In this document: positions 1 through 64,000 of the stretch, piece after piece
Position numbering within the stretch: the first letter of the stretch is position 1
Layout: the number at the start of each line of letters is the position of its first letter
Assembly: GCF_003149185.1 (NCBI RefSeq)
Contig: NZ_QGDO01000001.1
Coordinates: forward strand, 1,178,001 to 1,242,000
Length of the DNA: 64,000 nucleotides
DNA from: Sediminitomix flava
GTDB lineage: Bacteria > Bacteroidota > Bacteroidia > Cytophagales > Flammeovirgaceae
Direction of reading: 5' to 3'
Program-made: the position numbers and the translations under genes
Notes under the pieces: model-generated
Seen by the model: the letters and a program-made list of their open reading frames with translations, nothing else
What the model was told of the DNA's origin: nothing
Databases searched by the model: none

Positions 1-443
1 CCTTAGAGAAAAACGGCATGTACACTCGTTTGATGTCAGGTATCTCAGTAGACCAAGTTTGTGAACCTTACATCCGTCGTAGAGCTGTCAGACACCTTGA
101 AAAAGGGCGTATTGTTATTTTTGGTGCGGGTACTGGTAACCCATATTTCACTACCGACTCTGCGGCTAGTTTAAGAGCAATTGAAATTGATGCCGACGTA
201 GTATTGAAAGGTACTCGTGTAGACGGTATTTATACTGCCGATCCAGAGAAGGATCCTACAGCAGAGAAAATTGACAAGATTAGCTTTGACGAAGTATTGG
301 CAAAACGTTTCAAGGTTATGGACTTGACCGCCTTTACTCTTTGTCGTGAAAACAAGCTTCCAATCGTTATTTTTGACATGAACAAGCCTGACAACCTAAA
401 TAACCTTATCAAAGGTGAAGGCGTTGGTACTTTAGTTTCTTAA
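1..443 (+). CDS. pyrH: UMP kinase, C-terminal part (5' end outside window)
   Basis: Bacterial UMP kinase phosphorylates UMP to UDP with ATP in pyrimidine nucleotide synthesis. The reading frame is open to the window edge (codons begin at base 3, [13 protein letters not shown]), so the ATG at 18 is internal and the gene is truncated by the window, not broken. Amino acid kinase family features are visible: the nucleotide-site stretch [15 protein letters not shown], then [13 protein letters not shown] and the closing [10 protein letters not shown]. About 146 residues remain of the usual ~235. It is followed 88 bp later by frr, the order common in bacteria (tsf-pyrH-frr). Identification is secure. 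Confidence 0.96.
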
Positions 444-531
444 TTCTTAGAATCATTGTACATTTGGGCGATTCAAGATCACACCAGTATATTTTAGATA
501 CTAGATTTTTATTTTCAACCTTTTAGAAATA

Positions 532-1095
532 ATGGAAGAAGAAATTCAATTATATTTGTCAGACGCTGAAGAAAGCATGGAAAAAGCCATTTCACACACA
601 AAAAGTGAATTGGTTAAAATCAGAGCAGGAAAAGCTTCTCCTGCAATGTTGGACGGTATCACAGTAGATTACTACGGTACACCTTCTCCGATTGGAAACG
701 TTGCTTCAGTGAACACTCCAGACGCTCGTACGATTATAGTTAAGCCTTGGGAAAAGCCAATGGTAGCTATCATCGACAAAGCGATCCGTGATTCTGACCT
801 AGGTATCAATCCTCAAAACGATGGTGAGCAAATCATCCTTAGCGTTCCTCCATTAACAGAAGAGCGTCGTAGAGACTTGATGAAAAAGGTGAAAGAAGAA
901 ACTGAAAACGGTAAAATTTCAGTAAGAAACGTACGTAAAGACGCGAACTCGAACTTGAAGAAATTGTTGAAAGAAGGTGCTTCTGAAGATGCTGTAAAAG
1001 GTGCTGAAGACGAAGTACAAGAGTTGACAAACAAGTTCGTTAAAGTTATTGACGATCTTTATGCTAAAAAAGAAGTAGAAGTAATGACTGTATAA
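532..1095 (+). CDS. frr: Ribosome recycling factor
   Basis: This cytoplasmic factor works with EF-G to split the post-termination ribosome complex. At 187 residues it has the usual family length (about 185). Typical motifs are present: KIRAGKASPAML near residue 32, then DARTIIVKPWEKPM, IPPLTEERR-like VPPLTEERRRDLMKKVKEE, and VRNVRKDAN in the long helical bundle. The ATG at 532 gives the normal N-terminus (MEEEIQLYLSDAEESM). It lies directly after pyrH, probably in the same transcript, and is closed by a clear terminator hairpin at 1118. Confidence 0.97.
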   Translation: MEEEIQLYLSDAEESMEKAISHTKSELVKIRAGKASPAMLDGITVDYYGTPSPIGNVASVNTPDARTIIVKPWEKPMVAIIDKAIRDSDLGINPQNDGEQIILSVPPLTEERRRDLMKKVKEETENGKISVRNVRKDANSNLKKLLKEGASEDAVKGAEDEVQELTNKFVKVIDDLYAKKEVEVMTV

Positions 1096-1117
1096 GCAGC
1101 CTTTACTTTTCTTATAC

Positions 1118-1153
1118 AAACCTCTTTGGTATCACTACTGAAGAGGTTTTTTT
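1118..1153 (+). terminator. Rho-independent terminator after frr
   Basis: The arms AACCTCTT (1119-1126) and AAGAGGTT (1141-1148) are perfectly complementary across a 14-nt loop and run into a T tract. It ends the pyrH-frr transcript. Confidence 0.85.
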
Positions 1154-1337
1154 ATACCCTAAAACTCTCTACTGAAAAAATATTACATTTTTTTTCAAAA
1201 AAAGCAGTACACTTTTTCACCAGTCCCCTTTACCGAATTAGATAAGCTCAAAAAACAGATTCTCAATTGCTACTCTACCTTAGTCGGAAGTAAGAATCTC
1301 AAAGAGCACAAAAGGTATAACTAGACTATTTTTGATG

Positions 1338-1655
1338 ATGAAAAATACTATTAAGAAAACTATTGCTGTCTTTTCATTTCTGACATTAATCGGATTTACA
1401 GCTCAAGCGCAATCAACCGTAAAAAGACAGGCTAACCAAACTGCCCGAATCGCAGAAGGTGTGGCTAGTGGAGAGCTCACTAAAAAAGAAACTCGACAAC
1501 TGAAAAAACAACAAAGAAATATTCAGAGAACCAAAAAAGCTGCAAAAGCTGATGGTGTTGTTACTGCAAGAGAAAAAGCAGTAATCCAAAGAAAACAAAA
1601 TGCAGCTAGCAAAAACATCAACCGAAAAAAAACGAATGCTGCAGATAGAAATTAA
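1338..1655 (+). CDS. Small exported basic protein, function unknown
   Basis: The protein has about 105 residues. A Sec signal peptide ends at an AQAQ-type cleavage site near residue 24, and the mature part is rich in Lys, Arg and Gln and predicted helical. The phrases VASGELTKKETRQLKKQQRNI and DGVVTAREKAVIQRKQN resemble a short repeat (G-E/V-L/V-T-x-x-E) found in widespread small exported proteins of unknown role. TTG 1332, ATG 1335 and ATG 1338 are all possible starts; 1338 gives the best signal peptide (MKNTIKK). It is flanked by the frr terminator and its own terminator, so it is probably monocistronic. Confidence 0.75.
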   Translation: MKNTIKKTIAVFSFLTLIGFTAQAQSTVKRQANQTARIAEGVASGELTKKETRQLKKQQRNIQRTKKAAKADGVVTAREKAVIQRKQNAASKNINRKKTNAADRN

Positions 1656-1690
1656 AAGCTAAAAATAGATGAAAAATAGATGGACACTGA

Positions 1691-1722
1691 GCCTTCCTAA
1701 CTTTTAGGAAGGTTCTTTTTTT
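1691..1722 (+). terminator. Rho-independent terminator
   Basis: A perfect 9-bp stem, CCTTCCTAA/TTAGGAAGG (1692-1712), with a 3-nt loop is followed by TTCTTTTTTT. It closes the small exported protein gene. Confidence 0.88.
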
Positions 1723-1830
1723 AATCCCCCCCTTCTATTCTATTAAACTCATTTGGAGAATTAGACTTTTGCTCTCATTATTGTGAAATAATAAACTAAA
1801 TAAAATTCTTCATTTACTATAAGTCCACTT

Positions 1831-2580
1831 ATGAAAAAGTTTTTTGGCCTCTGTCTTACCCTTTTTAGTCTATTTACAATTTTAGCTTTAATCTATTCTT
1901 TTTATGTTTTTTATAAAAACTCTGCCCTTTTTACTGAGTTGAATCTGTCAACTTTTCAAATTATAGGTATCTGTTTAGTTGTAGCTTTTTTCATACTTCT
2001 ATCAGTAGCAGGTATTATTCATGGTATTCGACTCTTAACAAGAAATGAATCAACTACAGTAAAAAGTGAATTTAACCACGAACTCAACATCGAGTTTAAA
2101 GGAAAACTGAATTATGCTGATTATAGAAACTTGATTTTGAGAAAGACTTTAAATAAACCAATCTTCTTAGTTACTCCTTTCGCTATGTTTTTTCTTATAC
2201 TGTTAGTAAGTAGTAACACCTTGAACAATCTTTCTGAACTCGAACATTTAGTAAGTTCTCTTGTCATTACTTTATTAGCCATTGTGCTACTCTCTTCAAT
2301 GACAATAAAACAGATAAGAAGAACATTTTATACGAATAAGATTTTTCAGGAAGAAATTCAATATACCCTTACTAACCAATCGATAGATATGAAAGGTGAC
2401 ACATTTGAATCTGTCATCAATTGGGAGAGATTTATTCAAATAAGTGAAGACAAGAATTATATTTTACTCTATCAAGATCACATAATTGCTACCTTCCTTG
2501 ATAAAAAAATGTTTTCTTCAGACGAACTAATTCTTTTCCGCTCATTTCTAGATTCATTAGGGTTAAAACATAAATCATAA
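1831..2580 (+). CDS. Membrane protein with YcxB-like C-terminal domain
   Basis: The protein has 249 residues. Four hydrophobic segments are visible, at about 5-28, 43-68, 110-130 and 140-158, arranged as two hairpins. A cytoplasmic C-terminal region follows (about 165-245) with the pattern of the YcxB-like family: an acidic beta-rich stretch, an NWERFIQISEDKNYILLYQD core and a closing amphipathic helix. The family has no established function. The next gene starts 26 bp downstream on the same strand and may be cotranscribed. Family assignment is from pattern memory and moderate. Confidence 0.6.
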   Translation: MKKFFGLCLTLFSLFTILALIYSFYVFYKNSALFTELNLSTFQIIGICLVVAFFILLSVAGIIHGIRLLTRNESTTVKSEFNHELNIEFKGKLNYADYRNLILRKTLNKPIFLVTPFAMFFLILLVSSNTLNNLSELEHLVSSLVITLLAIVLLSSMTIKQIRRTFYTNKIFQEEIQYTLTNQSIDMKGDTFESVINWERFIQISEDKNYILLYQDHIIATFLDKKMFSSDELILFRSFLDSLGLKHKS

Positions 2581-2606
2581 ATTTTATAGCTTAAAAAACG
2601 AAAGAA

Positions 2607-3320
2607 ATGAGTTTCCTAAAAGCTGAATGGCGAAAGCTCGCCTTTGCAAACTATGTCATTGACAAAGAAATACTTCAAAAGTACGTTCCTGTAGGCACTG
2701 AGATTGATACTTGGGAAGGTAAATGTTATGTGAGCCTTGTTGGTTTTATGTTTGTCAACACGAGAGTTTTAGGTTTAAAAATCCCTTTTCATGTCAACTT
2801 TGAAGAAGTAAACTTAAGATTCTATGTGAAAAGGAAAGAAGGCAATTCTTACAAAAGAGGTGTTGTATTTATCAAAGAGATTGTACCTAAACCCGCCATT
2901 ACTTTCGTTGCGAATACACTCTACAAAGAAAAATATGAGACAATGCCAATGAGGCATCTTTGGGCTGAAAAAGACGAAAACAGGCAGATCGAATACCATT
3001 GGAAACATAAAACCAAATGGAACTCTTTCAAATTAAAAACAGCCCTTGAATCTGTTGAGATTTCTGAAGGAAGTGAAACCGAATTTATTACAGAACACTA
3101 CTGGGGCTACGCAAAAGCATCTGAATCTTTCAGTAACGAATATGAAGTAACTCATCCAAAATGGAAATGCTATCCTATTCAAGAATATCAAATTGATGTA
3201 GACTTTGGTGCTTTATACGGAAATGAATTTAGCATTCTAAATGACTTAGAACCGACCTCAGTCATGCTCGCAGAAGGTTCTGAAATTACAGTCGAAAACA
3301 AGCGAAGAATATCTTTTTAA
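2607..3320 (+). CDS. DUF2071 (YqjF-like) protein
   Basis: The protein has 237 residues, no signal peptide and no membrane segment, so it is probably cytoplasmic. It matches the DUF2071/YqjF family in length and in the opening pattern FLKAEWRKLAFANYVIDKEIL, PVGTEIDTWEGKCYVSLVGF and the following NFEEVNLRFYVKR segment. The fold of this family is related to acetoacetate decarboxylase, but no reaction is established for it. Nothing in the neighbours suggests a pathway. Confidence 0.75.
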   Translation: MSFLKAEWRKLAFANYVIDKEILQKYVPVGTEIDTWEGKCYVSLVGFMFVNTRVLGLKIPFHVNFEEVNLRFYVKRKEGNSYKRGVVFIKEIVPKPAITFVANTLYKEKYETMPMRHLWAEKDENRQIEYHWKHKTKWNSFKLKTALESVEISEGSETEFITEHYWGYAKASESFSNEYEVTHPKWKCYPIQEYQIDVDFGALYGNEFSILNDLEPTSVMLAEGSEITVENKRRISF

Positions 3321-3492
3321 GCATGATTCTTCACAAAAAACTCTTAAAAAATACTATAAATCGGCCTTTGTCAATAATAACTCCTAATATATAAATCAAT
3401 TTCTCTTAAAAATCAGTCTATATGTAGGTAAATGAAAAGAGTGTAACTCTTAAAAACAAAAACTAACAAATAACGAAGGGTAATAGAGTAGT

Positions 3493-3849
3493 ATGAAAAA
3501 GCGAGTGAGGTATACCAATTTTATTATTGATTCATCATTTTTCTTTCTAATAGCAGCAGTCACGTTTTTCTTTCTGAAAGACCGTTTTGAGTTTGAGCAG
3601 ATTAAATACATACTTTTTGTATTGTACTTTATCTACTTTATCACGCTAGAGTCTACAGTTGGACAAACGATCGGAAAAATGGTGACCAAAACTAAAATTG
3701 TGGATGCCAAGAGCAAATCTAAACCTAAGTTCTATCAAGTCTTGATGCGTACAGCCCTTAGGTTTATACCCATGAACTTTGTTTCATTCTTGATTTCTTC
3801 AAATGGAATTCACGATAGGGTATCTCAAACTACCCTAATCAAATTATAA
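3493..3849 (+). CDS. RDD family membrane protein
   Basis: This short RDD-domain protein (118 residues) has hydrophobic segments at about 12-28, 38-55 and 88-102. The family hallmarks are TVGQTIGKMVTKTKIVD in the middle, LMRTALRFIPMN, and the closing GIHDRVSQTTLI (usually HDxxSxT). RDD proteins are inner-membrane proteins, some of which act in sodium or solute transport, but most are uncharacterised. The next gene begins 17 bp later. Confidence 0.75.
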   Translation: MKKRVRYTNFIIDSSFFFLIAAVTFFFLKDRFEFEQIKYILFVLYFIYFITLESTVGQTIGKMVTKTKIVDAKSKSKPKFYQVLMRTALRFIPMNFVSFLISSNGIHDRVSQTTLIKL

Positions 3850-3866
3850 CCTAAGTCCATATTATC

Positions 3867-4271
3867 ATGAAAGGTAAAAATGAATTTCAGTTTCTTATCA
3901 TTGGAGTTTACCTCCCGATCTTTTTGGTTTTCCTGTTTTTCTTCTTGACAGGGTATAAATTCAAAAATGATTCAAATAGCATAAAAAAGTGCTATTCTAG
4001 CTCCTTTCATGGTACCGTAACCAAGAAGTATGAAAAAAGGGAAAAATTCAGAAAGAAGACCTATATCGAACTTTCAGATGGCAGTGTTCTTCAAGTATTC
4101 AAATACCGAAGAACGTTCAATAACAAAGGACTAAATAAACACGCTGTGGTTGGAGATTCTATTTCAAAAAATGCTGAAGATTTAAGCGCATACGTCTATC
4201 CTTCATCAGATAAAAATAACTCTCATGGAGATTCTATAGAAGTCTGTTATTGCGAAGAGAATATTCAATAA
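3867..4271 (+). CDS. Single-span membrane protein with GDSI motif, unknown
   Basis: The protein has 134 residues. One hydrophobic segment near residues 9-29 anchors a hydrophilic C-terminal domain. That domain reads like a small beta fold common in Bacteroidota hypothetical proteins: SSFHGTVTKKYEKR, then KTYIELSDGSVLQVF and VVGDSISKNAEDLSAYVY. I do not recognise a function. The gap of 17 bp to the RDD gene suggests a two-gene operon. Confidence 0.6.
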   Translation: MKGKNEFQFLIIGVYLPIFLVFLFFFLTGYKFKNDSNSIKKCYSSSFHGTVTKKYEKREKFRKKTYIELSDGSVLQVFKYRRTFNNKGLNKHAVVGDSISKNAEDLSAYVYPSSDKNNSHGDSIEVCYCEENIQ

Positions 4272-4341
4272 TAAGTTTATAGAAGTTTCAATATTTACCA
4301 TAGTATTTTCAAAAGTACCATTCTTGCAAAAGCTGATAAGC

Positions 4342-4349
4342 TAATTTTG
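4342..4349 (+). promoter_or_regulatory. Candidate Bacteroidota -7 element before doxX-like gene
   Basis: TAATTTTG fits the TAnnTTTG -7 consensus of Bacteroidota sigma-A promoters, 37 bp before the ATG. A TTG sits about 15 nt upstream, closer than the ideal -33 spacing, so the -33 match is weak. Confidence 0.35.
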
Positions 4350-4385
4350 ATGGACATTTCTTAGCTATCTTAATCAATTGAAACT

Positions 4386-4817
4386 ATGACATTCAAACAG
4401 CTTCTTTTCACAGATGATTCAAAAACGACCATCATCATTCGTTTAATGGTAGGACTTGTCTTTTTCTCTGAAGGAATTCAAAAGTTCTTGTACCCCTCAA
4501 TTCGTGGAGCTGGAAGGTTTGAAAAAATTGGCTTACCTTCTCCTGAGTTTCTAGGTTCTTTGGTGGGTGGATTTGAAGTTTTGGCTGGCGGGTTTATTCT
4601 ATTTGGTCTATTTACTAGATTCTCTAGTTTGATCACATTCACTATTATGAGTATTGCCATCATTACAACAAAGCTTCCTATTCTTGAAAATGATGGAATT
4701 TGGAAAATGCTCCATGACAGTAGAACAGATTGGGCAATGTTTACTGGAAGCCTTTTCTTGATCTTTAGAGGGGGAGGAATGTGGTCCTTTGATCGTAAAC
4801 TACTTCGTAAAATGTAA
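4386..4817 (+). CDS. DoxX family membrane protein
   Basis: The protein has 143 residues with four hydrophobic segments (about 16-32, 57-76, 80-96, 117-130). It carries the DoxX signature: RLMVGLVFFSEGIQKFLYP at the first segment, GRFEKIGLP, and a glycine-rich GSLVGGFEVLAGGFILFGL second span. DoxX-type inner-membrane proteins are linked to quinone/redox or thiol stress functions in some bacteria, but the substrate here is unknown. It is separated from the convergent desulfidase gene by a bidirectional terminator. Confidence 0.82.
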   Translation: MTFKQLLFTDDSKTTIIIRLMVGLVFFSEGIQKFLYPSIRGAGRFEKIGLPSPEFLGSLVGGFEVLAGGFILFGLFTRFSSLITFTIMSIAIITTKLPILENDGIWKMLHDSRTDWAMFTGSLFLIFRGGGMWSFDRKLLRKM

Positions 4818-4828
4818 TCAAAGTAGTG

Positions 4829-4864
4829 TTCACGGTTTACTTCCGCTAGAAAATAAACCGTGAA
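4829..4864. terminator. Bidirectional terminator between convergent genes
   Basis: The perfect 11-bp inverted repeat TTCACGGTTTA/TAAACCGTGAA has a 14-nt A-rich loop and lies between the DoxX-like gene and the convergent desulfidase gene. U tracts are weak on both sides. Confidence 0.65.
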
Positions 4865-4869
4865 ATCAA

Positions 4870-6168
4870 TTAGTTTTCCATCATGATATCAAGAATCGTT
4901 TTATCGGTACTTTTCATCCCTACTTGAGCCAAAGTTCCTACATTCTTGATCGTGTTTTCCACGCTGTTACTGATAATTCCATCCTCTCCTTGCAATACAC
5001 TTCCCATTTGAGCTAGCATTGCCCCATCAAAAGCCGCATAAACTCCTGATGCAATTTTAGTTGCACAAGAAGCCTTTGCGCCATCACAAATTACTCCCGA
5101 CACATTTCCTAAAGTATTGGTAATAGCATGCTTCACATTTTCAACGGTTCCTCCTTCCAAAAATGTCAATGCTCCACTTACAGCAGCCGAAGCCGTCATT
5201 ACGCCACAGTAAGCTGAAAGTCTCCCTACATTTGTTTTAATATGTACTGTTGAAAGATGAGAAACAAACAATGCTCTATACATTGCCTCTTTTCCTAAAC
5301 CTTGATCAACACAATATTTGATGATTGGCAATGAGGCTGCCATCCCTTGATTTCCACTACCACTTGTTGTCATTACGGGCATCGCACTTCCTCCCATTCT
5401 TGCATCACTTCCTGCTGCCGTAAAACTTGCCGATCGGTTTCTTTGATCATCGCCGTACAATCCTTTTTCTATATTTTTTTGAATGGCAGCACCAATATTT
5501 ACTCCATATTTAGCTGTCAATCCTTCTCCTGCAATCTTTGAATTGTACTGAAATACTTTTTCGAAAATCGGAGCAATTTTCTCAATGTCTAAATTCTTTG
5601 CAAGCGAGTATATTTTGTCGATACTCAGAATACTTCGATCAATCAAAGAAGAGTTGAAATCATCGTCATTGCATGGCCTGTCAATAATCACTTCCCCGTT
5701 CTTAATGACTTTTGTGATGTTGGTATGCGTATGTTTTATCTCAACACTGACACTTTCATTTTCAGCTTTTGCCTCAATAAGAATATAGAGTGACATATTA
5801 TTTTCTGCAACTTGGAGCGAAACACTTTCGGCAGAAAGGAAAGACGTAACTTCTTTCATATTCTCTGTGGTCACATTGCTGATCACCATCAAATCAGCTG
5901 CGGCATTTCCAAAAAGTGCCCCCATAGCTCCAGCCACTTTTATCCCGACTTTTCCACCACTATTCGGTACTACTACACTTTTGGCATTTTTGAGAATATT
6001 CCCAGATACTTTAATAACTAATTTTTCTGGACTCTTGCCTAAAAACTGTACCGCTTGAGCAGCTGCATACGCTATGGCAATTGGTTCTGTACATCCTTCG
6101 GCTGGAACAATCTCTTCTTCCATTATTTTGAGAATAAGCTTCTCTTCTTTCTGATTAACCATATTCAT
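4870..6168 (-). CDS. L-cysteine desulfidase family (CyuA/YhaM, UPF0597)
   Basis: The protein has 432 residues, the usual length of the family that cleaves L-cysteine to pyruvate, ammonia and sulfide using an oxygen-sensitive [4Fe-4S] cluster. Cysteines in family positions are visible: EGCTEPIAIA near residue 22, AYCGVMTASAA near 319 and ICDGAKASCATKI near 360. The MGGSAMPVMTTSGSGNQG segment is also characteristic. The protein is cytoplasmic. On its strand AGGAGGT lies 18 nt before the ATG at 6168, a strong anti-SD match that is rare in this phylum and rather distant; an ATG two codons in is an alternative start. Activity on serine or related thiols cannot be excluded. Confidence 0.85.
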   Translation of the reverse strand: MNMVNQKEEKLILKIMEEEIVPAEGCTEPIAIAYAAAQAVQFLGKSPEKLVIKVSGNILKNAKSVVVPNSGGKVGIKVAGAMGALFGNAAADLMVISNVTTENMKEVTSFLSAESVSLQVAENNMSLYILIEAKAENESVSVEIKHTHTNITKVIKNGEVIIDRPCNDDDFNSSLIDRSILSIDKIYSLAKNLDIEKIAPIFEKVFQYNSKIAGEGLTAKYGVNIGAAIQKNIEKGLYGDDQRNRSASFTAAGSDARMGGSAMPVMTTSGSGNQGMAASLPIIKYCVDQGLGKEAMYRALFVSHLSTVHIKTNVGRLSAYCGVMTASAAVSGALTFLEGGTVENVKHAITNTLGNVSGVICDGAKASCATKIASGVYAAFDGAMLAQMGSVLQGEDGIISNSVENTIKNVGTLAQVGMKSTDKTILDIMMEN

Positions 6169-6420
6169 TTCTCTAAAAAAATTACTACCTCCTTTTACAA
6201 TAGTTAACAGCTACAAGTTAATGATAGAATTTATGTAAGCACTTAAATAAATTTAAATACTGATCTATTTTTCCAAATATTCTCAAATAACAAAGTGTGC
6301 AGTCTGTATTTGAACGAATACTCAAATTCCAAGAGGAAACTTTAACCTTCATATTTTGGTAATCCCCCTATAAAAGTGATTACTTAACTACGAAATTCAC
6401 CCTCTAAAAAATAGCATAAA

Positions 6421-7170
6421 ATGACTGAATTAGATTTACTGATAGACCTACATAAAAATACAGACCGTCAAGGCCCTGGCAGTGAAAACGATACTTTAAA
6501 AGCCCTAGACTTTATTCCTATCTCAGGAAATAAAGACTTGGTCGTTGCCGACATCGGTTGTGGCTCAGGTGGACAAAGCATTACATTAGCACAAAATATA
6601 GATGCTCAAATAACCGCCGTAGACTTATTCCCTCAGTTTTTAGATGAGCTAAATAAAAATGCACAAAGACTGGGACTTCAAGAGAAAATTACTACACTTG
6701 AAAAATCTATGGATGACCTCCCTTTTGAGAAAGAGTCAATAGATATCATTTGGTCTGAAGGAGCTATTTATAATATGGGCTTTGAAAAGGGTATAAAAAA
6801 GTGGAAAGAATACTTAAAACCTCAAGGTTACCTTGCTGTCAGTGAGATTACATGGATCACCTCGAATAGACCTAAAGAAGTAGATGAATTTTGGAATGAG
6901 GCATACCCCGAAATTGATATAGCTTCGAATAAAATCAAAATTCTAGAAGAGAATGGTTATAACCTTGTAGGATACTTTTACTTAGAGGAAGATAGCTGGA
7001 TTAAGAATTACTATAAACTCTTAGAAGATAAATTTGATAGCTTTTTAACTGAACATAAACATTCTGAAACGGCTCAGAATGTCGTAGAAAATTATAAAAG
7101 TGAGATTGAACTATACCGTAAGTTCAAAGCATATTATAGCTACGGATTCTACGTTGCTAGAAAGGAATAA
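6421..7170 (+). CDS. Class I SAM-dependent methyltransferase
   Basis: The protein has 249 residues. The SAM-binding Rossmann core is clear: motif I VADIGCGSGGQS (about 40-51), the acidic residue ending strand 2 in ITAVDLFPQ, motif II-like DLPFEKESIDIIWSEGAIYNMG, and the post-motif strand LKPQGYLAVSEITW. The EGAIYNMG signature and length match a family of small-molecule methyltransferases (Methyltransf_11/25 type). The substrate is unknown and the neighbours do not help. It stands alone between intergenic regions, with a terminator at 7196. Confidence 0.85.
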   Translation: MTELDLLIDLHKNTDRQGPGSENDTLKALDFIPISGNKDLVVADIGCGSGGQSITLAQNIDAQITAVDLFPQFLDELNKNAQRLGLQEKITTLEKSMDDLPFEKESIDIIWSEGAIYNMGFEKGIKKWKEYLKPQGYLAVSEITWITSNRPKEVDEFWNEAYPEIDIASNKIKILEENGYNLVGYFYLEEDSWIKNYYKLLEDKFDSFLTEHKHSETAQNVVENYKSEIELYRKFKAYYSYGFYVARKE

Positions 7171-7195
7171 ATACATCTCAGTTTTGAAAAAAATC

Positions 7196-7231
7196 AAGCT
7201 CCAAGTCATTCATTTGATTTGGAGTTTTTCA
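7196..7231 (+). terminator. Probable terminator after methyltransferase
   Basis: An imperfect stem AGCTCCAAgTCA/TGAtTTGGAGT is followed by TTTTTC just downstream of the stop codon. Confidence 0.6.
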
Positions 7232-7310
7232 TTCGATAAACTCATAAATCTATTATTAAATCTTAACGAGCTAAATGATTTACACCACAGCTTGTTTAGA
7301 GGCTAGAACT

Positions 7311-7318
7311 TATATTTG
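7311..7318 (+). promoter_or_regulatory. Candidate -7 promoter element before lipoprotein gene
   Basis: TATATTTG exactly fits TAnnTTTG, 65 bp before the ATG at 7383. A TTG at 7292-7294 is a possible, slightly short-spaced, -33 element. Confidence 0.4.
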
Positions 7319-7382
7319 CTTTTAGTGGGTATTAAACCTAATTGCCCCATACCTAATTTTACTAATTTAATTAACCTAATTT

Positions 7383-8354
7383 ATGAACAAGTTATACAGC
7401 AAGCTCGCCTTACTGTCTGTACTATTTGTACTTTTCAGTTGTGAGGATGAAAACGAACAAAGCTCTACACCTCCAAAAGACAATGACAGAAGCTTCGATA
7501 TTGAACACATTTCCGAACAAATAGCTGTAAGAGTAATTCAAAAAGTGGATAACACAATAGACGAAGATAGCCTTACTCAGAAACTTCTTCCGCTCATGGA
7601 AAGAATCGATGACTTCCCAAGTGACACCCTTGCAGATAAAACCACTGAAGTAATTCTAAATACCATTGATTCCACAAAGCTATATAATCAGTTATATCCT
7701 TTATGGATAAAATTCCAAGAGCTAGACTCAAATCAACTTCTACAAGTTACAGTTCCTGTAGTTTCTTTTATTGAAGAAAAATGGATAAATGAAGAAAACT
7801 TTACGAAGGTATTCCTACCAATTACTCAGAAAATTGATGAAACTCCTCTCAGAAATATGAGTGATTTAGCCAAAGAAGCAACAGCTAAAATCACAGTAAT
7901 CGTCAACCAAGTCAATACTACATTTCCAAGTTTAGGTCTAGCTCCTAATTATGAACAGATAGAATCTATCATCAATGCATCCTTAGTGACTGCAAAACCA
8001 GTTATTAGTTCTAAAGGGGCTGAAGTTGTGGCTAATGAATTGGCAGTTATCGTTATCAATCAATTCTTTAGTCATGAACAATTGACACAAACTTTCTACA
8101 CTATACTTGAAACGCTTCAACAAAAAGATGGAAATACTTTTATAGGCTTTATCGCAAATTGGGTTGATATAAATCTTGATCATTTTGAATCAGAAATATC
8201 CACGCTCCTATCAGCATTGATTGAAGCTATTGATCCCAATGCAAGCGCAGAAAAAATTGCAAGCTCAATTATCAATCTCATTGACGATAAACTCACGGAA
8301 GAATTGGTTTATCAAATCGTCTATGATTTCCTATCTGAGATCGGACAAGAATAA
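7383..8354 (+). CDS. Lipoprotein of unknown function
   Basis: The protein has 323 residues. The N-terminus is a lipoprotein signal (hydrophobic stretch then VLFSC, Cys near residue 20) followed by acidic CEDENEQ, which in Bacteroidota can favour surface exposure. The rest is predicted almost wholly alpha-helical, with loosely repeated segments of the type IxxKVDxTIDEDSLTQKLLPLMxxID, suggesting degenerate helical repeats of about 40-45 residues. I recognise no family. It has its own promoter candidate and a strong terminator, so it is probably monocistronic. Confidence 0.7.
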   Translation: MNKLYSKLALLSVLFVLFSCEDENEQSSTPPKDNDRSFDIEHISEQIAVRVIQKVDNTIDEDSLTQKLLPLMERIDDFPSDTLADKTTEVILNTIDSTKLYNQLYPLWIKFQELDSNQLLQVTVPVVSFIEEKWINEENFTKVFLPITQKIDETPLRNMSDLAKEATAKITVIVNQVNTTFPSLGLAPNYEQIESIINASLVTAKPVISSKGAEVVANELAVIVINQFFSHEQLTQTFYTILETLQQKDGNTFIGFIANWVDINLDHFESEISTLLSALIEAIDPNASAEKIASSIINLIDDKLTEELVYQIVYDFLSEIGQE

Positions 8355-8445
8355 TGACATGTTCATCTCAGACAATGTGAAAGGAATTCTATTGATAATT
8401 GTTCATATCATTTTCCTGAAATGAAGTAATACATCATAATACCAT

Positions 8446-8490
8446 AAAAGCTCATTCTTTGCTTTAAATGGCGAATCGAATGAGCTTTTT
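8446..8490 (+). terminator. Rho-independent terminator after lipoprotein gene
   Basis: A perfect 12-bp stem, AAAAGCTCATTC (8446-8457) with GAATGAGCTTTT (8478-8489), ends in a T run. Confidence 0.85.
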
Positions 8491-8563
8491 ACTATTACTT
8501 TCAGATGTAAGTTTTAGCCTTATTTCTACAATTTGAAAATCCATTACTTTTTAAATTTATTTA

Positions 8564-10240
8564 ATGGAAAAAAGGCCAGCTGAAGATAAAGTCAACTTTT
8601 GGACTAAGCTTATTGACCCCAAGAATATTTATACCATAGAACAAAAACTCCTTATCATCATTTGTTTTGGGGCTGCTATGGGGTGCTCTTCCTATATGTT
8701 GGTTGAAATCCCATTCTTTACTTTTTCTCTTGACACTTTATACAAAATTTGGCTACCAATCAGTTATGCCTATATAACTTATCTAGCCCGATACAAAGGA
8801 AAATTTGTTGTTCCCTTTATTCTACTTCCACTTAATACCTTAAGCTTCGCAATTTATACTTGGTTTACGGAAGGTGGCCCCACGGGTATTTCTCCCATGA
8901 TGTTTTTCAACTCGGTGGTAGTTTTCTCACAAGTTGTAAAACCTAAACGCTACCCAATTGTAGCAGCACTTTATATTTTAGTTACTGTATTTCTTACTTT
9001 AGACTACATTGATTATCAATCGATAAATTTCATTGCTTTAGAACTCAAAGAAAAACATCGAATTGTATTAATGATTGCAGCAACACCATTTATTGGATTT
9101 ACAACTTCTGCATTTCGTTCAAGCCTAGAAGATCATCGGAAAAAAATATCTGTACAAAACCAAAGCTTAAAAGAGAGCACACAGAAATACCAAGACCTCG
9201 TAGAGTCTATTCAAGACAATGTCTTTTTAGCCACATTAGACCAAAATAGAAGGTTTACTTACCTTAGCCCTTCTGTCAAACATATTCTTGGCTACGAACA
9301 AGACGAGCTTCATTCTTTTGATGATATTTTAATTGAAAAATTCGTTTTTGGTGGATTAAATTTCAAAAGTGAAGTTGAGGTAAAAGGTAAAAATGGTCAA
9401 CAACTTTTTTTAAATATTCGAATCTATAAACACATTCATGAGAATAAACTGATCGGCTATGAATGTGTCGTCCAAGATGTCACTTCTAGAGTAATTCACG
9501 AAAGGAGTTACGAGAAAACAATTAAAGAACAAAAAGAACTTAACGAGCTGAAATCTAAGTTTCTTTCAATGGTCACTCACCAATTTCGAACACCGCTTTC
9601 AGTCATTCAAACCTCTGTTGATCTTATCCGAATAAGGGTACGAAAACTGGCTATTCAAAATCTAAATATTGACAAAAATACCAATCAAATCTACCAAGCT
9701 TTAGAGCAGTTGATCAACTTGATGGATAACCTACTCACACTTAATAAAATTGAAGCAAATAAAATCAAGTTCTCGCCATCGGTCATTGACTTTCCAGAAC
9801 TTGTGGAAAAAATTATTGGTCAATATAAACTTATTCAAACCAATGGACAGCAAGTAGAATTGAAAATAGAAGGTGAACCCAAACCCGTTTTGATGGATGA
9901 AAAACTCATGGAAAATGTGGTATCTAATCTCATCTCAAATGCTTTGAAATACTCAAAAGGAAAGCAAAACCCTATCTCAGAAATAATGTATGATGAGGAT
10001 CAATTAGTATTCAAAGTAACAGACTATGGCATTGGTATTTCTGAGTCCGATATTCCAAACCTTTTTCAACCGTTTTTCAGAGCCAATAACACAGACCATA
10101 TCAAAGGAACAGGAGTAGGTTTATCGGTGGTCAAAGAATTTGTAGATATCCACCATGGAGATATTCAAGTAGAAAGTGAAATGAATAAGCAAACGACTTT
10201 TACCCTTAAATTTCCATACTTGGAGGGGCAGAAGAATTAG
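8564..10240 (+). CDS. Membrane sensor histidine kinase with PAS domain
   Basis: The protein has 558 residues. About five to six membrane segments lie between residues 27 and 190, with little periplasmic loop. A coiled linker and a PAS domain (about 200-315; FTYLSPSVKHILGYEQDEL) follow. The HisKA domain has the phospho-accepting His at about 339 (MVTHQFRTPLS), and the HATPase domain has an N box (NLISNALKYS), G1 (DYGIGIS) and G2 (GTGVGLSVVKEF). The membrane portion probably senses a membrane-embedded or intracellular signal. No response regulator is adjacent on either side, so it is an orphan kinase here. Confidence 0.9.
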   Translation: MEKRPAEDKVNFWTKLIDPKNIYTIEQKLLIIICFGAAMGCSSYMLVEIPFFTFSLDTLYKIWLPISYAYITYLARYKGKFVVPFILLPLNTLSFAIYTWFTEGGPTGISPMMFFNSVVVFSQVVKPKRYPIVAALYILVTVFLTLDYIDYQSINFIALELKEKHRIVLMIAATPFIGFTTSAFRSSLEDHRKKISVQNQSLKESTQKYQDLVESIQDNVFLATLDQNRRFTYLSPSVKHILGYEQDELHSFDDILIEKFVFGGLNFKSEVEVKGKNGQQLFLNIRIYKHIHENKLIGYECVVQDVTSRVIHERSYEKTIKEQKELNELKSKFLSMVTHQFRTPLSVIQTSVDLIRIRVRKLAIQNLNIDKNTNQIYQALEQLINLMDNLLTLNKIEANKIKFSPSVIDFPELVEKIIGQYKLIQTNGQQVELKIEGEPKPVLMDEKLMENVVSNLISNALKYSKGKQNPISEIMYDEDQLVFKVTDYGIGISESDIPNLFQPFFRANNTDHIKGTGVGLSVVKEFVDIHHGDIQVESEMNKQTTFTLKFPYLEGQKN

Positions 10241-10356
10241 ATTTCTATTTATCCATAAATAAGACTATTGCTTAGAATCATTGTTAATAGTTAAATTATT
10301 ATCTTGTGATAGGTATATTATTTTTTCAATTCATTATAACCTCAACACTTTTTCAT

Positions 10357-11148
10357 ATGAGATTTTTAGTTTTAGTATTTCTTCTTACTTCATTCATAAA
10401 CTATGTAAAGGCTCAAGATTATATTGATTTTGATTATCATCGTGATTATCAAAATATTCTTAAAGAGTCTAAGGTTGATTCATCATCCATTAATTTCACC
10501 TCTCTTTTCAATCGATTTTTAAAAGGTGATTCAACTTTGACTAATTATGAAATGATAGCCATGCAAATTGGATACACTGATAACGAAAACTATTGGCCCT
10601 ATCAAGATATTATGCCAGAAAGAGAAGTTTGGAGTTTAAATGAAGCAGGTAAATATAAAGAGGCAATTAAGACTTGTGAGCAAATTCTATTAAGTAATCC
10701 ATTCAATATTCTTGCAAACCGAGAAAAAAGTTATGCATTCAAAAAATTAAACCAAGCTGATAGTGCATCCATTTACTTTGACCGTTTTGACAAAATTGTT
10801 ACTAGCTACCTTTCAACAGGAAATGGAACATCATATGAAAACTCTATTTTCGTAATGTCTCCTGCTGACGGACAATGGATAATCAAACTAGCTTTCCAAA
10901 GTGGTATTTGTTATATGGGATCAGGTAGAGATGAACAAGGTTATTTTCATGATATCTTAGGTCTTAAAATGGAAGAAGATTCTGACGATTGTATAAACCT
11001 TTACTTTAATATAGCTCATGCTTCAAAAAGAATGTTTGGACCAGAGATGAGTGAAGATCTTGAATCTCTGATAGAAGAAGAGACAACTGAAGACAAAAAA
11101 ATTAAAAAGAGAAAAAGAAGAAAAAACAGAAAGAAGAAAAACTCCTAG
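10357..11148 (+). CDS. Exported DUF4919-like tetratricopeptide protein
   Basis: The protein has 263 residues from the ATG at 10357, which gives a clean Sec signal peptide ending in VKAQ. An upstream GTG at 10306 is in frame but adds a poor N-terminus. After the signal come INFTSLFNRFLKGDSTLTNYE, a TPR-like pair (about 100-150: EAGKYKEAIKTCEQILLSNPFN) and a C-terminal globular half (about 165-240). This layout fits the DUF4919 family, whose role is unknown. The C-terminus is a run of about 17 mostly Lys/Arg residues after an acidic stretch, an unusual tail for an exported protein. Confidence 0.72.
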   Translation: MRFLVLVFLLTSFINYVKAQDYIDFDYHRDYQNILKESKVDSSSINFTSLFNRFLKGDSTLTNYEMIAMQIGYTDNENYWPYQDIMPEREVWSLNEAGKYKEAIKTCEQILLSNPFNILANREKSYAFKKLNQADSASIYFDRFDKIVTSYLSTGNGTSYENSIFVMSPADGQWIIKLAFQSGICYMGSGRDEQGYFHDILGLKMEEDSDDCINLYFNIAHASKRMFGPEMSEDLESLIEEETTEDKKIKKRKRRKNRKKKNS

Positions 11149-11158
11149 GGTTCGCTAT

Positions 11159-11192
11159 AAAAAAAGGCAACACATTTCTGTGTTGCCTTTTT
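11159..11192. terminator. Bidirectional terminator (copy 1 of a duplicated hairpin)
   Basis: The perfect 14-bp stem AAAAAGGCAACACA/TGTGTTGCCTTTTT with loop TTTC separates the convergent DUF4919 and thioredoxin-fold genes. The same hairpin, loop included, recurs at 12219. Confidence 0.9.
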
Positions 11193-11216
11193 CATTTGCA
11201 ATGCTCTCACATATAA

Positions 11217-12056
11217 CTATTGTAAGAGATCTTGCTTCAATTTATCTTTCAACTCTGATTGACCTTCATATGCTTCAACCTTTTTAGCGTATAACTCTGA
11301 AGAAGATTTATCACCTGTATTCCAACAAGCCCTTGCTAAAAGATAATTAGCAAAATGCTCATTTTCACCACTAAGATTTTTAAGTTTCCCCACAGATTTT
11401 ATAACTGATTTACACTGCCCTATCAGTAACTTATTGTAAATTTTTAGAAGCGCAAAATGATTCATTTTATCTTCATCTTTTGCTTTTTTTGCAATCTTCA
11501 TCCCTTTCGAGAAGAACTGGTTACTTTGAGTTAAAAAAGAGCGTTGTCCCGTACTTTTTAAAGTACTTATTTTTTCAGCATATGCAGAACCTACACTCTC
11601 TATAGCTGAAAGACTTTTTTCATTATCGAAATAAGATGTTAGGGCTACGTTTATGTTCGTTACATCATTTGGGTAAGACTTCAACAAACTTTCCATCTGG
11701 CCAACAGTTCTATAACCTGTTGTATTATGAAGTTTTTCCCCCCAGGCATTTAAGATCAATATTTCTGGAATCGCCTTGACAGAATATCTTGAGGCTACAG
11801 TAGCACTTCTATCAATATCAACTTTAATTGCAATAAAATTAGCACTCACAGCTTCCACCTTTTCGTCAGACCACACCTCTCTATCCATCAATTTGCAAGG
11901 CCCACACCAATCTGCGTAGAAATCTACAATCACAAGCTTATTCTGAGCTTGCGCTAACTTTAAACCAGTCTCAAAAGAATGTACCCATTTCACAGAAGCT
12001 TGGGAAGCTAAGGATACACATAATAAAGCAGTAACAATAAGAAGTTTTCTAAACAT
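11217..12056 (-). CDS. Exported thioredoxin-fold protein
   Basis: The protein has 279 residues. A Sec signal peptide (about 1-20, ASQAS) is followed by a thioredoxin domain at about 22-135 with the redox pair WCGPC at residues 50-54 and the cis-proline segment KAIPEILIL. A helical C-terminal half (about 140-279) may be TPR-like. It probably acts as a periplasmic thiol oxidoreductase or reductant; the CGPC centre suggests a thioredoxin-like reducing role, but the partner is unknown. It shares no operon with the neighbours: it is isolated by terminators on both sides. Confidence 0.85.
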   Translation of the reverse strand: MFRKLLIVTALLCVSLASQASVKWVHSFETGLKLAQAQNKLVIVDFYADWCGPCKLMDREVWSDEKVEAVSANFIAIKVDIDRSATVASRYSVKAIPEILILNAWGEKLHNTTGYRTVGQMESLLKSYPNDVTNINVALTSYFDNEKSLSAIESVGSAYAEKISTLKSTGQRSFLTQSNQFFSKGMKIAKKAKDEDKMNHFALLKIYNKLLIGQCKSVIKSVGKLKNLSGENEHFANYLLARACWNTGDKSSSELYAKKVEAYEGQSELKDKLKQDLLQ

Positions 12057-12218
12057 TTTAAAAGAAAGTTATATTAAAAAATCACACAAAAAGTTACAAT
12101 ATAAACGTAATAAACAATTGTTAAAATACAAAATTTGAAATTAAATATTCAACTGATTTAAAGACTGTTACACCCAACCCATCACATTACCCTAGACACA
12201 TAAATAAACTCTACATCT

Positions 12219-12249
12219 AAAAAAGGCAACACATTTCTGTGTTGCCTTA
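12219..12249 (-). terminator. Terminator of the ATPase gene (copy 2 of duplicated hairpin)
   Basis: About 30 bases are identical to the hairpin at 11159, including the TTTC loop. On the minus strand the stem runs into TTTTTT. It lies just after the stop codon of the DUF3686 ATPase and before the thioredoxin-fold gene. Confidence 0.85.
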
Positions 12250-12269
12250 TCTATTTCAATACTGAATAA

Positions 12270-15200
12270 TTAGTTCAATAATTCATTATCCGATTGCTCT
12301 GAGAATTGCTTCAAGACTTCCTTAATTCCGCCCAAGTTTTCGGCAAACTCAGCCAAATAAAGAAGGGCTTGTGCCATTTGTTGATCTCCTCCGCCAATGC
12401 CTTTCAGCTTATTATTCTTGCGAAATGTATCACAGATTTCATCCCAACGAACAGCTTCTGTTTCAGAGATTCGATCTGTCATGGATTTGAATTTTAAAAG
12501 ATTGGATTCAGCTCCTTTGGTCAAGGTCTGAGATTCTCCTTCGTAATGTGAAAGGATTAAATCTTCCAATTCTTTCTCATTCATAATCGGCATAACTTTC
12601 TCGACCATCTTGTTCATATTACGGTAAGAACCTTGCAATTTGAACGATGGCTCTGTTCGATAAGCATCTTCTTGAGCTGCCGAACGAACGTATTCTTGGT
12701 TTACTCGAAGTACGGTTTCTTGAATGCGAATCATCTTCTCCAACACCGAAAGACTTTCGTTCATTTCTTCATTGGAAATATTGCTTTCAAACTCCGCTCC
12801 TTCTCGATCTCCAGTTCGTGCAATCTTGATGAGTGTGTACAAATCTTTCTTACTTCTTGAAGTCAATTTCGACAAGACAGGATTTGAAGTTAGAGAGTTT
12901 TCGATATACGAAAGCTCAAAGGCTTCACTCGAATCACCGATAATTTCACCCAAGTTATAAGTATCTGCACGGTTGGCAAGCATATCTGGAATCTGGAATT
13001 TCGAGCCACTTTCCGTATAAGGGTTACCCGCCATTACGACACAGACTTTCTTTCCTCTGAAGTCATACGTTTTCGTTTCTCCTTTGTAAACCCCTTCAAT
13101 TTTTCGTTGGGCATCACAAAGGGAAATGAATTTCTGCAAAAACTCAGGATTACAGTGCTGAATATCGTCTAGATAAATCATTACATTGTCTCCCATCTCA
13201 AAGGAAAGATTGAGTTTTTCCAACTCTTCCTTCGCTGTTGCATTTGGGGCTTCCGCAGGATCTACCGACGTCACTTGATGCCCAATGGCTGGACCATTTA
13301 TTTTCATAAAAATCAATCCCAATCGGCTTGCCACATACTCCATCAAAGTTGTTTTACCATAACCCGGAGGAGAAACAAGAAGCAAAAGTCCCATACGGTC
13401 TACACGCTTTTCTTGCCCTGCCGCACCGATTTGTTTTGCCATATTATCTCCCATTAGTGGAAGATAGACCTCATCAATCAGTTTGTTTCTCACGAAAGAA
13501 GCCATCACTTTTGGCTTAAAGGATTCTAGTTTTACTTTCTTTTTGAAAGCTTCTAGAATAGATTTCTTTCGCTCTTTGAGTTCTTCAAACTGCTGAACAG
13601 TGACTTGCTGATATTTGGTCAACTTCGAGATAAACGCATGATAATCTAACAGGTATTTCCCTTCAGAAATCAAAGCGTGATCTCCAGCCATTCCTTCTAA
13701 TGTAAAACGTGTAGAAGCTTGCGCTACTGATTTTACCGTAGCATTAGAAATCAGCAGATAAGCCGTTTCTGTAATAGCTGATTGGAAATTCGCTTGTTCA
13801 TCTTCTGACAAAGATTTTAGAAATGCCTTCAACCATGCCTTCTGCAATTCGATTTGCTCCGCAATGCGGTCTTTTTGCATCGCTTTGGTTGTATCTGTAT
13901 AAGCTTTTCTTTTCCCTATTCCATCCAACTGACGAAGGAATTGCTTTTGTAATTCCCCTGCTGCAAAAGACACAGGGAATTCTTTTCCTTCTTCAATTAG
14001 ATCAAATAAGAAGCGGGCTGCCTGACGACTGTTGGCTTCATTCAATAAATGGAAAGATTGGTTAAAAGAAAGAATTAGGCTTTCCAAGTCTCGAAGTAAT
14101 TCTTCATGCTCATCGGTTTTATCGAAAACTTGAAGAATCAAACCCATACCTTTGATACGGTTTGACCATGTATCTTGCTCTGCTCTACCTAAACTATTCC
14201 AGAAGATTTGTGCTAACGTACGGTCATCGGCACTGTAACGAAGTAATGCTGCTCGGTGCTGAATGTCTACCAAAGAAGCTGCGATCAGACTTGCATCGAC
14301 ATCGTGCACTCCTTTTACATAACCTTCTTGATATCGGCTACTCATAAACTCCTGCAACAAGGCATTTCGTTCTTTGGTCTCCATATCCATAAAGGCATTT
14401 TCAGAGATATTCAGTTTACCTGCATTCAGTTCTTCTACAAACTGATACGCCAAGTATTCTGCTCTGTACACTTCATGGTTTTCAGAAACCACAGACTGAT
14501 GCCATACAGGTCTACAAGATTCTAAAGATTCGTCTTCAATTTTCTCATAGAAATTTGTACCCGACATATGATACCAAAGTGCATCGTCCTTGAAGACAAT
14601 ACTTGCTTCTAAGCTTTGCGTATTGACGGTAAACTGATGCTTTCCAAATTTGATCACATTGTCACCACCCACAAATAACTCTTGACGGTCTCTGAGTTGA
14701 CGGACAGCATCCTCCTTGATTGTTTTTAGCTTACTTTCAAGGTCATCTGCTTTGGTCGATTCCTCAATATCGGAAAGCTGCTGTACAATATCTCTGACCT
14801 TATCCACCATCATATCTGAGGCGAAATAGGCATTGATATCATTGATCTCTTTAAAACCTTTTGCCTTTCGGTCTACGCCTTTCAAAATACGATCGGCAGC
14901 AGACATCAAAGACATCGCACGTTTATTACGAGCTTCTTGAAGCTGTGTCTTTTTTCCTTCAAAAGCATTTGCCACTTCGTCTCGTTTCTCAACCAATTCG
15001 ATCAAGAACTCATCGAAGTCTGCAAATTTCCCTTCAAGCTCTTCAAGTTGAACCATGAGTTTGGTCAAGTATTCCTCACAGCGTTCGGGCGTATCACTCA
15101 CGTCCAAATAATTGGAAACCGCTTGAGAAATCAACTTGAGTTGTGCTTGGAATTCCGCTTTCGCTTCAGTGCCTAAAAGGTCTTTTCGTTTCGCTTTTTG

Positions 15201-17180
15201 CTTGGCTTTTACATTATTTAGCTTCGCAAAAATATCTGAAACGTTATCAATAATCTGTGTAGTGTGTGTGGCATCGTCAATTTTGAGGTTAGAAACCACA
15301 TCAATCAACAACTCCAAATCTGCGGAAGTCTGATCGAGAAATTCTCCAACTTCATCCACATCTACTACTTTTGTGGCTTCTTCTAACTTTTGAATGGCAT
15401 CTGTCACCCTATTTTCATAAGGTGCAAGCGCATCGTCACGAAGTAAAAACTCCACACATCGCCTTGAGAGTTTTTCTACATAATCTGCAATTTGCGTCTC
15501 GAAAGCTTCGATCTGTTCCTCATCCACATAACGAATATCTTTGAGAGAAATCAATTCTCCACGCATCGCTCGCAGTTCGGTCAGATCATCAACAAACTCA
15601 TCTACTCTTTCGTGTACTCTTCTGTCAATTGTTCGGAGTAATGCCGTTGCTTTTTCAGAAGATTCCTCCATGCGCTCTTTAGCATGTTTACGCATACGAG
15701 TCACCTTCTCAAATTCCTCAATCGCAGAATTTGCACTATCCTTGATGCTTTGTAGTGGTTCTTGCAAATTGAGTGCTTCTTCTTCAGCCAACCAATAATA
15801 GTTGTCCAAAGTAACAGAAGCATCACGAAGTAAATCGGAATACAAACCGTTGTAAGCATCTCCTTTTTGCGTGAGCAAAATAATCGCTCTACAATCGGAC
15901 ATGGCACGTACAATCTCCTTATTTCCTATTTTGAAAAGACGGCTATCTTTTTGGGCGGCATCATCGGCATTATCAGGATGAACGTAAGGTGTTTTCCAAA
16001 TCTGAAGTCCGTGATTTTTCTTGGCTTCTTCATCGGTTTTGAAATACACCAATTCTCCATTTTTGAAGAAAGAATAACCATGACAAGTCACAGGTGTTTC
16101 AACCCTTCTTTCAATGACATTGTATGAAAGCAAGATATATTCACCAGTAACAGGTTCATAGAATACATACATAGTGTCTTCCCCGTTTGGAGAAACAATT
16201 CTTTTCTCAAAATGAAGATGTTCTAAGCCACTTTCAAACTCCTTGTAATCTCCTGTCTGAAGATAGTATCCATTTGAGAAAATGATTCCTTGATCTTCAG
16301 GAAGAAGTACACAGGCATCAGCAATCGCATCAATACGACGTGCTTCTTTTAGCTTATCGTTATAGACAATGTATCGCCATTTTTTCTCTTGATACGGACG
16401 AATTTTGAGAATAATCAAATTCCCCATATCTGCATAAAGGATTTCGCCATCATCCAACGATTGATCGGCTACTTCTACCTCTTCTGCATAAATTCCTTCG
16501 CCTGTTTCAGTATTATCTTCAATTTTTACGGTCAGATCACCTCCAACAGTTTCTACAAAAAGTCTGTTTTTGATGGAAACATGTGGGTGTTTTCCCATTC
16601 TATGATCTTCACGACTTACTCTACTCCAAGAGAATTCGTGCTGATCGGCTTGTTTAAGCTCACTTTCCGCATTGTTTCGAACATATTTCAGTCCTCCACC
16701 ATCTACAATTTCCCATTTGAAAGCCTTGATATCTTTGATATTCTGACTCACACGGAAAATCATATACAGATTTGGTCCTTGCACCAAAAACTGCGAAAAG
16801 TAAGTATCCTTATAGTATTTGTATAATTCTTTGAAATGCTGTTCGAAAGCCTTGTCTGCTACCAATGATTGCCCATTGGCATGAAAGCTATGATCTTCCT
16901 TTCGGAAAGTGAACGTACTGAATACATCTGAAATCTGAATATCGGTACGCAAACCCAAATGTACATTGTAACCGAAGATAAAATGCTCTCCCACAGGTAC
17001 CATATCTCTTGCAATACAGTTGTTTTCTGTCGTGATACGATCTGTGGCTAAGAGTTGGGTTTCAATAGCTCCAAAAACTTTCTTTCGGGTCTCATTCAAT
17101 TGCTCGAGCCTCGTGCGAAGATCCTCGCCCTGAGTCTGAAGTCTTTTACGAATGATTTCGTAGGTTCCTGTTTCGAGCAT
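12270..17180 (-). CDS. Giant DUF3686/AAA ATPase (annotated elsewhere as DNA repair ATPase)
   Basis: The protein has 1636 residues with no signal or membrane segment. The N-terminal third fits DUF3686: NNCIARDMVPVGEHFIFGYNV near residue 55, then beta-rich repeats that read like a propeller. The middle (about 480-860) is long coiled coil. The C-terminal third carries an AAA domain: Walker A PPGYGKTT near 1271-1278, Walker B MIYLDDIQ near 1330, sensor 1 VVMAGNPYTESG and an arginine-finger-like MLANRADTYNL. The name DNA repair ATPase is inherited and not supported here. It is followed upstream by flotillin and YqiJ-like genes on the same strand, suggesting a membrane-tethered remodelling machine (inference). 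The 192-bp gap to flotillin holds structured repeats. Confidence 0.85.
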   Translation of the reverse strand: MLETGTYEIIRKRLQTQGEDLRTRLEQLNETRKKVFGAIETQLLATDRITTENNCIARDMVPVGEHFIFGYNVHLGLRTDIQISDVFSTFTFRKEDHSFHANGQSLVADKAFEQHFKELYKYYKDTYFSQFLVQGPNLYMIFRVSQNIKDIKAFKWEIVDGGGLKYVRNNAESELKQADQHEFSWSRVSREDHRMGKHPHVSIKNRLFVETVGGDLTVKIEDNTETGEGIYAEEVEVADQSLDDGEILYADMGNLIILKIRPYQEKKWRYIVYNDKLKEARRIDAIADACVLLPEDQGIIFSNGYYLQTGDYKEFESGLEHLHFEKRIVSPNGEDTMYVFYEPVTGEYILLSYNVIERRVETPVTCHGYSFFKNGELVYFKTDEEAKKNHGLQIWKTPYVHPDNADDAAQKDSRLFKIGNKEIVRAMSDCRAIILLTQKGDAYNGLYSDLLRDASVTLDNYYWLAEEEALNLQEPLQSIKDSANSAIEEFEKVTRMRKHAKERMEESSEKATALLRTIDRRVHERVDEFVDDLTELRAMRGELISLKDIRYVDEEQIEAFETQIADYVEKLSRRCVEFLLRDDALAPYENRVTDAIQKLEEATKVVDVDEVGEFLDQTSADLELLIDVVSNLKIDDATHTTQIIDNVSDIFAKLNNVKAKQKAKRKDLLGTEAKAEFQAQLKLISQAVSNYLDVSDTPERCEEYLTKLMVQLEELEGKFADFDEFLIELVEKRDEVANAFEGKKTQLQEARNKRAMSLMSAADRILKGVDRKAKGFKEINDINAYFASDMMVDKVRDIVQQLSDIEESTKADDLESKLKTIKEDAVRQLRDRQELFVGGDNVIKFGKHQFTVNTQSLEASIVFKDDALWYHMSGTNFYEKIEDESLESCRPVWHQSVVSENHEVYRAEYLAYQFVEELNAGKLNISENAFMDMETKERNALLQEFMSSRYQEGYVKGVHDVDASLIAASLVDIQHRAALLRYSADDRTLAQIFWNSLGRAEQDTWSNRIKGMGLILQVFDKTDEHEELLRDLESLILSFNQSFHLLNEANSRQAARFLFDLIEEGKEFPVSFAAGELQKQFLRQLDGIGKRKAYTDTTKAMQKDRIAEQIELQKAWLKAFLKSLSEDEQANFQSAITETAYLLISNATVKSVAQASTRFTLEGMAGDHALISEGKYLLDYHAFISKLTKYQQVTVQQFEELKERKKSILEAFKKKVKLESFKPKVMASFVRNKLIDEVYLPLMGDNMAKQIGAAGQEKRVDRMGLLLLVSPPGYGKTTLMEYVASRLGLIFMKINGPAIGHQVTSVDPAEAPNATAKEELEKLNLSFEMGDNVMIYLDDIQHCNPEFLQKFISLCDAQRKIEGVYKGETKTYDFRGKKVCVVMAGNPYTESGSKFQIPDMLANRADTYNLGEIIGDSSEAFELSYIENSLTSNPVLSKLTSRSKKDLYTLIKIARTGDREGAEFESNISNEEMNESLSVLEKMIRIQETVLRVNQEYVRSAAQEDAYRTEPSFKLQGSYRNMNKMVEKVMPIMNEKELEDLILSHYEGESQTLTKGAESNLLKFKSMTDRISETEAVRWDEICDTFRKNNKLKGIGGGDQQMAQALLYLAEFAENLGGIKEVLKQFSEQSDNELLN

Positions 17181-17208
17181 TGTCGTATTTTTTGAATTGA
17201 AAAATATA

Positions 17209-17350
17209 TATCACTATTCTTAGAGTTAGCGAAGCGATCTAAGAATCTATTCACGAGATAAAGCTTTATAAAAAAATTTCTGCGTTTTGAGTCTGAAGAC
17301 TCTTGCTTTATTCATGAATTTGAAGATCACTTCGTTAACTCTTCAAATAG
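17209..17350. repeat. Intergenic hairpin repeats with conserved 13-nt loop
   Basis: Hairpin 1 (17216-17246) has stem ATTCTTAGA/TCTAAGAAT and loop GTTAGCGAAGCGA. Hairpin 2 (17318-17348), inverted, has stem ATTTGAAGA/TCTTCAAAT and a loop that on the minus strand reads GTTAACGAAGTGA. Between them is the palindrome GAGTCTGAAGACTC (17289-17302), which also occurs in the repeats at 30834 and 39334. Stem sequences differ but pairing is kept. Confidence 0.75.
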
Positions 17351-17372
17351 TCTAATCAGGTTTTACTTTTGA

Positions 17373-19562
17373 TTAAAGAACAAAATCAGTCACACCCATT
17401 TTCTCTGCTACTTTCATAGCATTTGAAAGGATGCCTTTTGATTTGTCATCAGTACTCATGTCAGACAACTTGTTCAATGCTGCTGCAACGCTCAAGTTTT
17501 TCAAGTCTTCTGGGTTTACTCCCAACTGATCAATTACTGATTTGATATTTTCAATCACATTGCTTCCGTTACCGTTTACTGTTCCCATCAAGTCTTGAGA
17601 AAGTTGTTTTACGGTATCACTGTTATCGATGAATTTCTCAATCGAACGTCCTTTAGCAATAGAGTTCACCATCTTATCGAAGAACATTGACTCACCACCA
17701 ACGATATCGATATTCGAATGCTTAAGCCCTTCGCTCATTACTGAAGCCTGTGCAGTTGCAATATCTTTTTGTGTATCGATATTTGCCAAAGCAACCTCTT
17801 TGTCTACGTTCAATTGTAGTTTGAAACGCTCCATTGATCTTGACTCTTCGTCCATTGCTTTCAGTGCATTTGCTTCTGCCTCGATACGTTGCGCTTCCAC
17901 CAATGCTTTCTTCTCCATGATCGCAGCCTCTGCCATTCCTTGCTTCTCGATAGCCACAGATTTAGCTTCCATACCTTCTGCCTCAGCAATCATCTGAGAT
18001 TTTGTAACCTCAGCTACTGCTTCTCCTTTCTTAATTTCAAGATCAGCATCTACTTCACCTAGTTTTCTGTTTGCTTCCGATTGAGAATCTGCTTTCAGTT
18101 TTACTGCTTCCGATTCTGCTTTCGCTTCTTCTAGAATAACTTCTGCTTTCGCCAATCCTTCTGCTTTCGTAGCTGTTGCTTTTGCTTCCAGTACTTGCGC
18201 TTCCGCCATACCTGTTGCAGCAATCTCTGCAGAAGTTGCATCTGCCAATACTTTCTTCGCTTCAGCACTTTGTGTAGCCGTTTCGAATTCTGCTTGCGCC
18301 TCAATTCTACGCTTTTCAGCAATCAACTTCGCAGACTCTTTATCTGCTTCCGCTTGCTTCAACTGACCAATCAAGCCTGATTCTGCTTTTTGCTCAGCCT
18401 CTTTGATTGCCACTGCTTTCTGACGTTCAGCCTCAGCATATGCTTGCGTATCTTTGATTTTTTCTTCTTCAGAAACTACCGCTTTTTGAACTGCTACACG
18501 CTCACGGATTACTTCTTGAATATTTCTTCTTTCTTCTTCTAGTGATTTCTCTTTTTCAATACGAGCTAACTCAACTACTCTTTCTCTTTCGTTTTCAGCT
18601 AGCTGACGCTCACGCTCAATTCTCTCGTTTTCAAGAACTTCTGTACGTTCTCTGTTTTTCTCCGCAACAAGAATCTGACGGTCTTTATTTTTCTCGACTA
18701 CTTCAAGCTCTTCCTGTACTTTCAAGCGAGCTTCTTCCGATTTCTTACGCTCTTCCTGACGAGTAACTTCAGCCAAAGACTCTTCTTGTGCTCTGACAAT
18801 TGCAATTTCTCTTCTTTGCTTCTCTTCCGCCTCTGCTTGCTGACGCTCCAAAGCCAAAACAACTTCTTTTGCTTCAACATCTTGTTTGGTCAATAGCTTT
18901 TTCTCCTCATTACGAATGTGGTTGGCTTGAATTTTTTGAGCAGAAGTAAGATCCGTAATCTTACGGATACCTTCAGAATCCAAGATATTATCTGGGTCAA
19001 GGTGCTCTACTTCTGTTTGCTCCAAGTAATCAATCGCACAGTCATCCAAGATATAACCATTCAAATCTGTACCGATTACGTCAATTACTTCACGCTTGAA
19101 TTCTTCACGAGCGTTGTACAAATCAGCAAAATCGAATTTCTTACCTACTGTTTTCAATGCTTCAGAGAATTTAGCTTCAAAAAGAGTCATTAAAGACCCT
19201 TGATCTGAAGCACGCTCACAACCAATAGTTTGGGCTACTTGCGCAACATCTTTCACATCGTTATTTACCCTAACGAAAAAGGCTACACGGATATCTGCTC
19301 TTAGGTTGTCTTTGCAGATCAGTCCTTGCTTTGCTTCTCTTGAAATTTCAATTGTTTTCAATGAAATGTCCATGATTTCAGCCTTATGGACCACAGGCAC
19401 TACAAAAATACCTTGGAAATTCACTTTCAAACCTTGCATACCTGTACGTACTAAGGCTTTTCCTTGAGGTACTTTTTTGTAGAATTGTAAGATAATTAAC
19501 ACTAAACCTAATAATACCGCAGAGATGATCCCTACTAGCATCAAAGAAGCTTGTAATTCCAT
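17373..19562 (-). CDS. Flotillin-like SPFH/Band 7 protein (YqiK type)
   Basis: The protein has 729 residues, longer than typical flotillins (about 500). One N-terminal membrane segment (about 5-28) is followed by the SPFH domain (about 30-225; VRTGMQGLKVNFQGIFVVPV, LEQTEVEHLDPDNILDS). A very long Glu/Ala/Lys-rich coiled coil (about 230-620) contains repeated AEAxGMAEA-like units, and a small C-terminal region (about 640-729) has helical content. Such proteins form large oligomeric rings or cages on the inner membrane in lipid-ordered domains. It lies 70 bp after the YqiJ-like gene, the pairing known from E. coli yqiJ-yqiK, and before the AAA ATPase gene. One operon is likely. Confidence 0.9.
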   Translation of the reverse strand: MELQASLMLVGIISAVLLGLVLIILQFYKKVPQGKALVRTGMQGLKVNFQGIFVVPVVHKAEIMDISLKTIEISREAKQGLICKDNLRADIRVAFFVRVNNDVKDVAQVAQTIGCERASDQGSLMTLFEAKFSEALKTVGKKFDFADLYNAREEFKREVIDVIGTDLNGYILDDCAIDYLEQTEVEHLDPDNILDSEGIRKITDLTSAQKIQANHIRNEEKKLLTKQDVEAKEVVLALERQQAEAEEKQRREIAIVRAQEESLAEVTRQEERKKSEEARLKVQEELEVVEKNKDRQILVAEKNRERTEVLENERIERERQLAENERERVVELARIEKEKSLEEERRNIQEVIRERVAVQKAVVSEEEKIKDTQAYAEAERQKAVAIKEAEQKAESGLIGQLKQAEADKESAKLIAEKRRIEAQAEFETATQSAEAKKVLADATSAEIAATGMAEAQVLEAKATATKAEGLAKAEVILEEAKAESEAVKLKADSQSEANRKLGEVDADLEIKKGEAVAEVTKSQMIAEAEGMEAKSVAIEKQGMAEAAIMEKKALVEAQRIEAEANALKAMDEESRSMERFKLQLNVDKEVALANIDTQKDIATAQASVMSEGLKHSNIDIVGGESMFFDKMVNSIAKGRSIEKFIDNSDTVKQLSQDLMGTVNGNGSNVIENIKSVIDQLGVNPEDLKNLSVAAALNKLSDMSTDDKSKGILSNAMKVAEKMGVTDFVL

Positions 19563-19632
19563 TTGTTATAATTTTTAGACTAAGGTTATTAAAGAATGTA
19601 TTTTATAAAAAAATGATATTGGTATTCAAAGA

Positions 19633-20325
19633 TTAATACGGCTCAACGATAAAGGCCTTTTTGTTTTCGTCATAATCAATGACTAAAGCATCGGAGCCCT
19701 TTTTCAAGGTTTTTCCTTCACCCGTAACGGCATAAATTTTCTGATGATAACTTCCTGTTTGCACTTCTACCTGGCCTTTTTTATCGCCTCTAACTTCCAG
19801 AATGACCGTACATTTGTTCCCGATCACATTGGTATCTTCTTCCATTTTTAGTTGATTGAAAAATTTACTCAACGGAAAAACGATAATTTTTGTAAAGGTC
19901 AGACCAATCAAAAATACAGGCACAAAAAGTAAAGCTGCAACAGTCCATGACGTATTCTCCAAATAGTGATTCCCTAACACAGAACCTACCCACATAAAGG
20001 CAAAAAGAAAGGTCAGAATAGCCATAAGTGGCACTTGCCCGATATGGAAAAATTGCAATATCTGAACAAATGCACTTGGAGCAGATGCAGTGGTTTGAGC
20101 TTCTGCTTTCACCTCAACTTCAAGCTCTGCCTCGGCTTCAATCTCCACACCACTTACACCACCTTCCATATCAACATCTGCCTCTACATCAGCATCCATA
20201 TCAACGTCAAATGCATCGATATCGAAAATACCGAGAAAAGTCAGCATCCAATAAAGAAGTGAAAAAGCCACTAAAATAGTGTACGGTAAATTAATTGGTT
20301 GTAGTGCTTCGATCAGAAATTCCAT
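19633..20325 (-). CDS. YqiJ-like inner-membrane protein with OB-fold domain
   Basis: The protein has 230 residues. Membrane segments lie near residues 14-34, 100-122 and 128-150. A cytoplasmic OB-fold-like domain of NfeD/YqiJ type (about 160-230) follows, with GNKCTVILEVRGDKKGQVEVQTG and a PY end. Partners of SPFH proteins commonly carry such a domain. Unusual is a low-complexity acidic stretch at about 35-85 (DVDMDADVEADVDMEGG, then alternating EAEAELEVEV) between the first and second membrane spans. It is the first gene of the presumed three-gene operon with the flotillin and the AAA ATPase. Confidence 0.8.
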   Translation of the reverse strand: MEFLIEALQPINLPYTILVAFSLLYWMLTFLGIFDIDAFDVDMDADVEADVDMEGGVSGVEIEAEAELEVEVKAEAQTTASAPSAFVQILQFFHIGQVPLMAILTFLFAFMWVGSVLGNHYLENTSWTVAALLFVPVFLIGLTFTKIIVFPLSKFFNQLKMEEDTNVIGNKCTVILEVRGDKKGQVEVQTGSYHQKIYAVTGEGKTLKKGSDALVIDYDENKKAFIVEPY

Positions 20326-20486
20326 AGTGTAGTTGTTGGTTTTAATTTCTTAAAAAATCACAAAAATTATATACGATAAAAAATATTAAAAGTTGGAAAA
20401 GCAATTAAATAAATTCTCAATTGATATAAAATTAAGTGCTCAGATATCATTCTTCAAATCCTTAATATTATATCTTGAAGAATTAA

Positions 20487-20633
20487 AGCATTCAAATTTT
20501 TGCTTATATCAATGAATTAGAAAAACTCAAAAGAGTTCTCGTCCCATTTTTCAAAAAACAGTTAGAAACCGATACTAAAAAAGGTTTTGAATCGATGAAT
20601 CAAAAGTTGAAAGAAATTTCCGAACGTTTATAA
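20487..20633 (+). pseudogene. C-terminal remnant of an SRPBCC-like gene
   Basis: An open frame from a stop to TAA at 20631 encodes INELEKLKRVLVPFFKKQLE and further residues ending in LKEISERL. This resembles the C-terminal helix of SRPBCC/polyketide-cyclase family proteins (pattern PFxKKxLExDxxxGxxxLKxxxE). No start codon or N-terminal domain precedes it; upstream bases carry stops in this frame. It ends directly before a terminator, as a real gene would. I read it as the decayed tail of a deleted gene. Confidence 0.4.
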
Positions 20634-20638
20634 AAAAG

Positions 20639-20672
20639 AATAGGCTTACAAGATGATTGTAAGCCTATTTTT
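20639..20672. terminator. Bidirectional terminator
   Basis: The perfect 13-bp stem AATAGGCTTACAA/TTGTAAGCCTATT with loop GATGA is flanked by A and T tracts. It serves the M28 peptidase gene on the minus strand and the remnant on the plus strand. Confidence 0.88.
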
Positions 20673-20690
20673 GTTTATCTATTTTAAGAT

Positions 20691-22250
20691 TTATTCATTA
20701 GCCAAATCCCAAATATTAAGGTAGCTCAACTTTGTGATTTCAGCAGCTTTATCCATCATTATTTTATCTGAATGATCTGAAACTTGGTGATAGTCTTCAT
20801 GTCCGCCAGTGTGATACCAGAAATACGGGATTCCTTCCTTATCAAAGTTTACATTATCTGAACCTCCTGCTTCACCCATTTTAGTTTTACCGTCAAACAT
20901 CTCTAAATTAATGTTGAAATCAGCTATATTTCTCTCATTCTTATCCCAAATAGAAGCCATTTCGGCTGTATAAATAAAGCTTACTTGGTTGTCTTTACTA
21001 TGCCAGTCACCTCGTCTTCCAATCATGTCAAAATTGAGATAAACATTGATATTTTCTTTTTGCTCATAAGTTCTCAGAAAATGTTTAGAACCGTGTAAAC
21101 CTTTCTCTTCGGCTGTCCAAGAAGCAAAAAGAATGGTTTTCTTCGGTTTTACACCTGTTGCTTTTGCAGCTTTCGCAATTCCTAGAATAGCAGCCACACC
21201 AGAAGCATTATCATCTGCGCCATTCCAAACATAACCATCTCGTTTTCCTAAATGATCATAGTGTGCACCTACCATTACAACAGAATCAGGTTCTTCCTCA
21301 CCTGTAATTTTAGCCAATACATTTCGAACTCGTTTACGTTCTACTTCAGAATTTGCTTTAAAAGCTGCTTTCTCGGCTTTCAACGTAATTTGTGAAGCTT
21401 TTCCAGATTGCAGTGCATTATGATAAGTCTCCAAATCTTTTTGATCTAAAAGCGAAGCCATCAAATACGCACCACCCATAAATACAGGTGCAATTTTGCT
21501 GACTTTATTGATCGGGCTGTAAAGTTGGGTCTCATAGAAAGAGGAAAGAGGCTCATCACCTTCGTAGTATTTTCTGTTATCTCTGAATGGAAAGTTTGAA
21601 GATTGTTTAGGCAGTGCAGAATTCGGATCAATCTCTATAACAGCCAAAGCTCCCATTTCTTCAGCTAATTTTGATTTTAACAGATGAAGTTGCTTTGCTG
21701 GCAATTCTTTAAATGATTTTCCTAATTCACCTTTCGTAGGCGCTCCTTTCAAACGAACCCAAATTTTTCCTTTGACAGATTGTTTAGCAAAGTCATCATA
21801 GTTCAATGAATCAACGGCTAAACCATAGCCTACAAAAACCAAATCTCCTTTACCTTTAATGCTTGTTGGAGCTGCTTTTACTTCAAAATCGGTATGGTAA
21901 GCAAAACTATATTCTTGTCCTGCAGAGGTGATGGATAAGGATTGTTTTTTAGCAGCCTTGTACTCCAACACATCAAAAGATTGGAAAAAGGTTGGCTTTC
22001 CGTTTATGATATCGCCAGCGGGTTCTAAACCCATAAATTCAAAAAGACTTGCAATATATTCGGCAGCTCTGTAGGCTCCTGGTCTTCCAGCTTCTCGCCC
22101 TTCCATCCAGTCAGATGCAAGGTGAGTGAGTGTAGAATTAATTGTGGCTTCATCAATTGCTGCAAGTCCTTTTTCTTTAGGTGTTTGTGCATGTGCGTTG
22201 GTAATTGTGAAGCAAGTGAAAATGAAGAGAAGTTTGTAAATAGTTTTCAT
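20691..22250 (-). CDS. Exported M28 family zinc aminopeptidase with PA domain
   Basis: The protein has 519 residues from the ATG at 22250, chosen because it gives the signal peptide MKTIYKLLFIF...AHAQ; the longer frame to 22301 has no plausible N-terminus. A PA (protease-associated) domain lies at about 130-290. The catalytic M28 domain follows (about 310-519), with zinc-ligand motifs VGAHYDHLG, NGADDNASG, WTAEEKGLHGS, NFDMIGR and the last histidine in YHTGGHEDYH. It probably releases N-terminal amino acids from peptides in the periplasm or outside the cell. It is divergent from the AraC-type regulator gene. Confidence 0.9.
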   Translation of the reverse strand: MKTIYKLLFIFTCFTITNAHAQTPKEKGLAAIDEATINSTLTHLASDWMEGREAGRPGAYRAAEYIASLFEFMGLEPAGDIINGKPTFFQSFDVLEYKAAKKQSLSITSAGQEYSFAYHTDFEVKAAPTSIKGKGDLVFVGYGLAVDSLNYDDFAKQSVKGKIWVRLKGAPTKGELGKSFKELPAKQLHLLKSKLAEEMGALAVIEIDPNSALPKQSSNFPFRDNRKYYEGDEPLSSFYETQLYSPINKVSKIAPVFMGGAYLMASLLDQKDLETYHNALQSGKASQITLKAEKAAFKANSEVERKRVRNVLAKITGEEEPDSVVMVGAHYDHLGKRDGYVWNGADDNASGVAAILGIAKAAKATGVKPKKTILFASWTAEEKGLHGSKHFLRTYEQKENINVYLNFDMIGRRGDWHSKDNQVSFIYTAEMASIWDKNERNIADFNINLEMFDGKTKMGEAGGSDNVNFDKEGIPYFWYHTGGHEDYHQVSDHSDKIMMDKAAEITKLSYLNIWDLANE

Positions 22251-22378
22251 TGTAATCGATTGCATTGGTTGTTTTGACAAAAATCGCCAATTCAATTGCA
22301 AGCATCTCCTAATCTGTCGTTAATAAACACTAAGCTTTTTCACCCCAAAACATTCGATAGAGTTTTATTGATAAAGCC

Positions 22379-22386
22379 TATATTTG
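22379..22386 (+). promoter_or_regulatory. Candidate -7 element of the AraC regulator gene
   Basis: TATATTTG exactly fits TAnnTTTG. It lies downstream of the ATG at 22296 and 26 bp before the TTG at 22413, which favours the later start. The -33 region is weak. Confidence 0.35.
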
Positions 22387-22412
22387 TCTTCACACTAAGC
22401 CTTACTTCTCTG

Positions 22413-23186
22413 TTGATAAAGCAAACTTCATATTCGCCGAGTTTTCCCCTAAATCAATTTGTAGATACCATTTGGTATGCTAACGCAACTTCTTTTGAAG
22501 TTCAGTCAAAGCACTATGCACCATTATTTACAGAATTGATTTTCAATTATGGTGATCAATTTGAAGTTGAGGGGCAACATGTAGATAACTTGAAAACAGC
22601 AAATGAACATCTTATTCTTTCTGGGCTGAAAACACAACCTTTCCAAACCAAAGTAACAGGCAAATACAATAGTGTTGGTCTAATTCTAAAACCTTATTGT
22701 TACGGTATTCTTGCACATAAACTTGGGACAAACGAATTGGATGAACTATCTGATAAGCTTCAGTACGAATTTTTTGAGAAAGAATTTGTAGACTTTCAAG
22801 TCATTGAACAGCATATTATGTTGTTGTTTAAAGACGAAAGCATTGACCCCGTCCTGAATCACTTCGAGAACTATTTTTCAAATCATTTTATAGAAAAAGG
22901 AAGTTTAGCCACCTTCAACTCAAGTATTTCTCTTTCTCAAAAAAGTTTTATTCAGAAGTTTAAAAAGCATTATTTACTTACTCCTACCAATTATCTGAAG
23001 CTAAAAAGAGTCAATCATGCCATTCAACTGTTGGAAAATTCTCAATCTTCAAAACTTATTGAGGTAGGGCTAGATGCAGGCTTTTACGATCAGTCTCATT
23101 TCATCAAACTTTTTAAACAATTTAGTGGCTATACTCCTAAAGACTTTCTCAAAAATCAGAAGGTAAATTCTGTACAATTTTTATAA
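22413..23186 (+). CDS. AraC family transcriptional regulator
   Basis: The protein has about 257 residues. The N-terminal domain (about 1-140) has the YSPSFPLNQFVDTIWY opening typical of Bacteroidota AraC proteins with a DUF6597-like sensor. The C-terminal double helix-turn-helix (about 160-245) includes LSQKSFIQKFKKHYLLTPTNYLKLKRV and the signature IEVGLDAGFYDQSHFIKLFKQFSGYTP. The start is uncertain: an ATG at 22296 is in frame, but the extra 39 residues look non-coding and a promoter-like motif falls within them, so I chose the TTG at 22413. It may control the following reductase gene (42 bp downstream) or the divergent peptidase. Confidence 0.82.
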   Translation: MIKQTSYSPSFPLNQFVDTIWYANATSFEVQSKHYAPLFTELIFNYGDQFEVEGQHVDNLKTANEHLILSGLKTQPFQTKVTGKYNSVGLILKPYCYGILAHKLGTNELDELSDKLQYEFFEKEFVDFQVIEQHIMLLFKDESIDPVLNHFENYFSNHFIEKGSLATFNSSISLSQKSFIQKFKKHYLLTPTNYLKLKRVNHAIQLLENSQSSKLIEVGLDAGFYDQSHFIKLFKQFSGYTPKDFLKNQKVNSVQFL

Positions 23187-23228
23187 TTTTTACTTTTCTA
23201 CTTTTGTGAAAGCACTAAAAAGTAAAAG

Positions 23229-23774
23229 ATGATGGAAAAGAGAAATGTGGTGTATATCGCCAAAAGTTTGGATGGTTATATCGCTGATAAAGACGGCGGA
23301 TTAGATTGGTTACACACAATTCCGAATCCAGATAATTCAGATATGGGATTTATGGATTTCATTTCGCAAATAGATGCGCTTGTAATGGGGCGAAATACTT
23401 TTGAAGTTGTTTGTGGCTTTGGAGGAGAATGGCCTTATCCATGTCCTGTATTTGTGATTAGTAATTCTTTGCAAGAAATTCCAGAAGCTTATAAAGCTAA
23501 GGCAGAACTCGTAAAAGGAAGTGTTTCTGAAGTTTTAGCACATATTCATTCTAAAGGACATTCTAAGCTTTATATCGATGGAGGGAAAACAATACAGAGT
23601 TTTCTAAAAGAAGATTTGATTGATGATCTGATTATTTCTACCATTCCTGTTTTACTTGGAGGAGGAGCGTCATTATTTGGAGAACTGCCACAGACTTTAG
23701 CTTTTGAACACGTCGATTCAAAAGTGCTTTTGGGACAGATTACTCAAGATCATTACAAGAGAAAAAGAGATTAA
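23229..23774 (+). CDS. Dihydrofolate reductase-like (RibD C-terminal domain) protein
   Basis: The protein has 181 residues, the size of YyaP/YwjB-type single-domain reductases. Motifs are VYIAKSLDGYIADKDGGLDW at the N-terminus, VMGRNTFEVV, the NADPH-side YIDGGKTIQSFL and the closing ISTIPVLLGGGASLFGEL. The family reduces pterin-like or unknown substrates with NADPH; true DHFR activity is not implied. The gene follows the AraC regulator by 42 bp and is probably controlled with it. ATG codons at 23229 and 23232 are equivalent starts. TACTTTTG at 23199 is a possible -7 element. Confidence 0.85.
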   Translation: MMEKRNVVYIAKSLDGYIADKDGGLDWLHTIPNPDNSDMGFMDFISQIDALVMGRNTFEVVCGFGGEWPYPCPVFVISNSLQEIPEAYKAKAELVKGSVSEVLAHIHSKGHSKLYIDGGKTIQSFLKEDLIDDLIISTIPVLLGGGASLFGELPQTLAFEHVDSKVLLGQITQDHYKRKRD

Positions 23775-23795
23775 ATCATACACTTTTACCATTAG

Positions 23796-23842
23796 AGAAA
23801 GACTAGAATATTCAGTCCAATGATTGATACTTTAGTCTTTCT
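23796..23842 (+). terminator. Possible terminator hairpin
   Basis: The arms AGAAAGACTA (23796-23805) and TAGTCTTTCT (23833-23842) pair perfectly over a long 27-nt loop. The long loop and short T run make function uncertain. Confidence 0.4.
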
Positions 23843-23892
23843 TACTTTTCTATTGATGACATTTTTTGAACAGAGAAGTGTTATTATGTAAC

Positions 23893-24789
23893 ATGCACGG
23901 TAAAATTAACTATGATCGGAAAGATTTTTTGATGGGACCATATGTACCCGAAGAATTGACTGGGAGTTCCTCATACCTTGATGTCGTTTCTTGGAATATC
24001 AGAGATTTTACAAAATTTGATGCAGAACGCATCGGACTTGTCGCCTCTATTATTCAAGAAATACAAGCTGATATTTTTGTCTTTCAAGAAGTTAATCCTG
24101 TTGCTTTAGATCCTGTTATCGAACTTCTTTCAAAAGCTGAAATTGGGCATTATCAAGTTGAATACGGCGATTCGGGTGAAAACCTTAGACTAGCCCTGAT
24201 GTACAATATCAATAAAATCAGTCTGCTCACACCTACGGAAGAACTTTTCAAAGACGAAAATCTAACTACTGAAAATGGTATTGCTGTTTTCCCAAGATTA
24301 CCTCTCAAAGGCTACTTCAAAGCTCGATTGAAAAGAAAAGATGCGATTAACTTTGAGCTTGTGGGTATCCATTTAAAGTCGCAACGAGGCAAATCAAAAG
24401 GTGTTCACCAACGTAAAATGGCAGCCGAACGCTTATCTGAATGGGCTCTGAATGAAGCTAAAGACGAAGACGTATTGATTATTGGCGATTGGAATGCGAG
24501 TTACGAGAAAAGAGAATGGGACTGTTTGAAAGAACTCGAATCTAAAGGTCGATTACGACTCGGAAGTATAAATTATCTTACAGAAAACAGTCATCTCTAC
24601 AAAAAAGACGGCGACCGTTTAGATTTTGCAGTACTCACTTCTGAATTAGGAAAAGCATTGGCTTCAAAAGCTAGAGTTATCCGATGGAATGATTTGGATA
24701 ATGAACTTTCAAAACAACAAGCCAAACAAAAAATCAGTGACCACTTCCCCATTCTAATTCGTTTTTTCTGGATTGATTCAGACCGCTAA
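23893..24789 (+). CDS. Endonuclease/exonuclease/phosphatase family enzyme
   Basis: The protein has 298 residues from the ATG at 23893; a TTG at 23866 is an alternative. No signal peptide is seen. The DNase I-like fold is clear: VSWNIRDF (metal-site Asn), VFQEV (metal-binding Glu), GIHLKSQRGK (catalytic His), IIGDWNAS (Asp and Asn) and SDHFPI (Asp-His). The family hydrolyses phosphodiesters of nucleic acids or phosphate esters. Substrate is unknown; the lack of an export signal suggests a cytoplasmic nuclease or phosphatase. It converges on the outer-membrane protein gene with only 12 bp between stops. Confidence 0.85.
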   Translation: MHGKINYDRKDFLMGPYVPEELTGSSSYLDVVSWNIRDFTKFDAERIGLVASIIQEIQADIFVFQEVNPVALDPVIELLSKAEIGHYQVEYGDSGENLRLALMYNINKISLLTPTEELFKDENLTTENGIAVFPRLPLKGYFKARLKRKDAINFELVGIHLKSQRGKSKGVHQRKMAAERLSEWALNEAKDEDVLIIGDWNASYEKREWDCLKELESKGRLRLGSINYLTENSHLYKKDGDRLDFAVLTSELGKALASKARVIRWNDLDNELSKQQAKQKISDHFPILIRFFWIDSDR

Positions 24790-24801
24790 CCCCAACAAAC
24801 A

Positions 24802-26046
24802 TCAATAACTCCATTTCAGACGCCAAAACACTAATCCTCCAAATTCTCCACTTGGAGCAAAAACAGAACCTTCGGGGCCTCCAAATAATTGAGCGGTAAG
24901 CAGTAATTCTAAATTATCGGTTAAAGAAATTGTTTCTTGTGGCCCAATGTACCACGAACCATCAGAATTTATCAATCCACTGACTCCCGAAGTAAACAAG
25001 GGTGTGACTTGCATGGAAGCACCCAACAATTGGGAGTAATGAGTATATGTTAAGGTTTTGGCTGTAACTGGAGCGATCAAGAACCCACCATTCAATCCTT
25101 CCAAACCAGAGATATCAATTGGATTGGTATTAAAGATACTCTCTGCCATCAAATTTAAGGTATTGGGGAATGTATAATCCGCTGAAAGAACCGCTATAAA
25201 AGTTGGCGTTTCATCTCCTTTATAAGGATGAAAATAAGTCATTTCACCTTTAAAACTTGCCCCTTTAATCTCACCAGACCAACCCGCACCAACTACTAAG
25301 TCAGTAAATGATTTCCCTGCCAAAGCTTGAAAATCGTATTCCCATTTATTGAATCGGAAAAGCCCTGCCATGGTTATCTCATCAAAGTCATCGGAAATAG
25401 AAGAGGCAAATTCTATGGAAGACGTTTCGCCTAAATATTGACGGATTAAAACCGCATCTGTTCCTGCTCTTTCTTCATAATCGAAATCAAAATAAGCATA
25501 AGCATTAAAAATATCATTGGGATTCCACGCACTCGCTATTCCCCAATTGATACGCTGTCTACCTACTCGAACTTGCGTACTTCCATTTTCCCAATTCAAA
25601 TACAATCGGTCAAGTGTTGTATTGATAAGATAAGAATCACCTTTTCCCCATGTCCATGACATATTGATCAACCCTTGGTCGGGAATGTACAATCGCTCAT
25701 ACAAATCGGGGGTAAAAGCATTGATTGTTTCCCCATAAAACATTCGATTTCGAGCACTTGCAGTAAAAGTCAATTGATTTGAAATCGTCCATTCCAGATT
25801 CATGCGGTTATGAATCAAGTTGTCTGTTAGCCACTGCCCATCTTCAAGCATAGCCCCCGATGGCAAAGGCGTATTACTCAAATCAGAAATATTAACCGTC
25901 TGAAGGTATTTCAAATAGCCCCCGAATTGAAGTTTCTTTGGTTCATCGAAGCTGTACATATCTGCATAATCATCTTCTTGTGCAAAGACAGAAGTGATAT
26001 TTAGAATGCTTAGCCCGATGAAGATTAGGTATAGTTTTTTAGTCAT
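24802..26046 (-). CDS. Outer-membrane beta-barrel protein of the export operon
   Basis: The protein has 414 residues with a Sec signal peptide (about 1-22, VFAQ). The mature part alternates polar and hydrophobic residues in many short aromatic-rich strands (for example LEWTISNQLTFTASARNRM, VRVGRQRINWGIASAWNPND) and ends in WRLKWSY, an aromatic terminus expected for BAM-assembled barrels. The GRQRINWGxxxAWNPNDIF region resembles DUF1302-type barrels, which accompany LolA-like and exporter genes in other bacteria. It is last in the presumed operon, 75 bp after the ATPase gene, with a hairpin in the gap. Confidence 0.72.
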   Translation of the reverse strand: MTKKLYLIFIGLSILNITSVFAQEDDYADMYSFDEPKKLQFGGYLKYLQTVNISDLSNTPLPSGAMLEDGQWLTDNLIHNRMNLEWTISNQLTFTASARNRMFYGETINAFTPDLYERLYIPDQGLINMSWTWGKGDSYLINTTLDRLYLNWENGSTQVRVGRQRINWGIASAWNPNDIFNAYAYFDFDYEERAGTDAVLIRQYLGETSSIEFASSISDDFDEITMAGLFRFNKWEYDFQALAGKSFTDLVVGAGWSGEIKGASFKGEMTYFHPYKGDETPTFIAVLSADYTFPNTLNLMAESIFNTNPIDISGLEGLNGGFLIAPVTAKTLTYTHYSQLLGASMQVTPLFTSGVSGLINSDGSWYIGPQETISLTDNLELLLTAQLFGGPEGSVFAPSGEFGGLVFWRLKWSY

Positions 26047-26073
26047 TTGTTAGGTATAAAATATGATGCTTGA

Positions 26074-26115
26074 ACTCCCCCCTTAATCCACTCCAAGAAG
26101 GGGGAAAAGGGGAGT
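26074..26115 (-). promoter_or_regulatory. Nested GC-rich hairpin inside the operon
   Basis: The outer arms ACTCCCC/GGGGAGT and inner arms CCCTT/AAGGG form a bulged stem between the ATPase and barrel genes. No U tract follows on the minus strand, so mRNA stabilisation or processing is likelier than termination. Confidence 0.5.
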
Positions 26116-26121
26116 GTCATT

Positions 26122-26823
26122 CTATTTTTCAGAACTCACTTCTCTTCTAATATCATCTTTAATCTGCCCATCTTCAAATACAATTACTCGATGCGCCTTG
26201 TCAATCACACGCTGATCATGTGTAGAAAAAATAAAGGTAGTATGCTCACCTTGATTGAGTCTTTCCATAATATCTAAAAGGTCGGCTGTAGATTTTGAAT
26301 CTAGATTGGCTGTCGGTTCATCGGCTAATACAAACTTTGGTTTTGAGGCCAAAGCTCTTGCTACTGCTACTCTTTGCTGCTGCCCTCCAGAAAGTTTGGT
26401 TGGTCTTTTATGTAGTTGATCTGCTAAACCAACCGATGCAAGAAGGCTTGTCGCACGTTCTTCACATTCTTTTTTACTACGCCCTTGAAGTTGCATGATG
26501 AACTCTACATTCTCTTTGGCTGTGAGTACAGGAAGTAAGCTATAATCTTGAAAAACAAAACCAATATGATCTCTTCGGAAAGCTATCAATTCGGAAGCAG
26601 ACAACTTAGATATATCTTTTCCATCAATTAAAATTTGTCCACTTGTCGGATTGTCCAAACCTCCGATCAGATTCAGCATTGTTGTTTTACCCGAACCTGA
26701 AGGCCCTACAATTGCAGTAAATTCACCTTGCTTGAATTCAATGCTTACTTCATTGACTGCTTTTACAGGAATGGTATCTGGATTATATATTTTATTGAGT
26801 TGATTTATTTTTATGATACTCAT
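26122..26823 (-). CDS. ABC transporter ATPase, LolD/MacB type
   Basis: The protein has 233 residues, a stand-alone nucleotide-binding domain. Walker A GPSGSGKTT (near 39-47), Q loop FVFQDYSLLPVLTAKEN, signature LSGGQQQRVAVARALA, Walker B FVLADEPTANLDSKS and the switch His in STHDQRV are all intact. Sequence is of the LolD/MacB/FtsE subfamily, whose members drive conformational change of FtsX-type permeases (mechanotransmission) rather than classical translocation. The two permease genes lie directly upstream. Probably energises extraction or export of a lipid, lipoprotein or other envelope cargo. Confidence 0.93.
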   Translation of the reverse strand: MSIIKINQLNKIYNPDTIPVKAVNEVSIEFKQGEFTAIVGPSGSGKTTMLNLIGGLDNPTSGQILIDGKDISKLSASELIAFRRDHIGFVFQDYSLLPVLTAKENVEFIMQLQGRSKKECEERATSLLASVGLADQLHKRPTKLSGGQQQRVAVARALASKPKFVLADEPTANLDSKSTADLLDIMERLNQGEHTTFIFSTHDQRVIDKAHRVIVFEDGQIKDDIRREVSSEK

Positions 26824-26851
26824 GGTTGTTCTGTTTTGAATGGTAAATGAA

Positions 26852-28075
26852 TTAGTGTGTTCGGATAGCTTCTACAGGCTTTAGTTTTATTGCTTTAATT
26901 GCTGGATAAATAGCCGAAATCAATGCTGTAGCGATAATGGCTAGCGTAATTCCAAAAATAGTTTCTGGACTTAAAGACGGCCTTACAATCGTATCAAAAC
27001 CAAAACTTGCCATTCCTTCACCAAAAATACTGAGGTCTATTCCTGTATAATGGAAATAGCTTGTACTCAATAGTCCTAAACCAAGACCAATCAGTCCGCC
27101 AATTCCTGTAAGAAAAAGCGTTTCTAAAATCACCATTTTTACGATTCTGATCTTCTTCATTCCCACAGCCATGAGCGTTCCTATTTCCCTTGTTCGTTCG
27201 AAAACGGCCATGAGCATGGTGTTCATAATTCCGAAAGTAACGCCCATCATAAAAATCATAATAATGATTGCGTTGGTGAAACCCATAGATTCTGCAAAAA
27301 CGGCTAGTTCGGGCTGTGCTTCTTTCCATGTTTCTACCAAATCATCAGAAGAAACAAAATGCTCAATTTTAGCTTTCATGGCAGGAACTTGCTTCATGTC
27401 TTTCAGCATGATCGCTATTTCATGAATGCCATCCACTTTAAGTAATTCTTCCAAATCATGTTGTCTGACAAAAACATTTCCTTCATCAAACGCTTGAGAT
27501 GCCGTTTGAAAAATCCCGACTACTTTGAATTGCATCCCGACAAGTTCGTTGTCTTTATCTTGCATGGTCAGAATTAACTTTGAGCGAATTTTCAGCTTTA
27601 ATTTATCGGCCAATCTTTTACTAATCACTACTGGCTTTTGCCTTCTTCGCATTTTTGTATCGAAGTAGTCTCCATCAATAATATTTTCAGCTATTCCAGA
27701 AAAATTTCGTTCTGTTTCTGTATTCACGCCATTGATTTGTACACCTAAACTATTGTGTGCTGAAGCTGCTACTCCTGTTGAAATCACTCTCTCAGATATA
27801 GCAACAACTTCTTCTTGCTGTTTGAGTTTTTCGATCAACGGATCCGCATCTTTTATCTGATATTTGATTTCTTTCGACTGTAAAAAAGTCTTCTGATGAA
27901 TCTGAATATGTGCAGAACTGTTTTTGATGCCATTCAGAATTGACTGTTGCATCATCCCTTCAATAAAGGCTATACCGAGTGCGGTTAAGGTTATACCAAC
28001 GGCTACCGCTGTAATGATGACACTACTACGTGTTTTGTTTCGCCAAACATTTCTCCATGATAATACTGCTAACAT
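26852..28075 (-). CDS. FtsX/LolE-type ABC transporter permease (second)
   Basis: The protein has 407 residues. Topology is that of LolC/E: one N-terminal membrane segment (about 15-40), a large periplasmic domain of MacB-PCD type (about 45-255), then three C-terminal segments (about 270-300, 318-348, 370-395) with the conserved MMGVTFGIMNTMLMAVFERTREIG coupling region. The opening LSWRNVWRNKTRSSVIITAVAVGI is typical. It starts 4 bp after the first permease gene, and the two probably form a heterodimer with the downstream ATPase. Confidence 0.9.
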   Translation of the reverse strand: MLAVLSWRNVWRNKTRSSVIITAVAVGITLTALGIAFIEGMMQQSILNGIKNSSAHIQIHQKTFLQSKEIKYQIKDADPLIEKLKQQEEVVAISERVISTGVAASAHNSLGVQINGVNTETERNFSGIAENIIDGDYFDTKMRRRQKPVVISKRLADKLKLKIRSKLILTMQDKDNELVGMQFKVVGIFQTASQAFDEGNVFVRQHDLEELLKVDGIHEIAIMLKDMKQVPAMKAKIEHFVSSDDLVETWKEAQPELAVFAESMGFTNAIIIMIFMMGVTFGIMNTMLMAVFERTREIGTLMAVGMKKIRIVKMVILETLFLTGIGGLIGLGLGLLSTSYFHYTGIDLSIFGEGMASFGFDTIVRPSLSPETIFGITLAIIATALISAIYPAIKAIKLKPVEAIRTH

Positions 28076-28079
28076 AATT

Positions 28080-29318
28080 TTATCCTTTTAGGGCTTCCGC
28101 CACACGTAGTTGAACAATTTTATAGAAAGGGTAAGAAAGAGAAAGCATCACAATCGTGAAAATAATGATGACTTGAATCAGAACGACACCAAAGTCTAAG
28201 ATTGTTGGAATTAAAGGATCCATTCCCATCAACTCCATTTGCTTTGCAGCTTCTCCAGTCAATTCGATTGGATTCACAAAGAAATGATGAACCAATGGAA
28301 TACTTACAGCTAACGAAATACCTAAACCAAGAACAGCTAAGATCAAAGACTCTATAGTCACTAGTTCTGCCAGTTTCCATTTTGACATTCCGACACCAAC
28401 CAAAACACCAAATTCTTTTCCTCTTTCCATGGTCATCATCATCAGTGTTCCATAAATTCCGAAAGCAATAATGATATACAGAATCCCGACCATGACAATT
28501 CCACCTATATCATCAAACTCTAAACTTTGTACCATATCGGGAGCTAGTTCTGCCCAATTCATCACTTCAACATCCGCTCCGAAGCTCGATTTCAGATGCT
28601 CTTGAAAAGTCAAAAGGTCTTTTGAAACCTTTAAGCCTTGTGGTTTCACATCCAAATCCAACAAATATGCAGAGACTAAACCATAGGCAGAAAATAATTC
28701 TTGTGCTTGCTCTAGGGGTAAATAAACTGCCATTCTGTTCAGTTCGGGATTGCTCAGTTTAAGAATTCCTTCAATTGGATATTTCCCTGCCGCCTGTTGT
28801 GCATGATAACCACTTCCCCAAAGTACAAGTGTATCACCTATTCCCATCTGAAGATAGTCGGCCAAACCTTGAGCAATCATTACACCTTGACTATTCGAGT
28901 CTAGAAACTTTCCTTCGACAATTCTTTCATCTAATTCTGTGAAGTTTCGTTCTTTTTCTGGTTCAATTCCTGTGACGAAGGAAGCTTGTGTCGTTTTCTC
29001 GGAAACCGAAAGGGCAAAAGCGTCCAGCCGAGGAATGATTTGCCGAACTTCTTGATATGCCTTCAGCTTCTTTTCTTGTTCTTCACTTTGAGGCATCAAC
29101 TCATTGATCGATTTATCTTTCCAGTATCCTTCTTTGTGAAGCTGAATATGTCCCATTTGTTCAATCGTGACTTTTGCCATATTGTATTGCCCGCCTTTTT
29201 GAAGACTTCGCATAAATACAGACAGAATCACGGCCATACAAATTGAGGCTACACTGATAATTGTTCGACGACGGTTTCTCCATACATTCCGCCAAGCCAT
29301 TTTTGCAATTAAACTCAT
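28080..29318 (-). CDS. FtsX/LolC-type ABC transporter permease (first)
   Basis: The protein has 412 residues with the same four-segment FtsX layout as its neighbour: N-terminal AWRNVWRNRRRTIISVASICMAV, a periplasmic domain (about 45-260), and three C-terminal spans including IIIAFGIYGTLMMMTMERGKEFGVL. Overall similarity to the other permease is clear at both ends, so the pair is probably a diverged duplication. It follows the LolA-like gene by 6 bp. As both members are present with a LolA-like partner, the set is a LolCDE paralogue rather than a MacB system. Confidence 0.9.
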   Translation of the reverse strand: MSLIAKMAWRNVWRNRRRTIISVASICMAVILSVFMRSLQKGGQYNMAKVTIEQMGHIQLHKEGYWKDKSINELMPQSEEQEKKLKAYQEVRQIIPRLDAFALSVSEKTTQASFVTGIEPEKERNFTELDERIVEGKFLDSNSQGVMIAQGLADYLQMGIGDTLVLWGSGYHAQQAAGKYPIEGILKLSNPELNRMAVYLPLEQAQELFSAYGLVSAYLLDLDVKPQGLKVSKDLLTFQEHLKSSFGADVEVMNWAELAPDMVQSLEFDDIGGIVMVGILYIIIAFGIYGTLMMMTMERGKEFGVLVGVGMSKWKLAELVTIESLILAVLGLGISLAVSIPLVHHFFVNPIELTGEAAKQMELMGMDPLIPTILDFGVVLIQVIIIFTIVMLSLSYPFYKIVQLRVAEALKG

Positions 29319-29324
29319 GGTCGC

Positions 29325-30068
29325 TTATCTAATTTTTTTCATGTTCTGTTGAGAAAAGAAACTTTCTTTCATAGGTACATTGTATTGTGCCGTTCGGGTA
29401 TAAATCTCTGTTCTGTTCTCGGGTTCATCGGCAGGTTGCATCACTAGCTTACAAGGAATTTCTCGATCATCCATTTTCTTTATATCAAAAGATGTCATTG
29501 TATTCACCAAATACTCATCTTCGTCATAATATTCTGCTTTCCGTTGGTTATACAAATCTTTACTAACCCAAAGAATTACTTTTCCCCAAACCACCGTAGC
29601 ATCTTCAGTCGGGATCAGCTCTATTTTCCAACATGTTTTTCCATCTATTTCCTCTTCTCCAAGAATCTTCTTGTGATAATCATGAACAATTGAAGACTGC
29701 TTTAGTAAATCATCATTCGTAAAATCAGAACCCATCCAAGACTGCCCCATCATTGAAGCACTTATTTTTACTGTTTTTTCAATAGAAGGAATCCAGTTCC
29801 ACATTTCGTTATTGCGTTTCAAAGAAGTAGTTCCTTTGTCTTTGGCTGGCGCTTCTACATACATCAAGAAAAATTCTTCTCCCAAAGACCAACTTTTCAT
29901 GGTCATTTCCCTAGTCCAAGTAGGTCTGATAATTTTCATGGTCATGATAGAACGGCTAGTCTTACCTCGGTTTTTCTCATCCGATTTCTTTACTATTTCT
30001 TCAACATCTTGTGCATATGCTTGAAAGCAAAACACACTAAACAATAGGCTTATAAGGATTCTTTTCAT
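29325..30068 (-). CDS. LolA-like outer-membrane lipoprotein-sorting family protein
   Basis: The protein has 247 residues from the ATG at 30068 (signal MKRILISLLFSVFCFQAYAQ); a GTG at 30077 is an alternative. The mature domain has the beta-rich half-barrel pattern of the LolA/LolB-like family that binds acyl chains, with the segments MTMKIIRPTWTREMTMKSWS, EMWNWIPSIEKTVKISASMM, GSDFTNDDLL and WGKVILWVSKDLYNQRKAEYYD. It probably carries a lipid or lipoprotein cargo across the periplasm from the permeases to the outer membrane. It is the first gene of the operon and has a TetR-operator-like sequence 20 bp before its start. Confidence 0.87.
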   Translation of the reverse strand: MKRILISLLFSVFCFQAYAQDVEEIVKKSDEKNRGKTSRSIMTMKIIRPTWTREMTMKSWSLGEEFFLMYVEAPAKDKGTTSLKRNNEMWNWIPSIEKTVKISASMMGQSWMGSDFTNDDLLKQSSIVHDYHKKILGEEEIDGKTCWKIELIPTEDATVVWGKVILWVSKDLYNQRKAEYYDEDEYLVNTMTSFDIKKMDDREIPCKLVMQPADEPENRTEIYTRTAQYNVPMKESFFSQQNMKKIR

Positions 30069-30087
30069 TGCATTCACATCTTTTGGT

Positions 30088-30101
30088 TGAACGGTTGGTC
30101 A
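30088..30101. promoter_or_regulatory. Candidate TetR operator before the export operon
   Basis: TGAACGGTTGGTCA is a 14-bp quasi-palindrome (TGAAC/GGTCA arms, one mismatch). It matches 12 of 14 bases of the site before tetR and lies between tetR's stop and the LolA-like gene start. Confidence 0.6.
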
Positions 30102-30146
30102 TAAATAATTTCAAAAAAAACACAGCAAAATACTGTGCAAAAATTT

Positions 30147-30728
30147 CTAGGTCCTGTATCGATTTATATAATGCATCAATACTCTTTGTAATTGAAATTC
30201 CTCATTAGGAGAATACAGAAACATGGCAAAAGCACCAAACATCTGCGCTACAAAACTACTGGTTTCCAATAAAGGATCTTCAACTCCCAATTCTTCAAAG
30301 ATTTGGTAGAAAGTCATCTGAACTCTGCCCAAATGTGCTACTACATGTTCTTCTTTGAAGAAAGACGCATCGGCTTGCAAAGAGAAATTGAAATAGATGC
30401 GCCACTCTCGTGTATTTTCCATCACAACCTCAGAAAACTCTTTACAAAGCTGTTCTAAACGTTCGAAAGCAGGTAAACCCATAGGTTCTACTTTGTCAAA
30501 AATTTCCTTTTCTTTGCCAATTGCATAAATCAAAAGTTCGTTTAATAATTCTTCTTTACTTTTGAAATAATGATACAAAGAGCCTTTTGCTATCCCTGCT
30601 TCTTTGGCAATGGTGCTAATTGAAGTATTCAAATATCCCTTCTCTGCAAATAGGCTAGCTGCGGTATCTAGAATGAGCTTCCTACTTTGCTCCCTTATCT
30701 CTTCAAATTGCTCTTTCGTTTTTGGCAT
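30147..30728 (-). CDS. TetR/AcrR family repressor
   Basis: The protein has 193 residues. The N-terminal HTH domain (about 10-60) is canonical: ILDTAASLFAEKGYLNTSISTIAKEAGIAKGSLYHYFKSKEELL. The C-terminal ligand-binding half (about 70-193) is helical and not assignable to a ligand. It precedes the LolA-like/ABC/barrel genes on the same strand, and near-identical 14-bp sites lie before both tetR and that operon, so autoregulation plus operon repression is the likely role (inference). The inducer may be a lipid or envelope-active compound. Confidence 0.92.
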   Translation of the reverse strand: MPKTKEQFEEIREQSRKLILDTAASLFAEKGYLNTSISTIAKEAGIAKGSLYHYFKSKEELLNELLIYAIGKEKEIFDKVEPMGLPAFERLEQLCKEFSEVVMENTREWRIYFNFSLQADASFFKEEHVVAHLGRVQMTFYQIFEELGVEDPLLETSSFVAQMFGAFAMFLYSPNEEFQLQRVLMHYINRYRT

Positions 30729-30743
30729 AAAATCATTTTTGAC

Positions 30744-30757
30744 TGAACGATTGGTCG
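30744..30757. promoter_or_regulatory. Candidate TetR operator before tetR
   Basis: TGAACGATTGGTCG is near-identical to the site at 30088 and sits 16 bp upstream of the tetR start codon, where bound repressor would block tetR transcription. Confidence 0.6.
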
Positions 30758-30833
30758 AATATCTTTTTTTTCAAGGAAAATGTCAAGCATTTAAATATAA
30801 AAAGGCTGAAAAAACTTTTGAGATGTAAGATTT

Positions 30834-31038
30834 TAAGTACTAGGATATATTTTTTCGAGATAAAACTTAACTGTTCTTAGAGTTACTCTAAGAACTCATA
30901 AATGGAAACCAGAGTCTTCAGACTCGAAAAATCTGCTAAAATGTCGAGTCTGAAGACTCTAACTCTCATCAATCAAACCTTAGATAGCTTCACAAATTCT
31001 AAGGATAGTATTTCCCGTTTTCTTATGCCTAGTACTTA
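30834..31038. repeat. MITE-like dispersed repeat, copy A
   Basis: This 205-bp element is bounded by TAAGTACTAGG and its exact inverse CCTAGTACTTA. Inside are a perfect 10-bp hairpin (GTTCTTAGAG/CTCTAAGAAC), a 15-bp inverted repeat GAGTCTTCAGACTCG/CGAGTCTGAAGACTC and a small hairpin (30978-31004) with the conserved 13-nt loop. Copy B is at 39334. It has no coding capacity, so movement, if any, would need enzymes from elsewhere. Confidence 0.85.
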
Positions 31039-31047
31039 TTCCTTTTA

Positions 31048-31077
31048 AATACACTGGAGTTTTAATTCCAGTGTATT
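31048..31077 (-). terminator. Terminator-like hairpin after T9SS GH5 gene
   Basis: The perfect 11-bp stem AATACACTGGA/TCCAGTGTATT lies 15 bp past the stop codon of the minus-strand GH5 gene. The following U tract is weak. Confidence 0.6.
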
Positions 31078-31091
31078 CACACGCCCTACTA

Positions 31092-32588
31092 TTAAAACAC
31101 AATCTTCATTATTTCATGCCCATTATCTGTGATTAATTTCAGATAATAAATCCCTTTTGAGACATTAGCTTCTGCCAGATCGAAATCAAAGTGGTGAATT
31201 CCTGCTGAGACTTCATCATAAGAATTCTCAAAAACCAATTTACCCAGACCATCAAAAACTTGAATACTGATAGCTGTTTCTACTTTGAGATTCATTTCAA
31301 TATTAAAGTAGCCATCATCTGAAGGATTTGGATAGACTACATAATTTTCTACAGTTAGATCAGTTCCTCTTTCGTCTATAAATAGTTGGTTTCTTGAATT
31401 GGAGGCAGAAAGAGAAGGATAAACCAAATTCGGAAAGTTATTGGCAAAAGATCGAGTTGCTTCATAAATCTTAGCAGATTTCCCAAAACCATCATCTTCA
31501 GTGCCATTCCTCCAAGCTGTGATACCAGCAAAACCATTTGTCTTTACCTTGTTGTAAACATCTTTAAGTTTTACATTAAAATCACAGGCTCCTCCAGGAC
31601 TCGTACAAGTACAACCACAAGTATTGTTTGGTAAATCTGTTCCCGGAAATTCTCCAATTACAATTGGCTTATTTACATTCGGATACAAAGCACTTGCTTG
31701 TTCCCCAAAAGGTGCGCCCGTACTTTGCCACTGATACCAGTGCATTGAGTAAAAATCTAAATACGCTCCTCCATGATTGTATTGAGCTTTTAGGGCACTA
31801 CCTGTATAATTGTCTCCGTCATGATTTACACCATAATTGTTATATCGGCTACTATTATAGATAATCCATTTTGAGCCAACTGTGGTGAGATTTTTATAGT
31901 TTGAAGCGGTATGAATTTTTGCCGCACATCTCGCGATAAATCGGATGGTATTATTTCGGTTGATTGTCCCGTCTACAAGGTTATTTTGATTCTCCCACAT
32001 ATGCTCTGGCTCATTGATGATATCATAGCCTAATACGTAAGGATTATTTTTATAACGTGCGACAACAGGACCTAAAAAGTTATCAACATAACTCGTTAAT
32101 TTGTTGGTATCTCTGATCACATTTCGATGCAAAGTATATTTTGTACTTCCGGGCTGTCCATTTCCTGCTTTCAAAACCATGTCAAACGACCACATCGTTA
32201 AGATCACGTAGATATTTCGCTTTTGAGCCTCATTGAGTACAGCATCCAAATGACTATAAAATCGGGATGAAGGACTGAGTACATAACCATTATTATCATA
32301 TTGGGGAGTGTTATTTCCTCTTCCATGTACCCAAATGCGAACACAGTTTACCTTGTTGTTCTGCATCTTCAGAAATTCATCTTGCCAAAAGCTCAAACTG
32401 AAATGATCGGTGTCCAAGAAATCAATTCTGTAATAAGGGTCATTTTGCCAAGGGCTATTAATTCCATTTAAGAAAATCTTTCGGTTATTCACCCGAAATT
32501 CATTTCCATTTACTGTGATTCTTTGTGCTAAGGTTGTATTGAGTAACAAAGTACATATGCCTAGCGTAAGCAGTACTATTTTTTTCAT
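31092..32588 (-). CDS. Secreted GH5 endo-beta-mannanase with T9SS tail
   Basis: The protein has 498 residues. Signal peptide (about 1-21, TLAQ), then a GH5-type TIM barrel (about 22-395): GINSPWQNDPYYRIDF, INEPEH with the acid/base Glu near 192, and VIGEFPG with the nucleophile Glu near 313. A Cys-rich insertion (CGCTCTSPGGAC) follows the nucleophile. The C-terminal ~85 residues are a T9SS type A sorting domain (VYPNPSDDGYFN, then KGIYYLKLITDNG). The enzyme should hydrolyse internal beta-1,4-mannosidic bonds outside the cell. It is separated from the upstream GH5 lipoprotein gene by 261 bp and a terminator, so it is its own transcription unit. Subfamily is not certain. Confidence 0.85.
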   Translation of the reverse strand: MKKIVLLTLGICTLLLNTTLAQRITVNGNEFRVNNRKIFLNGINSPWQNDPYYRIDFLDTDHFSLSFWQDEFLKMQNNKVNCVRIWVHGRGNNTPQYDNNGYVLSPSSRFYSHLDAVLNEAQKRNIYVILTMWSFDMVLKAGNGQPGSTKYTLHRNVIRDTNKLTSYVDNFLGPVVARYKNNPYVLGYDIINEPEHMWENQNNLVDGTINRNNTIRFIARCAAKIHTASNYKNLTTVGSKWIIYNSSRYNNYGVNHDGDNYTGSALKAQYNHGGAYLDFYSMHWYQWQSTGAPFGEQASALYPNVNKPIVIGEFPGTDLPNNTCGCTCTSPGGACDFNVKLKDVYNKVKTNGFAGITAWRNGTEDDGFGKSAKIYEATRSFANNFPNLVYPSLSASNSRNQLFIDERGTDLTVENYVVYPNPSDDGYFNIEMNLKVETAISIQVFDGLGKLVFENSYDEVSAGIHHFDFDLAEANVSKGIYYLKLITDNGHEIMKIVF

Positions 32589-32789
32589 TGTGTTTTACTT
32601 TTGTAAAAAGTGATAAGTTTAATCTGTTTTTAAATACGCTACTCACGTCTGAGTTGTATTCAAGAACGGTTCTTGGGGTACCTTACTATTTACAAATGTA
32701 AATAACACACCTATTGAGAGCTTATATTTTTAAACGGAAAGCCAATACTAATTTGAAATTGAATTTTGTTTTCCAATACTTCTGAAATA

Positions 32790-32820
32790 CAAAAAACGAA
32801 TGCTCAATCGAACATTCGCT
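32790..32820 (-). terminator. Rho-independent terminator of the symporter-GH5 gene row
   Basis: On the minus strand the stem GCGAATG/CATTCGT (last pair imperfect) is followed by TTTTTT, 31 bp after the stop of the GH5 lipoprotein gene. Beyond it, up to 32588, I see nothing else. Confidence 0.75.
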
Positions 32821-32850
32821 TTCCATTTTCAAGAATACTGAAATCAGTAT

Positions 32851-34209
32851 TTAGATTTCTTTTGGAGAATCTATGACTTCATTATCAGACTTTTCTTTCA
32901 AGTATTTTTTATCATTCAATCGTTGAATTTTTTGAGCTGATTCACTGATGATATTTAGTGTTGTAGTATCTTGATCATACACCGAATACCATCCTTGTCT
33001 TTCATGTGGAGGATCTCCGATGTAGTCATCTCCTTCTTCCCAAAAATCGTGAATGTGTTTTGGTCTGCCTTCTCCAGCAAAAGCCCAAAAATTTGCTCCG
33101 ACTAATGATGTTCCTTGCTCCGCATTCTCAATGACTTTCTCAAAAAGAGCTTTATAATATTTATCCTTCCACACCGTCGTTGCTTTCGGATCATGGTTGT
33201 TCTCATCTCTACCAATTCCGAATTCTTCCAAGACGATTGGTTTACCTAGTTTTTGCGCTGAGGCAACATGATCTTTGATGTAAGCTTCTACATTTTTGAA
33301 GGCAGTCGGATAAGTTTCTTCTGCATTGGTAGGGTTAAACCAAGACCAATTCTGTACCCAAATATGCATGGTCATATAATCAATATGTTCGGAAAAATTA
33401 TCTTCATATACATTGATGCCTGCATTTGTACCCGGTGTATTTCCTTCAGTACCTAAACAAACTAAGTGCTTTTGATCTTGAACTTTGATAAAAGAAGCTG
33501 TACGCTCAATCCACTTTAAGTAATCTGCACGAGATTCATATCCTCTTGGCTCATTTGAAAGTTGCCAAGCCATAATTGTTCCGTCTTCTTTATAACTTCT
33601 TTTAGTAATGCTATTTTCACGGTTGATTATTTTCGTCAAGAAATCTTCAAAAAGCTGCATTGCTTTTTCATTCTGATAAAATGACTGTGTGTATTTGATG
33701 TAGGCATCCCAAGAGTTTGAACCATCGAAAGGATATGGCGCTTCGGGTTCTCCTGCCCATTCCAAATATTGCGTCATTCCTCCAGACCAAGTCCAAAAGT
33801 TATTGAGTACCATCACCGCTTTCATATCTCTTTTTGCCATTTCAGACAAGAGGAAATCAAGACCTTCGGCTACTTCTTCATTTATTACTCCTGCTTCGGG
33901 TTGTAAAGTAGGTTGAACTCGCCAAGGTGCTGAAAGCGGACCATCACTCGAAGCTAAGATTCGCAAGTTTGTGATTCCGAGTTCTTGCATATGGTCTAGC
34001 TCTCGGGTCAATCTTGCTCGATCGCCTTTTTCTCCCTTCATTCCCAAATTCATTCCGTACCAATAATTGGCTCCAATGAAATAGTAGGGCTTTTTCTTAT
34101 GAACAAACTGTGTTCCCGATACAGAAACAAAGTGTTTGTGACTACTACAGGATACTCCTAAAAGAAGGATGAGTATGCCTAGTAAAATATTGATAGATTG
34201 TTTTTTCAT
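32851..34209 (-). CDS. GH5 family mannanase lipoprotein (GH5_7-like)
   Basis: The protein has 452 residues from the ATG at 34209. This start gives the lipoprotein signal MKKQSINILLG...GVSC; the longer frame to 34233 overlaps the epimerase gene. The GH5 barrel shows HFVSVSGTQFVHKKKPYYFIGANYWYGMN at its start (typical of GH5_7), WQLSNEPRG with the acid/base Glu near 220, MHIWVQNWSWF, and VLEEFGIGRDENNHD with the nucleophile Glu near 329. It probably acts on beta-mannan or manno-oligosaccharides at the outer membrane or in the periplasm. It lies 10 bp after the epimerase gene and ends the row. Confidence 0.88.
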   Translation of the reverse strand: MKKQSINILLGILILLLGVSCSSHKHFVSVSGTQFVHKKKPYYFIGANYWYGMNLGMKGEKGDRARLTRELDHMQELGITNLRILASSDGPLSAPWRVQPTLQPEAGVINEEVAEGLDFLLSEMAKRDMKAVMVLNNFWTWSGGMTQYLEWAGEPEAPYPFDGSNSWDAYIKYTQSFYQNEKAMQLFEDFLTKIINRENSITKRSYKEDGTIMAWQLSNEPRGYESRADYLKWIERTASFIKVQDQKHLVCLGTEGNTPGTNAGINVYEDNFSEHIDYMTMHIWVQNWSWFNPTNAEETYPTAFKNVEAYIKDHVASAQKLGKPIVLEEFGIGRDENNHDPKATTVWKDKYYKALFEKVIENAEQGTSLVGANFWAFAGEGRPKHIHDFWEEGDDYIGDPPHERQGWYSVYDQDTTTLNIISESAQKIQRLNDKKYLKEKSDNEVIDSPKEI

Positions 34210-34219
34210 GGTTAAAAAA

Positions 34220-35419
34220 TTAAACAGCTTCAACAGAAATCATCGTTTTCAAACGGTGGATAATCTCCAAACAAGCTCTTCCATTATGATAAGGACATTT
34301 CCATGGCCCTACTTTATCGTCTTCTAAGTTTGGTACACCATTTTTATCTACTCTCCAATACCATTCGCCACTTTGGTTAATCAAATTGGCTTTAATATAT
34401 TCCCAATTCTTTTTTGCTGCGTCCAGATAAGAAGTCTTGTTTGTTAGTTGGAATGCATTGACAAAACCGACCATTGCTTCTGCTTGTGGCCACCAATGTC
34501 TTTCATCGTCAATATGACCATTTGCAGCCTCATTTAAGATAGAGCCATCGTCTGCGATACCATGTTTTAAGGTCACATCCACCATTCTTAAGCAAACTTC
34601 TTGTACTCTTTCAAGTAACATTCCATCTCCAAGAATTGCGGCAGCTTCTTCCAAAAGCCAAGAACCTTCAATGTCATGTCCGAAAGAGACTTCATTAGAC
34701 TTAATGGTCCAATCTTCTTCCATGAATAGGTTAAAGTTTGCAGTTCTGTTGTCAATGATTTTTTCTAAGAAAACAATAATCAGATTCCTTAATTGTGCTT
34801 TGAGTAAACCATCTTGATGCACTCGGTACAGTGCTGTATAAGCCTCCAAAATATGGAGGTGCGTATTCATTGTTTTCTTTTCGTTGGCATCTTTTTCACT
34901 CAGACGCAAATCTTCCAAGATATCCCACTCTCTTGTGCAAGCCTCAAAGTAACCATTATAATATTTGTCGAAACTATGTTCTTCAATATCTAGGAAAAGC
35001 TTCATCGCGGTATCAAGGGCTTCTTGATCTTTGGTCGCTTTATAATATTCAGCCATAGCATAAATCGTAAAGCCAATCGCATAGATCTGCTTTTTGGTTT
35101 CGATTGCTTTACCATCAGCATCAAGCATCCAATACACGCCTCCAAATTCTTTATCAATAAAGAACTTTTGGATGTATTCATAGGCTCTTCTAGCCATTTC
35201 CAAATATTCTGCTTTTTGGTAATGCTGATAAGCAACTGAGAATGTCCACAAAATACGAGCATTTAATACGGAGCCTTTCGGAGCATCTTTCACAATAGTA
35301 TTATCATGTAGAATTTGTCCGTAAAAACCACCTCGCTCAAAATCTTGTGTATGATCAATCCAATATTGAAGGATGTTTTCTCTGAACTCTTGATCTAATT
35401 CGTTGATGAAGTTTTCCAT
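34220..35419 (-). CDS. Cellobiose 2-epimerase (mannobiose to mannosylglucose)
   Basis: The protein has 399 residues with no signal, so cytoplasmic. It belongs to the AGE superfamily of (alpha/alpha)6 barrels: WIDHTQDFERGGFYGQI, SVLNARILWTFS, TMNTHLHILEAYTALYR, SFGHDIEGSWLLEEA and RHWWPQAEAMVGF. The last three carry the histidines used for proton abstraction and return in this family. Next to GH130 phosphorylase, its role is C2 epimerisation of beta-1,4-mannobiose to 4-O-beta-mannosyl-glucose, as established for the Bacteroides fragilis pathway. A terminator-like hairpin separates it from the GH130 gene. Confidence 0.9.
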   Translation of the reverse strand: MENFINELDQEFRENILQYWIDHTQDFERGGFYGQILHDNTIVKDAPKGSVLNARILWTFSVAYQHYQKAEYLEMARRAYEYIQKFFIDKEFGGVYWMLDADGKAIETKKQIYAIGFTIYAMAEYYKATKDQEALDTAMKLFLDIEEHSFDKYYNGYFEACTREWDILEDLRLSEKDANEKKTMNTHLHILEAYTALYRVHQDGLLKAQLRNLIIVFLEKIIDNRTANFNLFMEEDWTIKSNEVSFGHDIEGSWLLEEAAAILGDGMLLERVQEVCLRMVDVTLKHGIADDGSILNEAANGHIDDERHWWPQAEAMVGFVNAFQLTNKTSYLDAAKKNWEYIKANLINQSGEWYWRVDKNGVPNLEDDKVGPWKCPYHNGRACLEIIHRLKTMISVEAV

Positions 35420-35433
35420 GCTACTTAAAGTTT

Positions 35434-35471
35434 AAAAACGGCTTATGCGAACAGACATAAAGCCGTTTTTT
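35434..35471 (-). terminator. Terminator-like hairpin between GH130 and epimerase genes
   Basis: The stem AAAACGGCTT/AAGCCGTTTT extends with CATAA pairs; on the minus strand it is followed by TTTTTAAAC. It lies inside the gene row, so partial read-through is expected. Confidence 0.65.
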
Positions 35472-35527
35472 GATGAGGAATAAATTAGAATTTTGAATAT
35501 AGAGACAAGACATGCCTTGTCTCTACC

Positions 35528-36718
35528 CTATAAACCCAAAGCTTTCAACGCCTCTTCATTCTTATCTACCATTGCATTGATGGTATCTACAGAATCGGCT
35601 GAAGTGAGCTTATCTTCAGGAGTGTTTAAACAGTAATCTACTAACTTGTCGATTGTGGACGTGGCTACATGCAATCGGGTATCCGATGAAGCATAATATA
35701 TTTTTACTGATCCATCTTCATCTGCAATCCAACCATTAGCAAAAGCAACGTTAGAAACATCTCCTACTCTTTCTTCTTCGTAAGGAGCGATGAAGTGACC
35801 ACCTGGTAAGGCAATCATTTTCGATGGATCGGCTAAGTCAGTCATAAACATATAAAGTGTGTAACGAAGACCTGCGGCAGTGTTTCTTACACCATGCGCC
35901 AAATGCAACCAACCTTTTGAGGTTTTGATTGGTGTTGGTCCTTGTCCGTTTTTCACTTCATAAATCGTGTGATAAGTTTTGTTGTGAATGATTGTTTCTT
36001 CTTTCACTTCTGCGTTTTCCATAGAGTCTGTGAAGCCCCAACCGATTCCTCCTCCAGAACCTGTATCAATAAATCCGTCTTGCGGACGTGTATAAAGCGC
36101 ATATTTTCCATTTACAAATTCAGGATGCAAAACCACATTTCTTTGCTGCCCCGAATAGGTCACCAAATCAGAAAGACGCTCCCAATTCACCAAGTCTTTT
36201 GTACGTGCAATACCGCATTGTGCTACTGCCGAAGAAGTATCTCCTTTTGGTGCATTTGGGTCTTTTCTTTCCGTACAGAATAATCCATAAATCCAACCGT
36301 CTTCATGTTTGGTCAAACGCATATCATATACGTTGGTATCTGGCTGATCTGTTTGTGGTAAAGTGATTGGTCGATCCCAAAAACGGAAATTATCAATTCC
36401 GTTAGGGCTTTCCGCTACGGCAAAGAATGACTTACGGTCAACGCCTTCTACACGAACAACCACTACATATTTTCCATCAAACTTGATAGCACCTGCATTG
36501 AAAGTAGCATTCATCCCGATACGCTCCATAAGCATCGGATTATCTTTCTCATTGAAGTCATATCTCCAAGTCAGTGGCGTATGCGCTCTTGTAAGTACAG
36601 GATTTACATATTTCTCAAATACACCATTGCTTTTTGCTTTTGGAGCATTTGCTTTTCGTAATAAACTCTCTTGCTCTTCGAATAAACGAACTACTTTATT
36701 TTTGAATGTCTTTTCCAT
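35528..36718 (-). CDS. GH130 4-O-beta-mannosyl-glucose phosphorylase
   Basis: The protein has 396 residues, cytoplasmic, with a five-bladed propeller expected. It cleaves mannosylglucose with phosphate to alpha-mannose 1-phosphate and glucose. Visible are the GH130_1-type segments [36 protein letters not shown] (with the catalytic Asp near residue 132; Asp131 in the B. fragilis enzyme), [21 protein letters not shown] and [15 protein letters not shown]. Subfamily 1 fits the adjacent epimerase. It is transcribed after the symporter gene, with a repeat element in the 465-bp gap. Confidence 0.93.
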
Positions 36719-36863
36719 TACAATCTATATTTTGAATGTTTTTTGTCTGATTGATTTTACTTTACAGTGTAAGTAGGTGGATATATGAATTCAGGTAATT
36801 TCGATTTTCATTCAAATTGATTTTTCACAGTGGAAACAATCTTTTATTGATTTGATCGCAGTC

Positions 36864-37090
36864 TTCATTTTTTGTCTTGACACAAAAAACGAAGCAAAAA
36901 AAGTCAAGTCCCATTCAATCATCCTCCCCGCAAATCAGCCCAAACTCCACGCGATGGGACAAACAGCCCTCTTAGGCGTATTAGCGGGAAGCTTGCCACA
37001 AAAGCGGAGAAGCGAAGACTCGTGGGGTGACCGTTTTTTATGTGGCTTGATTTTCTTTGGTTCGTTTCTTTTATCAAGAAAAGAAATGAA
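36864..37090. repeat. Palindromic-ended intergenic element
   Basis: A ~227-bp segment has imperfect inverted ends of about 45 bp (36864-36909 versus 37046-37090), and its interior is visibly GC-richer than the surroundings. Short open frames exist on both strands but follow the inverted repeat and show no start signals. It lies in the 465-bp gap between the symporter and GH130 genes. Confidence 0.7.
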
Positions 37091-37183
37091 CACTACAATC
37101 AGAGTAAGAAAGACAATACCCACTATGCATGAATTACTAAGAACGAAAAGTAAACTCGTTTTCATATGTCCTACTACTTAAGC

Positions 37184-39073
37184 CTAGATTACCTCTGCTT
37201 TCTCTTCCTCTTTTACTACAGTCTCTCCATCTGGATTAACTGCATTTTCTAGGTTGTCCCACCAGTTTTTCTTTAAGATGAGTACTGTGATTGCGCAAAT
37301 AGCTGCTGTTACGAAGAAGGATGTTTGTTCTTTGATCACGATGTAAATCGGCATGATGGTAAGCGTACTTTGCCATACAATCCCGACGATTACATTGACC
37401 ATATCACGTTTGAAATCTTTATTCTTTCTGATCTGTGGATTTTCTGCCACTACTTTATCGTGGATAGGTTTCCAGAATCCCCAAGGACGAACTTTGATAT
37501 AGAAGGCTTTCAAAGTTTCTTCGTCTGTTGGTTCGGTTACAAGAGAACCAATGATACTACCCGCCATAGATACTGCAAACATGAGTGGGAAGTAGTAAAG
37601 CTCTAGTATATCTGGGAAGAGCATTGGGAAGACCATAGAAGCGGCAATACCTGTAGCCATACCCCAGAAGAATCCATGACCATTAAATCTCCACCAGTAC
37701 CATTTCAAGATGTTGGCTGCGATATACCCTCCGTACAATGCTGATACAATCCACTGCAATACGGAGTTGATATTTTTCACATAAAAACCAATGATGGTAC
37801 TGACAACCACTACCAAAGCAGAGATGATATAACTTGCCGTCATTTGGCTCTTTCTACCTGCTTTCGGGTTGATATATCTTAAATAGATGTCATTTACTAA
37901 ATAGGCAGGTGCGGCATTTACTGTAGAAGCAAAAGTGGACATGAACGCGGCTAACAATCCTGCCAACAGTAGTCCTTTTAATCCTGTAGGCACAAACTCG
38001 TTGATGGCCATCGGAAGGATATTCTCAAAGTCAAAAGCGATACCCGCTTCATTGATTTCATCGCTAAAGAAGACGATTGCCAATACCGCAAAACCAGTAA
38101 TCATCAAGTATCTTGGGAAAAGCAAAACAAGGGATACAAAACCCGACATCTTTGCTGCTTCTTTCGGTGTTTTGGTCGAAAGAATTTTCTGCATATCGAA
38201 GTTTGGTGCTGGCCCTGCCATAGATGCGAAGAAGCCTTTGAAGAGCATCATCATGAAGAAGATACCAAACATAGAGAAACCATCTTCTGAAATTCTTTCA
38301 TTTACGGCTGGAATCAGATTTCCCCAATCCATATTCAATTCCCAAGCGAAGAACGGATTTGTCCAACCTTCTGGCGTCATTAGAGCTAATGTCTCTGGTG
38401 AAACTTTTGCCATCGCAATTCCTGCAATTACCAAAGCTGAAACGGTCATGATCGCAAACTGAATTACATCAGTCCAAACGATACTGAGCATCCCCCCCAT
38501 TACGACATAGAAAGTTGCGATTGTTGTAAACACAATTCCGTAGAAGTGTGGAACATATTGCAGAGGAATATCAAATGGAACGTATTGTCCAACAAATTCC
38601 CATGGCAAGAAGATTTCCATAAATTTACCGATCCCGATAAAGCCATAGCTCAAGAAACCTAGTACACTCAAAAGGGCAAAAACGACCACAATCATATGCG
38701 ACATTTTCCCTGAAGTCCCATCTCCAAATCGGATACGAATCCATTCAGCTCCTGTAAGTACATTCGATTTTCTTAGCCAAATAGAAAGGTAAATCATTAA
38801 GAAAATCTGATTGAAAACAGGCCATAACCAAGGAACCCAAACACTCTTCAATCCATATATAAAGGCTAAATACACCATCCACATCGTTCCCGAAATGTCA
38901 AACATTCCTGAGGCATTCGAAAGCCCGAGCATATACCAAGGAAGCGTGTTCCCTCCAAGGAAATAGGATTCCATATTTTTTGAGGCTTGCTTTTTTAACC
39001 ACAGCCCCACCAAAATGGTCGAGAGTAGATAAAGCCCTATGATCGATAAATCTAAAATTTCTAGTTGCATCAT
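37184..39073 (-). CDS. Sodium/solute symporter (SSS family), probable mannobiose importer
   Basis: The protein has 629 residues with about 13-14 membrane segments. SSS hallmarks are DLSIIGLYLLSTILVGLWLKK and SYFLGGNTLPWYMLGLSNASG at the N-terminus, ATFYVVMGGMLSIVWTDVIQF in the fifth/sixth spans and AFMSTFASTVNAAPAYLVNDIYL, where the STFASTVN serines/threonines form the second sodium site. The position next to GH130 and the epimerase suggests uptake of mannobiose or related disaccharides across the inner membrane (inference). It is the first gene of the symporter-GH130-epimerase-GH5 row. Confidence 0.92.
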   Translation of the reverse strand: MMQLEILDLSIIGLYLLSTILVGLWLKKQASKNMESYFLGGNTLPWYMLGLSNASGMFDISGTMWMVYLAFIYGLKSVWVPWLWPVFNQIFLMIYLSIWLRKSNVLTGAEWIRIRFGDGTSGKMSHMIVVVFALLSVLGFLSYGFIGIGKFMEIFLPWEFVGQYVPFDIPLQYVPHFYGIVFTTIATFYVVMGGMLSIVWTDVIQFAIMTVSALVIAGIAMAKVSPETLALMTPEGWTNPFFAWELNMDWGNLIPAVNERISEDGFSMFGIFFMMMLFKGFFASMAGPAPNFDMQKILSTKTPKEAAKMSGFVSLVLLFPRYLMITGFAVLAIVFFSDEINEAGIAFDFENILPMAINEFVPTGLKGLLLAGLLAAFMSTFASTVNAAPAYLVNDIYLRYINPKAGRKSQMTASYIISALVVVVSTIIGFYVKNINSVLQWIVSALYGGYIAANILKWYWWRFNGHGFFWGMATGIAASMVFPMLFPDILELYYFPLMFAVSMAGSIIGSLVTEPTDEETLKAFYIKVRPWGFWKPIHDKVVAENPQIRKNKDFKRDMVNVIVGIVWQSTLTIMPIYIVIKEQTSFFVTAAICAITVLILKKNWWDNLENAVNPDGETVVKEEEKAEVI

Positions 39074-39333
39074 ACTTACTGTTCCTACTGTATAAAAAAT
39101 TGTGTTGTTCTAACAGTCTTCACACTGCATTGCGTTTTTGCATAGCACAAAATTGAAGAAACAGTGATGCGAATTGAGGGGGGTAATCTTTCAATTAAGA
39201 CGAAAAATCATCCATTCTGATAACATAGAGGGGGATAGCTTTCGGTATTTGTATTTCTGAAATATGACTAGAACTATAGATTTCTCTATTCGATGATATT
39301 GTAGTGTTTAAATTGGCATTAGATGTGGAACCG

Positions 39334-39540
39334 TTAAGTACTAGGACAAATGTTTTCGGGATAAAACTTTACTGTTCTTAGAGTTGCTCTAAGAACTCAT
39401 AAATGAAAGAGAAAGTCTTCAGACTCGAAAAATATACATAAAATTGAGTCTGAAGACTCTTACTCTCATCAATCAAACCTTAGATAGCTTCGCAAACTCT
39501 AAGGATAGTTACACTCGTTTTCTTTTGTCCAAGTACTTAA
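39334..39540. repeat. MITE-like dispersed repeat, copy B
   Basis: The 207-bp element has terminal inverted repeats TTAAGTACTAGGAC and GTCCAAGTACTTAA (one mismatch). Internal hairpins match copy A at 30834 in order: the 10-bp TTCTTAGAG hairpin, the AGTCTTCAGACTC/GAGTCTGAAGACT pair and the 13-nt-loop hairpin (39478-39504). Overall identity to copy A is high by eye. Bases 39074-39333, between it and the symporter gene, show no feature. Confidence 0.85.
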
Positions 39541-39567
39541 AAATTCTATGAAATGAAAGCGTTAATC

Positions 39568-39690
39568 AAAGTCTATATTTGAGCGTAGCGAGTTTAGACT
39601 TTTTAGCGAGAATGGAATAGAATTTAGGTGAAGCATCTTAGCCATGGCCTTTTGTTACTTTTGGCTTGACCCAAACGTAAGAGAAAAATA
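39568..39690. repeat. Decayed hairpin fragments upstream of the sulfatase gene
   Basis: A hairpin AAAGTCTA/TAGACTTT (39568-39602) encloses a GAGCGTAGCGAG-containing loop. A second, degenerate inverted pair, GTTACTTTTGG near 39656 and CCCAAACGTAAG near 39671, resembles an end of other intergenic repeats. Bases 39691-39848 hold only AT-rich leader sequence. Confidence 0.45.
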
Positions 39691-39848
39691 AAGCATCTTA
39701 TATATCTATAATCAAATCTATTACTTTATACAATTTCCCCTTCTCTTTGAGACCTCTCTCCCCCTCACATTTGGTACATAAAAATGAAATTGCTGTAAAA
39801 GTAAAAAGGTGAAATCGTCATCATTTTTTGATCAAAATTGATAGCACA

Positions 39849-41651
39849 ATGAATAGATTTTTAAAAACAGCTTCAGCATTATTTCTCGCAAGTCAACTTG
39901 GAGCTTGTTCGATAGATACAGTAGAGGAGCAAAAACCTAATGTATTACTTATTCTGACAGACGATCAAGGTTGGGGAGATTTATCCTTCAATGGGAATCA
40001 GCATTTACAGACCCCAAACTTAGATGGACTTTTTGAGCAAAGTACCGTTCTTTCCAATTTTTATGTCAACCCTGTTTGTGCACCAAGTCGTGCGTCATTA
40101 TTGACAGGACGTTACAATTTGCGTACGGGAACTTCTTGGGTGACGCGTGGGACTGAAAACATGCGAACTGAAGAAGTTACGATGGCTGAAATTTTTAAAG
40201 ATGAAGGTTATAAAACGGGACTTTTCGGGAAGTGGCATAATGGTGCGCATTACCCACAAGACCCTAACGGACAAGGTTTCGATGAATTTTGGGGCTTCTG
40301 TGCTGGGCATTGGTCAAATTACTTCGACACAGAGCTTCAGCACAATCAAGAAATGACGCCTACAAAAGGATATATTACAGATGTTTTGACTGATAAAGCA
40401 ATGGTATTTATGGAAGAAAATAAAGAAAAACCGTTCCTCTGCTTTGTACCTTACAATACACCACATACGCCTTTCCAAGTAGCTGATAAATATTTTGATA
40501 AGTATAAAGATATTGACTTTGGAAAAGGAGAAGAGGGAAATAAACAAATTGCGGCCGTCTATGGAATGATTGATAACATGGATGAAAATATCGGGCGAAT
40601 GCTTCAGAAAATGGAAGATTTAGACTTGGATGAAAATACAATCGTGATTTTCCTTACGGATAATGGCCCTCAGCAATACCGTTATAATGGCGCTTTTAGA
40701 GGTAGAAAAACAGATGTACTTGAAGGTGGTGTAAGGGTTCCGTTCGCTATAAAGTGGCAAAACCAAATACAATCACAGAAAATCATGCAATTTTCAGCAC
40801 ATATCGACATTCTTCCAACGCTTCTTGATCTATGTAAAATTGAAAAACCACAGTACTTAAAACTAGACGGTATCAGTTTATCAAAAAGTATTATGGGAGA
40901 AAAAAATAAAGAAAGTGATAGAATTCTCTTTGACATCATGACAAATCAAGATGTTGTATCAGACTATAAAGGAACAGCTATTCAAGCCCCTTACAAATGG
41001 GTGATTGAACATGGAAAAAAGTCGCTTTACAATATTAAACATGACCCTAGCGAACAATCCAACTTAATAGACTCTCTGAATGAAAAAGGAAAGCAATTAG
41101 AATTAGCTTACTTGAATTGGTTTGATGATGTTACCAAAAATGGGTTTGACCCTTTCTTAATTCCAGTGGGTTACAATCAAGCTCCTGTTGTTCAGCTTCA
41201 AGCACATGAAGCAAGATTAGTTGGAGACTTAAAGTACAAACATAGCGTTCACGGTTGGGCTCATGATTGGGTAATCAATTGGAAAAATACCACAGATCGG
41301 ATTGAGTGGGATATTGACGTAATAGAAGATAGTAGTTTTGAAATCTTTTTAAATTATAGCTGTTCAGAAGATCAGATTGGATCAGGACTAATGGTAAAAG
41401 CAAATGGACAAGAACTTCGTACAACTATTTCGGAAGCATTTATACCTACCCAAATTGATAGTCCTGATAGGGCTTCAAGAGAGCAAGAAGCCTATGAACA
41501 AACTTGGGGAAAACTTTCTTTAGGTAAAATTCAATTGCCTAAAGGGAAACATACGATTTCACTTTCTGCTACAAAAATAGGCAAAACTGAGGTTGGAGAA
41601 CTCAAGAATATAACAATGAGTAAACAGGTTGGCAACCTAGTTAAAATATAA
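39849..41651 (+). CDS. Sulfatase lipoprotein (formylglycine type)
   Basis: The protein has 600 residues from the ATG at 39849. Lipoprotein signal with LGAC, Cys at 20. The type I sulfatase domain (about 30-430) has metal ligands in LLILTDDQGWGDL, the formylglycine motif CAPSR with Cys77 then LLTGRYNLRTGT, GKWHNG, and LTDNGPQ. A C-terminal beta-sandwich of about 150 residues (from about 450) could bind carbohydrate. It would remove sulfate esters, which implies a sulfated glycan, unexpected in a plain mannan locus. No maturase (anSME or FGE) gene is in the window. It is on the plus strand, opposite to the locus. Confidence 0.9.
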   Translation: MNRFLKTASALFLASQLGACSIDTVEEQKPNVLLILTDDQGWGDLSFNGNQHLQTPNLDGLFEQSTVLSNFYVNPVCAPSRASLLTGRYNLRTGTSWVTRGTENMRTEEVTMAEIFKDEGYKTGLFGKWHNGAHYPQDPNGQGFDEFWGFCAGHWSNYFDTELQHNQEMTPTKGYITDVLTDKAMVFMEENKEKPFLCFVPYNTPHTPFQVADKYFDKYKDIDFGKGEEGNKQIAAVYGMIDNMDENIGRMLQKMEDLDLDENTIVIFLTDNGPQQYRYNGAFRGRKTDVLEGGVRVPFAIKWQNQIQSQKIMQFSAHIDILPTLLDLCKIEKPQYLKLDGISLSKSIMGEKNKESDRILFDIMTNQDVVSDYKGTAIQAPYKWVIEHGKKSLYNIKHDPSEQSNLIDSLNEKGKQLELAYLNWFDDVTKNGFDPFLIPVGYNQAPVVQLQAHEARLVGDLKYKHSVHGWAHDWVINWKNTTDRIEWDIDVIEDSSFEIFLNYSCSEDQIGSGLMVKANGQELRTTISEAFIPTQIDSPDRASREQEAYEQTWGKLSLGKIQLPKGKHTISLSATKIGKTEVGELKNITMSKQVGNLVKI

Positions 41652-41687
41652 ACCAATTCTAATCATAAAGTATTAACATTCTCATAT

Positions 41688-41716
41688 AAGGATAGCAAAA
41701 AAGCTATCCTTTTTTA
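41688..41716 (+). terminator. Rho-independent terminator after sulfatase
   Basis: A perfect 9-bp stem AAGGATAGC/GCTATCCTT with loop AAAAAA is followed by TTTTT. Confidence 0.88.
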
Positions 41717-41864
41717 TTGATTAACAAATAAATCACAACATCAAATAGTCTAATTGTAAATATTAAATAGTTAGCATCTATAACTTATCTAAGTATGTAT
41801 TGTACTTTAAAGACTTGACATATTCTTTTAACACTATAATATCGAAAGATCGTCCAATACCTCA

Positions 41865-41872
41865 TAATTTTG
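41865..41872 (+). promoter_or_regulatory. Candidate -7 element of the giant GLUG gene
   Basis: TAATTTTG fits TAnnTTTG, 67 bp before the ATG at 41939. No convincing -33 element is seen. Confidence 0.35.
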
Positions 41873-41938
41873 AATGCTAAATATTTAACTAATTTTTACT
41901 GCTTAAAAAACAAACTGTATAATTAGACTTTTTTTACA

Positions 41939-44900
41939 ATGAGGAAGTTTTACCTTTTTTTTATTCTTCTAGGTTTCACTCAATCTTTATGGGCTCAAAC
42001 TAGGCCTACAAAGGGGAATGGAAACAGTTCCGATCCTTTCCAAATTGAAAATCTAGATCATCTCAGATGGCTCTCTGAGGGAGGAAGCGATGGAATGACT
42101 AATGCTGAACGTTGGAATAAAAATTATATTCTAATGGCAGACATCGATGCTTCAGAAACTAGCACATGGAATGACGGGCTTGGTTTTAGCCCTATTGGGG
42201 TATTACCAGATAAGTTTCAAGGAAACTTTAATGGTAATCGTCATACAATTTCCAACCTATACATTAATCGACCAGATGAAGACCAAGCGTCCTTTATTGG
42301 TTATGCGTTGAATGCCCTGATTACCAATTTAGGTATCGTAGATGCTAATATAACAGGTGCTCGAATAATAGGTGGTATCATAGGCTATTCATATGATTCT
42401 GATGTGAAATATTGTTACACTTCAGGTACTTTGACTGGAACTGATTACGTCGGAGGTATCATGGGATATGCTAATGATTATAGCTATGTTTACGATTCCT
42501 TTACATCTGCTTCTATAAGTGGAAATGATAAAGTAGGTGGTATCATTGGTGAAGGAATTTCATATTCTAGGATATACAGTTCATATGCTTTTGGACCTAT
42601 TGCAGGAATTTCAAATGTTGGTGGCATTTATGGTGTTGCAAACCCAGCATATGCATATAACACATACTGGGACTCTGAAACTACAGGGCAAGTTACAGAT
42701 GCCTACCTAAGTGCATCTTCCGGCTTAGCTACATCTGATTTTGCTACTGTTGATAATTTCTCAAGTTGGGATTTTGAAAACGTTTGGACAATCACTACAC
42801 AAACAGATATAGATAGCAATCCAAGACCTTATCTCAAGTGGATGCTTTTTGATGATTACATTGAAGTTTTTGCATCACCTGTTGAGGCTGATAAATCTCT
42901 TACTGAAACAGATTACTACAACTATGGAGATGAAATCACTCTAGAAACTACTGCACATCCAGGCTTTACATTTAGCCACTGGGAAAATGCAGAAGGTGTT
43001 AATATCTCAACAGAGAACCCTTATACATTCACTTATTCAGCGGATTCTACATCAAAATATACAGCTGTATTTGAGTATAGCTTTGAATTTGCTGGTGGTG
43101 ATGGTAGTTCAAGTGATCCTTATCAAATTGAAACACTAGAGCAATTATCATATTTGAGTTATGTTCGTAGCTTATTCCATAAGTCCTTCATTTTAATAAA
43201 TGATATAGATGCTACTGAAACAAGTTCATGGAATGAGGGCAAAGGATTTGAGCCACTTGGATACGATAGAGAATATAGTTCAACTGGAACTTCTTACTCA
43301 ACCTATGCTTTCAATGGAGATTTTAATGGAAATAATCATGTGATTTCAAACCTCACGATTAACCGCCCGACGGAAGAATACATCGGACTTTTCGGATATT
43401 TATCTAATGCTAAAGTATATAATTTAGGCCTTACAGATATTAATATTCAAGGAAATAATAATGTCGGAGCAATAGTAGGATACGCTTATAATTCAGAAGT
43501 AAAATCTACCTATTCCACAGGTCAAATAAATGGAATCAATTATTCTGGGGGTATTGTAGGTCGTATAAGTTCCTCATCTATTGAAAACTCGATCTCATTT
43601 GCAGACATTACATTGTCATCAAATTATGGCGGAGGACTAACAGGCTATATGCACAACAGTAGCATTAAAAATTCATATTCCACTGGTAGCGTTACAGGTA
43701 ACAGTTCTATTGGAGGTTTAGTAGGGTATTATATCTCAGGAAATATTACCGACTCTTATTGGGATAAGGAAACTTCTGGCTTAACTTCTTCTTCAGGTAG
43801 TGATGACAGTTTTGGTTTGACTACTACGCAATTCTCTGATATATCTAATTTTACAAATTGGGATTTCAATGGAATATGGGAAGTTACAACACTTTCTGAT
43901 ATTGACTCAAATCCTAGACCATACCTTCAAGCTTTCATCTATGAATATTTTATATCGTTAGATGCTAGTCCATCTGAAGCGACTGCAAACCTTGAAGGAT
44001 ACGGTGGAGTAGTTGTTGATAGTGAAATAACTCTAACTACAACTGCTAAAAATGGATATGAATTCTTAAAATGGACGAACTCTGAAGGTGATAGTATTTC
44101 AAATGAAAATTCATTTACGTTTGTATTTACGGCTGATAGTTCTACTCAATATACAGCTCATTTCATAGAAAATTATGAATTTGCTGGTGGTGATGGTAGT
44201 TCAAATGACCCTTATCAAATAGCCAACCTAGAACAGTTGGAATACCTCAGTAACGTTTCATCTCTTTGGAGAGATAGTTTTATACTAACTACTGACATTG
44301 ATGCATCTGAAACTGCTACTTGGAATAACGGTAAAGGTTATAGACCTATAGGTAGTAGTAATCAACCATTTTACGGTGACTTCGACGGTAACAATCATAC
44401 GATATCAGGTCTTACTATAAATCGTCAAAATGAAGAATACTCAGGTCTATTTGGCTATGTTTTAAATGCTAGTTTTCAAAATATTGGACTTGTAGATGTT
44501 AATATATTAGGGTCTAATTATACTGGAGCTTTAATTGGCTACAACTGGAATAGCAGCGTCAGTCACGCTTATTCAACAGGAACTGTAAGCGGTAATGAAT
44601 TTGTCGGAGGACTTCTTGGATATCAATATACATACGATAACTCTGCATTTGTTGAACACTCCTTCTCATCTGCAGATATTATTGCTGAAAGCAGAGCCGG
44701 AGGATTGGTTGGCCACCTATCTAGTGGTTATGTAGAGAATACTTATGCCACAGGAAGTATTACAGGTAGTAGTTCTACTGGGGGTATAGTTGGTACCAAA
44801 AACTCAGCTGGTATTGTAAATAATTCATATTGGGATATTGAAACAACAGGTTTGACTACTTCTTCTGGTAGTCTTGATAGCTTTGGGCTAACTACTTTAG

Positions 44901-47900
44901 AATTTGCAGATGCTTCAAACTTCACAAACTGGGATTTTCAAGGTAATTGGGAAATTGGTACACAATCAGACATCGATACAAACCCTAGACCTTATCTTCA
45001 ATCATTTATTTATGACTATTTCATATCTATTGACGCAGACCCGACTAATGCAATAGCTAGTTTTAGCGGACATGGAGGTATCATTGTAGATTCAGAACTC
45101 ACATTAGAGGCTTCGGCAATAAATGGATATGAATTATGGAAATGGACAAACTCTAATGGTGATAGTCTTTCTAATACCAGTCCATTAACATTCCTTTTCA
45201 CAGCTGATAGTTCTATTCAATATACCGCCCATTTCATAGAAAATTATGAATTTGCTGGAGGAGATGGTACTGTAGATAATCCTTACAGGGTTGAGAATTT
45301 ACTTCAACTTGAATACATCAGTAATGTTCCTACACTTTGGAGTAAACATTTCGTTCTCATTTCTGATATTGACGCATCTGAAACAACTAGCTGGAATAAT
45401 GGCAAAGGTTTCAAACCAATAGGTCAAAATCAAAATAATTTTACAGGTAGCTTTAATGGTTTTGGTTATACAATTAGCGGACTTTACATTAATAGACCTA
45501 ATGAAGATTATATTGGTCTATTTGGCTACTCTACAAATGCACGTATCGAAAACTTAACCTTTACTGATTTTAATTATACTGGTAGAGATTATGTTGGTGG
45601 AATTGCGGGTTATATATCTAACACTGACTTATCTACTCTATTTGCTAAAGGTACTATAAATGGAGACGACAACTTAGGGGGGCTAGTTGGTAGATCTACT
45701 TCTTATACATCCATTGAAAATGTACACTCGAATGTGAGCATTACAGGAGACTCAGATCTTGGTGGTATTGTAGGTTCTTTCTACGACTCTAGACTTTCAT
45801 ATTCTTATGCCATTGGAGCTGTTAATGGAAATTATGATAATGGAGGACTTATTGGATACCAATCATCATCTACGATAAACTCATCCTTCTGGGATACTGA
45901 AACGACAGGCTTAACTAGCTCATCAGGCAGTGATAATAGTAGTGGTTTATCTACGCTTCAATTCTCTAGCGTAGCTAATTTTACAGATTGGAATTTCAAT
46001 GGTGTTTGGGGTATTCTTACCGAATCATCTTTTGAAGACGTTCCAAGACCTTATCTGATGGCCACTTTGTATGATCGTTTAATTGACGTTAAAGCTTCAC
46101 CATCATACGCTGCTAGATACTTCAGTGGTAAAGGGTATCATGACTATGGCGAAGAAGTTTGGTTAGCGGCTCCAGCTAAGTCGGGTTTCTGGTTTGAATT
46201 GTGGACTAATGATCAAGGAGATACCGTTAGTACATCTAACCCATTTATATTCGAGTTTGCACAAGATAGTTCATTAACATATACTGCTCACTTTTCAGAA
46301 AGTTTTGGTTTTGCTGGGGGTGATGGAACAGTTGAAGATCCTTATCAAATAAACCGTATGCTTCATCTTACATACCTTAGTAATGTAAGATCATTATGGG
46401 ATAAGCACTTTATTCTTACAGCTGATATAAATGCTGCAGAAACTGTTACTTCTAACAATGGGAAAGGATTTAGTCCTATCGGTAACAATGAGGTAGATTT
46501 TATAGGGTCGTTTAATGGTAACGGTTTCAAAATTGATAGCTTACACATAAACAGACCTCTCGAAAGTTACATTGGTTTATTCGGATCAACGAACTATAGT
46601 TCTACCACTATTAGCAATGTAGCACTAACTAATGCTAATATCGTTGGATACAACTATGTTGGGGCGTTAGTAGGCTATCTCGATGATGCGATTGTAATGA
46701 ATTCCTATTCAACAGGATCTATTAGAGCAAATAAATACTCTGGGGGACTTGTTGGATATAATTATTATGCAGACATTAAATATTCCTTCTCATCTTGTGA
46801 CATTATTGCTAATGACTACGTTGGAGGTCTTGCTGGATACATATATTATAGCTCAAGTATAGAGAACTCTTATGCTATGGGTTCAGTAATTGGTAATAAC
46901 TATACAGGTGGATTAACTGCTTATGCACCGTACTCCAATTACATCATTAATTCTTATTGGGACAAAGAAACAACTCTACAAACTAGTTCTGCTGGTAGTG
47001 ATGATAGTTTTGGTTTAGCGACAGTTGATTTCGCTGATCAGAATAATTTTACTGACTGGGATTTTGAAAATACTTGGATAATGAAATTAGATGAAAGTAT
47101 AGACTCTTCAACTAGACCTTATTTCAAGTATATGTACTATGATGGAAAAATTGAAATATCAACTAGTATAGAAGAAGCAATAGCTACAATCTCAGGGGCA
47201 GACTTCTATAACTATCAAGATGAAATCACATTAGATGTAACTCCGGTCAACGGTTATCAATTTGGAGCTTGGGTAGATGCAGAAGGAGATACCTTAAGTA
47301 CAACACCTTCTTACACATTTACATTTACAAATGAAAGTAACCTTGTGTATTACCTTCTTTTTGATGAAACATATGAATTTGCTGGGGGTGACGGTTCTTC
47401 AAGTGATCCTTATCAAATTGAAACACTTTTACAGTTAGAGTATTTAAGTAATATTTCATCACTTTGGGATAAAAACTTCATACTAGTGGCTGATATTGAT
47501 GCCTCTGCTACTGTAAACTGGAATGATGGAAAAGGATTTAGACCAATAGGTAACAATGATAAATATTTTAGTGGTAGGTTCAATGGTGATGAATTTAAGA
47601 TTTACAATCTTACAATTAATCGACCTAATGAAGACTATATAGGATTATTTGGTCATGTAAGAAACTATAATGACATCAGATTTATTTCACTTCGAAATGT
47701 CAATATTGTTGGAGGTAATTATGTTGGTGCTATTGCTGGTTATGTCTACTATTCAGATATTTTAAACAGTTATTCTACAGGTTCTGTAAATGGTCAAAAC
47801 TACGTGGGTGGAATCGTAGGTTACACAAGTAATTCAGGTAGTCATATCACCTCTACATTCTCTACAGCATCCGTAACTGGAAACGAATATGTGGGAGGGC

Positions 47901-50900
47901 TAATTGGTTATAACAGGTCTTCAAATATCAGTAAATCATATTCAATAGGGGCTATAAATGGAAATGAATATGTTGGTGGAGCTATAGGTCATGTTTATTC
48001 TGGTTCTATAAATGATATTTACTGGGATAAAGAAACAACTCTACAAACTAGTTCTGCTGGTAGTGATGATAGTTTTGGTTTAACAACTTCGCAATTCGAG
48101 AATCAAGAAAGCTTTACCAATTGGGACTTTGACAATACTTGGGTCTTGCAAGATGACTCTGAAATTGATTCTAATACGAGACCTTACTTACAGTGGATGT
48201 ACTATGATACGCAAACTGAAATTGCATTAGAGTTCCATGATGCTGCTGAAATTGTTTCTGGTTCTGGTGGATTAAATTATGATGATGAAATCACTTTAGA
48301 GGTGACCCCTGTACAAGGCTACATTTTTGAAGCATGGCTTAATGCTGAAGGTGATACTTTGAGTTATGACAATCCTTACACATTCACTTTTACTGAAGAC
48401 AGTCCAACAACATACTATGCACGTTTTGACGTAAATGTAGAGTTTGAAGGTGGAGATGGTTCAAGTAATGATCCGTATCAGATTGCAACTCTTGAACAAC
48501 TAAACTACTTAAGTACTATTTCCGCTATATGGAACAGACATTTTGTCCTGATAGCTGATATTGATGCTTCTGAAACATCTAGCTGGAATGATGGTAAAGG
48601 ATTCAGACCAATCGGAAATAATTCATCTCAGTTCAATGGTACATTCAATGGTGCTGGAAATGTAATATCAAACCTATATATCAATAGACCATTAGAAAAC
48701 TATGTTGGACTTTTCGGTAGGACTACATCTGGTAACATAAAAACAACCATTAAAAATGTAGGACTTTTAAATGCCAATATTACTGGTGATGATAGAGTTG
48801 GTGCTATAGCAGGATATTTATATCAAAGTACTGTTTCCCATTCTTTTGCAACAGGTATAGTAAACGGTGGAGAGTATGTCGGAGGTATAGTTGGACGTAT
48901 TTATTATTCTGATATATCAAACTCATTTAGCAACTGTGATGTCACAGCTAGTAGTTCTGTAGGAGGCATTGTAGGTAGTATAGATTATAATTCGAATGTT
49001 ATCAATTCTTATGCATTGGGTGCTGTTTCAGGAAGTTATAGTACTGGTGGAATAGCTGGCTATCATTACACAGATGAATATATTCAGAATTCATATTGGG
49101 ATAAAGAAACTACAGGGCTTTCAACTTCTCCTGGAGTAGATGATAGTTTTGGTTTAACTACATCTCAATTTGCTGAGCAAGAAAACTTTGCTAATTGGGA
49201 CTTCCATGGCACTTGGTTAATGGAAACGAATACTGATATTGATTCAAACCCACGTCCTTATCTTCAATGGATGTATTTTGATGCTCAAATATCAGTTAGT
49301 GAACAACCTACATATGCAAGTACTGAGTTTGTAGAAATTATAAGTGCAAACTACGATCAAGAAGTTACACTTAGTGTCAATCCTAAAAATGGATATGCTT
49401 TTGAAGCTTGGATAAGCGAAGCTGGAGATACGCTTAGTACAGTGAATCCTTATACATTCACTTTCACTGAAGAAAGTCCTCTAGAAATCACAGCTCAATT
49501 CAAAGAAGATTATGAATTTGTAGATGGTGATGGTTCATATTCTAATCCTTACCAAATTGAAACTCTAGCTCAATTAGAGTTTTTGAGTAATGTAAGATCA
49601 CTTTGGGATAGAAATTTCGTATTAATCTCAGATATCGATGCAAGTGAAACATCTAACTGGAACGAAGGCAAAGGATTTAGCCCTATTGGCGACAATAATC
49701 ACAGTTTCTATGGAAGATTTGATGGTAACTCACATATCATAAGTAATCTATACATCAACAGAGACCAAGATTTTGTTGGACTGTTCGGAAATGTATATGG
49801 AACGATCAAACAACTAGGCTTGAAAGACGCTTCAATAAAAGGAGCTAATCAAGTAGGTGGTCTTGCAGGAGATTTAGATGGAACTATAGAATCTTGTTTC
49901 GTTTCTGGTAATATTGAAGGAAATGTAAATATTGGAGGTCTTTCTGGTTATGTATACAGAGGCAATTTACTGAATTCATTTAGCTTAGCTGAAGTTAGCG
50001 GTATTCAAAATGTTGGAGGTGTAATAGGTTCTTTGGAAGATGAAAGCGAAGCCAATACACTTTACGCATCCGGAAATGTATCAGGTCAAAGCAATACAGG
50101 TGGTGCTATAGGTTATGCATCTTCTTCAAGTAAAGTTGAGATCGTATACTGGGATACTCAAACTACTGGTCAATCTTCATCTTCGGGAAGTTTATCATTC
50201 ATTTTTGGCTTATCTACAATTAATTTCAGTCAAGAATTTATGTTATCAGGTTTCGACTTTGGAGGTATCTGGGAAATTACAACACTAAATGAGTTTGATG
50301 AAAACCCGAGACCTTACTTACAATGGCAATTGTATGATGACTATATTTCAATCTATTCTACTCCTTCTGAAGCAAGTGAAACAATATCTGGGCATGGAGG
50401 TGTAAATAATGGAGATGAAGTTACATTTGAAGCCTTAGCAGTTAATGGTTATGTATTCTCTCATTGGGAAACTGTTGATGGAGATAGTATTTCTTCAGAT
50501 AATCCATATACATTCACGTTCAACAATGGGGATGAGACAGAGTATATTGCTCAATTTGAAAATGCATTTAGTTTTGCTGGTGGTGATGGTTCTATTCATG
50601 ATCCTTATCAAATTTCTACTCTTGATCACTTAGAGTATCTCTCAAATGTATCTAGTCTTTGGAACAGGCACTATATCCTAATCAACGATATCGATGCTAC
50701 AGCAACTCAGACATGGAATCAAAGTCAAGGTTTAAAGCCTATTGGTAATCAAAACAATTCCTTTACTGGCTCATTTAATGGACAAGGCTTCGTAATTAGT
50801 AACCTTGAAATCAATTATATGAATGAGAAGTATGTAGGTCTATTTGGTAGAATTAGCTATGCTACTATTAAAAATGTAGGCTTAACTAATGCTTATGTAT

Positions 50901-52069
50901 TAGGAAAATCTTATGTAGGAACACTAATTGGATATGCTGATCAAGCTACAATTTCTCATAACTATGTAACGGGACACGCTAATTCTTTAGATGGTGATTA
51001 CGTAGGAGGAATGGTTGGTTATTTATACTATTCTAACTTATCATTTGCTATTGCTAATGTGTCAACTTCAGCAAATAACTATGCTGGTGGCTTAGTAGGA
51101 CGTGCTGCATGGAATTCATACATCAACTACTCTTATTCAATTGGTCAAGTTAGTGGTTCTAACAATATAGGAGGAATCGCAGGTAGCTCATATTATAGTG
51201 TTGAAAACTCTTACTGGGATAAAGAAACAAGTGGCGTACTTAGTTCTTCGGGTAGCGATGATTCATTTGGATTAACTACTGCTCAATTCTCTGACAGCAA
51301 CAACTTCGCAGGATGGGACTTCGAAGCTACATGGGCTATAGCTACAAAAAACAACTTTGACTCGAATGCTAGACCTATGTTGAATATCATGTTCAATAAG
51401 GTGTTTGTGAAAGCAAATAATTCTGAGTGGGGTTCTGTAGAAGGAGAAGGTTATTTCTTAGATGATCAAGTCATTACGATTGATGCCTACCCTAACTATG
51501 GATATCATTTCAAAGGATGGGAGCTAGATGGTCAAAATATTACGAAAGAGGAGTCTTTCACTTTACAGGTGAAAGGTAATTATACCTTTACGGCTAATTT
51601 TGAGATTAATAGCTATAACATTGATATTGTAGAAAATGAGTATGGAACAATTACTTTTGACAATGATAGTTTAACTCATGGTAGTGATGTTACTTATACG
51701 ATCACACCAGATGAAGGCTATGTTGTAACAAGTGTTTTCATGAATGGATTTAACTACGGTAGCTTTACATCAAATACATATACCAATATCACAAGCGATA
51801 TTGAGATGGAAGTACTTTACACTAAAATTACTTCAGCTGATGATCTATCAGAAGAAATAAATGTGTATCCAGTTCCAACTTCGACTACAATTACAATTTC
51901 TGATATAGCTCCTAATAGAAGTATTAAGATCTTCAACCTAACAGGTATTGAAGTTCTATCAACTATTTCTAACAGCTCTTCAGAAACGATAGACTTAAGT
52001 GCATTAAGTACTGGTGTTTATCTAATTCAAGTAGAAGGTTATAAGATGCAACGCATCGTGAAGGAATAA
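41939..52069 (+). CDS. Giant exported GLUG-repeat protein with T9SS tail
   Basis: The protein has 3376 residues in one unbroken frame. After a signal peptide (about 1-20, LWAQ) come nine tandem units of about 355 residues. Each unit has GGDGSSSDPYQIETLEQLEYLS, an IDASETSSWNDGKGF-PIG segment, FNGNGHxISNLxINRP-GLFG, about four GLUG motifs (YVGGIVGY...NSYSTG.V.G), an YWDKETTGL block, NPRPYL, and a closing InlB-B/Listeria-Bacteroides-like repeat (YxFxxWxNxEGDSLS...YTFTFT). Two further InlB-B-like repeats and a T9SS type A tail (NVYPVPTSTTITI...GVYLIQVEG) end it. The parallel beta-helix expected for GLUG plus Ig-like spacers suggests a long surface or secreted fibre for adhesion or glycan capture (inference). 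No catalytic domain is seen. Confidence 0.9.
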   Translation: MRKFYLFFILLGFTQSLWAQTRPTKGNGNSSDPFQIENLDHLRWLSEGGSDGMTNAERWNKNYILMADIDASETSTWNDGLGFSPIGVLPDKFQGNFNGNRHTISNLYINRPDEDQASFIGYALNALITNLGIVDANITGARIIGGIIGYSYDSDVKYCYTSGTLTGTDYVGGIMGYANDYSYVYDSFTSASISGNDKVGGIIGEGISYSRIYSSYAFGPIAGISNVGGIYGVANPAYAYNTYWDSETTGQVTDAYLSASSGLATSDFATVDNFSSWDFENVWTITTQTDIDSNPRPYLKWMLFDDYIEVFASPVEADKSLTETDYYNYGDEITLETTAHPGFTFSHWENAEGVNISTENPYTFTYSADSTSKYTAVFEYSFEFAGGDGSSSDPYQIETLEQLSYLSYVRSLFHKSFILINDIDATETSSWNEGKGFEPLGYDREYSSTGTSYSTYAFNGDFNGNNHVISNLTINRPTEEYIGLFGYLSNAKVYNLGLTDINIQGNNNVGAIVGYAYNSEVKSTYSTGQINGINYSGGIVGRISSSSIENSISFADITLSSNYGGGLTGYMHNSSIKNSYSTGSVTGNSSIGGLVGYYISGNITDSYWDKETSGLTSSSGSDDSFGLTTTQFSDISNFTNWDFNGIWEVTTLSDIDSNPRPYLQAFIYEYFISLDASPSEATANLEGYGGVVVDSEITLTTTAKNGYEFLKWTNSEGDSISNENSFTFVFTADSSTQYTAHFIENYEFAGGDGSSNDPYQIANLEQLEYLSNVSSLWRDSFILTTDIDASETATWNNGKGYRPIGSSNQPFYGDFDGNNHTISGLTINRQNEEYSGLFGYVLNASFQNIGLVDVNILGSNYTGALIGYNWNSSVSHAYSTGTVSGNEFVGGLLGYQYTYDNSAFVEHSFSSADIIAESRAGGLVGHLSSGYVENTYATGSITGSSSTGGIVGTKNSAGIVNNSYWDIETTGLTTSSGSLDSFGLTTLEFADASNFTNWDFQGNWEIGTQSDIDTNPRPYLQSFIYDYFISIDADPTNAIASFSGHGGIIVDSELTLEASAINGYELWKWTNSNGDSLSNTSPLTFLFTADSSIQYTAHFIENYEFAGGDGTVDNPYRVENLLQLEYISNVPTLWSKHFVLISDIDASETTSWNNGKGFKPIGQNQNNFTGSFNGFGYTISGLYINRPNEDYIGLFGYSTNARIENLTFTDFNYTGRDYVGGIAGYISNTDLSTLFAKGTINGDDNLGGLVGRSTSYTSIENVHSNVSITGDSDLGGIVGSFYDSRLSYSYAIGAVNGNYDNGGLIGYQSSSTINSSFWDTETTGLTSSSGSDNSSGLSTLQFSSVANFTDWNFNGVWGILTESSFEDVPRPYLMATLYDRLIDVKASPSYAARYFSGKGYHDYGEEVWLAAPAKSGFWFELWTNDQGDTVSTSNPFIFEFAQDSSLTYTAHFSESFGFAGGDGTVEDPYQINRMLHLTYLSNVRSLWDKHFILTADINAAETVTSNNGKGFSPIGNNEVDFIGSFNGNGFKIDSLHINRPLESYIGLFGSTNYSSTTISNVALTNANIVGYNYVGALVGYLDDAIVMNSYSTGSIRANKYSGGLVGYNYYADIKYSFSSCDIIANDYVGGLAGYIYYSSSIENSYAMGSVIGNNYTGGLTAYAPYSNYIINSYWDKETTLQTSSAGSDDSFGLATVDFADQNNFTDWDFENTWIMKLDESIDSSTRPYFKYMYYDGKIEISTSIEEAIATISGADFYNYQDEITLDVTPVNGYQFGAWVDAEGDTLSTTPSYTFTFTNESNLVYYLLFDETYEFAGGDGSSSDPYQIETLLQLEYLSNISSLWDKNFILVADIDASATVNWNDGKGFRPIGNNDKYFSGRFNGDEFKIYNLTINRPNEDYIGLFGHVRNYNDIRFISLRNVNIVGGNYVGAIAGYVYYSDILNSYSTGSVNGQNYVGGIVGYTSNSGSHITSTFSTASVTGNEYVGGLIGYNRSSNISKSYSIGAINGNEYVGGAIGHVYSGSINDIYWDKETTLQTSSAGSDDSFGLTTSQFENQESFTNWDFDNTWVLQDDSEIDSNTRPYLQWMYYDTQTEIALEFHDAAEIVSGSGGLNYDDEITLEVTPVQGYIFEAWLNAEGDTLSYDNPYTFTFTEDSPTTYYARFDVNVEFEGGDGSSNDPYQIATLEQLNYLSTISAIWNRHFVLIADIDASETSSWNDGKGFRPIGNNSSQFNGTFNGAGNVISNLYINRPLENYVGLFGRTTSGNIKTTIKNVGLLNANITGDDRVGAIAGYLYQSTVSHSFATGIVNGGEYVGGIVGRIYYSDISNSFSNCDVTASSSVGGIVGSIDYNSNVINSYALGAVSGSYSTGGIAGYHYTDEYIQNSYWDKETTGLSTSPGVDDSFGLTTSQFAEQENFANWDFHGTWLMETNTDIDSNPRPYLQWMYFDAQISVSEQPTYASTEFVEIISANYDQEVTLSVNPKNGYAFEAWISEAGDTLSTVNPYTFTFTEESPLEITAQFKEDYEFVDGDGSYSNPYQIETLAQLEFLSNVRSLWDRNFVLISDIDASETSNWNEGKGFSPIGDNNHSFYGRFDGNSHIISNLYINRDQDFVGLFGNVYGTIKQLGLKDASIKGANQVGGLAGDLDGTIESCFVSGNIEGNVNIGGLSGYVYRGNLLNSFSLAEVSGIQNVGGVIGSLEDESEANTLYASGNVSGQSNTGGAIGYASSSSKVEIVYWDTQTTGQSSSSGSLSFIFGLSTINFSQEFMLSGFDFGGIWEITTLNEFDENPRPYLQWQLYDDYISIYSTPSEASETISGHGGVNNGDEVTFEALAVNGYVFSHWETVDGDSISSDNPYTFTFNNGDETEYIAQFENAFSFAGGDGSIHDPYQISTLDHLEYLSNVSSLWNRHYILINDIDATATQTWNQSQGLKPIGNQNNSFTGSFNGQGFVISNLEINYMNEKYVGLFGRISYATIKNVGLTNAYVLGKSYVGTLIGYADQATISHNYVTGHANSLDGDYVGGMVGYLYYSNLSFAIANVSTSANNYAGGLVGRAAWNSYINYSYSIGQVSGSNNIGGIAGSSYYSVENSYWDKETSGVLSSSGSDDSFGLTTAQFSDSNNFAGWDFEATWAIATKNNFDSNARPMLNIMFNKVFVKANNSEWGSVEGEGYFLDDQVITIDAYPNYGYHFKGWELDGQNITKEESFTLQVKGNYTFTANFEINSYNIDIVENEYGTITFDNDSLTHGSDVTYTITPDEGYVVTSVFMNGFNYGSFTSNTYTNITSDIEMEVLYTKITSADDLSEEINVYPVPTSTTITISDIAPNRSIKIFNLTGIEVLSTISNSSSETIDLSALSTGVYLIQVEGYKMQRIVKE
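42004..51400 (+). repeat. Nine tandem ~1066-bp coding repeats
   Basis: Unit starts (Gly-rich GGDG motif) are near 42004, 43082, 44177, 45247, 46308, 47374, 48440, 49514 and 50570, giving a period of about 1.06-1.1 kb. Units are mostly diverged at DNA level, but a 54-bp stretch at 46964-47017 is identical to 48029-48082, exactly 1065 bp away. Confidence 0.88.
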
Positions 52070-52092
52070 TTCGAAAGAATAATCCAAAAATC

Positions 52093-52130
52093 TACCCCTA
52101 ACTGCAAAACAGTTAGGGGTTATTTTTTAT
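52093..52130 (+). terminator. Rho-independent terminator after giant gene
   Basis: A perfect 11-bp stem ACCCCTAACTG/CAGTTAGGGGT with loop CAAAA is followed by TATTTTTT. Confidence 0.9.
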
Positions 52131-52133
52131 CCA

Positions 52134-52167
52134 TAAAAAAGCAACCTCTAAAGTAAAGGTTGCTTTC
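52134..52167 (-). terminator. Terminator at the end of the GH26 row
   Basis: The stem AAAGCAACCT/AGGTTGCTTT on the minus strand runs into TTTTTT. It lies 31 bp beyond the GH26 stop codon and back to back with the terminator of the convergent giant gene. Confidence 0.82.
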
Positions 52168-52197
52168 AAAAAATTTTATACCGATTAATGCCACTTT

Positions 52198-53376
52198 TTA
52201 ATTCTTGGTAACTGAAGCTGTTTGTAAAGCTTTTAACACAATACCATTTTCACTTATCGTCTTTAAATCCGTTTCAAATAAGATATCTCCTTTGTCGTAA
52301 AAAGCTTTGAAATCTGCTTCTGCCTCATGCCCCTTATAAGGCACATAATAATGATCAGGTCTTCCATTTCTCCATACCATCACATAAGCTATGTTTTTAG
52401 TAAGGTTATTGGTATTAATTATTTTATAAAGCTTTTCAGTAAACCATTTATTATCGGATACTAGCTCTAAACCTGTCTCCGTAAATGCACATAGTTTCCC
52501 TTTCTCTTGCGCAATCACTGAAATGATCTCTAGTTTTTTAATTACTTCATTGATTCCTCCACCTTGTTCTTTGAAATCCCAGTAGTCATCTAGGCCAAGA
52601 ATATCAACATAATCATCTCCCGGATAACGCTCAAGGTACTTGTCTTTAGTTTCAAAAATACGATCAGGAGAATAAGCATAAAGAAGATTGTGTACGCCTT
52701 TACTCCTGAAGTAATCTACCGTAAAACGGAATATCATTTTATAGCCCTCTGTGCTACAATGTTTTTCTCCCCACCAAAACCAATTACCGTTATTTTCATG
52801 GAATGGTCTGAAAATAACAGGTACATGCTCGCCATTTTCAAGTTTTAAACCTTTGAAAAAAGAAGCAAGATCATCCAATCGAGTCAAATATCCTTCATGA
52901 TTCTTTCCTCCTGGCAAAATATGACTCACAACCATCTTATCCGTTTCCCAAGAACTTAAACTGTCTACGGGAGAATATACGTGCCAACTGAGTGTATTCA
53001 CTCCCCCTCTTTGGTGAACCTCTTTCATCCATCGTTGCATTTCCTTAAAAGGAACTCCATCCAGATTTTTCTCTCCGCCAATTCCTCCTGCATCCCAACC
53101 ATACAAGGCTGGATAATCTCCTACTACTTCTTTTACATCAGACTTTCCTTCTTCATAAGCCCAACCAATACCGTAAGCCAAGTTATCTTGATGTCCGAAC
53201 AAGGTATAATTAGGTGCTAATCTTTTCAGTTTATGATAAAGATTAATTGTTGATTGTTCAGCAGAATTATCCGCTGGAAGATCTTGTATTTTTGGTGCTT
53301 CAGATTCTTGACATGAACTCAAACCTAGTCCAATGATAATCGTCAGAAAACCCAAATATTTATTTATCTTTTTCAT
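52198..53376 (-). CDS. GH26 beta-mannanase lipoprotein
   Basis: The protein has 392 residues. Lipoprotein signal with GLSSC, Cys near 22, then acidic residues. The GH26 barrel fills the rest: LFGHQDNLAYGIGW, NTLSWHVYSPVD, VIFRPFHENNGNWFWWG with the acid/base Glu near 194, YSPDRIF, and FTETGLE with the nucleophile Glu near 300. It is the size of catalytic-domain-only Bacteroides mannanases that release mannobiose. Anchoring may be periplasmic or surface; the sequence does not decide. It is downstream of the T9SS GH26 gene and shares the YGIGW and WWG pattern with it. Confidence 0.92.
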   Translation of the reverse strand: MKKINKYLGFLTIIIGLGLSSCQESEAPKIQDLPADNSAEQSTINLYHKLKRLAPNYTLFGHQDNLAYGIGWAYEEGKSDVKEVVGDYPALYGWDAGGIGGEKNLDGVPFKEMQRWMKEVHQRGGVNTLSWHVYSPVDSLSSWETDKMVVSHILPGGKNHEGYLTRLDDLASFFKGLKLENGEHVPVIFRPFHENNGNWFWWGEKHCSTEGYKMIFRFTVDYFRSKGVHNLLYAYSPDRIFETKDKYLERYPGDDYVDILGLDDYWDFKEQGGGINEVIKKLEIISVIAQEKGKLCAFTETGLELVSDNKWFTEKLYKIINTNNLTKNIAYVMVWRNGRPDHYYVPYKGHEAEADFKAFYDKGDILFETDLKTISENGIVLKALQTASVTKN

Positions 53377-53392
53377 GATAGTTACTTTTTAA

Positions 53393-53421
53393 GACCTTCT
53401 GACTCGAAAGTACAGAAGGTT
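53393..53421 (-). terminator. Terminator-like hairpin between the two GH26 genes
   Basis: The stem ACCTTCTG/CAGAAGGT has an 11-nt loop; on the minus strand TTAAAAAG follows, a weak U tract. It is inside a gene row. Confidence 0.5.
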
Positions 53422-53453
53422 TCCACACAACATCAATCCCTCTTCCCTTCTTT

Positions 53454-55508
53454 TCAAAGAACTAGAAGTCGGGTAAACATCATTTCATTGTTTGCTAGCC
53501 TCGCAGTGACTATGTAAAGTCCATCCATTGCTTTAGTCAGATCAATCTGCTTTTCATGTCCATTGACTGTAAGCTGTTTGATCAATTTCCCATCAAGGTT
53601 ATAAATGAATACCTCTGTTATTTTTTCAGTAGGATGTTCTAAGGTAAAATGTCCTCGAGATGGATTTGGATAAGCCTTTAATTGCATTGCCAATAACGGG
53701 TCTGCATCTAGAGGCGTATTATCTTCTAGTCCTTCGTAGGTATAGAGTGCCGGAAGATCATCCATAAAGAGCGTATGCTCATCTTGGTGAAATTTCAGAA
53801 AATCAGAAGCACTTGCATGCCCTGGATAAGGCGCATAATGATGTTCGGCATGTGCATTTCTCCAAACAGCAGCATAAATGGTCTTTCTTGTCAGTTCACT
53901 GTTTGTCAACACATACATCAAATATTCTGAGAACCACTTAGAGTAAGTGATGGCTTCAAGACCCGTTTCCGTAAAGGCAGTCAATTTCTTTTTGGATTGA
54001 GCTAACTCAGCTATAATTTCTAACTGATTGACTACTTTAGGAAGCCCTTGTACATCTTTCATCTCCCAATAGTTATCCAGACCAAGAATATCAAAATATT
54101 CATCTCCAGCATACCTTGCTAAGTAATCTCCTAAGGTATTAAAGCGGTCAGGAGAATAAGCCCACATCACGTTATTTACACCATTTTCTTTGAAGTAATT
54201 GATTGTAAACTGTACCAATGTTTTGTACTCAGCATCTGTACAAGCTGCTGATCCCCACCAAAACCAATTGCCATTTTGCTCATGGAATGGACGGAAAATC
54301 ACAGGAATACTTTCACCTTGATCACCTTTCAAATTTTTAAGGAAGAAAATGATACGGTCTAGCATCACTTTATACGCTTCGTGCTTTTCTCCATTAGGAG
54401 AGATACCGACTACGACATTCGTATCTGTATCTCGATTACTCCAATAGAAATCTCCACCGAATGGATTATCCATATGCCACTCTAAGGCGTTCACTCCACC
54501 TTGTCTATAAATTGATTTGATTCTGTACGCCAAATCATCTCCTGCATTTCCTTGTGCAACTTCTTTGATTGCCCAAGAAGCAAAAGCAGGTAAGTCACCA
54601 CAAACGTCTTCCACATCCGATCGGTCATTATTCCCTGACCAACCTACGCCATACCCTAAAGGATCTTGTTGTCCGAACAATACATTTTTACCCGTCAATT
54701 CTTGTAAGTTGAAAAACAAATTTGCCGTTTCTCTACTCTTTGCTGTAGCTGTTCTTTGGAAAGCGGTCACCGCCTCAGACTTGATGATTTTGTTTTCGAA
54801 AGCAATATTCGCAATGTTCAAACTACGAACAGCATCTCTAACCTCATCATTGCTTTCTACATTGGAAAGAAGTACTTCTGCGGCATCAATAGCTTCTGCA
54901 AATTCCAATGAAGAAACTGCATCAACTTGACCTTCTCCTTCTCCAACCAATACATAATTAAGAAGTTGATCTGCAGCATCTATGGCATTTTCCAAAGCTG
55001 TTGTATTTAAGAACACTTCCATCTCAAAATCATCCATCATCGCATTTCCCGATTTTGCTGCGGCACTTCCACCATCAAAATAGAAGTAAATGGCTTTCAA
55101 TTGCTTTGTTTCCAAATTCGGTACTTGCCAAGAATAATCTATCAGTTCTTCCGAAGGTGCAATTGAAATATCTTTCCATTCATTGGTCTCATCCGTAAAA
55201 ACAGGCTTGATGGATAGCTTTAAAGATACATCGGACTGAAACTTGAAGAAAAGATTAAAACTATTCACTTCCACTGCTGGATCAAGGTTCATATGAAATT
55301 GATCCCATTCAGCCCCTGCCCCAGTACGGTTGTATACAATATTTAATTTCCCGTCTGCTTGAGAAAGACTAAATGTTGTTCCTTCTACTTTCCAATGCTC
55401 TTGTACTTCTTCACTCTCAAAATTATCTAGTGTGATAATTTCTTGTGCAAAGAGCTTTCCTCCAAAAGCAATACATACAAAAATGGTAGTTAAAAATATA
55501 TGTTTCAT
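53454..55508 (-). CDS. Secreted multidomain GH26 mannanase with T9SS tail
   Basis: The protein has 684 residues. Signal peptide (about 1-21, LFAQ); a CBM-like beta-sandwich (about 24-165, LDNFESEEVQEHWKVEG opening); a helical hairpin segment (about 168-245) resembling FIVAR/GA-type linkers; the GH26 domain (about 250-590) with VIFRPFHEQNGNWFWWG, acid/base Glu near 410, and AFTETGLE, nucleophile near 512; then a T9SS type A sorting domain (AYPNPSRGHFTL...DGLYIVTARL). It should attack polymeric mannan outside the cell. It closely resembles the lipoprotein GH26 next door in the catalytic part, suggesting duplication with domain gain. Confidence 0.92.
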   Translation of the reverse strand: MKHIFLTTIFVCIAFGGKLFAQEIITLDNFESEEVQEHWKVEGTTFSLSQADGKLNIVYNRTGAGAEWDQFHMNLDPAVEVNSFNLFFKFQSDVSLKLSIKPVFTDETNEWKDISIAPSEELIDYSWQVPNLETKQLKAIYFYFDGGSAAAKSGNAMMDDFEMEVFLNTTALENAIDAADQLLNYVLVGEGEGQVDAVSSLEFAEAIDAAEVLLSNVESNDEVRDAVRSLNIANIAFENKIIKSEAVTAFQRTATAKSRETANLFFNLQELTGKNVLFGQQDPLGYGVGWSGNNDRSDVEDVCGDLPAFASWAIKEVAQGNAGDDLAYRIKSIYRQGGVNALEWHMDNPFGGDFYWSNRDTDTNVVVGISPNGEKHEAYKVMLDRIIFFLKNLKGDQGESIPVIFRPFHEQNGNWFWWGSAACTDAEYKTLVQFTINYFKENGVNNVMWAYSPDRFNTLGDYLARYAGDEYFDILGLDNYWEMKDVQGLPKVVNQLEIIAELAQSKKKLTAFTETGLEAITYSKWFSEYLMYVLTNSELTRKTIYAAVWRNAHAEHHYAPYPGHASASDFLKFHQDEHTLFMDDLPALYTYEGLEDNTPLDADPLLAMQLKAYPNPSRGHFTLEHPTEKITEVFIYNLDGKLIKQLTVNGHEKQIDLTKAMDGLYIVTARLANNEMMFTRLLVL

Positions 55509-55530
55509 GATCCCTTAGACTTAAAAATAT

Positions 55531-55556
55531 GCCTGCTCCTTTTGCTCGGAGCAGGC
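55531..55556 (-). terminator. Terminator-like hairpin between SGBP and GH26 genes
   Basis: A perfect GC-rich 9-bp stem GCCTGCTCC/GGAGCAGGC with an 8-nt loop is followed on the minus strand by ATATTTTT. It is strong enough to attenuate transcription from susCD into the mannanase genes. Confidence 0.7.
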
Positions 55557-55575
55557 TTTTCCATTTTGCAATGAT

Positions 55576-57309
55576 TTAGTAGATAGGACTATCTGAAATC
55601 ACGATATCATCAACGTGAACTTCGTAATCCGCATCACCATTTCCTCTTTTGAATGTAAACTTGATTTGGTCTACCAAAGCAGCTGGATCGAAGGCTTTAC
55701 CTTCACCGTTTCCATCCCAATCTTCGAATACAAACTCAGTAAGATCAATATTTACTCTTTCCCATCCATCGTCACCGATTTCATAGCCTGTTCCGAATGA
55801 GTAACCTGGGAAGTGCATTCCTAATTTTTCGCTTCCTTGAAGCATTTCAAAGTCGAAGTAACCTGTTTTACCATTTGTGTTGACCATGAATGACAAGAAT
55901 ACTCTTTCATAATCAGCGAAGCTATAGCCAGCACCGTCGTTGTTGGCAATCATTTCACCTAAACCAGCCCAAGCATCAGCTCCAGCTTTGGTTACTGAAA
56001 GGTAGCTATCTCCTTGTGCTTTTGTCAGTCCGCCTCCATTTGTAGAGACTGAAGCTCCTCCGAAGTTATTGAAGACTCCTGTATTTCCATCATCGAAGTT
56101 GAACAATGTTGTACGTTGTCCTTGCGCTCCATTCGTGAACATCACTTGATCTATGTGAATCTCGAAATTACCTGATACATTACCACCAGAGTAATCTACT
56201 TGAATCCAATCGAACGGTGCTGAAGGATCAAATTTAGAAGCATCTCCACCCCAATTTTCAAGAGTCGCATTATTTAGGTCAATCGAAATCCATTGCCATC
56301 CTTCAGTAGTCACACTATAATCATAGTCAGAGTTGGCAGGATTGAGGTGAAGTCCCCATTTCGTTTCATTTTGCCAGATCTCGAAGAATACATAACCACT
56401 ATTTCCATTTGTATTTGCCAAGAAAGTTAAATGTGGTTGACCAAATTCTGAAAGGTCAAAACCAGCACCTCCGTTATTCGCTAAAGCACCACCTAACCAC
56501 TTCCAACTCTCTACATTTGAGTGCATCACTGACATATAGTTTTCACCCATTCCTTTTGCTAGGTCATTGCCGTTGATCGCTGAAGTAGCACCTCCGCCAC
56601 CATCGCTAAATGGATTCACACCATCTTCAAAGTCAAATACCAATACAGGAGGCATCAGCTCAGGGAATTCTGAAGGCATCACTACAGAAATCAATTCAGA
56701 AGTTCCTCCAATGATATCTGTATAATCAGAAATACATTCAATCATCACTTCATCTCCTGCTAGGTAAGAATAGTTGCTCCCTACTACTGTAAGTGCATCC
56801 ATACTTTTACCATCTACATTTACGGTCTCATCTCCAACTTTTACAGCCGTTACTAAGTCCATATTTTCCCCTGTGATTGTAAAGTTACCACCAGCATTAA
56901 GCTCTGAAGGGAATTCAAGTACCAAAATATCTGGATAAATTGGTGTTACTTCTACCGAATCCAAACTTGCAACTCTTTCATACTTGTTTTCAAGTCTGAC
57001 CGCAGCAGGCTCAAATTTACGCGGTGCTTTGATCACCATTTCGGTTTCAGAAACAATGTTTATATCTGCTTCCGCAATTGGCGTATTACCAATATATACA
57101 CGATCCGTATGTTGTAATACTTCACCCATAATTGTGATATCGCCTCCAATGTTTACAGTCTCTGGAGAAACTGAAGTAATCACAGGAATAGGCCATTCAA
57201 TATCATATTGTTGAGCTTCTTCTTCCTGACAAGCACTAAAAGCTAGGGCAGAAGACAGTACAACTGCCTTCAAAATCCCTTTATTTATCATTTGTTTCAT
57301 TGCTTTCAA
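55576..57309 (-). CDS. Surface glycan-binding lipoprotein (SusE-position) with IPT domains
   Basis: The protein has 577 residues. Lipoprotein signal with LAFSAC, Cys near 27, then EEEAQQ, an acidic stretch compatible with surface export. Two IPT/TIG Ig-like domains follow (about 38-125, PVITSVSPETVNIGGDITIMG; about 125-215). Two homologous modules of about 175 residues come last (about 225-395 and 400-577), each starting FDFEDG or FNFDDG, with SVMHSNVESWKWLGG/SVTKAGADAWAGLGE and a WQWISIDL or WERVNIDL strand. They look like mannan-binding jelly rolls (inference). It follows susD by 23 bp and should be part of the outer-membrane glycan capture complex. ATG codons slightly downstream are alternative starts. 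Confidence 0.8.
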   Translation of the reverse strand: MKAMKQMINKGILKAVVLSSALAFSACQEEEAQQYDIEWPIPVITSVSPETVNIGGDITIMGEVLQHTDRVYIGNTPIAEADINIVSETEMVIKAPRKFEPAAVRLENKYERVASLDSVEVTPIYPDILVLEFPSELNAGGNFTITGENMDLVTAVKVGDETVNVDGKSMDALTVVGSNYSYLAGDEVMIECISDYTDIIGGTSELISVVMPSEFPELMPPVLVFDFEDGVNPFSDGGGGATSAINGNDLAKGMGENYMSVMHSNVESWKWLGGALANNGGAGFDLSEFGQPHLTFLANTNGNSGYVFFEIWQNETKWGLHLNPANSDYDYSVTTEGWQWISIDLNNATLENWGGDASKFDPSAPFDWIQVDYSGGNVSGNFEIHIDQVMFTNGAQGQRTTLFNFDDGNTGVFNNFGGASVSTNGGGLTKAQGDSYLSVTKAGADAWAGLGEMIANNDGAGYSFADYERVFLSFMVNTNGKTGYFDFEMLQGSEKLGMHFPGYSFGTGYEIGDDGWERVNIDLTEFVFEDWDGNGEGKAFDPAALVDQIKFTFKRGNGDADYEVHVDDIVISDSPIY

Positions 57310-57332
57310 TTTTAGCTTAAAAGATCAAAAAA

Positions 57333-58913
57333 TTAGTTGCTACCTCCGTATCCTTGGTTTTGCTCAAGGTTCCAAGCACGAACTTCGTTGTCTGGAATTG
57401 GAAGTAATGGCAAGTTGTTTACGTTACCTTGCATACTTTTAGCTTCAGCATTTGCTCTAACTTCTGTTGGAAGTACATCATAGTATTTCCCAGTACGAAC
57501 AAGGTCATAGTAAGATACAGACTCCATAGAAAGCTCGTATTTTCTTTCCATTAAGATATCTTCCAACAATTGTGTTCCTGTAGAAGAAATAGCTGCAAGT
57601 TTATCTTGTGCACCAGCATCAGCATAATCCATTGAACCTTCGATGCTTCCTTTTGATAAAGTTGACACTCTAGCTCTAGCTCTAATTTGATTAACCATAT
57701 CACGCGCTACACCTTCTTGCCCCATATGATAAGCAGCTTCTGCGTGCATTAACATCACGTCTGCATAACGACACTGACGAATATTCCAGCCGCTACTTTT
57801 ACCCGCAATCTTGTCGAACTCAGGCTCCATATGTACTTTTCTGTTGTAGTAACCAGCATCTACTACTTGGGCCGTACCGTAAATGATATCGTTGTTGGCT
57901 ATGATTGTACAAGCTCTTCTTGGATCACCATCTTCAAAAATATCATACAATGCTTGAGTCGGCTTATTGAATCCCCATCCGATACCTGCTTCTCTGTTTC
58001 CTTGGAATTCCGTATTCAAAGTTCCCGTCTTACGGTCAGAACTATAACCTTCTGTACCTACTACACATTGTACTTCAAATACAGATTCTGAACTGTTTTC
58101 TCCTTCAAACTCGAACATTGTTGCGTAGTTTGGAACTAAGTTATACACACCAGAGGCTACAATTGCAGATGTTTGTTCGTACACATCATTCCACGTCACT
58201 TGGTTTTCGTTGTGCGTTCCTAACTGGAACATATATGCTCTTGCCAAATAAGCTCTAGCAGCACCTTTTGTAGCTCTTCCTGTATCTTCTGCTGCATATC
58301 TATTTGGAAGTAATGCAACTGCATCTAAAAGGTCGGTCTCAATTTGAGCAAAGACTTCAGCAAAACTTGCTCTATCCAAAGCTCCAAACTCAGATGGAAC
58401 CAAAGGCTTTGTGATCAATGGCACACCACCATATAATCTTACCAAAGAAACATAGTAATATGCTCTTAAGAACTTTGCCTCTCCGATATATTGTTGACGT
58501 AATTTGTCTTCTTCTCTATCAGGGTATGTTAAGGCTTCAAGCTTAGTAATTACTTCATTAGCTCTGTAAATACCTTTGTAGCTTTTCGTCCATAGCCCTG
58601 TGATATTTCTATTTGTAGCTAACGCTCTCCATTCTCTCATGTTGTTGAGCTGCCCTTGATCTGAAGGATCACTCCCTTTTTCAGAATCCCAAGCCAACAT
58701 ATCTCCCCACATAAAATCAAGAACGTGTCCACCTAGTTGGTCTTCTTCGTATGTCAATACATCATAAACTGCGGTAACCGCAAGTTTTGCATTATCAACA
58801 TCATTATAGAAGTTATCTGCATTGATGTTAGGTGATTCTTGCTCCAAGAAGTCAGAGCATCCAATCACTGAGAACATCAGTAATAGCAGTGGAAATATTT
58901 TTACAGTTTTCAT
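57333..58913 (-). CDS. susD: SusD/RagB family glycan-binding lipoprotein
   Basis: The protein has 526 residues with a lipoprotein signal (SVIGC, Cys near 19). Typical SusD features are FLEQESPNINADNFYNDVDNAKLAVTAVYDVL near the start, the helical TPR-like core FLRAYYYVSLVRLYGGVPLITKP, GAARAYLARAYMF, and the C-terminal RQCRYADVMLMHAEAAY, LMERKYELSMES and YYDLVRTG. It acts as the lid of the paired SusC channel and binds incoming oligosaccharides at the cell surface. It is 31 bp after susC. Ligand is inferred from the mannanase neighbours. Confidence 0.95.
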   Translation of the reverse strand: MKTVKIFPLLLLMFSVIGCSDFLEQESPNINADNFYNDVDNAKLAVTAVYDVLTYEEDQLGGHVLDFMWGDMLAWDSEKGSDPSDQGQLNNMREWRALATNRNITGLWTKSYKGIYRANEVITKLEALTYPDREEDKLRQQYIGEAKFLRAYYYVSLVRLYGGVPLITKPLVPSEFGALDRASFAEVFAQIETDLLDAVALLPNRYAAEDTGRATKGAARAYLARAYMFQLGTHNENQVTWNDVYEQTSAIVASGVYNLVPNYATMFEFEGENSSESVFEVQCVVGTEGYSSDRKTGTLNTEFQGNREAGIGWGFNKPTQALYDIFEDGDPRRACTIIANNDIIYGTAQVVDAGYYNRKVHMEPEFDKIAGKSSGWNIRQCRYADVMLMHAEAAYHMGQEGVARDMVNQIRARARVSTLSKGSIEGSMDYADAGAQDKLAAISSTGTQLLEDILMERKYELSMESVSYYDLVRTGKYYDVLPTEVRANAEAKSMQGNVNNLPLLPIPDNEVRAWNLEQNQGYGGSN

Positions 58914-58943
58914 ATCAGTATGATTTGATATATGTCAAAAAGT

Positions 58944-61900
58944 TTAGAATGAAATGTTTAGACCTGCTAAGAATGTACGAGGCTGTGGGTAGCTTGCCAT
59001 GTCAATACCCGCATAAAGTGGATTGCCGTACAAGTCTCCAAACTCAGGGTCATAACCTGTATAGTCTGTAATTGTAAACAGGTTGTTAGCAGCTACATAA
59101 ACTCTTAGCTGAGTCAGATTTAGTTTTGATACTAAGTCATTGCTGAATGTGTATCCTAACTGGATATTTTTCAATCTGAAGAAACTTGCATCTTCTACTA
59201 ATCTGTCTGAGAAAATCGTGTTGTAAGCTAAGTTGTTTACTGTCATTCTTGGCTCTGTTCCTCCTGTATTCTCTGGAGTCCAACGGTCAAGTCTTCTGTC
59301 TAACATTCCTTCTTTACCATCCGTAGCATTGTTGAATCGAAGCATTGTATTTACCGCTTCATTTCCTTGACTACCTGTGAATAGCAACTTCATATCGAAA
59401 CCTTTGTAAGCCATAGAAGCAGAAACACCGTAAGTAAAGTCTGGCATTGCACTACCTAGTTCTGTGATATCATCGTCATCAATTCTACCATCACCGTTTG
59501 TATCTACGTAGCGAATATCACCAACTTGAGGTGCTAAATCTGTCTCATAAACTTCTAAATAAGCATCTAACTCTTCTTGTGTATTGAAGATTCCATCTGT
59601 TTTATACCCTACAAATGTTGCCATTGGAAGACCTTCTTTCGTCATTGTGATTGACTGTCCTACTTTATCTACTCCTCCAGAATAGATTGGCTCACCACCA
59701 GCAAGAGTCACTACTTTGTTATCAATGAAAGAAGCATTCAATCCTATCTCATATTTGAACTCCCCTACTTGATCTCTGTAGTTGATGTTAAACTCAAAAC
59801 CTTTGTTTTGCATTTCACCAATATTGGCACTTACTACTCCTGCTCCTGCATACGCTGGTGCTGGAGGTGTTAAGATCATATCTTTTGTATCCTTGATGAA
59901 ATACTCTGCTACAAGGTTTAGTTTATCATCCCAGAAACCAAAGTCTAATGCAAAGTTCAACATTTCCGTTGTCTCCCATTTCAATTCTGGGTTTGAAAGG
60001 CTCAATGGTATCATACCATTGCTAATGCCGTCACCAATTGGGTATAACTGATTAGGATTTACATTCGTCACATAAGCATAATTAGCTGCTGCACTTTGAT
60101 TACCTACTTGTCCCCAACCAGCTCTAAAGTTCAATTGGCTCAACCAAGCTACACTTTCTAAGAATGCTTCATTTTTCACATCCCAACTTGCCGCAAAAGA
60201 AGGGAATATCCCCCAACGGTGATCTGCTGCAAACTTTGAAGAACCATCTTGACGAACAGTTGCTGTCAATTTATACCTGTCAAGTAACGAATAGTTTGCT
60301 CTCGCAAAGTATGAAACGATTGTTTCCGTTGCTTGAGAACTAAGTACAGTAATATCATCTGTACTCTGAGCATTATTCAAATGCTGTAACTCTTTTTCAG
60401 CAGGAACATCATATGCCTTACCTTCTAGACTAGACCACGTATTTGATTGTGTTTCAACCCCAATCAAACCATTGATTCTATGAATATTTCCAAATTCTTT
60501 CTGATAATTCAAGGTTGCGTTCCATACCCAACCAAGGCCTGTTCCAGTTTTTTCTACTAGGCTACTTCTCGGATTATTATCCTTGCTACCAATAAAGTAT
60601 TCAGAACTATAATTGTGATCTTGGTATGTTTTCAAGTCAATACCGTATTGAGTTCTGAAATCTAGACCTTTTGTGATATTGTAGTTCGCAAACAAGTTAG
60701 ACATAAGCTTATGCTCTTTTTTCCACTTGTTTTCCATATCATCTACAATTCGAGCTGGGTTACGGATATCTGAAATTCCATCAGAGTTTCCATAGTTGTT
60801 CAAGTGGTCATCCCAAACTGGCGTGATTGGGTCAATACGAAGTACTGATGGTCCCACACCCGAATAAAGGTCTCCATTATATGACTGAATATCTGCAAAT
60901 GTGTATGAAGTGTTCATACCTGCAGAAATCTTATCAGTTAACTTAAAATCGTTGTTCAAACGAACAATCATTTTCTCAAGTCCAGAATTATCAATTGTTC
61001 CTTCTTGGTTAAAGTAAGTTGCAGTAAAAACGTAATTCGATTTTTCACCTCCTCCCATAGCTTGGAAGTTTACGTTATGCATTGGTGCTGCTGTATTGTA
61101 GATTTCACTTTGCCAATCAGTTCCTTCATAAGCACCATCTCTTACAAAAGTAAGTTGCTCTAATTCTCTTGTACTTGGCGTGATACCGTCATTGTCATAA
61201 GCCTCTAATTTTAGCGTTGCATACTCACTAGCATTTACCATATTCATGGTTTTCGAAGGACTCGAAATACCTGAGTAAACATGTAGGTTAAACTTGGTCT
61301 TTGTGTTCTGCTTTCCCGTTTTAGTCGTGATAAGAACAACACCATTTGCTCCTCTCGAACCATAGATTGCAGTAGCGGAAGCATCTTTCAGAATTTCCAT
61401 AGAAGCAATATCTGTTGGTGCGATATTACTGATGTCTGAAGTAGGAAATCCGTCAACTACATAAAGTGGATCAGAATTGTTGATGGTACCCACACCTCTG
61501 ATACGGACTTTCATACCACTACCCGCATAACCCGAGTTGGAAACAACCTGTACACCTGCTACTCGTCCTTGTAAAGACTCTGCAACATCTACAGTTGCTA
61601 CTTGAGTGAGTTGTTCTGTTTTTACTGTGGCTACCGAACCTGTTACATCGCTTTTACGCATTGTACCGTAACCAACAACAACCACCTCTTCAAGCTCTTG
61701 CGTATCGACTTCTAGAGATACTTCTATATAATCTGAATTTTCTAGGGTCACGGTTTTGGTGATGTAACCGATGTAAGAAACAGTCAGATTTACTTTGTCA
61801 CCTACCTCGATTGTGAAGTTTCCATCAAAATCGGAGATAGTACCTTGTGTTGTGCCTTCAATGACAATGTTTGCTCCAGGAACAGCCATTCCTGTAGAAT

Positions 61901-62015
61901 TGTCAATGACTTTTCCTTTAATGACTCTCTCTTGCCCTAAAGCGGTTTGAGAGATAAACAACATTGCACATATAAATGTCAGCAGTGTTTTTGTCGTATG
62001 TCTAAGTCGTTTCAT
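58944..62015 (-). CDS. susC: SusC/RagA TonB-dependent outer-membrane transporter
   Basis: The protein has 1023 residues from the ATG at 62015, which gives the signal MKRLRHTTKTLLTF...ALGQ; the frame extends to 62048 without a good start. The carboxypeptidase-like regulatory domain (about 22-100, VIKGKVIDNSTGMAVPGANI) is followed by the TonB-box-like EEVVVVGYGTMRKSDVTGSV, a plug domain (about 125-230, RVAGVQVV, IRGVGTINNSDPLYVVDG, ASATAIYGSRGANGVVLITT) and a 22-strand barrel ending in LAGLNISF. It imports manno-oligosaccharides into the periplasm with SusD. It is 200 bp from the regulator gene and is the likely promoter-proximal gene of the row. Confidence 0.96.
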   Translation of the reverse strand: MKRLRHTTKTLLTFICAMLFISQTALGQERVIKGKVIDNSTGMAVPGANIVIEGTTQGTISDFDGNFTIEVGDKVNLTVSYIGYITKTVTLENSDYIEVSLEVDTQELEEVVVVGYGTMRKSDVTGSVATVKTEQLTQVATVDVAESLQGRVAGVQVVSNSGYAGSGMKVRIRGVGTINNSDPLYVVDGFPTSDISNIAPTDIASMEILKDASATAIYGSRGANGVVLITTKTGKQNTKTKFNLHVYSGISSPSKTMNMVNASEYATLKLEAYDNDGITPSTRELEQLTFVRDGAYEGTDWQSEIYNTAAPMHNVNFQAMGGGEKSNYVFTATYFNQEGTIDNSGLEKMIVRLNNDFKLTDKISAGMNTSYTFADIQSYNGDLYSGVGPSVLRIDPITPVWDDHLNNYGNSDGISDIRNPARIVDDMENKWKKEHKLMSNLFANYNITKGLDFRTQYGIDLKTYQDHNYSSEYFIGSKDNNPRSSLVEKTGTGLGWVWNATLNYQKEFGNIHRINGLIGVETQSNTWSSLEGKAYDVPAEKELQHLNNAQSTDDITVLSSQATETIVSYFARANYSLLDRYKLTATVRQDGSSKFAADHRWGIFPSFAASWDVKNEAFLESVAWLSQLNFRAGWGQVGNQSAAANYAYVTNVNPNQLYPIGDGISNGMIPLSLSNPELKWETTEMLNFALDFGFWDDKLNLVAEYFIKDTKDMILTPPAPAYAGAGVVSANIGEMQNKGFEFNINYRDQVGEFKYEIGLNASFIDNKVVTLAGGEPIYSGGVDKVGQSITMTKEGLPMATFVGYKTDGIFNTQEELDAYLEVYETDLAPQVGDIRYVDTNGDGRIDDDDITELGSAMPDFTYGVSASMAYKGFDMKLLFTGSQGNEAVNTMLRFNNATDGKEGMLDRRLDRWTPENTGGTEPRMTVNNLAYNTIFSDRLVEDASFFRLKNIQLGYTFSNDLVSKLNLTQLRVYVAANNLFTITDYTGYDPEFGDLYGNPLYAGIDMASYPQPRTFLAGLNISF

Positions 62016-62215
62016 ACTAAAAAAAGTTTTATAAAAAGTATGACACAAATATGAAAGTGTATGAAAGACATTTAAAGGGAGGATCTTTTCATAACAGAAG
62101 GGTATTTTGTACGTGTTAAAAACACCCCTCCAGTTTTTCTACTACTCCCCCTTTCTCTCCCTTAAATATTAATGTGTTGCTCAGTGGTCTTTAAGTAAAA
62201 TAAATATTAGTCCCC

Positions 62216-64000
62216 CTAGTTTCGTTCTATACTGATACTCAAATTCAATTCTTTGTCCTCAGTATTCGATTCTCGTTTGATATATTCTGAAGGAGTCACC
62301 CCAAACTCTTCTTTGAAGCACTTACGGAAGTATTTCAGATCTGCAAAACCAACTTCATAAGTTACTTGCTTGATATTCAATTCTCCTTCAAGTAATAGTT
62401 CTGCTGATCTTTTGAGTTTTATTTTTCTGATCAATGCATTTGCAGAAAGTCCAGTGGTTGCTTTTAACTTTCTGTACAATTGCATTCTACTCAAATTCAT
62501 TTCATCACAGAATTCATCGACACCCCATTCTGGCTCAGAAACATTTGCTTCAATCACAGCTATTGCTTTTTGCAACATAGGCGGGAGTTGATCGACAGTA
62601 AGCTTTGTTTCTTTTGTTTCACCTACCATTTCTACCGTAGGCTCATTGTTCTTTGTGGAAGGAATTTCTGATTTAGGATTGGATTGAATGGCATTGAATT
62701 TTTTCTGAAGCTTTGAAGACCTTTCAATGAGTTTATTCACTCGAATCATCAAGTGATTTGAATTCAATGGTTTTGGAATGTAAGAATCTGCACCATGCAT
62801 CAAGCCTTTCAAACGGTTATCCTCAGAGGCTAAAGCGGTCAATAAAATGACTGGAATATGGTCTGTTTTCGGGTCTGATTTTACTTTCTCACAGAACTCA
62901 AAACCATCCATTTCAGGCATCATCACATCACTGATGATAACATCTGGAATATTCTCTTGTGCTTTTTCCAATCCGACTAAACCGTTTTCTGCTGTCACGA
63001 CCTTAAAGTCTGGCTCCAATAAACTCCTTACAAAGTTTCTGACTTCAGAATTATCATCTACAACCAACGCTATTTTTCTACCTGAAATGTATTCTTCAGA
63101 ACTTTGCTCTCGGAGTCTTTCTTTCAGAATTGTATTCACATTTTCCCAATTCACAATGCTATCCACTGATGTTGCATCTTTTTGTGTCTTCTCATTCGCA
63201 CTATACACATCTGTGAGAGGAATCATAAACTTGAAAGTTGTTCCAAATCCTACCTTGCTATCAACCACCAACTCTCCTTTATGCACTTGAGCCAATCGTT
63301 TAGAAAAACTTAAGCCAATCCCTGTGCTATATCCTTCAGACTCTCCTTTGCTGTAATAGCGATCAAAAATAAATGGAAGTGTGTCTTTCTTGATTCCTTT
63401 TCCTTCATCAATTACTGAAATACTTACAAAAGGCTGTGCTTCTTTCTGCTCGATACCAACAGCCACCTGAATCCTTTTACTTTTAGGCGTAAATTTGAAA
63501 GCATTTGACAAGAGGTTATACAATACATTTTCAACTATCTCCTTGCTGTACCATATTTCTTTTGGCACTTCTTCAGATACTTGAAGATCGTACTTAATAT
63601 TTCGATCAATCGCCTTGTATTGGAATTGTTCAAATGTATTTTTTATGAAAACATGAAAATCAGATTGCCCTACATTCAAATCAAGACCAATCGTTTCATT
63701 CTTATTAAAATCCATCAGACGATTGATCAACATCAACAATCGGTGTGTATTCCGATACATCATCAAGTGATAATCATGATATGGATTTTTAGTATCTGAG
63801 ACTAACTTCCCGAGAGGTCCCATGATCAATGTTAGTGGAGTTCTAAACTCATGAGAGATATTGGTAAAAAATCGAAGTTTTAGTTGATCAACTTCTTTTT
63901 CTTTTTGTTCAGATACTTTACGAAGTTCTTCAACTCTTTTAAGTTGTTGTTGCCTCCAGAAATATCCAATCAGAAGAACTAAAAAGCTCGCATAAATCAG
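62216..64000 (-). CDS. Hybrid two-component sensor-regulator, C-terminal part (5' end outside window)
   Basis: About 594 residues are in the window, and the frame stays open to base 64000, so the TTG at 63829 is not the start. A membrane segment (SFLVLLIGYFWRQQQ) is followed by HisKA with FFTNISHEFRTPLTL, HATPase (YNLLSNAFKFTPKS, DEGKGIKK, STGIGLSFSKRLAQVH), a receiver domain (LVVDDNSEVRNFV, phospho-Asp in VIISDVMMPEMDGF, TALA, PKPL) and a C-terminal AraC HTH (MNLSRMQLYRKLKATTGLSANALIRKIKLKRSAELL, VGFADLKYFRKCFKEEFGVTPSEY). The periplasmic sensor, presumably a Reg_prop propeller, lies outside. It is the likely mannan-oligosaccharide-responsive activator of the adjacent susCD genes. Confidence 0.94.
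   Translation of the reverse strand: MIYASFLVLLIGYFWRQQQLKRVEELRKVSEQKEKEVDQLKLRFFTNISHEFRTPLTLIMGPLGKLVSDTKNPYHDYHLMMYRNTHRLLMLINRLMDFNKNETIGLDLNVGQSDFHVFIKNTFEQFQYKAIDRNIKYDLQVSEEVPKEIWYSKEIVENVLYNLLSNAFKFTPKSKRIQVAVGIEQKEAQPFVSISVIDEGKGIKKDTLPFIFDRYYSKGESEGYSTGIGLSFSKRLAQVHKGELVVDSKVGFGTTFKFMIPLTDVYSANEKTQKDATSVDSIVNWENVNTILKERLREQSSEEYISGRKIALVVDDNSEVRNFVRSLLEPDFKVVTAENGLVGLEKAQENIPDVIISDVMMPEMDGFEFCEKVKSDPKTDHIPVILLTALASEDNRLKGLMHGADSYIPKPLNSNHLMIRVNKLIERSSKLQKKFNAIQSNPKSEIPSTKNNEPTVEMVGETKETKLTVDQLPPMLQKAIAVIEANVSEPEWGVDEFCDEMNLSRMQLYRKLKATTGLSANALIRKIKLKRSAELLLEGELNIKQVTYEVGFADLKYFRKCFKEEFGVTPSEYIKRESNTEDKELNLSISIERN

What the first reader, a model, noticed from the sequence alone, without database searches (positions are those of the whole stretch)
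12270..20325. Three-gene membrane machine: YqiJ-like protein, long flotillin and giant DUF3686/AAA ATPase
Seen: three consecutive minus-strand genes encode an OB-fold inner-membrane protein, a 729-residue SPFH protein with a ~390-residue coiled coil, and a 1636-residue ATPase with a propeller-like N-terminus, long coiled coil and intact Walker A/B. Known: YqiJ-YqiK pairs exist in E. coli, and SPFH proteins can cage AAA proteases (HflKC-FtsH). Inference: the flotillin scaffold recruits the ATPase through matching coiled coils, forming a membrane-remodelling, stress or defence device. The label DNA repair ATPase has no support in this context.
Basis: partly seen in the sequence, partly recalled or inferred. 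Interest (0 to 1): 0.62.

Follow-up and report, generated by a model that had tools for sequence, protein, structure and literature searches.

The report
Flotillin–ATPase arm of a PspA system
Three neighbouring bacterial genes encode a membrane anchor, a flotillin-like scaffold and a giant ATPase that form one conserved unit of an already described membrane-stress system built around PspA; this is a new member of that system rather than a new machine.

Summary
The three genes are real. They match a gene group already in print: Ravi et al. 2024 (PMC11237479) report CesT/Tir-PspA operons with a band-7/flotillin protein, a propeller + coiled-coil AAA+ ATPase and a YqiJ/YuaF protein, and 'abbreviated' forms like this one. 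The P. aeruginosa bac operon (PMC10948618) looks like a studied example.

My surveys quantify it. SPFH lies within 4 kb upstream of the ATPase in 51 of 53 loci with enough flank, in 10 of 10 and 8 of 8 gene-bearing genomes among 395 Bacteroidota and 398 Pseudomonadota, and beside it in 12 of 12 plasmid records. All 18 sampled genomes also encode CesT-PspA, unlinked in 7, the window's included. Against this, 8 of 18 hand-picked genomes lack PspA above cut-off.

The AAA+ module's best structural matches are MoxR-type (CbbQ, NorQ), but sequence favours RuvB/FtsH. Likely function: ATP-driven remodelling of membrane-bound assemblies, probably PspA, on an SPFH platform. The flotillin-ATPase contact is untested; defence and DNA repair are unsupported.

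The parts
12270..17180 (-). DUF3686-AAA+ ATPase, 1636 aa
   Evidence: PF12458 E 2e-183, PF25472, PF00004, PF07728; single copy in the genome; 40-56% identical to 53 aligned homologues
15993..17057 (-). mostly beta, propeller-like domain, residues 42-396 (inside DUF3686)
   Evidence: AlphaFold2 model mean pLDDT 86.9; best match Z 8.3, 204 residues, 4.9 A, a WD40-type propeller, weak
14676..15941 (-). helical / coiled-coil stalk, residues 414-835, including DUF7902
   Evidence: AlphaFold2 model; PF25472 res 583-666
12471..13526 (-). AAA+ module, residues 1219-1570
   Evidence: AlphaFold2 model mean pLDDT 86.1; CbbQ 6l1q Z 16.8 over 251 residues, 3.9 A
13344..13373 (-). Walker A, SPPGYGKTTL, residues 1270-1279
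   Evidence: identical in 54 of 54 aligned proteins
13155..13184 (-). Walker B, VMIYLDDIQH, residues 1333-1342, Asp in place of the usual catalytic Glu
   Evidence: D1338 and D1339 in 54 of 54
17373..19562 (-). YqiK-like SPFH (flotillin-type) protein, 729 aa
   Evidence: 30% identity to E. coli YqiK, E 1e-42; hhalign of the family to YqiK 100%
19470..19562 (-). N-terminal membrane segment, residues 1-31
   Evidence: Kyte-Doolittle maximum 3.12
19050..19475 (-). SPFH / Band_7 domain, residues about 30-171
   Evidence: PF01145 E 2.9e-14 in the genome search; 55.2 bits on the domain alone
17763..18917 (-). E/A/K-rich presumed coiled coil, residues 216-600
   Evidence: composition; not folded
19633..20325 (-). 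YqiJ-like (NfeD/YuaF-type) inner-membrane protein, 230 aa
   Evidence: PF21001 YqiJ_N; hhalign of the family to E. coli YqiJ 93.8%; three hydrophobic regions
12223..12248 (-). terminator-like hairpin just after the ATPase gene
   Evidence: 11-pair stem followed by a T run

Best explanation
The three genes are the YqiJ-SPFH-AAA+ arm of the CesT/Tir-PspA envelope-stress system, here in the 'abbreviated' form with the CesT-PspA pair on another contig of the same genome. Proposed working: the SPFH protein, anchored by its N-terminal helix and the NfeD-type YqiJ protein, forms a membrane-attached scaffold; the giant ATPase sits on the cytoplasmic side, its propeller and helical stalk choosing or holding the client, its C-terminal AAA+ ring doing the work; it reshapes or takes apart membrane-bound assemblies, most likely the ESCRT-III-like PspA polymer handled by the CesT-like chaperone, when the envelope is stressed. 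Shown here: gene identity, conserved linkage, co-occurrence with CesT-PspA, predicted domain layout, conserved ATPase residues. Inferred: ring assembly, contact with SPFH, PspA as client, stress role.
For: Linkage: SPFH within 4 kb upstream in 51 of 53 loci with at least 2.2 kb of flank, SPFH and YqiJ in 49 of 52 with at least 3 kb. Broad samples: 10 of 10 DUF3686 genomes among 395 Bacteroidota and 8 of 8 among 398 Pseudomonadota. Co-occurrence with the CesT family: in Bacteroidota strong matches (E < 1e-30) in 10 of 10 against 15 of 385 (Fisher 1.4e-13), or 10 of 10 against 40 of 385 at E 1e-3; in Pseudomonadota DUF2170 in 8 of 8 against 42 of 390 (Fisher 3.7e-8). Neither is corrected for kinship, and in Bacteroidota 9 of 10 pairs are physically linked. 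The telling cases are unlinked: the window's genome (CesT-PspA on contig C5) and 6 of the 8 Pseudomonadota genomes. In-line and abbreviated forms change places 7 times by parsimony on the quick ATPase tree; well-supported branches force at least 3. Printed data: operon class (PMC11237479 section 19); B. subtilis SPFH protein YdjI is needed to bring PspA to the membrane (PMC8581546 abstract); P. aeruginosa bacA-F are co-transcribed and BacB-F rise 6.1- to 13.5-fold without BacA (PMC10948618 passages).
Against: PspA is not always there: of 18 genomes picked mainly for abbreviated or odd loci, 6 have no PspA match and 2 more only below the cut-off, including the isolate Wohlfahrtiimonas populi (G402); in a planctomycete bin (L057) the PspA copies are distant and show no CesT neighbour. 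Fifteen Bacteroidota genomes have CesT-PspA without this ATPase, and no SPFH or YqiJ within the 6-16 kb fetched. Loci L016 and L043 lack SPFH nearby; in a search of 8 genomes SPFH of this family was found for L016 on another contig but not at all in the bins of L043, L015 and L049. In P. aeruginosa, deleting the likely SPFH orthologue cost only about 20% of biofilm (PMC13086221 passage). No interface with SPFH or PspA was tested. Asp for Glu in Walker B could mean slow hydrolysis.
Confidence: 0.55

Rival explanations
1. Membrane protein quality control or cofactor loading independent of PspA: a MoxR-like ATPase that remodels membrane-protein clients inside an SPFH enclosure, loosely like HflKC-FtsH but without proteolysis.
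For: AAA+ module closest in structure to CbbQ and NorQ, which act on enzyme clients (their roles recalled apart from the entry titles); genomes with the unit but no PspA match; S. aureus flotillin microdomains hold and stabilise unfolded proteins (PMC11222466, start of abstract in a listing; PMC13086221 passage).
Against: Strong co-occurrence with CesT-PspA; none of the six gene families that recur in 20 or more loci is a vWA protein, the usual partner of MoxR proteins (recalled).
Confidence: 0.25
2. Anti-phage or anti-bacterial defence device.
For: PA3728-PA3732 of P. aeruginosa are among 17 genes induced in all phage-infected samples (PMC12041424 passage); patchy distribution (10 of 395, 8 of 398) and presence in 12 plasmid records, three of them of chromosome size.
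Against: No convincing PADLOC match for the three proteins; the five neighbours examined are a thioredoxin-like protein, an M28 peptidase, a DUF4919 protein, a histidine kinase and an AraC-type regulator; induction is what a membrane-stress response would also show.
Confidence: 0.07
3. DNA repair ATPase, as Pfam titles it and some records annotate it.
For: Pfam title of PF12458; RuvB_N below its cut-off; among five E. coli AAA+ proteins RuvB scores best by sequence (22.8 bits, hhalign 95.8%).
Against: RuvB matches span only about 40-75 residues around the P-loop; the gene sits with membrane-protein genes in nearly every locus.
Confidence: 0.03

Closest known systems
CesT/Tir-PspA operon with band-7/flotillin, propeller-AAA+ and YqiJ/YuaF (Ravi et al. 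2024, PMC11237479, section 19 read)
   Same: Same three protein types; the paper states that abbreviated operons without PspA exist and might work with PspA encoded elsewhere
   Different: This member is unlinked from CesT-PspA; section 19 gives no linkage counts and calls the AAA+ protein only 'novel'; the divergent LexA/CI-like regulator of Bacteroidota operons is not named in the main text by 'LexA' or 'S24' (figures and tables not seen)
Pseudomonas aeruginosa bacABCDEF (PMC10948618, passages)
   Same: BacA DUF2170/CesT-like, BacB PspA; BacC short NfeD and BacD SPFH (PMC13086221 passages); next gene in PAO1, PA3728, listed as 'ATPase' (PMC8190622 passage)
   Different: One six-gene operon with a proposed sigma-54 site; that BacE is PA3728 and a DUF3686 protein is inferred from position and the label, its sequence was not examined
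E. coli YqiJ-YqiK
   Same: NfeD-type membrane protein next to SPFH protein; 30% identity to YqiK
   Different: No ATPase next to it
MoxR AAA+ remodelers CbbQ / NorQ
   Same: Best structural matches, Z 16.8 and 16.1; PF07728 AAA_5 in 34 of 34 members
   Different: Those are small AAA+ proteins with vWA partners (recalled; NorD vWA in entry titles); here one 1636-residue chain with propeller and stalk; Walker B DD; sequence not closer to MoxR proteins
B. subtilis YdjGHI-PspA (PMC8581546, abstract)
   Same: SPFH protein plus membrane proteins place PspA at the membrane
   Different: No giant AAA+ ATPase in the abstract's account

Membership tests
CesT/Tir-PspA band-7/AAA+ operon (Ravi class) | YqiJ/YuaF protein, SPFH protein and propeller-coiled-coil AAA+ ATPase encoded together | tested here: met
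CesT/Tir-PspA band-7/AAA+ operon (Ravi class) | CesT/Tir-PspA pair in the operon, or (as the paper suggests for abbreviated forms) PspA elsewhere in the genome | tested here: met
   Not in the operon; PF22550 E 1e-51 and PF04012 E 3e-43 side by side on contig C5
SPFH superfamily, YqiK type | N-terminal membrane segment, Band_7 domain, long coiled coil, NfeD-type neighbour | tested here: met
   coiled coil by composition only
SPFH superfamily, YqiK type | Ring or cage assembly at the membrane | not testable with these tools
   no complex prediction
MoxR-type AAA+ | Best structural matches among solved chains are MoxR-type | tested here: met
   top 15 rows are CbbQ, NorQ, dynein and midasin, Z 16.8 to 13.0, next ClpA 12.9; Foldseek alone is mixed: CbbQ and NorQ lead, with ClpC, MCM, RuvB and Vps4 within about tenfold in E-value
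MoxR-type AAA+ | Sequence closer to MoxR-clade proteins than to other AAA+ | tested here: not met
   RuvB and FtsH score above McrB and RavA; five E. coli proteins only, shallow profile (Neff 2.0)
HflKC-FtsH-type protease complex | Protease domain on the AAA+ protein | tested here: not met
   no peptidase family on the ATPase
DNA repair ATPase | DNA repair function | not testable with these tools
   only a database title; context is membrane-protein genes

The most novel reading that the evidence does not exclude
The DUF3686 ATPase is a functional analogue of Vps4 for the bacterial ESCRT-III-like PspA: a giant AAA+ motor, MoxR-like in fold and probably of another clade than Vps4, that is held in an SPFH enclosure and disassembles or reshapes PspA polymers supplied by the CesT-like chaperone.
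Probability: 0.25. Interest if true: 0.75.

Novelty: new member of a known kind. Interest (0 to 1): 0.4.

Why it matters
How bacterial PspA/ESCRT-III-like polymers are taken apart is open (PMC11237479 says it is unknown how PspA homologues without an associated AAA ATPase regulate assembly; passage). The surveys here turn a one-sentence suggestion in print into a testable pairing: this ATPase is rarely found away from SPFH-YqiJ (51 of 53 loci with SPFH), and all 18 DUF3686 genomes in the two phylum samples also encode a CesT-PspA pair, in 7 of them apart from the operon. It also suggests that the database name 'DNA repair ATPase' misleads.

Tried and rejected
Rfam and tRNA scans of the window: nothing. 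PADLOC: Cas11a on the flotillin (E 0.0004) and mad8 on the ATPase (E 0.02) taken as composition or P-loop chance. PDB sequence search with the flotillin profile: no hit at 0.01. PDB sequence searches with the ATPase: matches around the P-loop only, to p97, RuvB and others (best 60 of 92 and of 91 shown). Viral fold library: many phage MoxR-like and other AAA+ proteins, nothing specific. Fold search of the N-terminus: mostly propellers, weak. PspA tree: the two PspA copies of the window's genome that were included fall outside the in-operon clade of Bacteroidota (99 SH-aLRT, quick tree), so whether the operon split or was assembled cannot be told. The ATPase tree is also quick and carries a long-branch warning that names the window's row. 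FtsH and Vps4 were considered as models for the motor; neither is among the 50 rows, which does not exclude them, and a Vps4 chain stands at rank 30. Papers: no hit for DUF3686 or for 'DNA repair ATPase' with flotillin in the held library; of the wider searches only the first 15-20 rows were listed.

Limits and dropped rows: the 50 loci came from exact peptide patterns of the window's protein, so they lean to nearer relatives. Seven of 60 loci have under 2.2 kb upstream of the ATPase (L012, L015, L018, L035, L046, L049, L060) and were not counted for linkage. The SPFH, YqiJ, CesT, PspA and regulator profiles were built from these same loci. The CesT threshold of E < 1e-30 was set after seeing a gap between 6e-38 and 6e-10. 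G000 and G400 are in their samples because they hold the gene; without them the counts are 9 of 394 and 7 of 397. Most neighbours outside the operon were not annotated.
Full report
What is there. Three minus-strand genes at 12270-20325 encode, in order of transcription, a 230-aa YqiJ-like membrane protein, a 729-aa SPFH protein and a 1636-aa DUF3686-AAA+ ATPase. The window is part of a 6.6 Mb, 39-contig genome that holds one copy of the ATPase. Gaps of 70 and 192 bases and terminator-like hairpins on both sides fit one transcription unit, though no transcript was seen.

Identity of the parts. Whole-protein hmmscan misses the SPFH domain in the window's protein and shows it in 1 of 27 relatives, which I put down to the filter against biased composition; the domain alone gives Band_7 55.2 bits, and E. 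coli YqiK is 30% identical. YqiJ: PF21001, and hhalign 93.8% to E. coli YqiJ. The ATPase was modelled in two overlapping parts, residues 1-845 (mean pLDDT 86.9) and 825-1636 (86.1). The first is a helix, a mostly beta propeller-like domain (42-396; best match Z 8.3) and a helical stalk; the second a small beta domain, a long helical region, the AAA+ module (1219-1570) and a C-terminal helix.

Which AAA+. By structure the module is nearest to MoxR-type proteins: CbbQ 6l1q Z 16.8 (251 residues, 3.9 A), NorQ 16.1, then dynein 14.8 and midasin 13.6, with ClpA at 12.9. Foldseek's own ranking is less clear: CbbQ and NorQ lead, but ClpC, MCM, RuvB and Vps4 chains follow within about tenfold in E-value. 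By sequence it is not MoxR-like: against five E. coli AAA+ proteins the profile ranks RuvB (22.8 bits) and FtsH (11.3) above ClpA (4.4) and McrB (-0.1), and RavA was not reported. PF07728 (dynein-related AAA_5) matches 34 of 34 members and PF05496 RuvB_N 29 of 34. I call it MoxR-like in fold and leave its clade open.

Conserved company. Homologues came from a pattern scan of a species-genome collection (50 loci) and from a Bacteroidota sample (9 further loci). Of 60 loci including the window, 53 have at least 2.2 kb upstream; 51 have the SPFH gene within 4 kb. Of 52 with at least 3 kb, 49 have both SPFH and YqiJ. Of 49 with at least 5 kb, 34 also have PspA (32 with CesT), 13 including the window are 'abbreviated', 2 have no SPFH. 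The exceptions are L016, whose genome has SPFH on another contig, and L043, a metagenome bin in which none was found; none was found either in the bins of L015 and L049, whose loci are too short to count. Broad samples agree: 10 of 395 Bacteroidota genomes have the ATPase, all 10 with YqiJ-SPFH, 9 with the full regulator-CesT-PspA-YqiJ-SPFH-ATPase row; 8 of 398 Pseudomonadota genomes have it, all 8 with YqiJ-SPFH. In the plasmid collection 12 of 72,556 records have the ATPase; 10 have SPFH next to it by coordinates, the other 2 by profile. Three of the 12 records are of chromosome size.

The missing partner. The window's genome has two strong PspA genes and a weak third. One, on contig C5, is next to a CesT_Tir_1 protein, the pair that full operons carry in line. 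A separate pair is seen also in Flexithrix (L094), in the genome of L012 (L096; its ATPase lies at a contig end, so linkage there is unknown), in Colwellia (L104) and in five more Pseudomonadota genomes (L193-L197); the pair in G460 lies about 85 kb from the operon on the same contig, and G564 has in addition a second DUF2170 gene by the operon. Strong CesT_Tir_1 matches (E < 1e-30) occur in 10 of 10 ATPase genomes and 15 of 385 others in the Bacteroidota sample (Fisher 1.4e-13); at E 1e-3 the others are 40 of 385. DUF2170 occurs in 8 of 8 and 42 of 390 in the Pseudomonadota sample (Fisher 3.7e-8). These tests ignore kinship, and linkage explains much of the first. On the quick ATPase tree in-line and abbreviated forms need 7 changes, of which well-supported branches force at least 3. 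Against an obligate tie: in 18 hand-picked genomes, 6 show no PspA and 2 only sub-threshold matches; some are metagenome bins, but G402 is the Wohlfahrtiimonas populi isolate, again without a match, and the PspA copies in the genome of L057 are distant and show no CesT neighbour. The core is thus the trio, and CesT-PspA its usual but not universal partner.

Already in print. Ravi et al. 2024 (PMC11237479; section 19 read in full, other passages) describe this operon class, the propeller + coiled-coil AAA+ ATPase, the abbreviated form and the guess that it works with PspA elsewhere. In P. aeruginosa, bacA-F are one operon by RT-PCR and BacB-F rise 6.1- to 13.5-fold in a bacA mutant (PMC10948618 passages), BacC and BacD are NfeD and SPFH proteins (PMC13086221 passages), and PA3728 is listed as an ATPase (PMC8190622 passage). 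PA3728-PA3732 are called phage shock proteins and are among 17 genes induced in all phage-infected samples (PMC12041424 passage). Deleting the SPFH gene there cost only about 20% of biofilm (PMC13086221 passage), which argues against a large role in those conditions. In B. subtilis the SPFH protein YdjI is needed to bring PspA to the membrane (PMC8581546 abstract).

Reading. I think the trio is the scaffold-and-motor arm of a PspA-type membrane stress system. Gene content, linkage and co-occurrence are shown; assembly, contacts, client and phenotype are inferred. Defence and DNA repair have no support beyond phage induction of a likely relative and a database title. The finding is a new member of a known kind; what is added is the measured linkage, the separate CesT-PspA pair in the same genomes, the Walker B change and the fold comparison.

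Noticed in passing
L014:4453-5250 and 27 further loci: Full Bacteroidota operons have a divergent Cro/C1-type regulator; the one scanned has a Peptidase_S24-like half in which a catalytic serine is not evident by eye, and a Hymenobacter plasmid copy is annotated LexA family.
   Followed up: partly
L204 (plasmid pQBR103, NC_009444): One gene row joins PspA, rhomboid, DUF2491, DUF350, DUF1190 and glutathionylspermidine synthase with a YqiJ-like gene, SPFH and this ATPase, uniting operon groups that PMC11237479 lists apart.
   Followed up: no
L125 (own genome, contig C12:17000-34000): A second, distant YqiJ-SPFH pair (SPFH 540 aa) without a DUF3686 ATPase nearby.
   Followed up: no
L092, L095, L097: A second PspA paralogue without a CesT neighbour recurs in the window's genome, Flexithrix and the genome of L012.
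   Followed up: partly
window 41939-52069 (+): 3376-aa ORF; its first 1020 residues match GLUG motifs, InlB B-repeat-like domains and, barely over cut-off, the N-terminal region of M26 peptidases.
   Followed up: no
window 39828-41651 (+) and 58944-62048 (-): Sulfatase, and a TonB-dependent receptor with a carboxypeptidase-regulatory-like domain, as in polysaccharide-use loci.
   Followed up: no
L036, L037, L038, L056, L118: A rhomboid-family gene lies inside or beside these gammaproteobacterial or Pseudomonadota operons.
   Followed up: no
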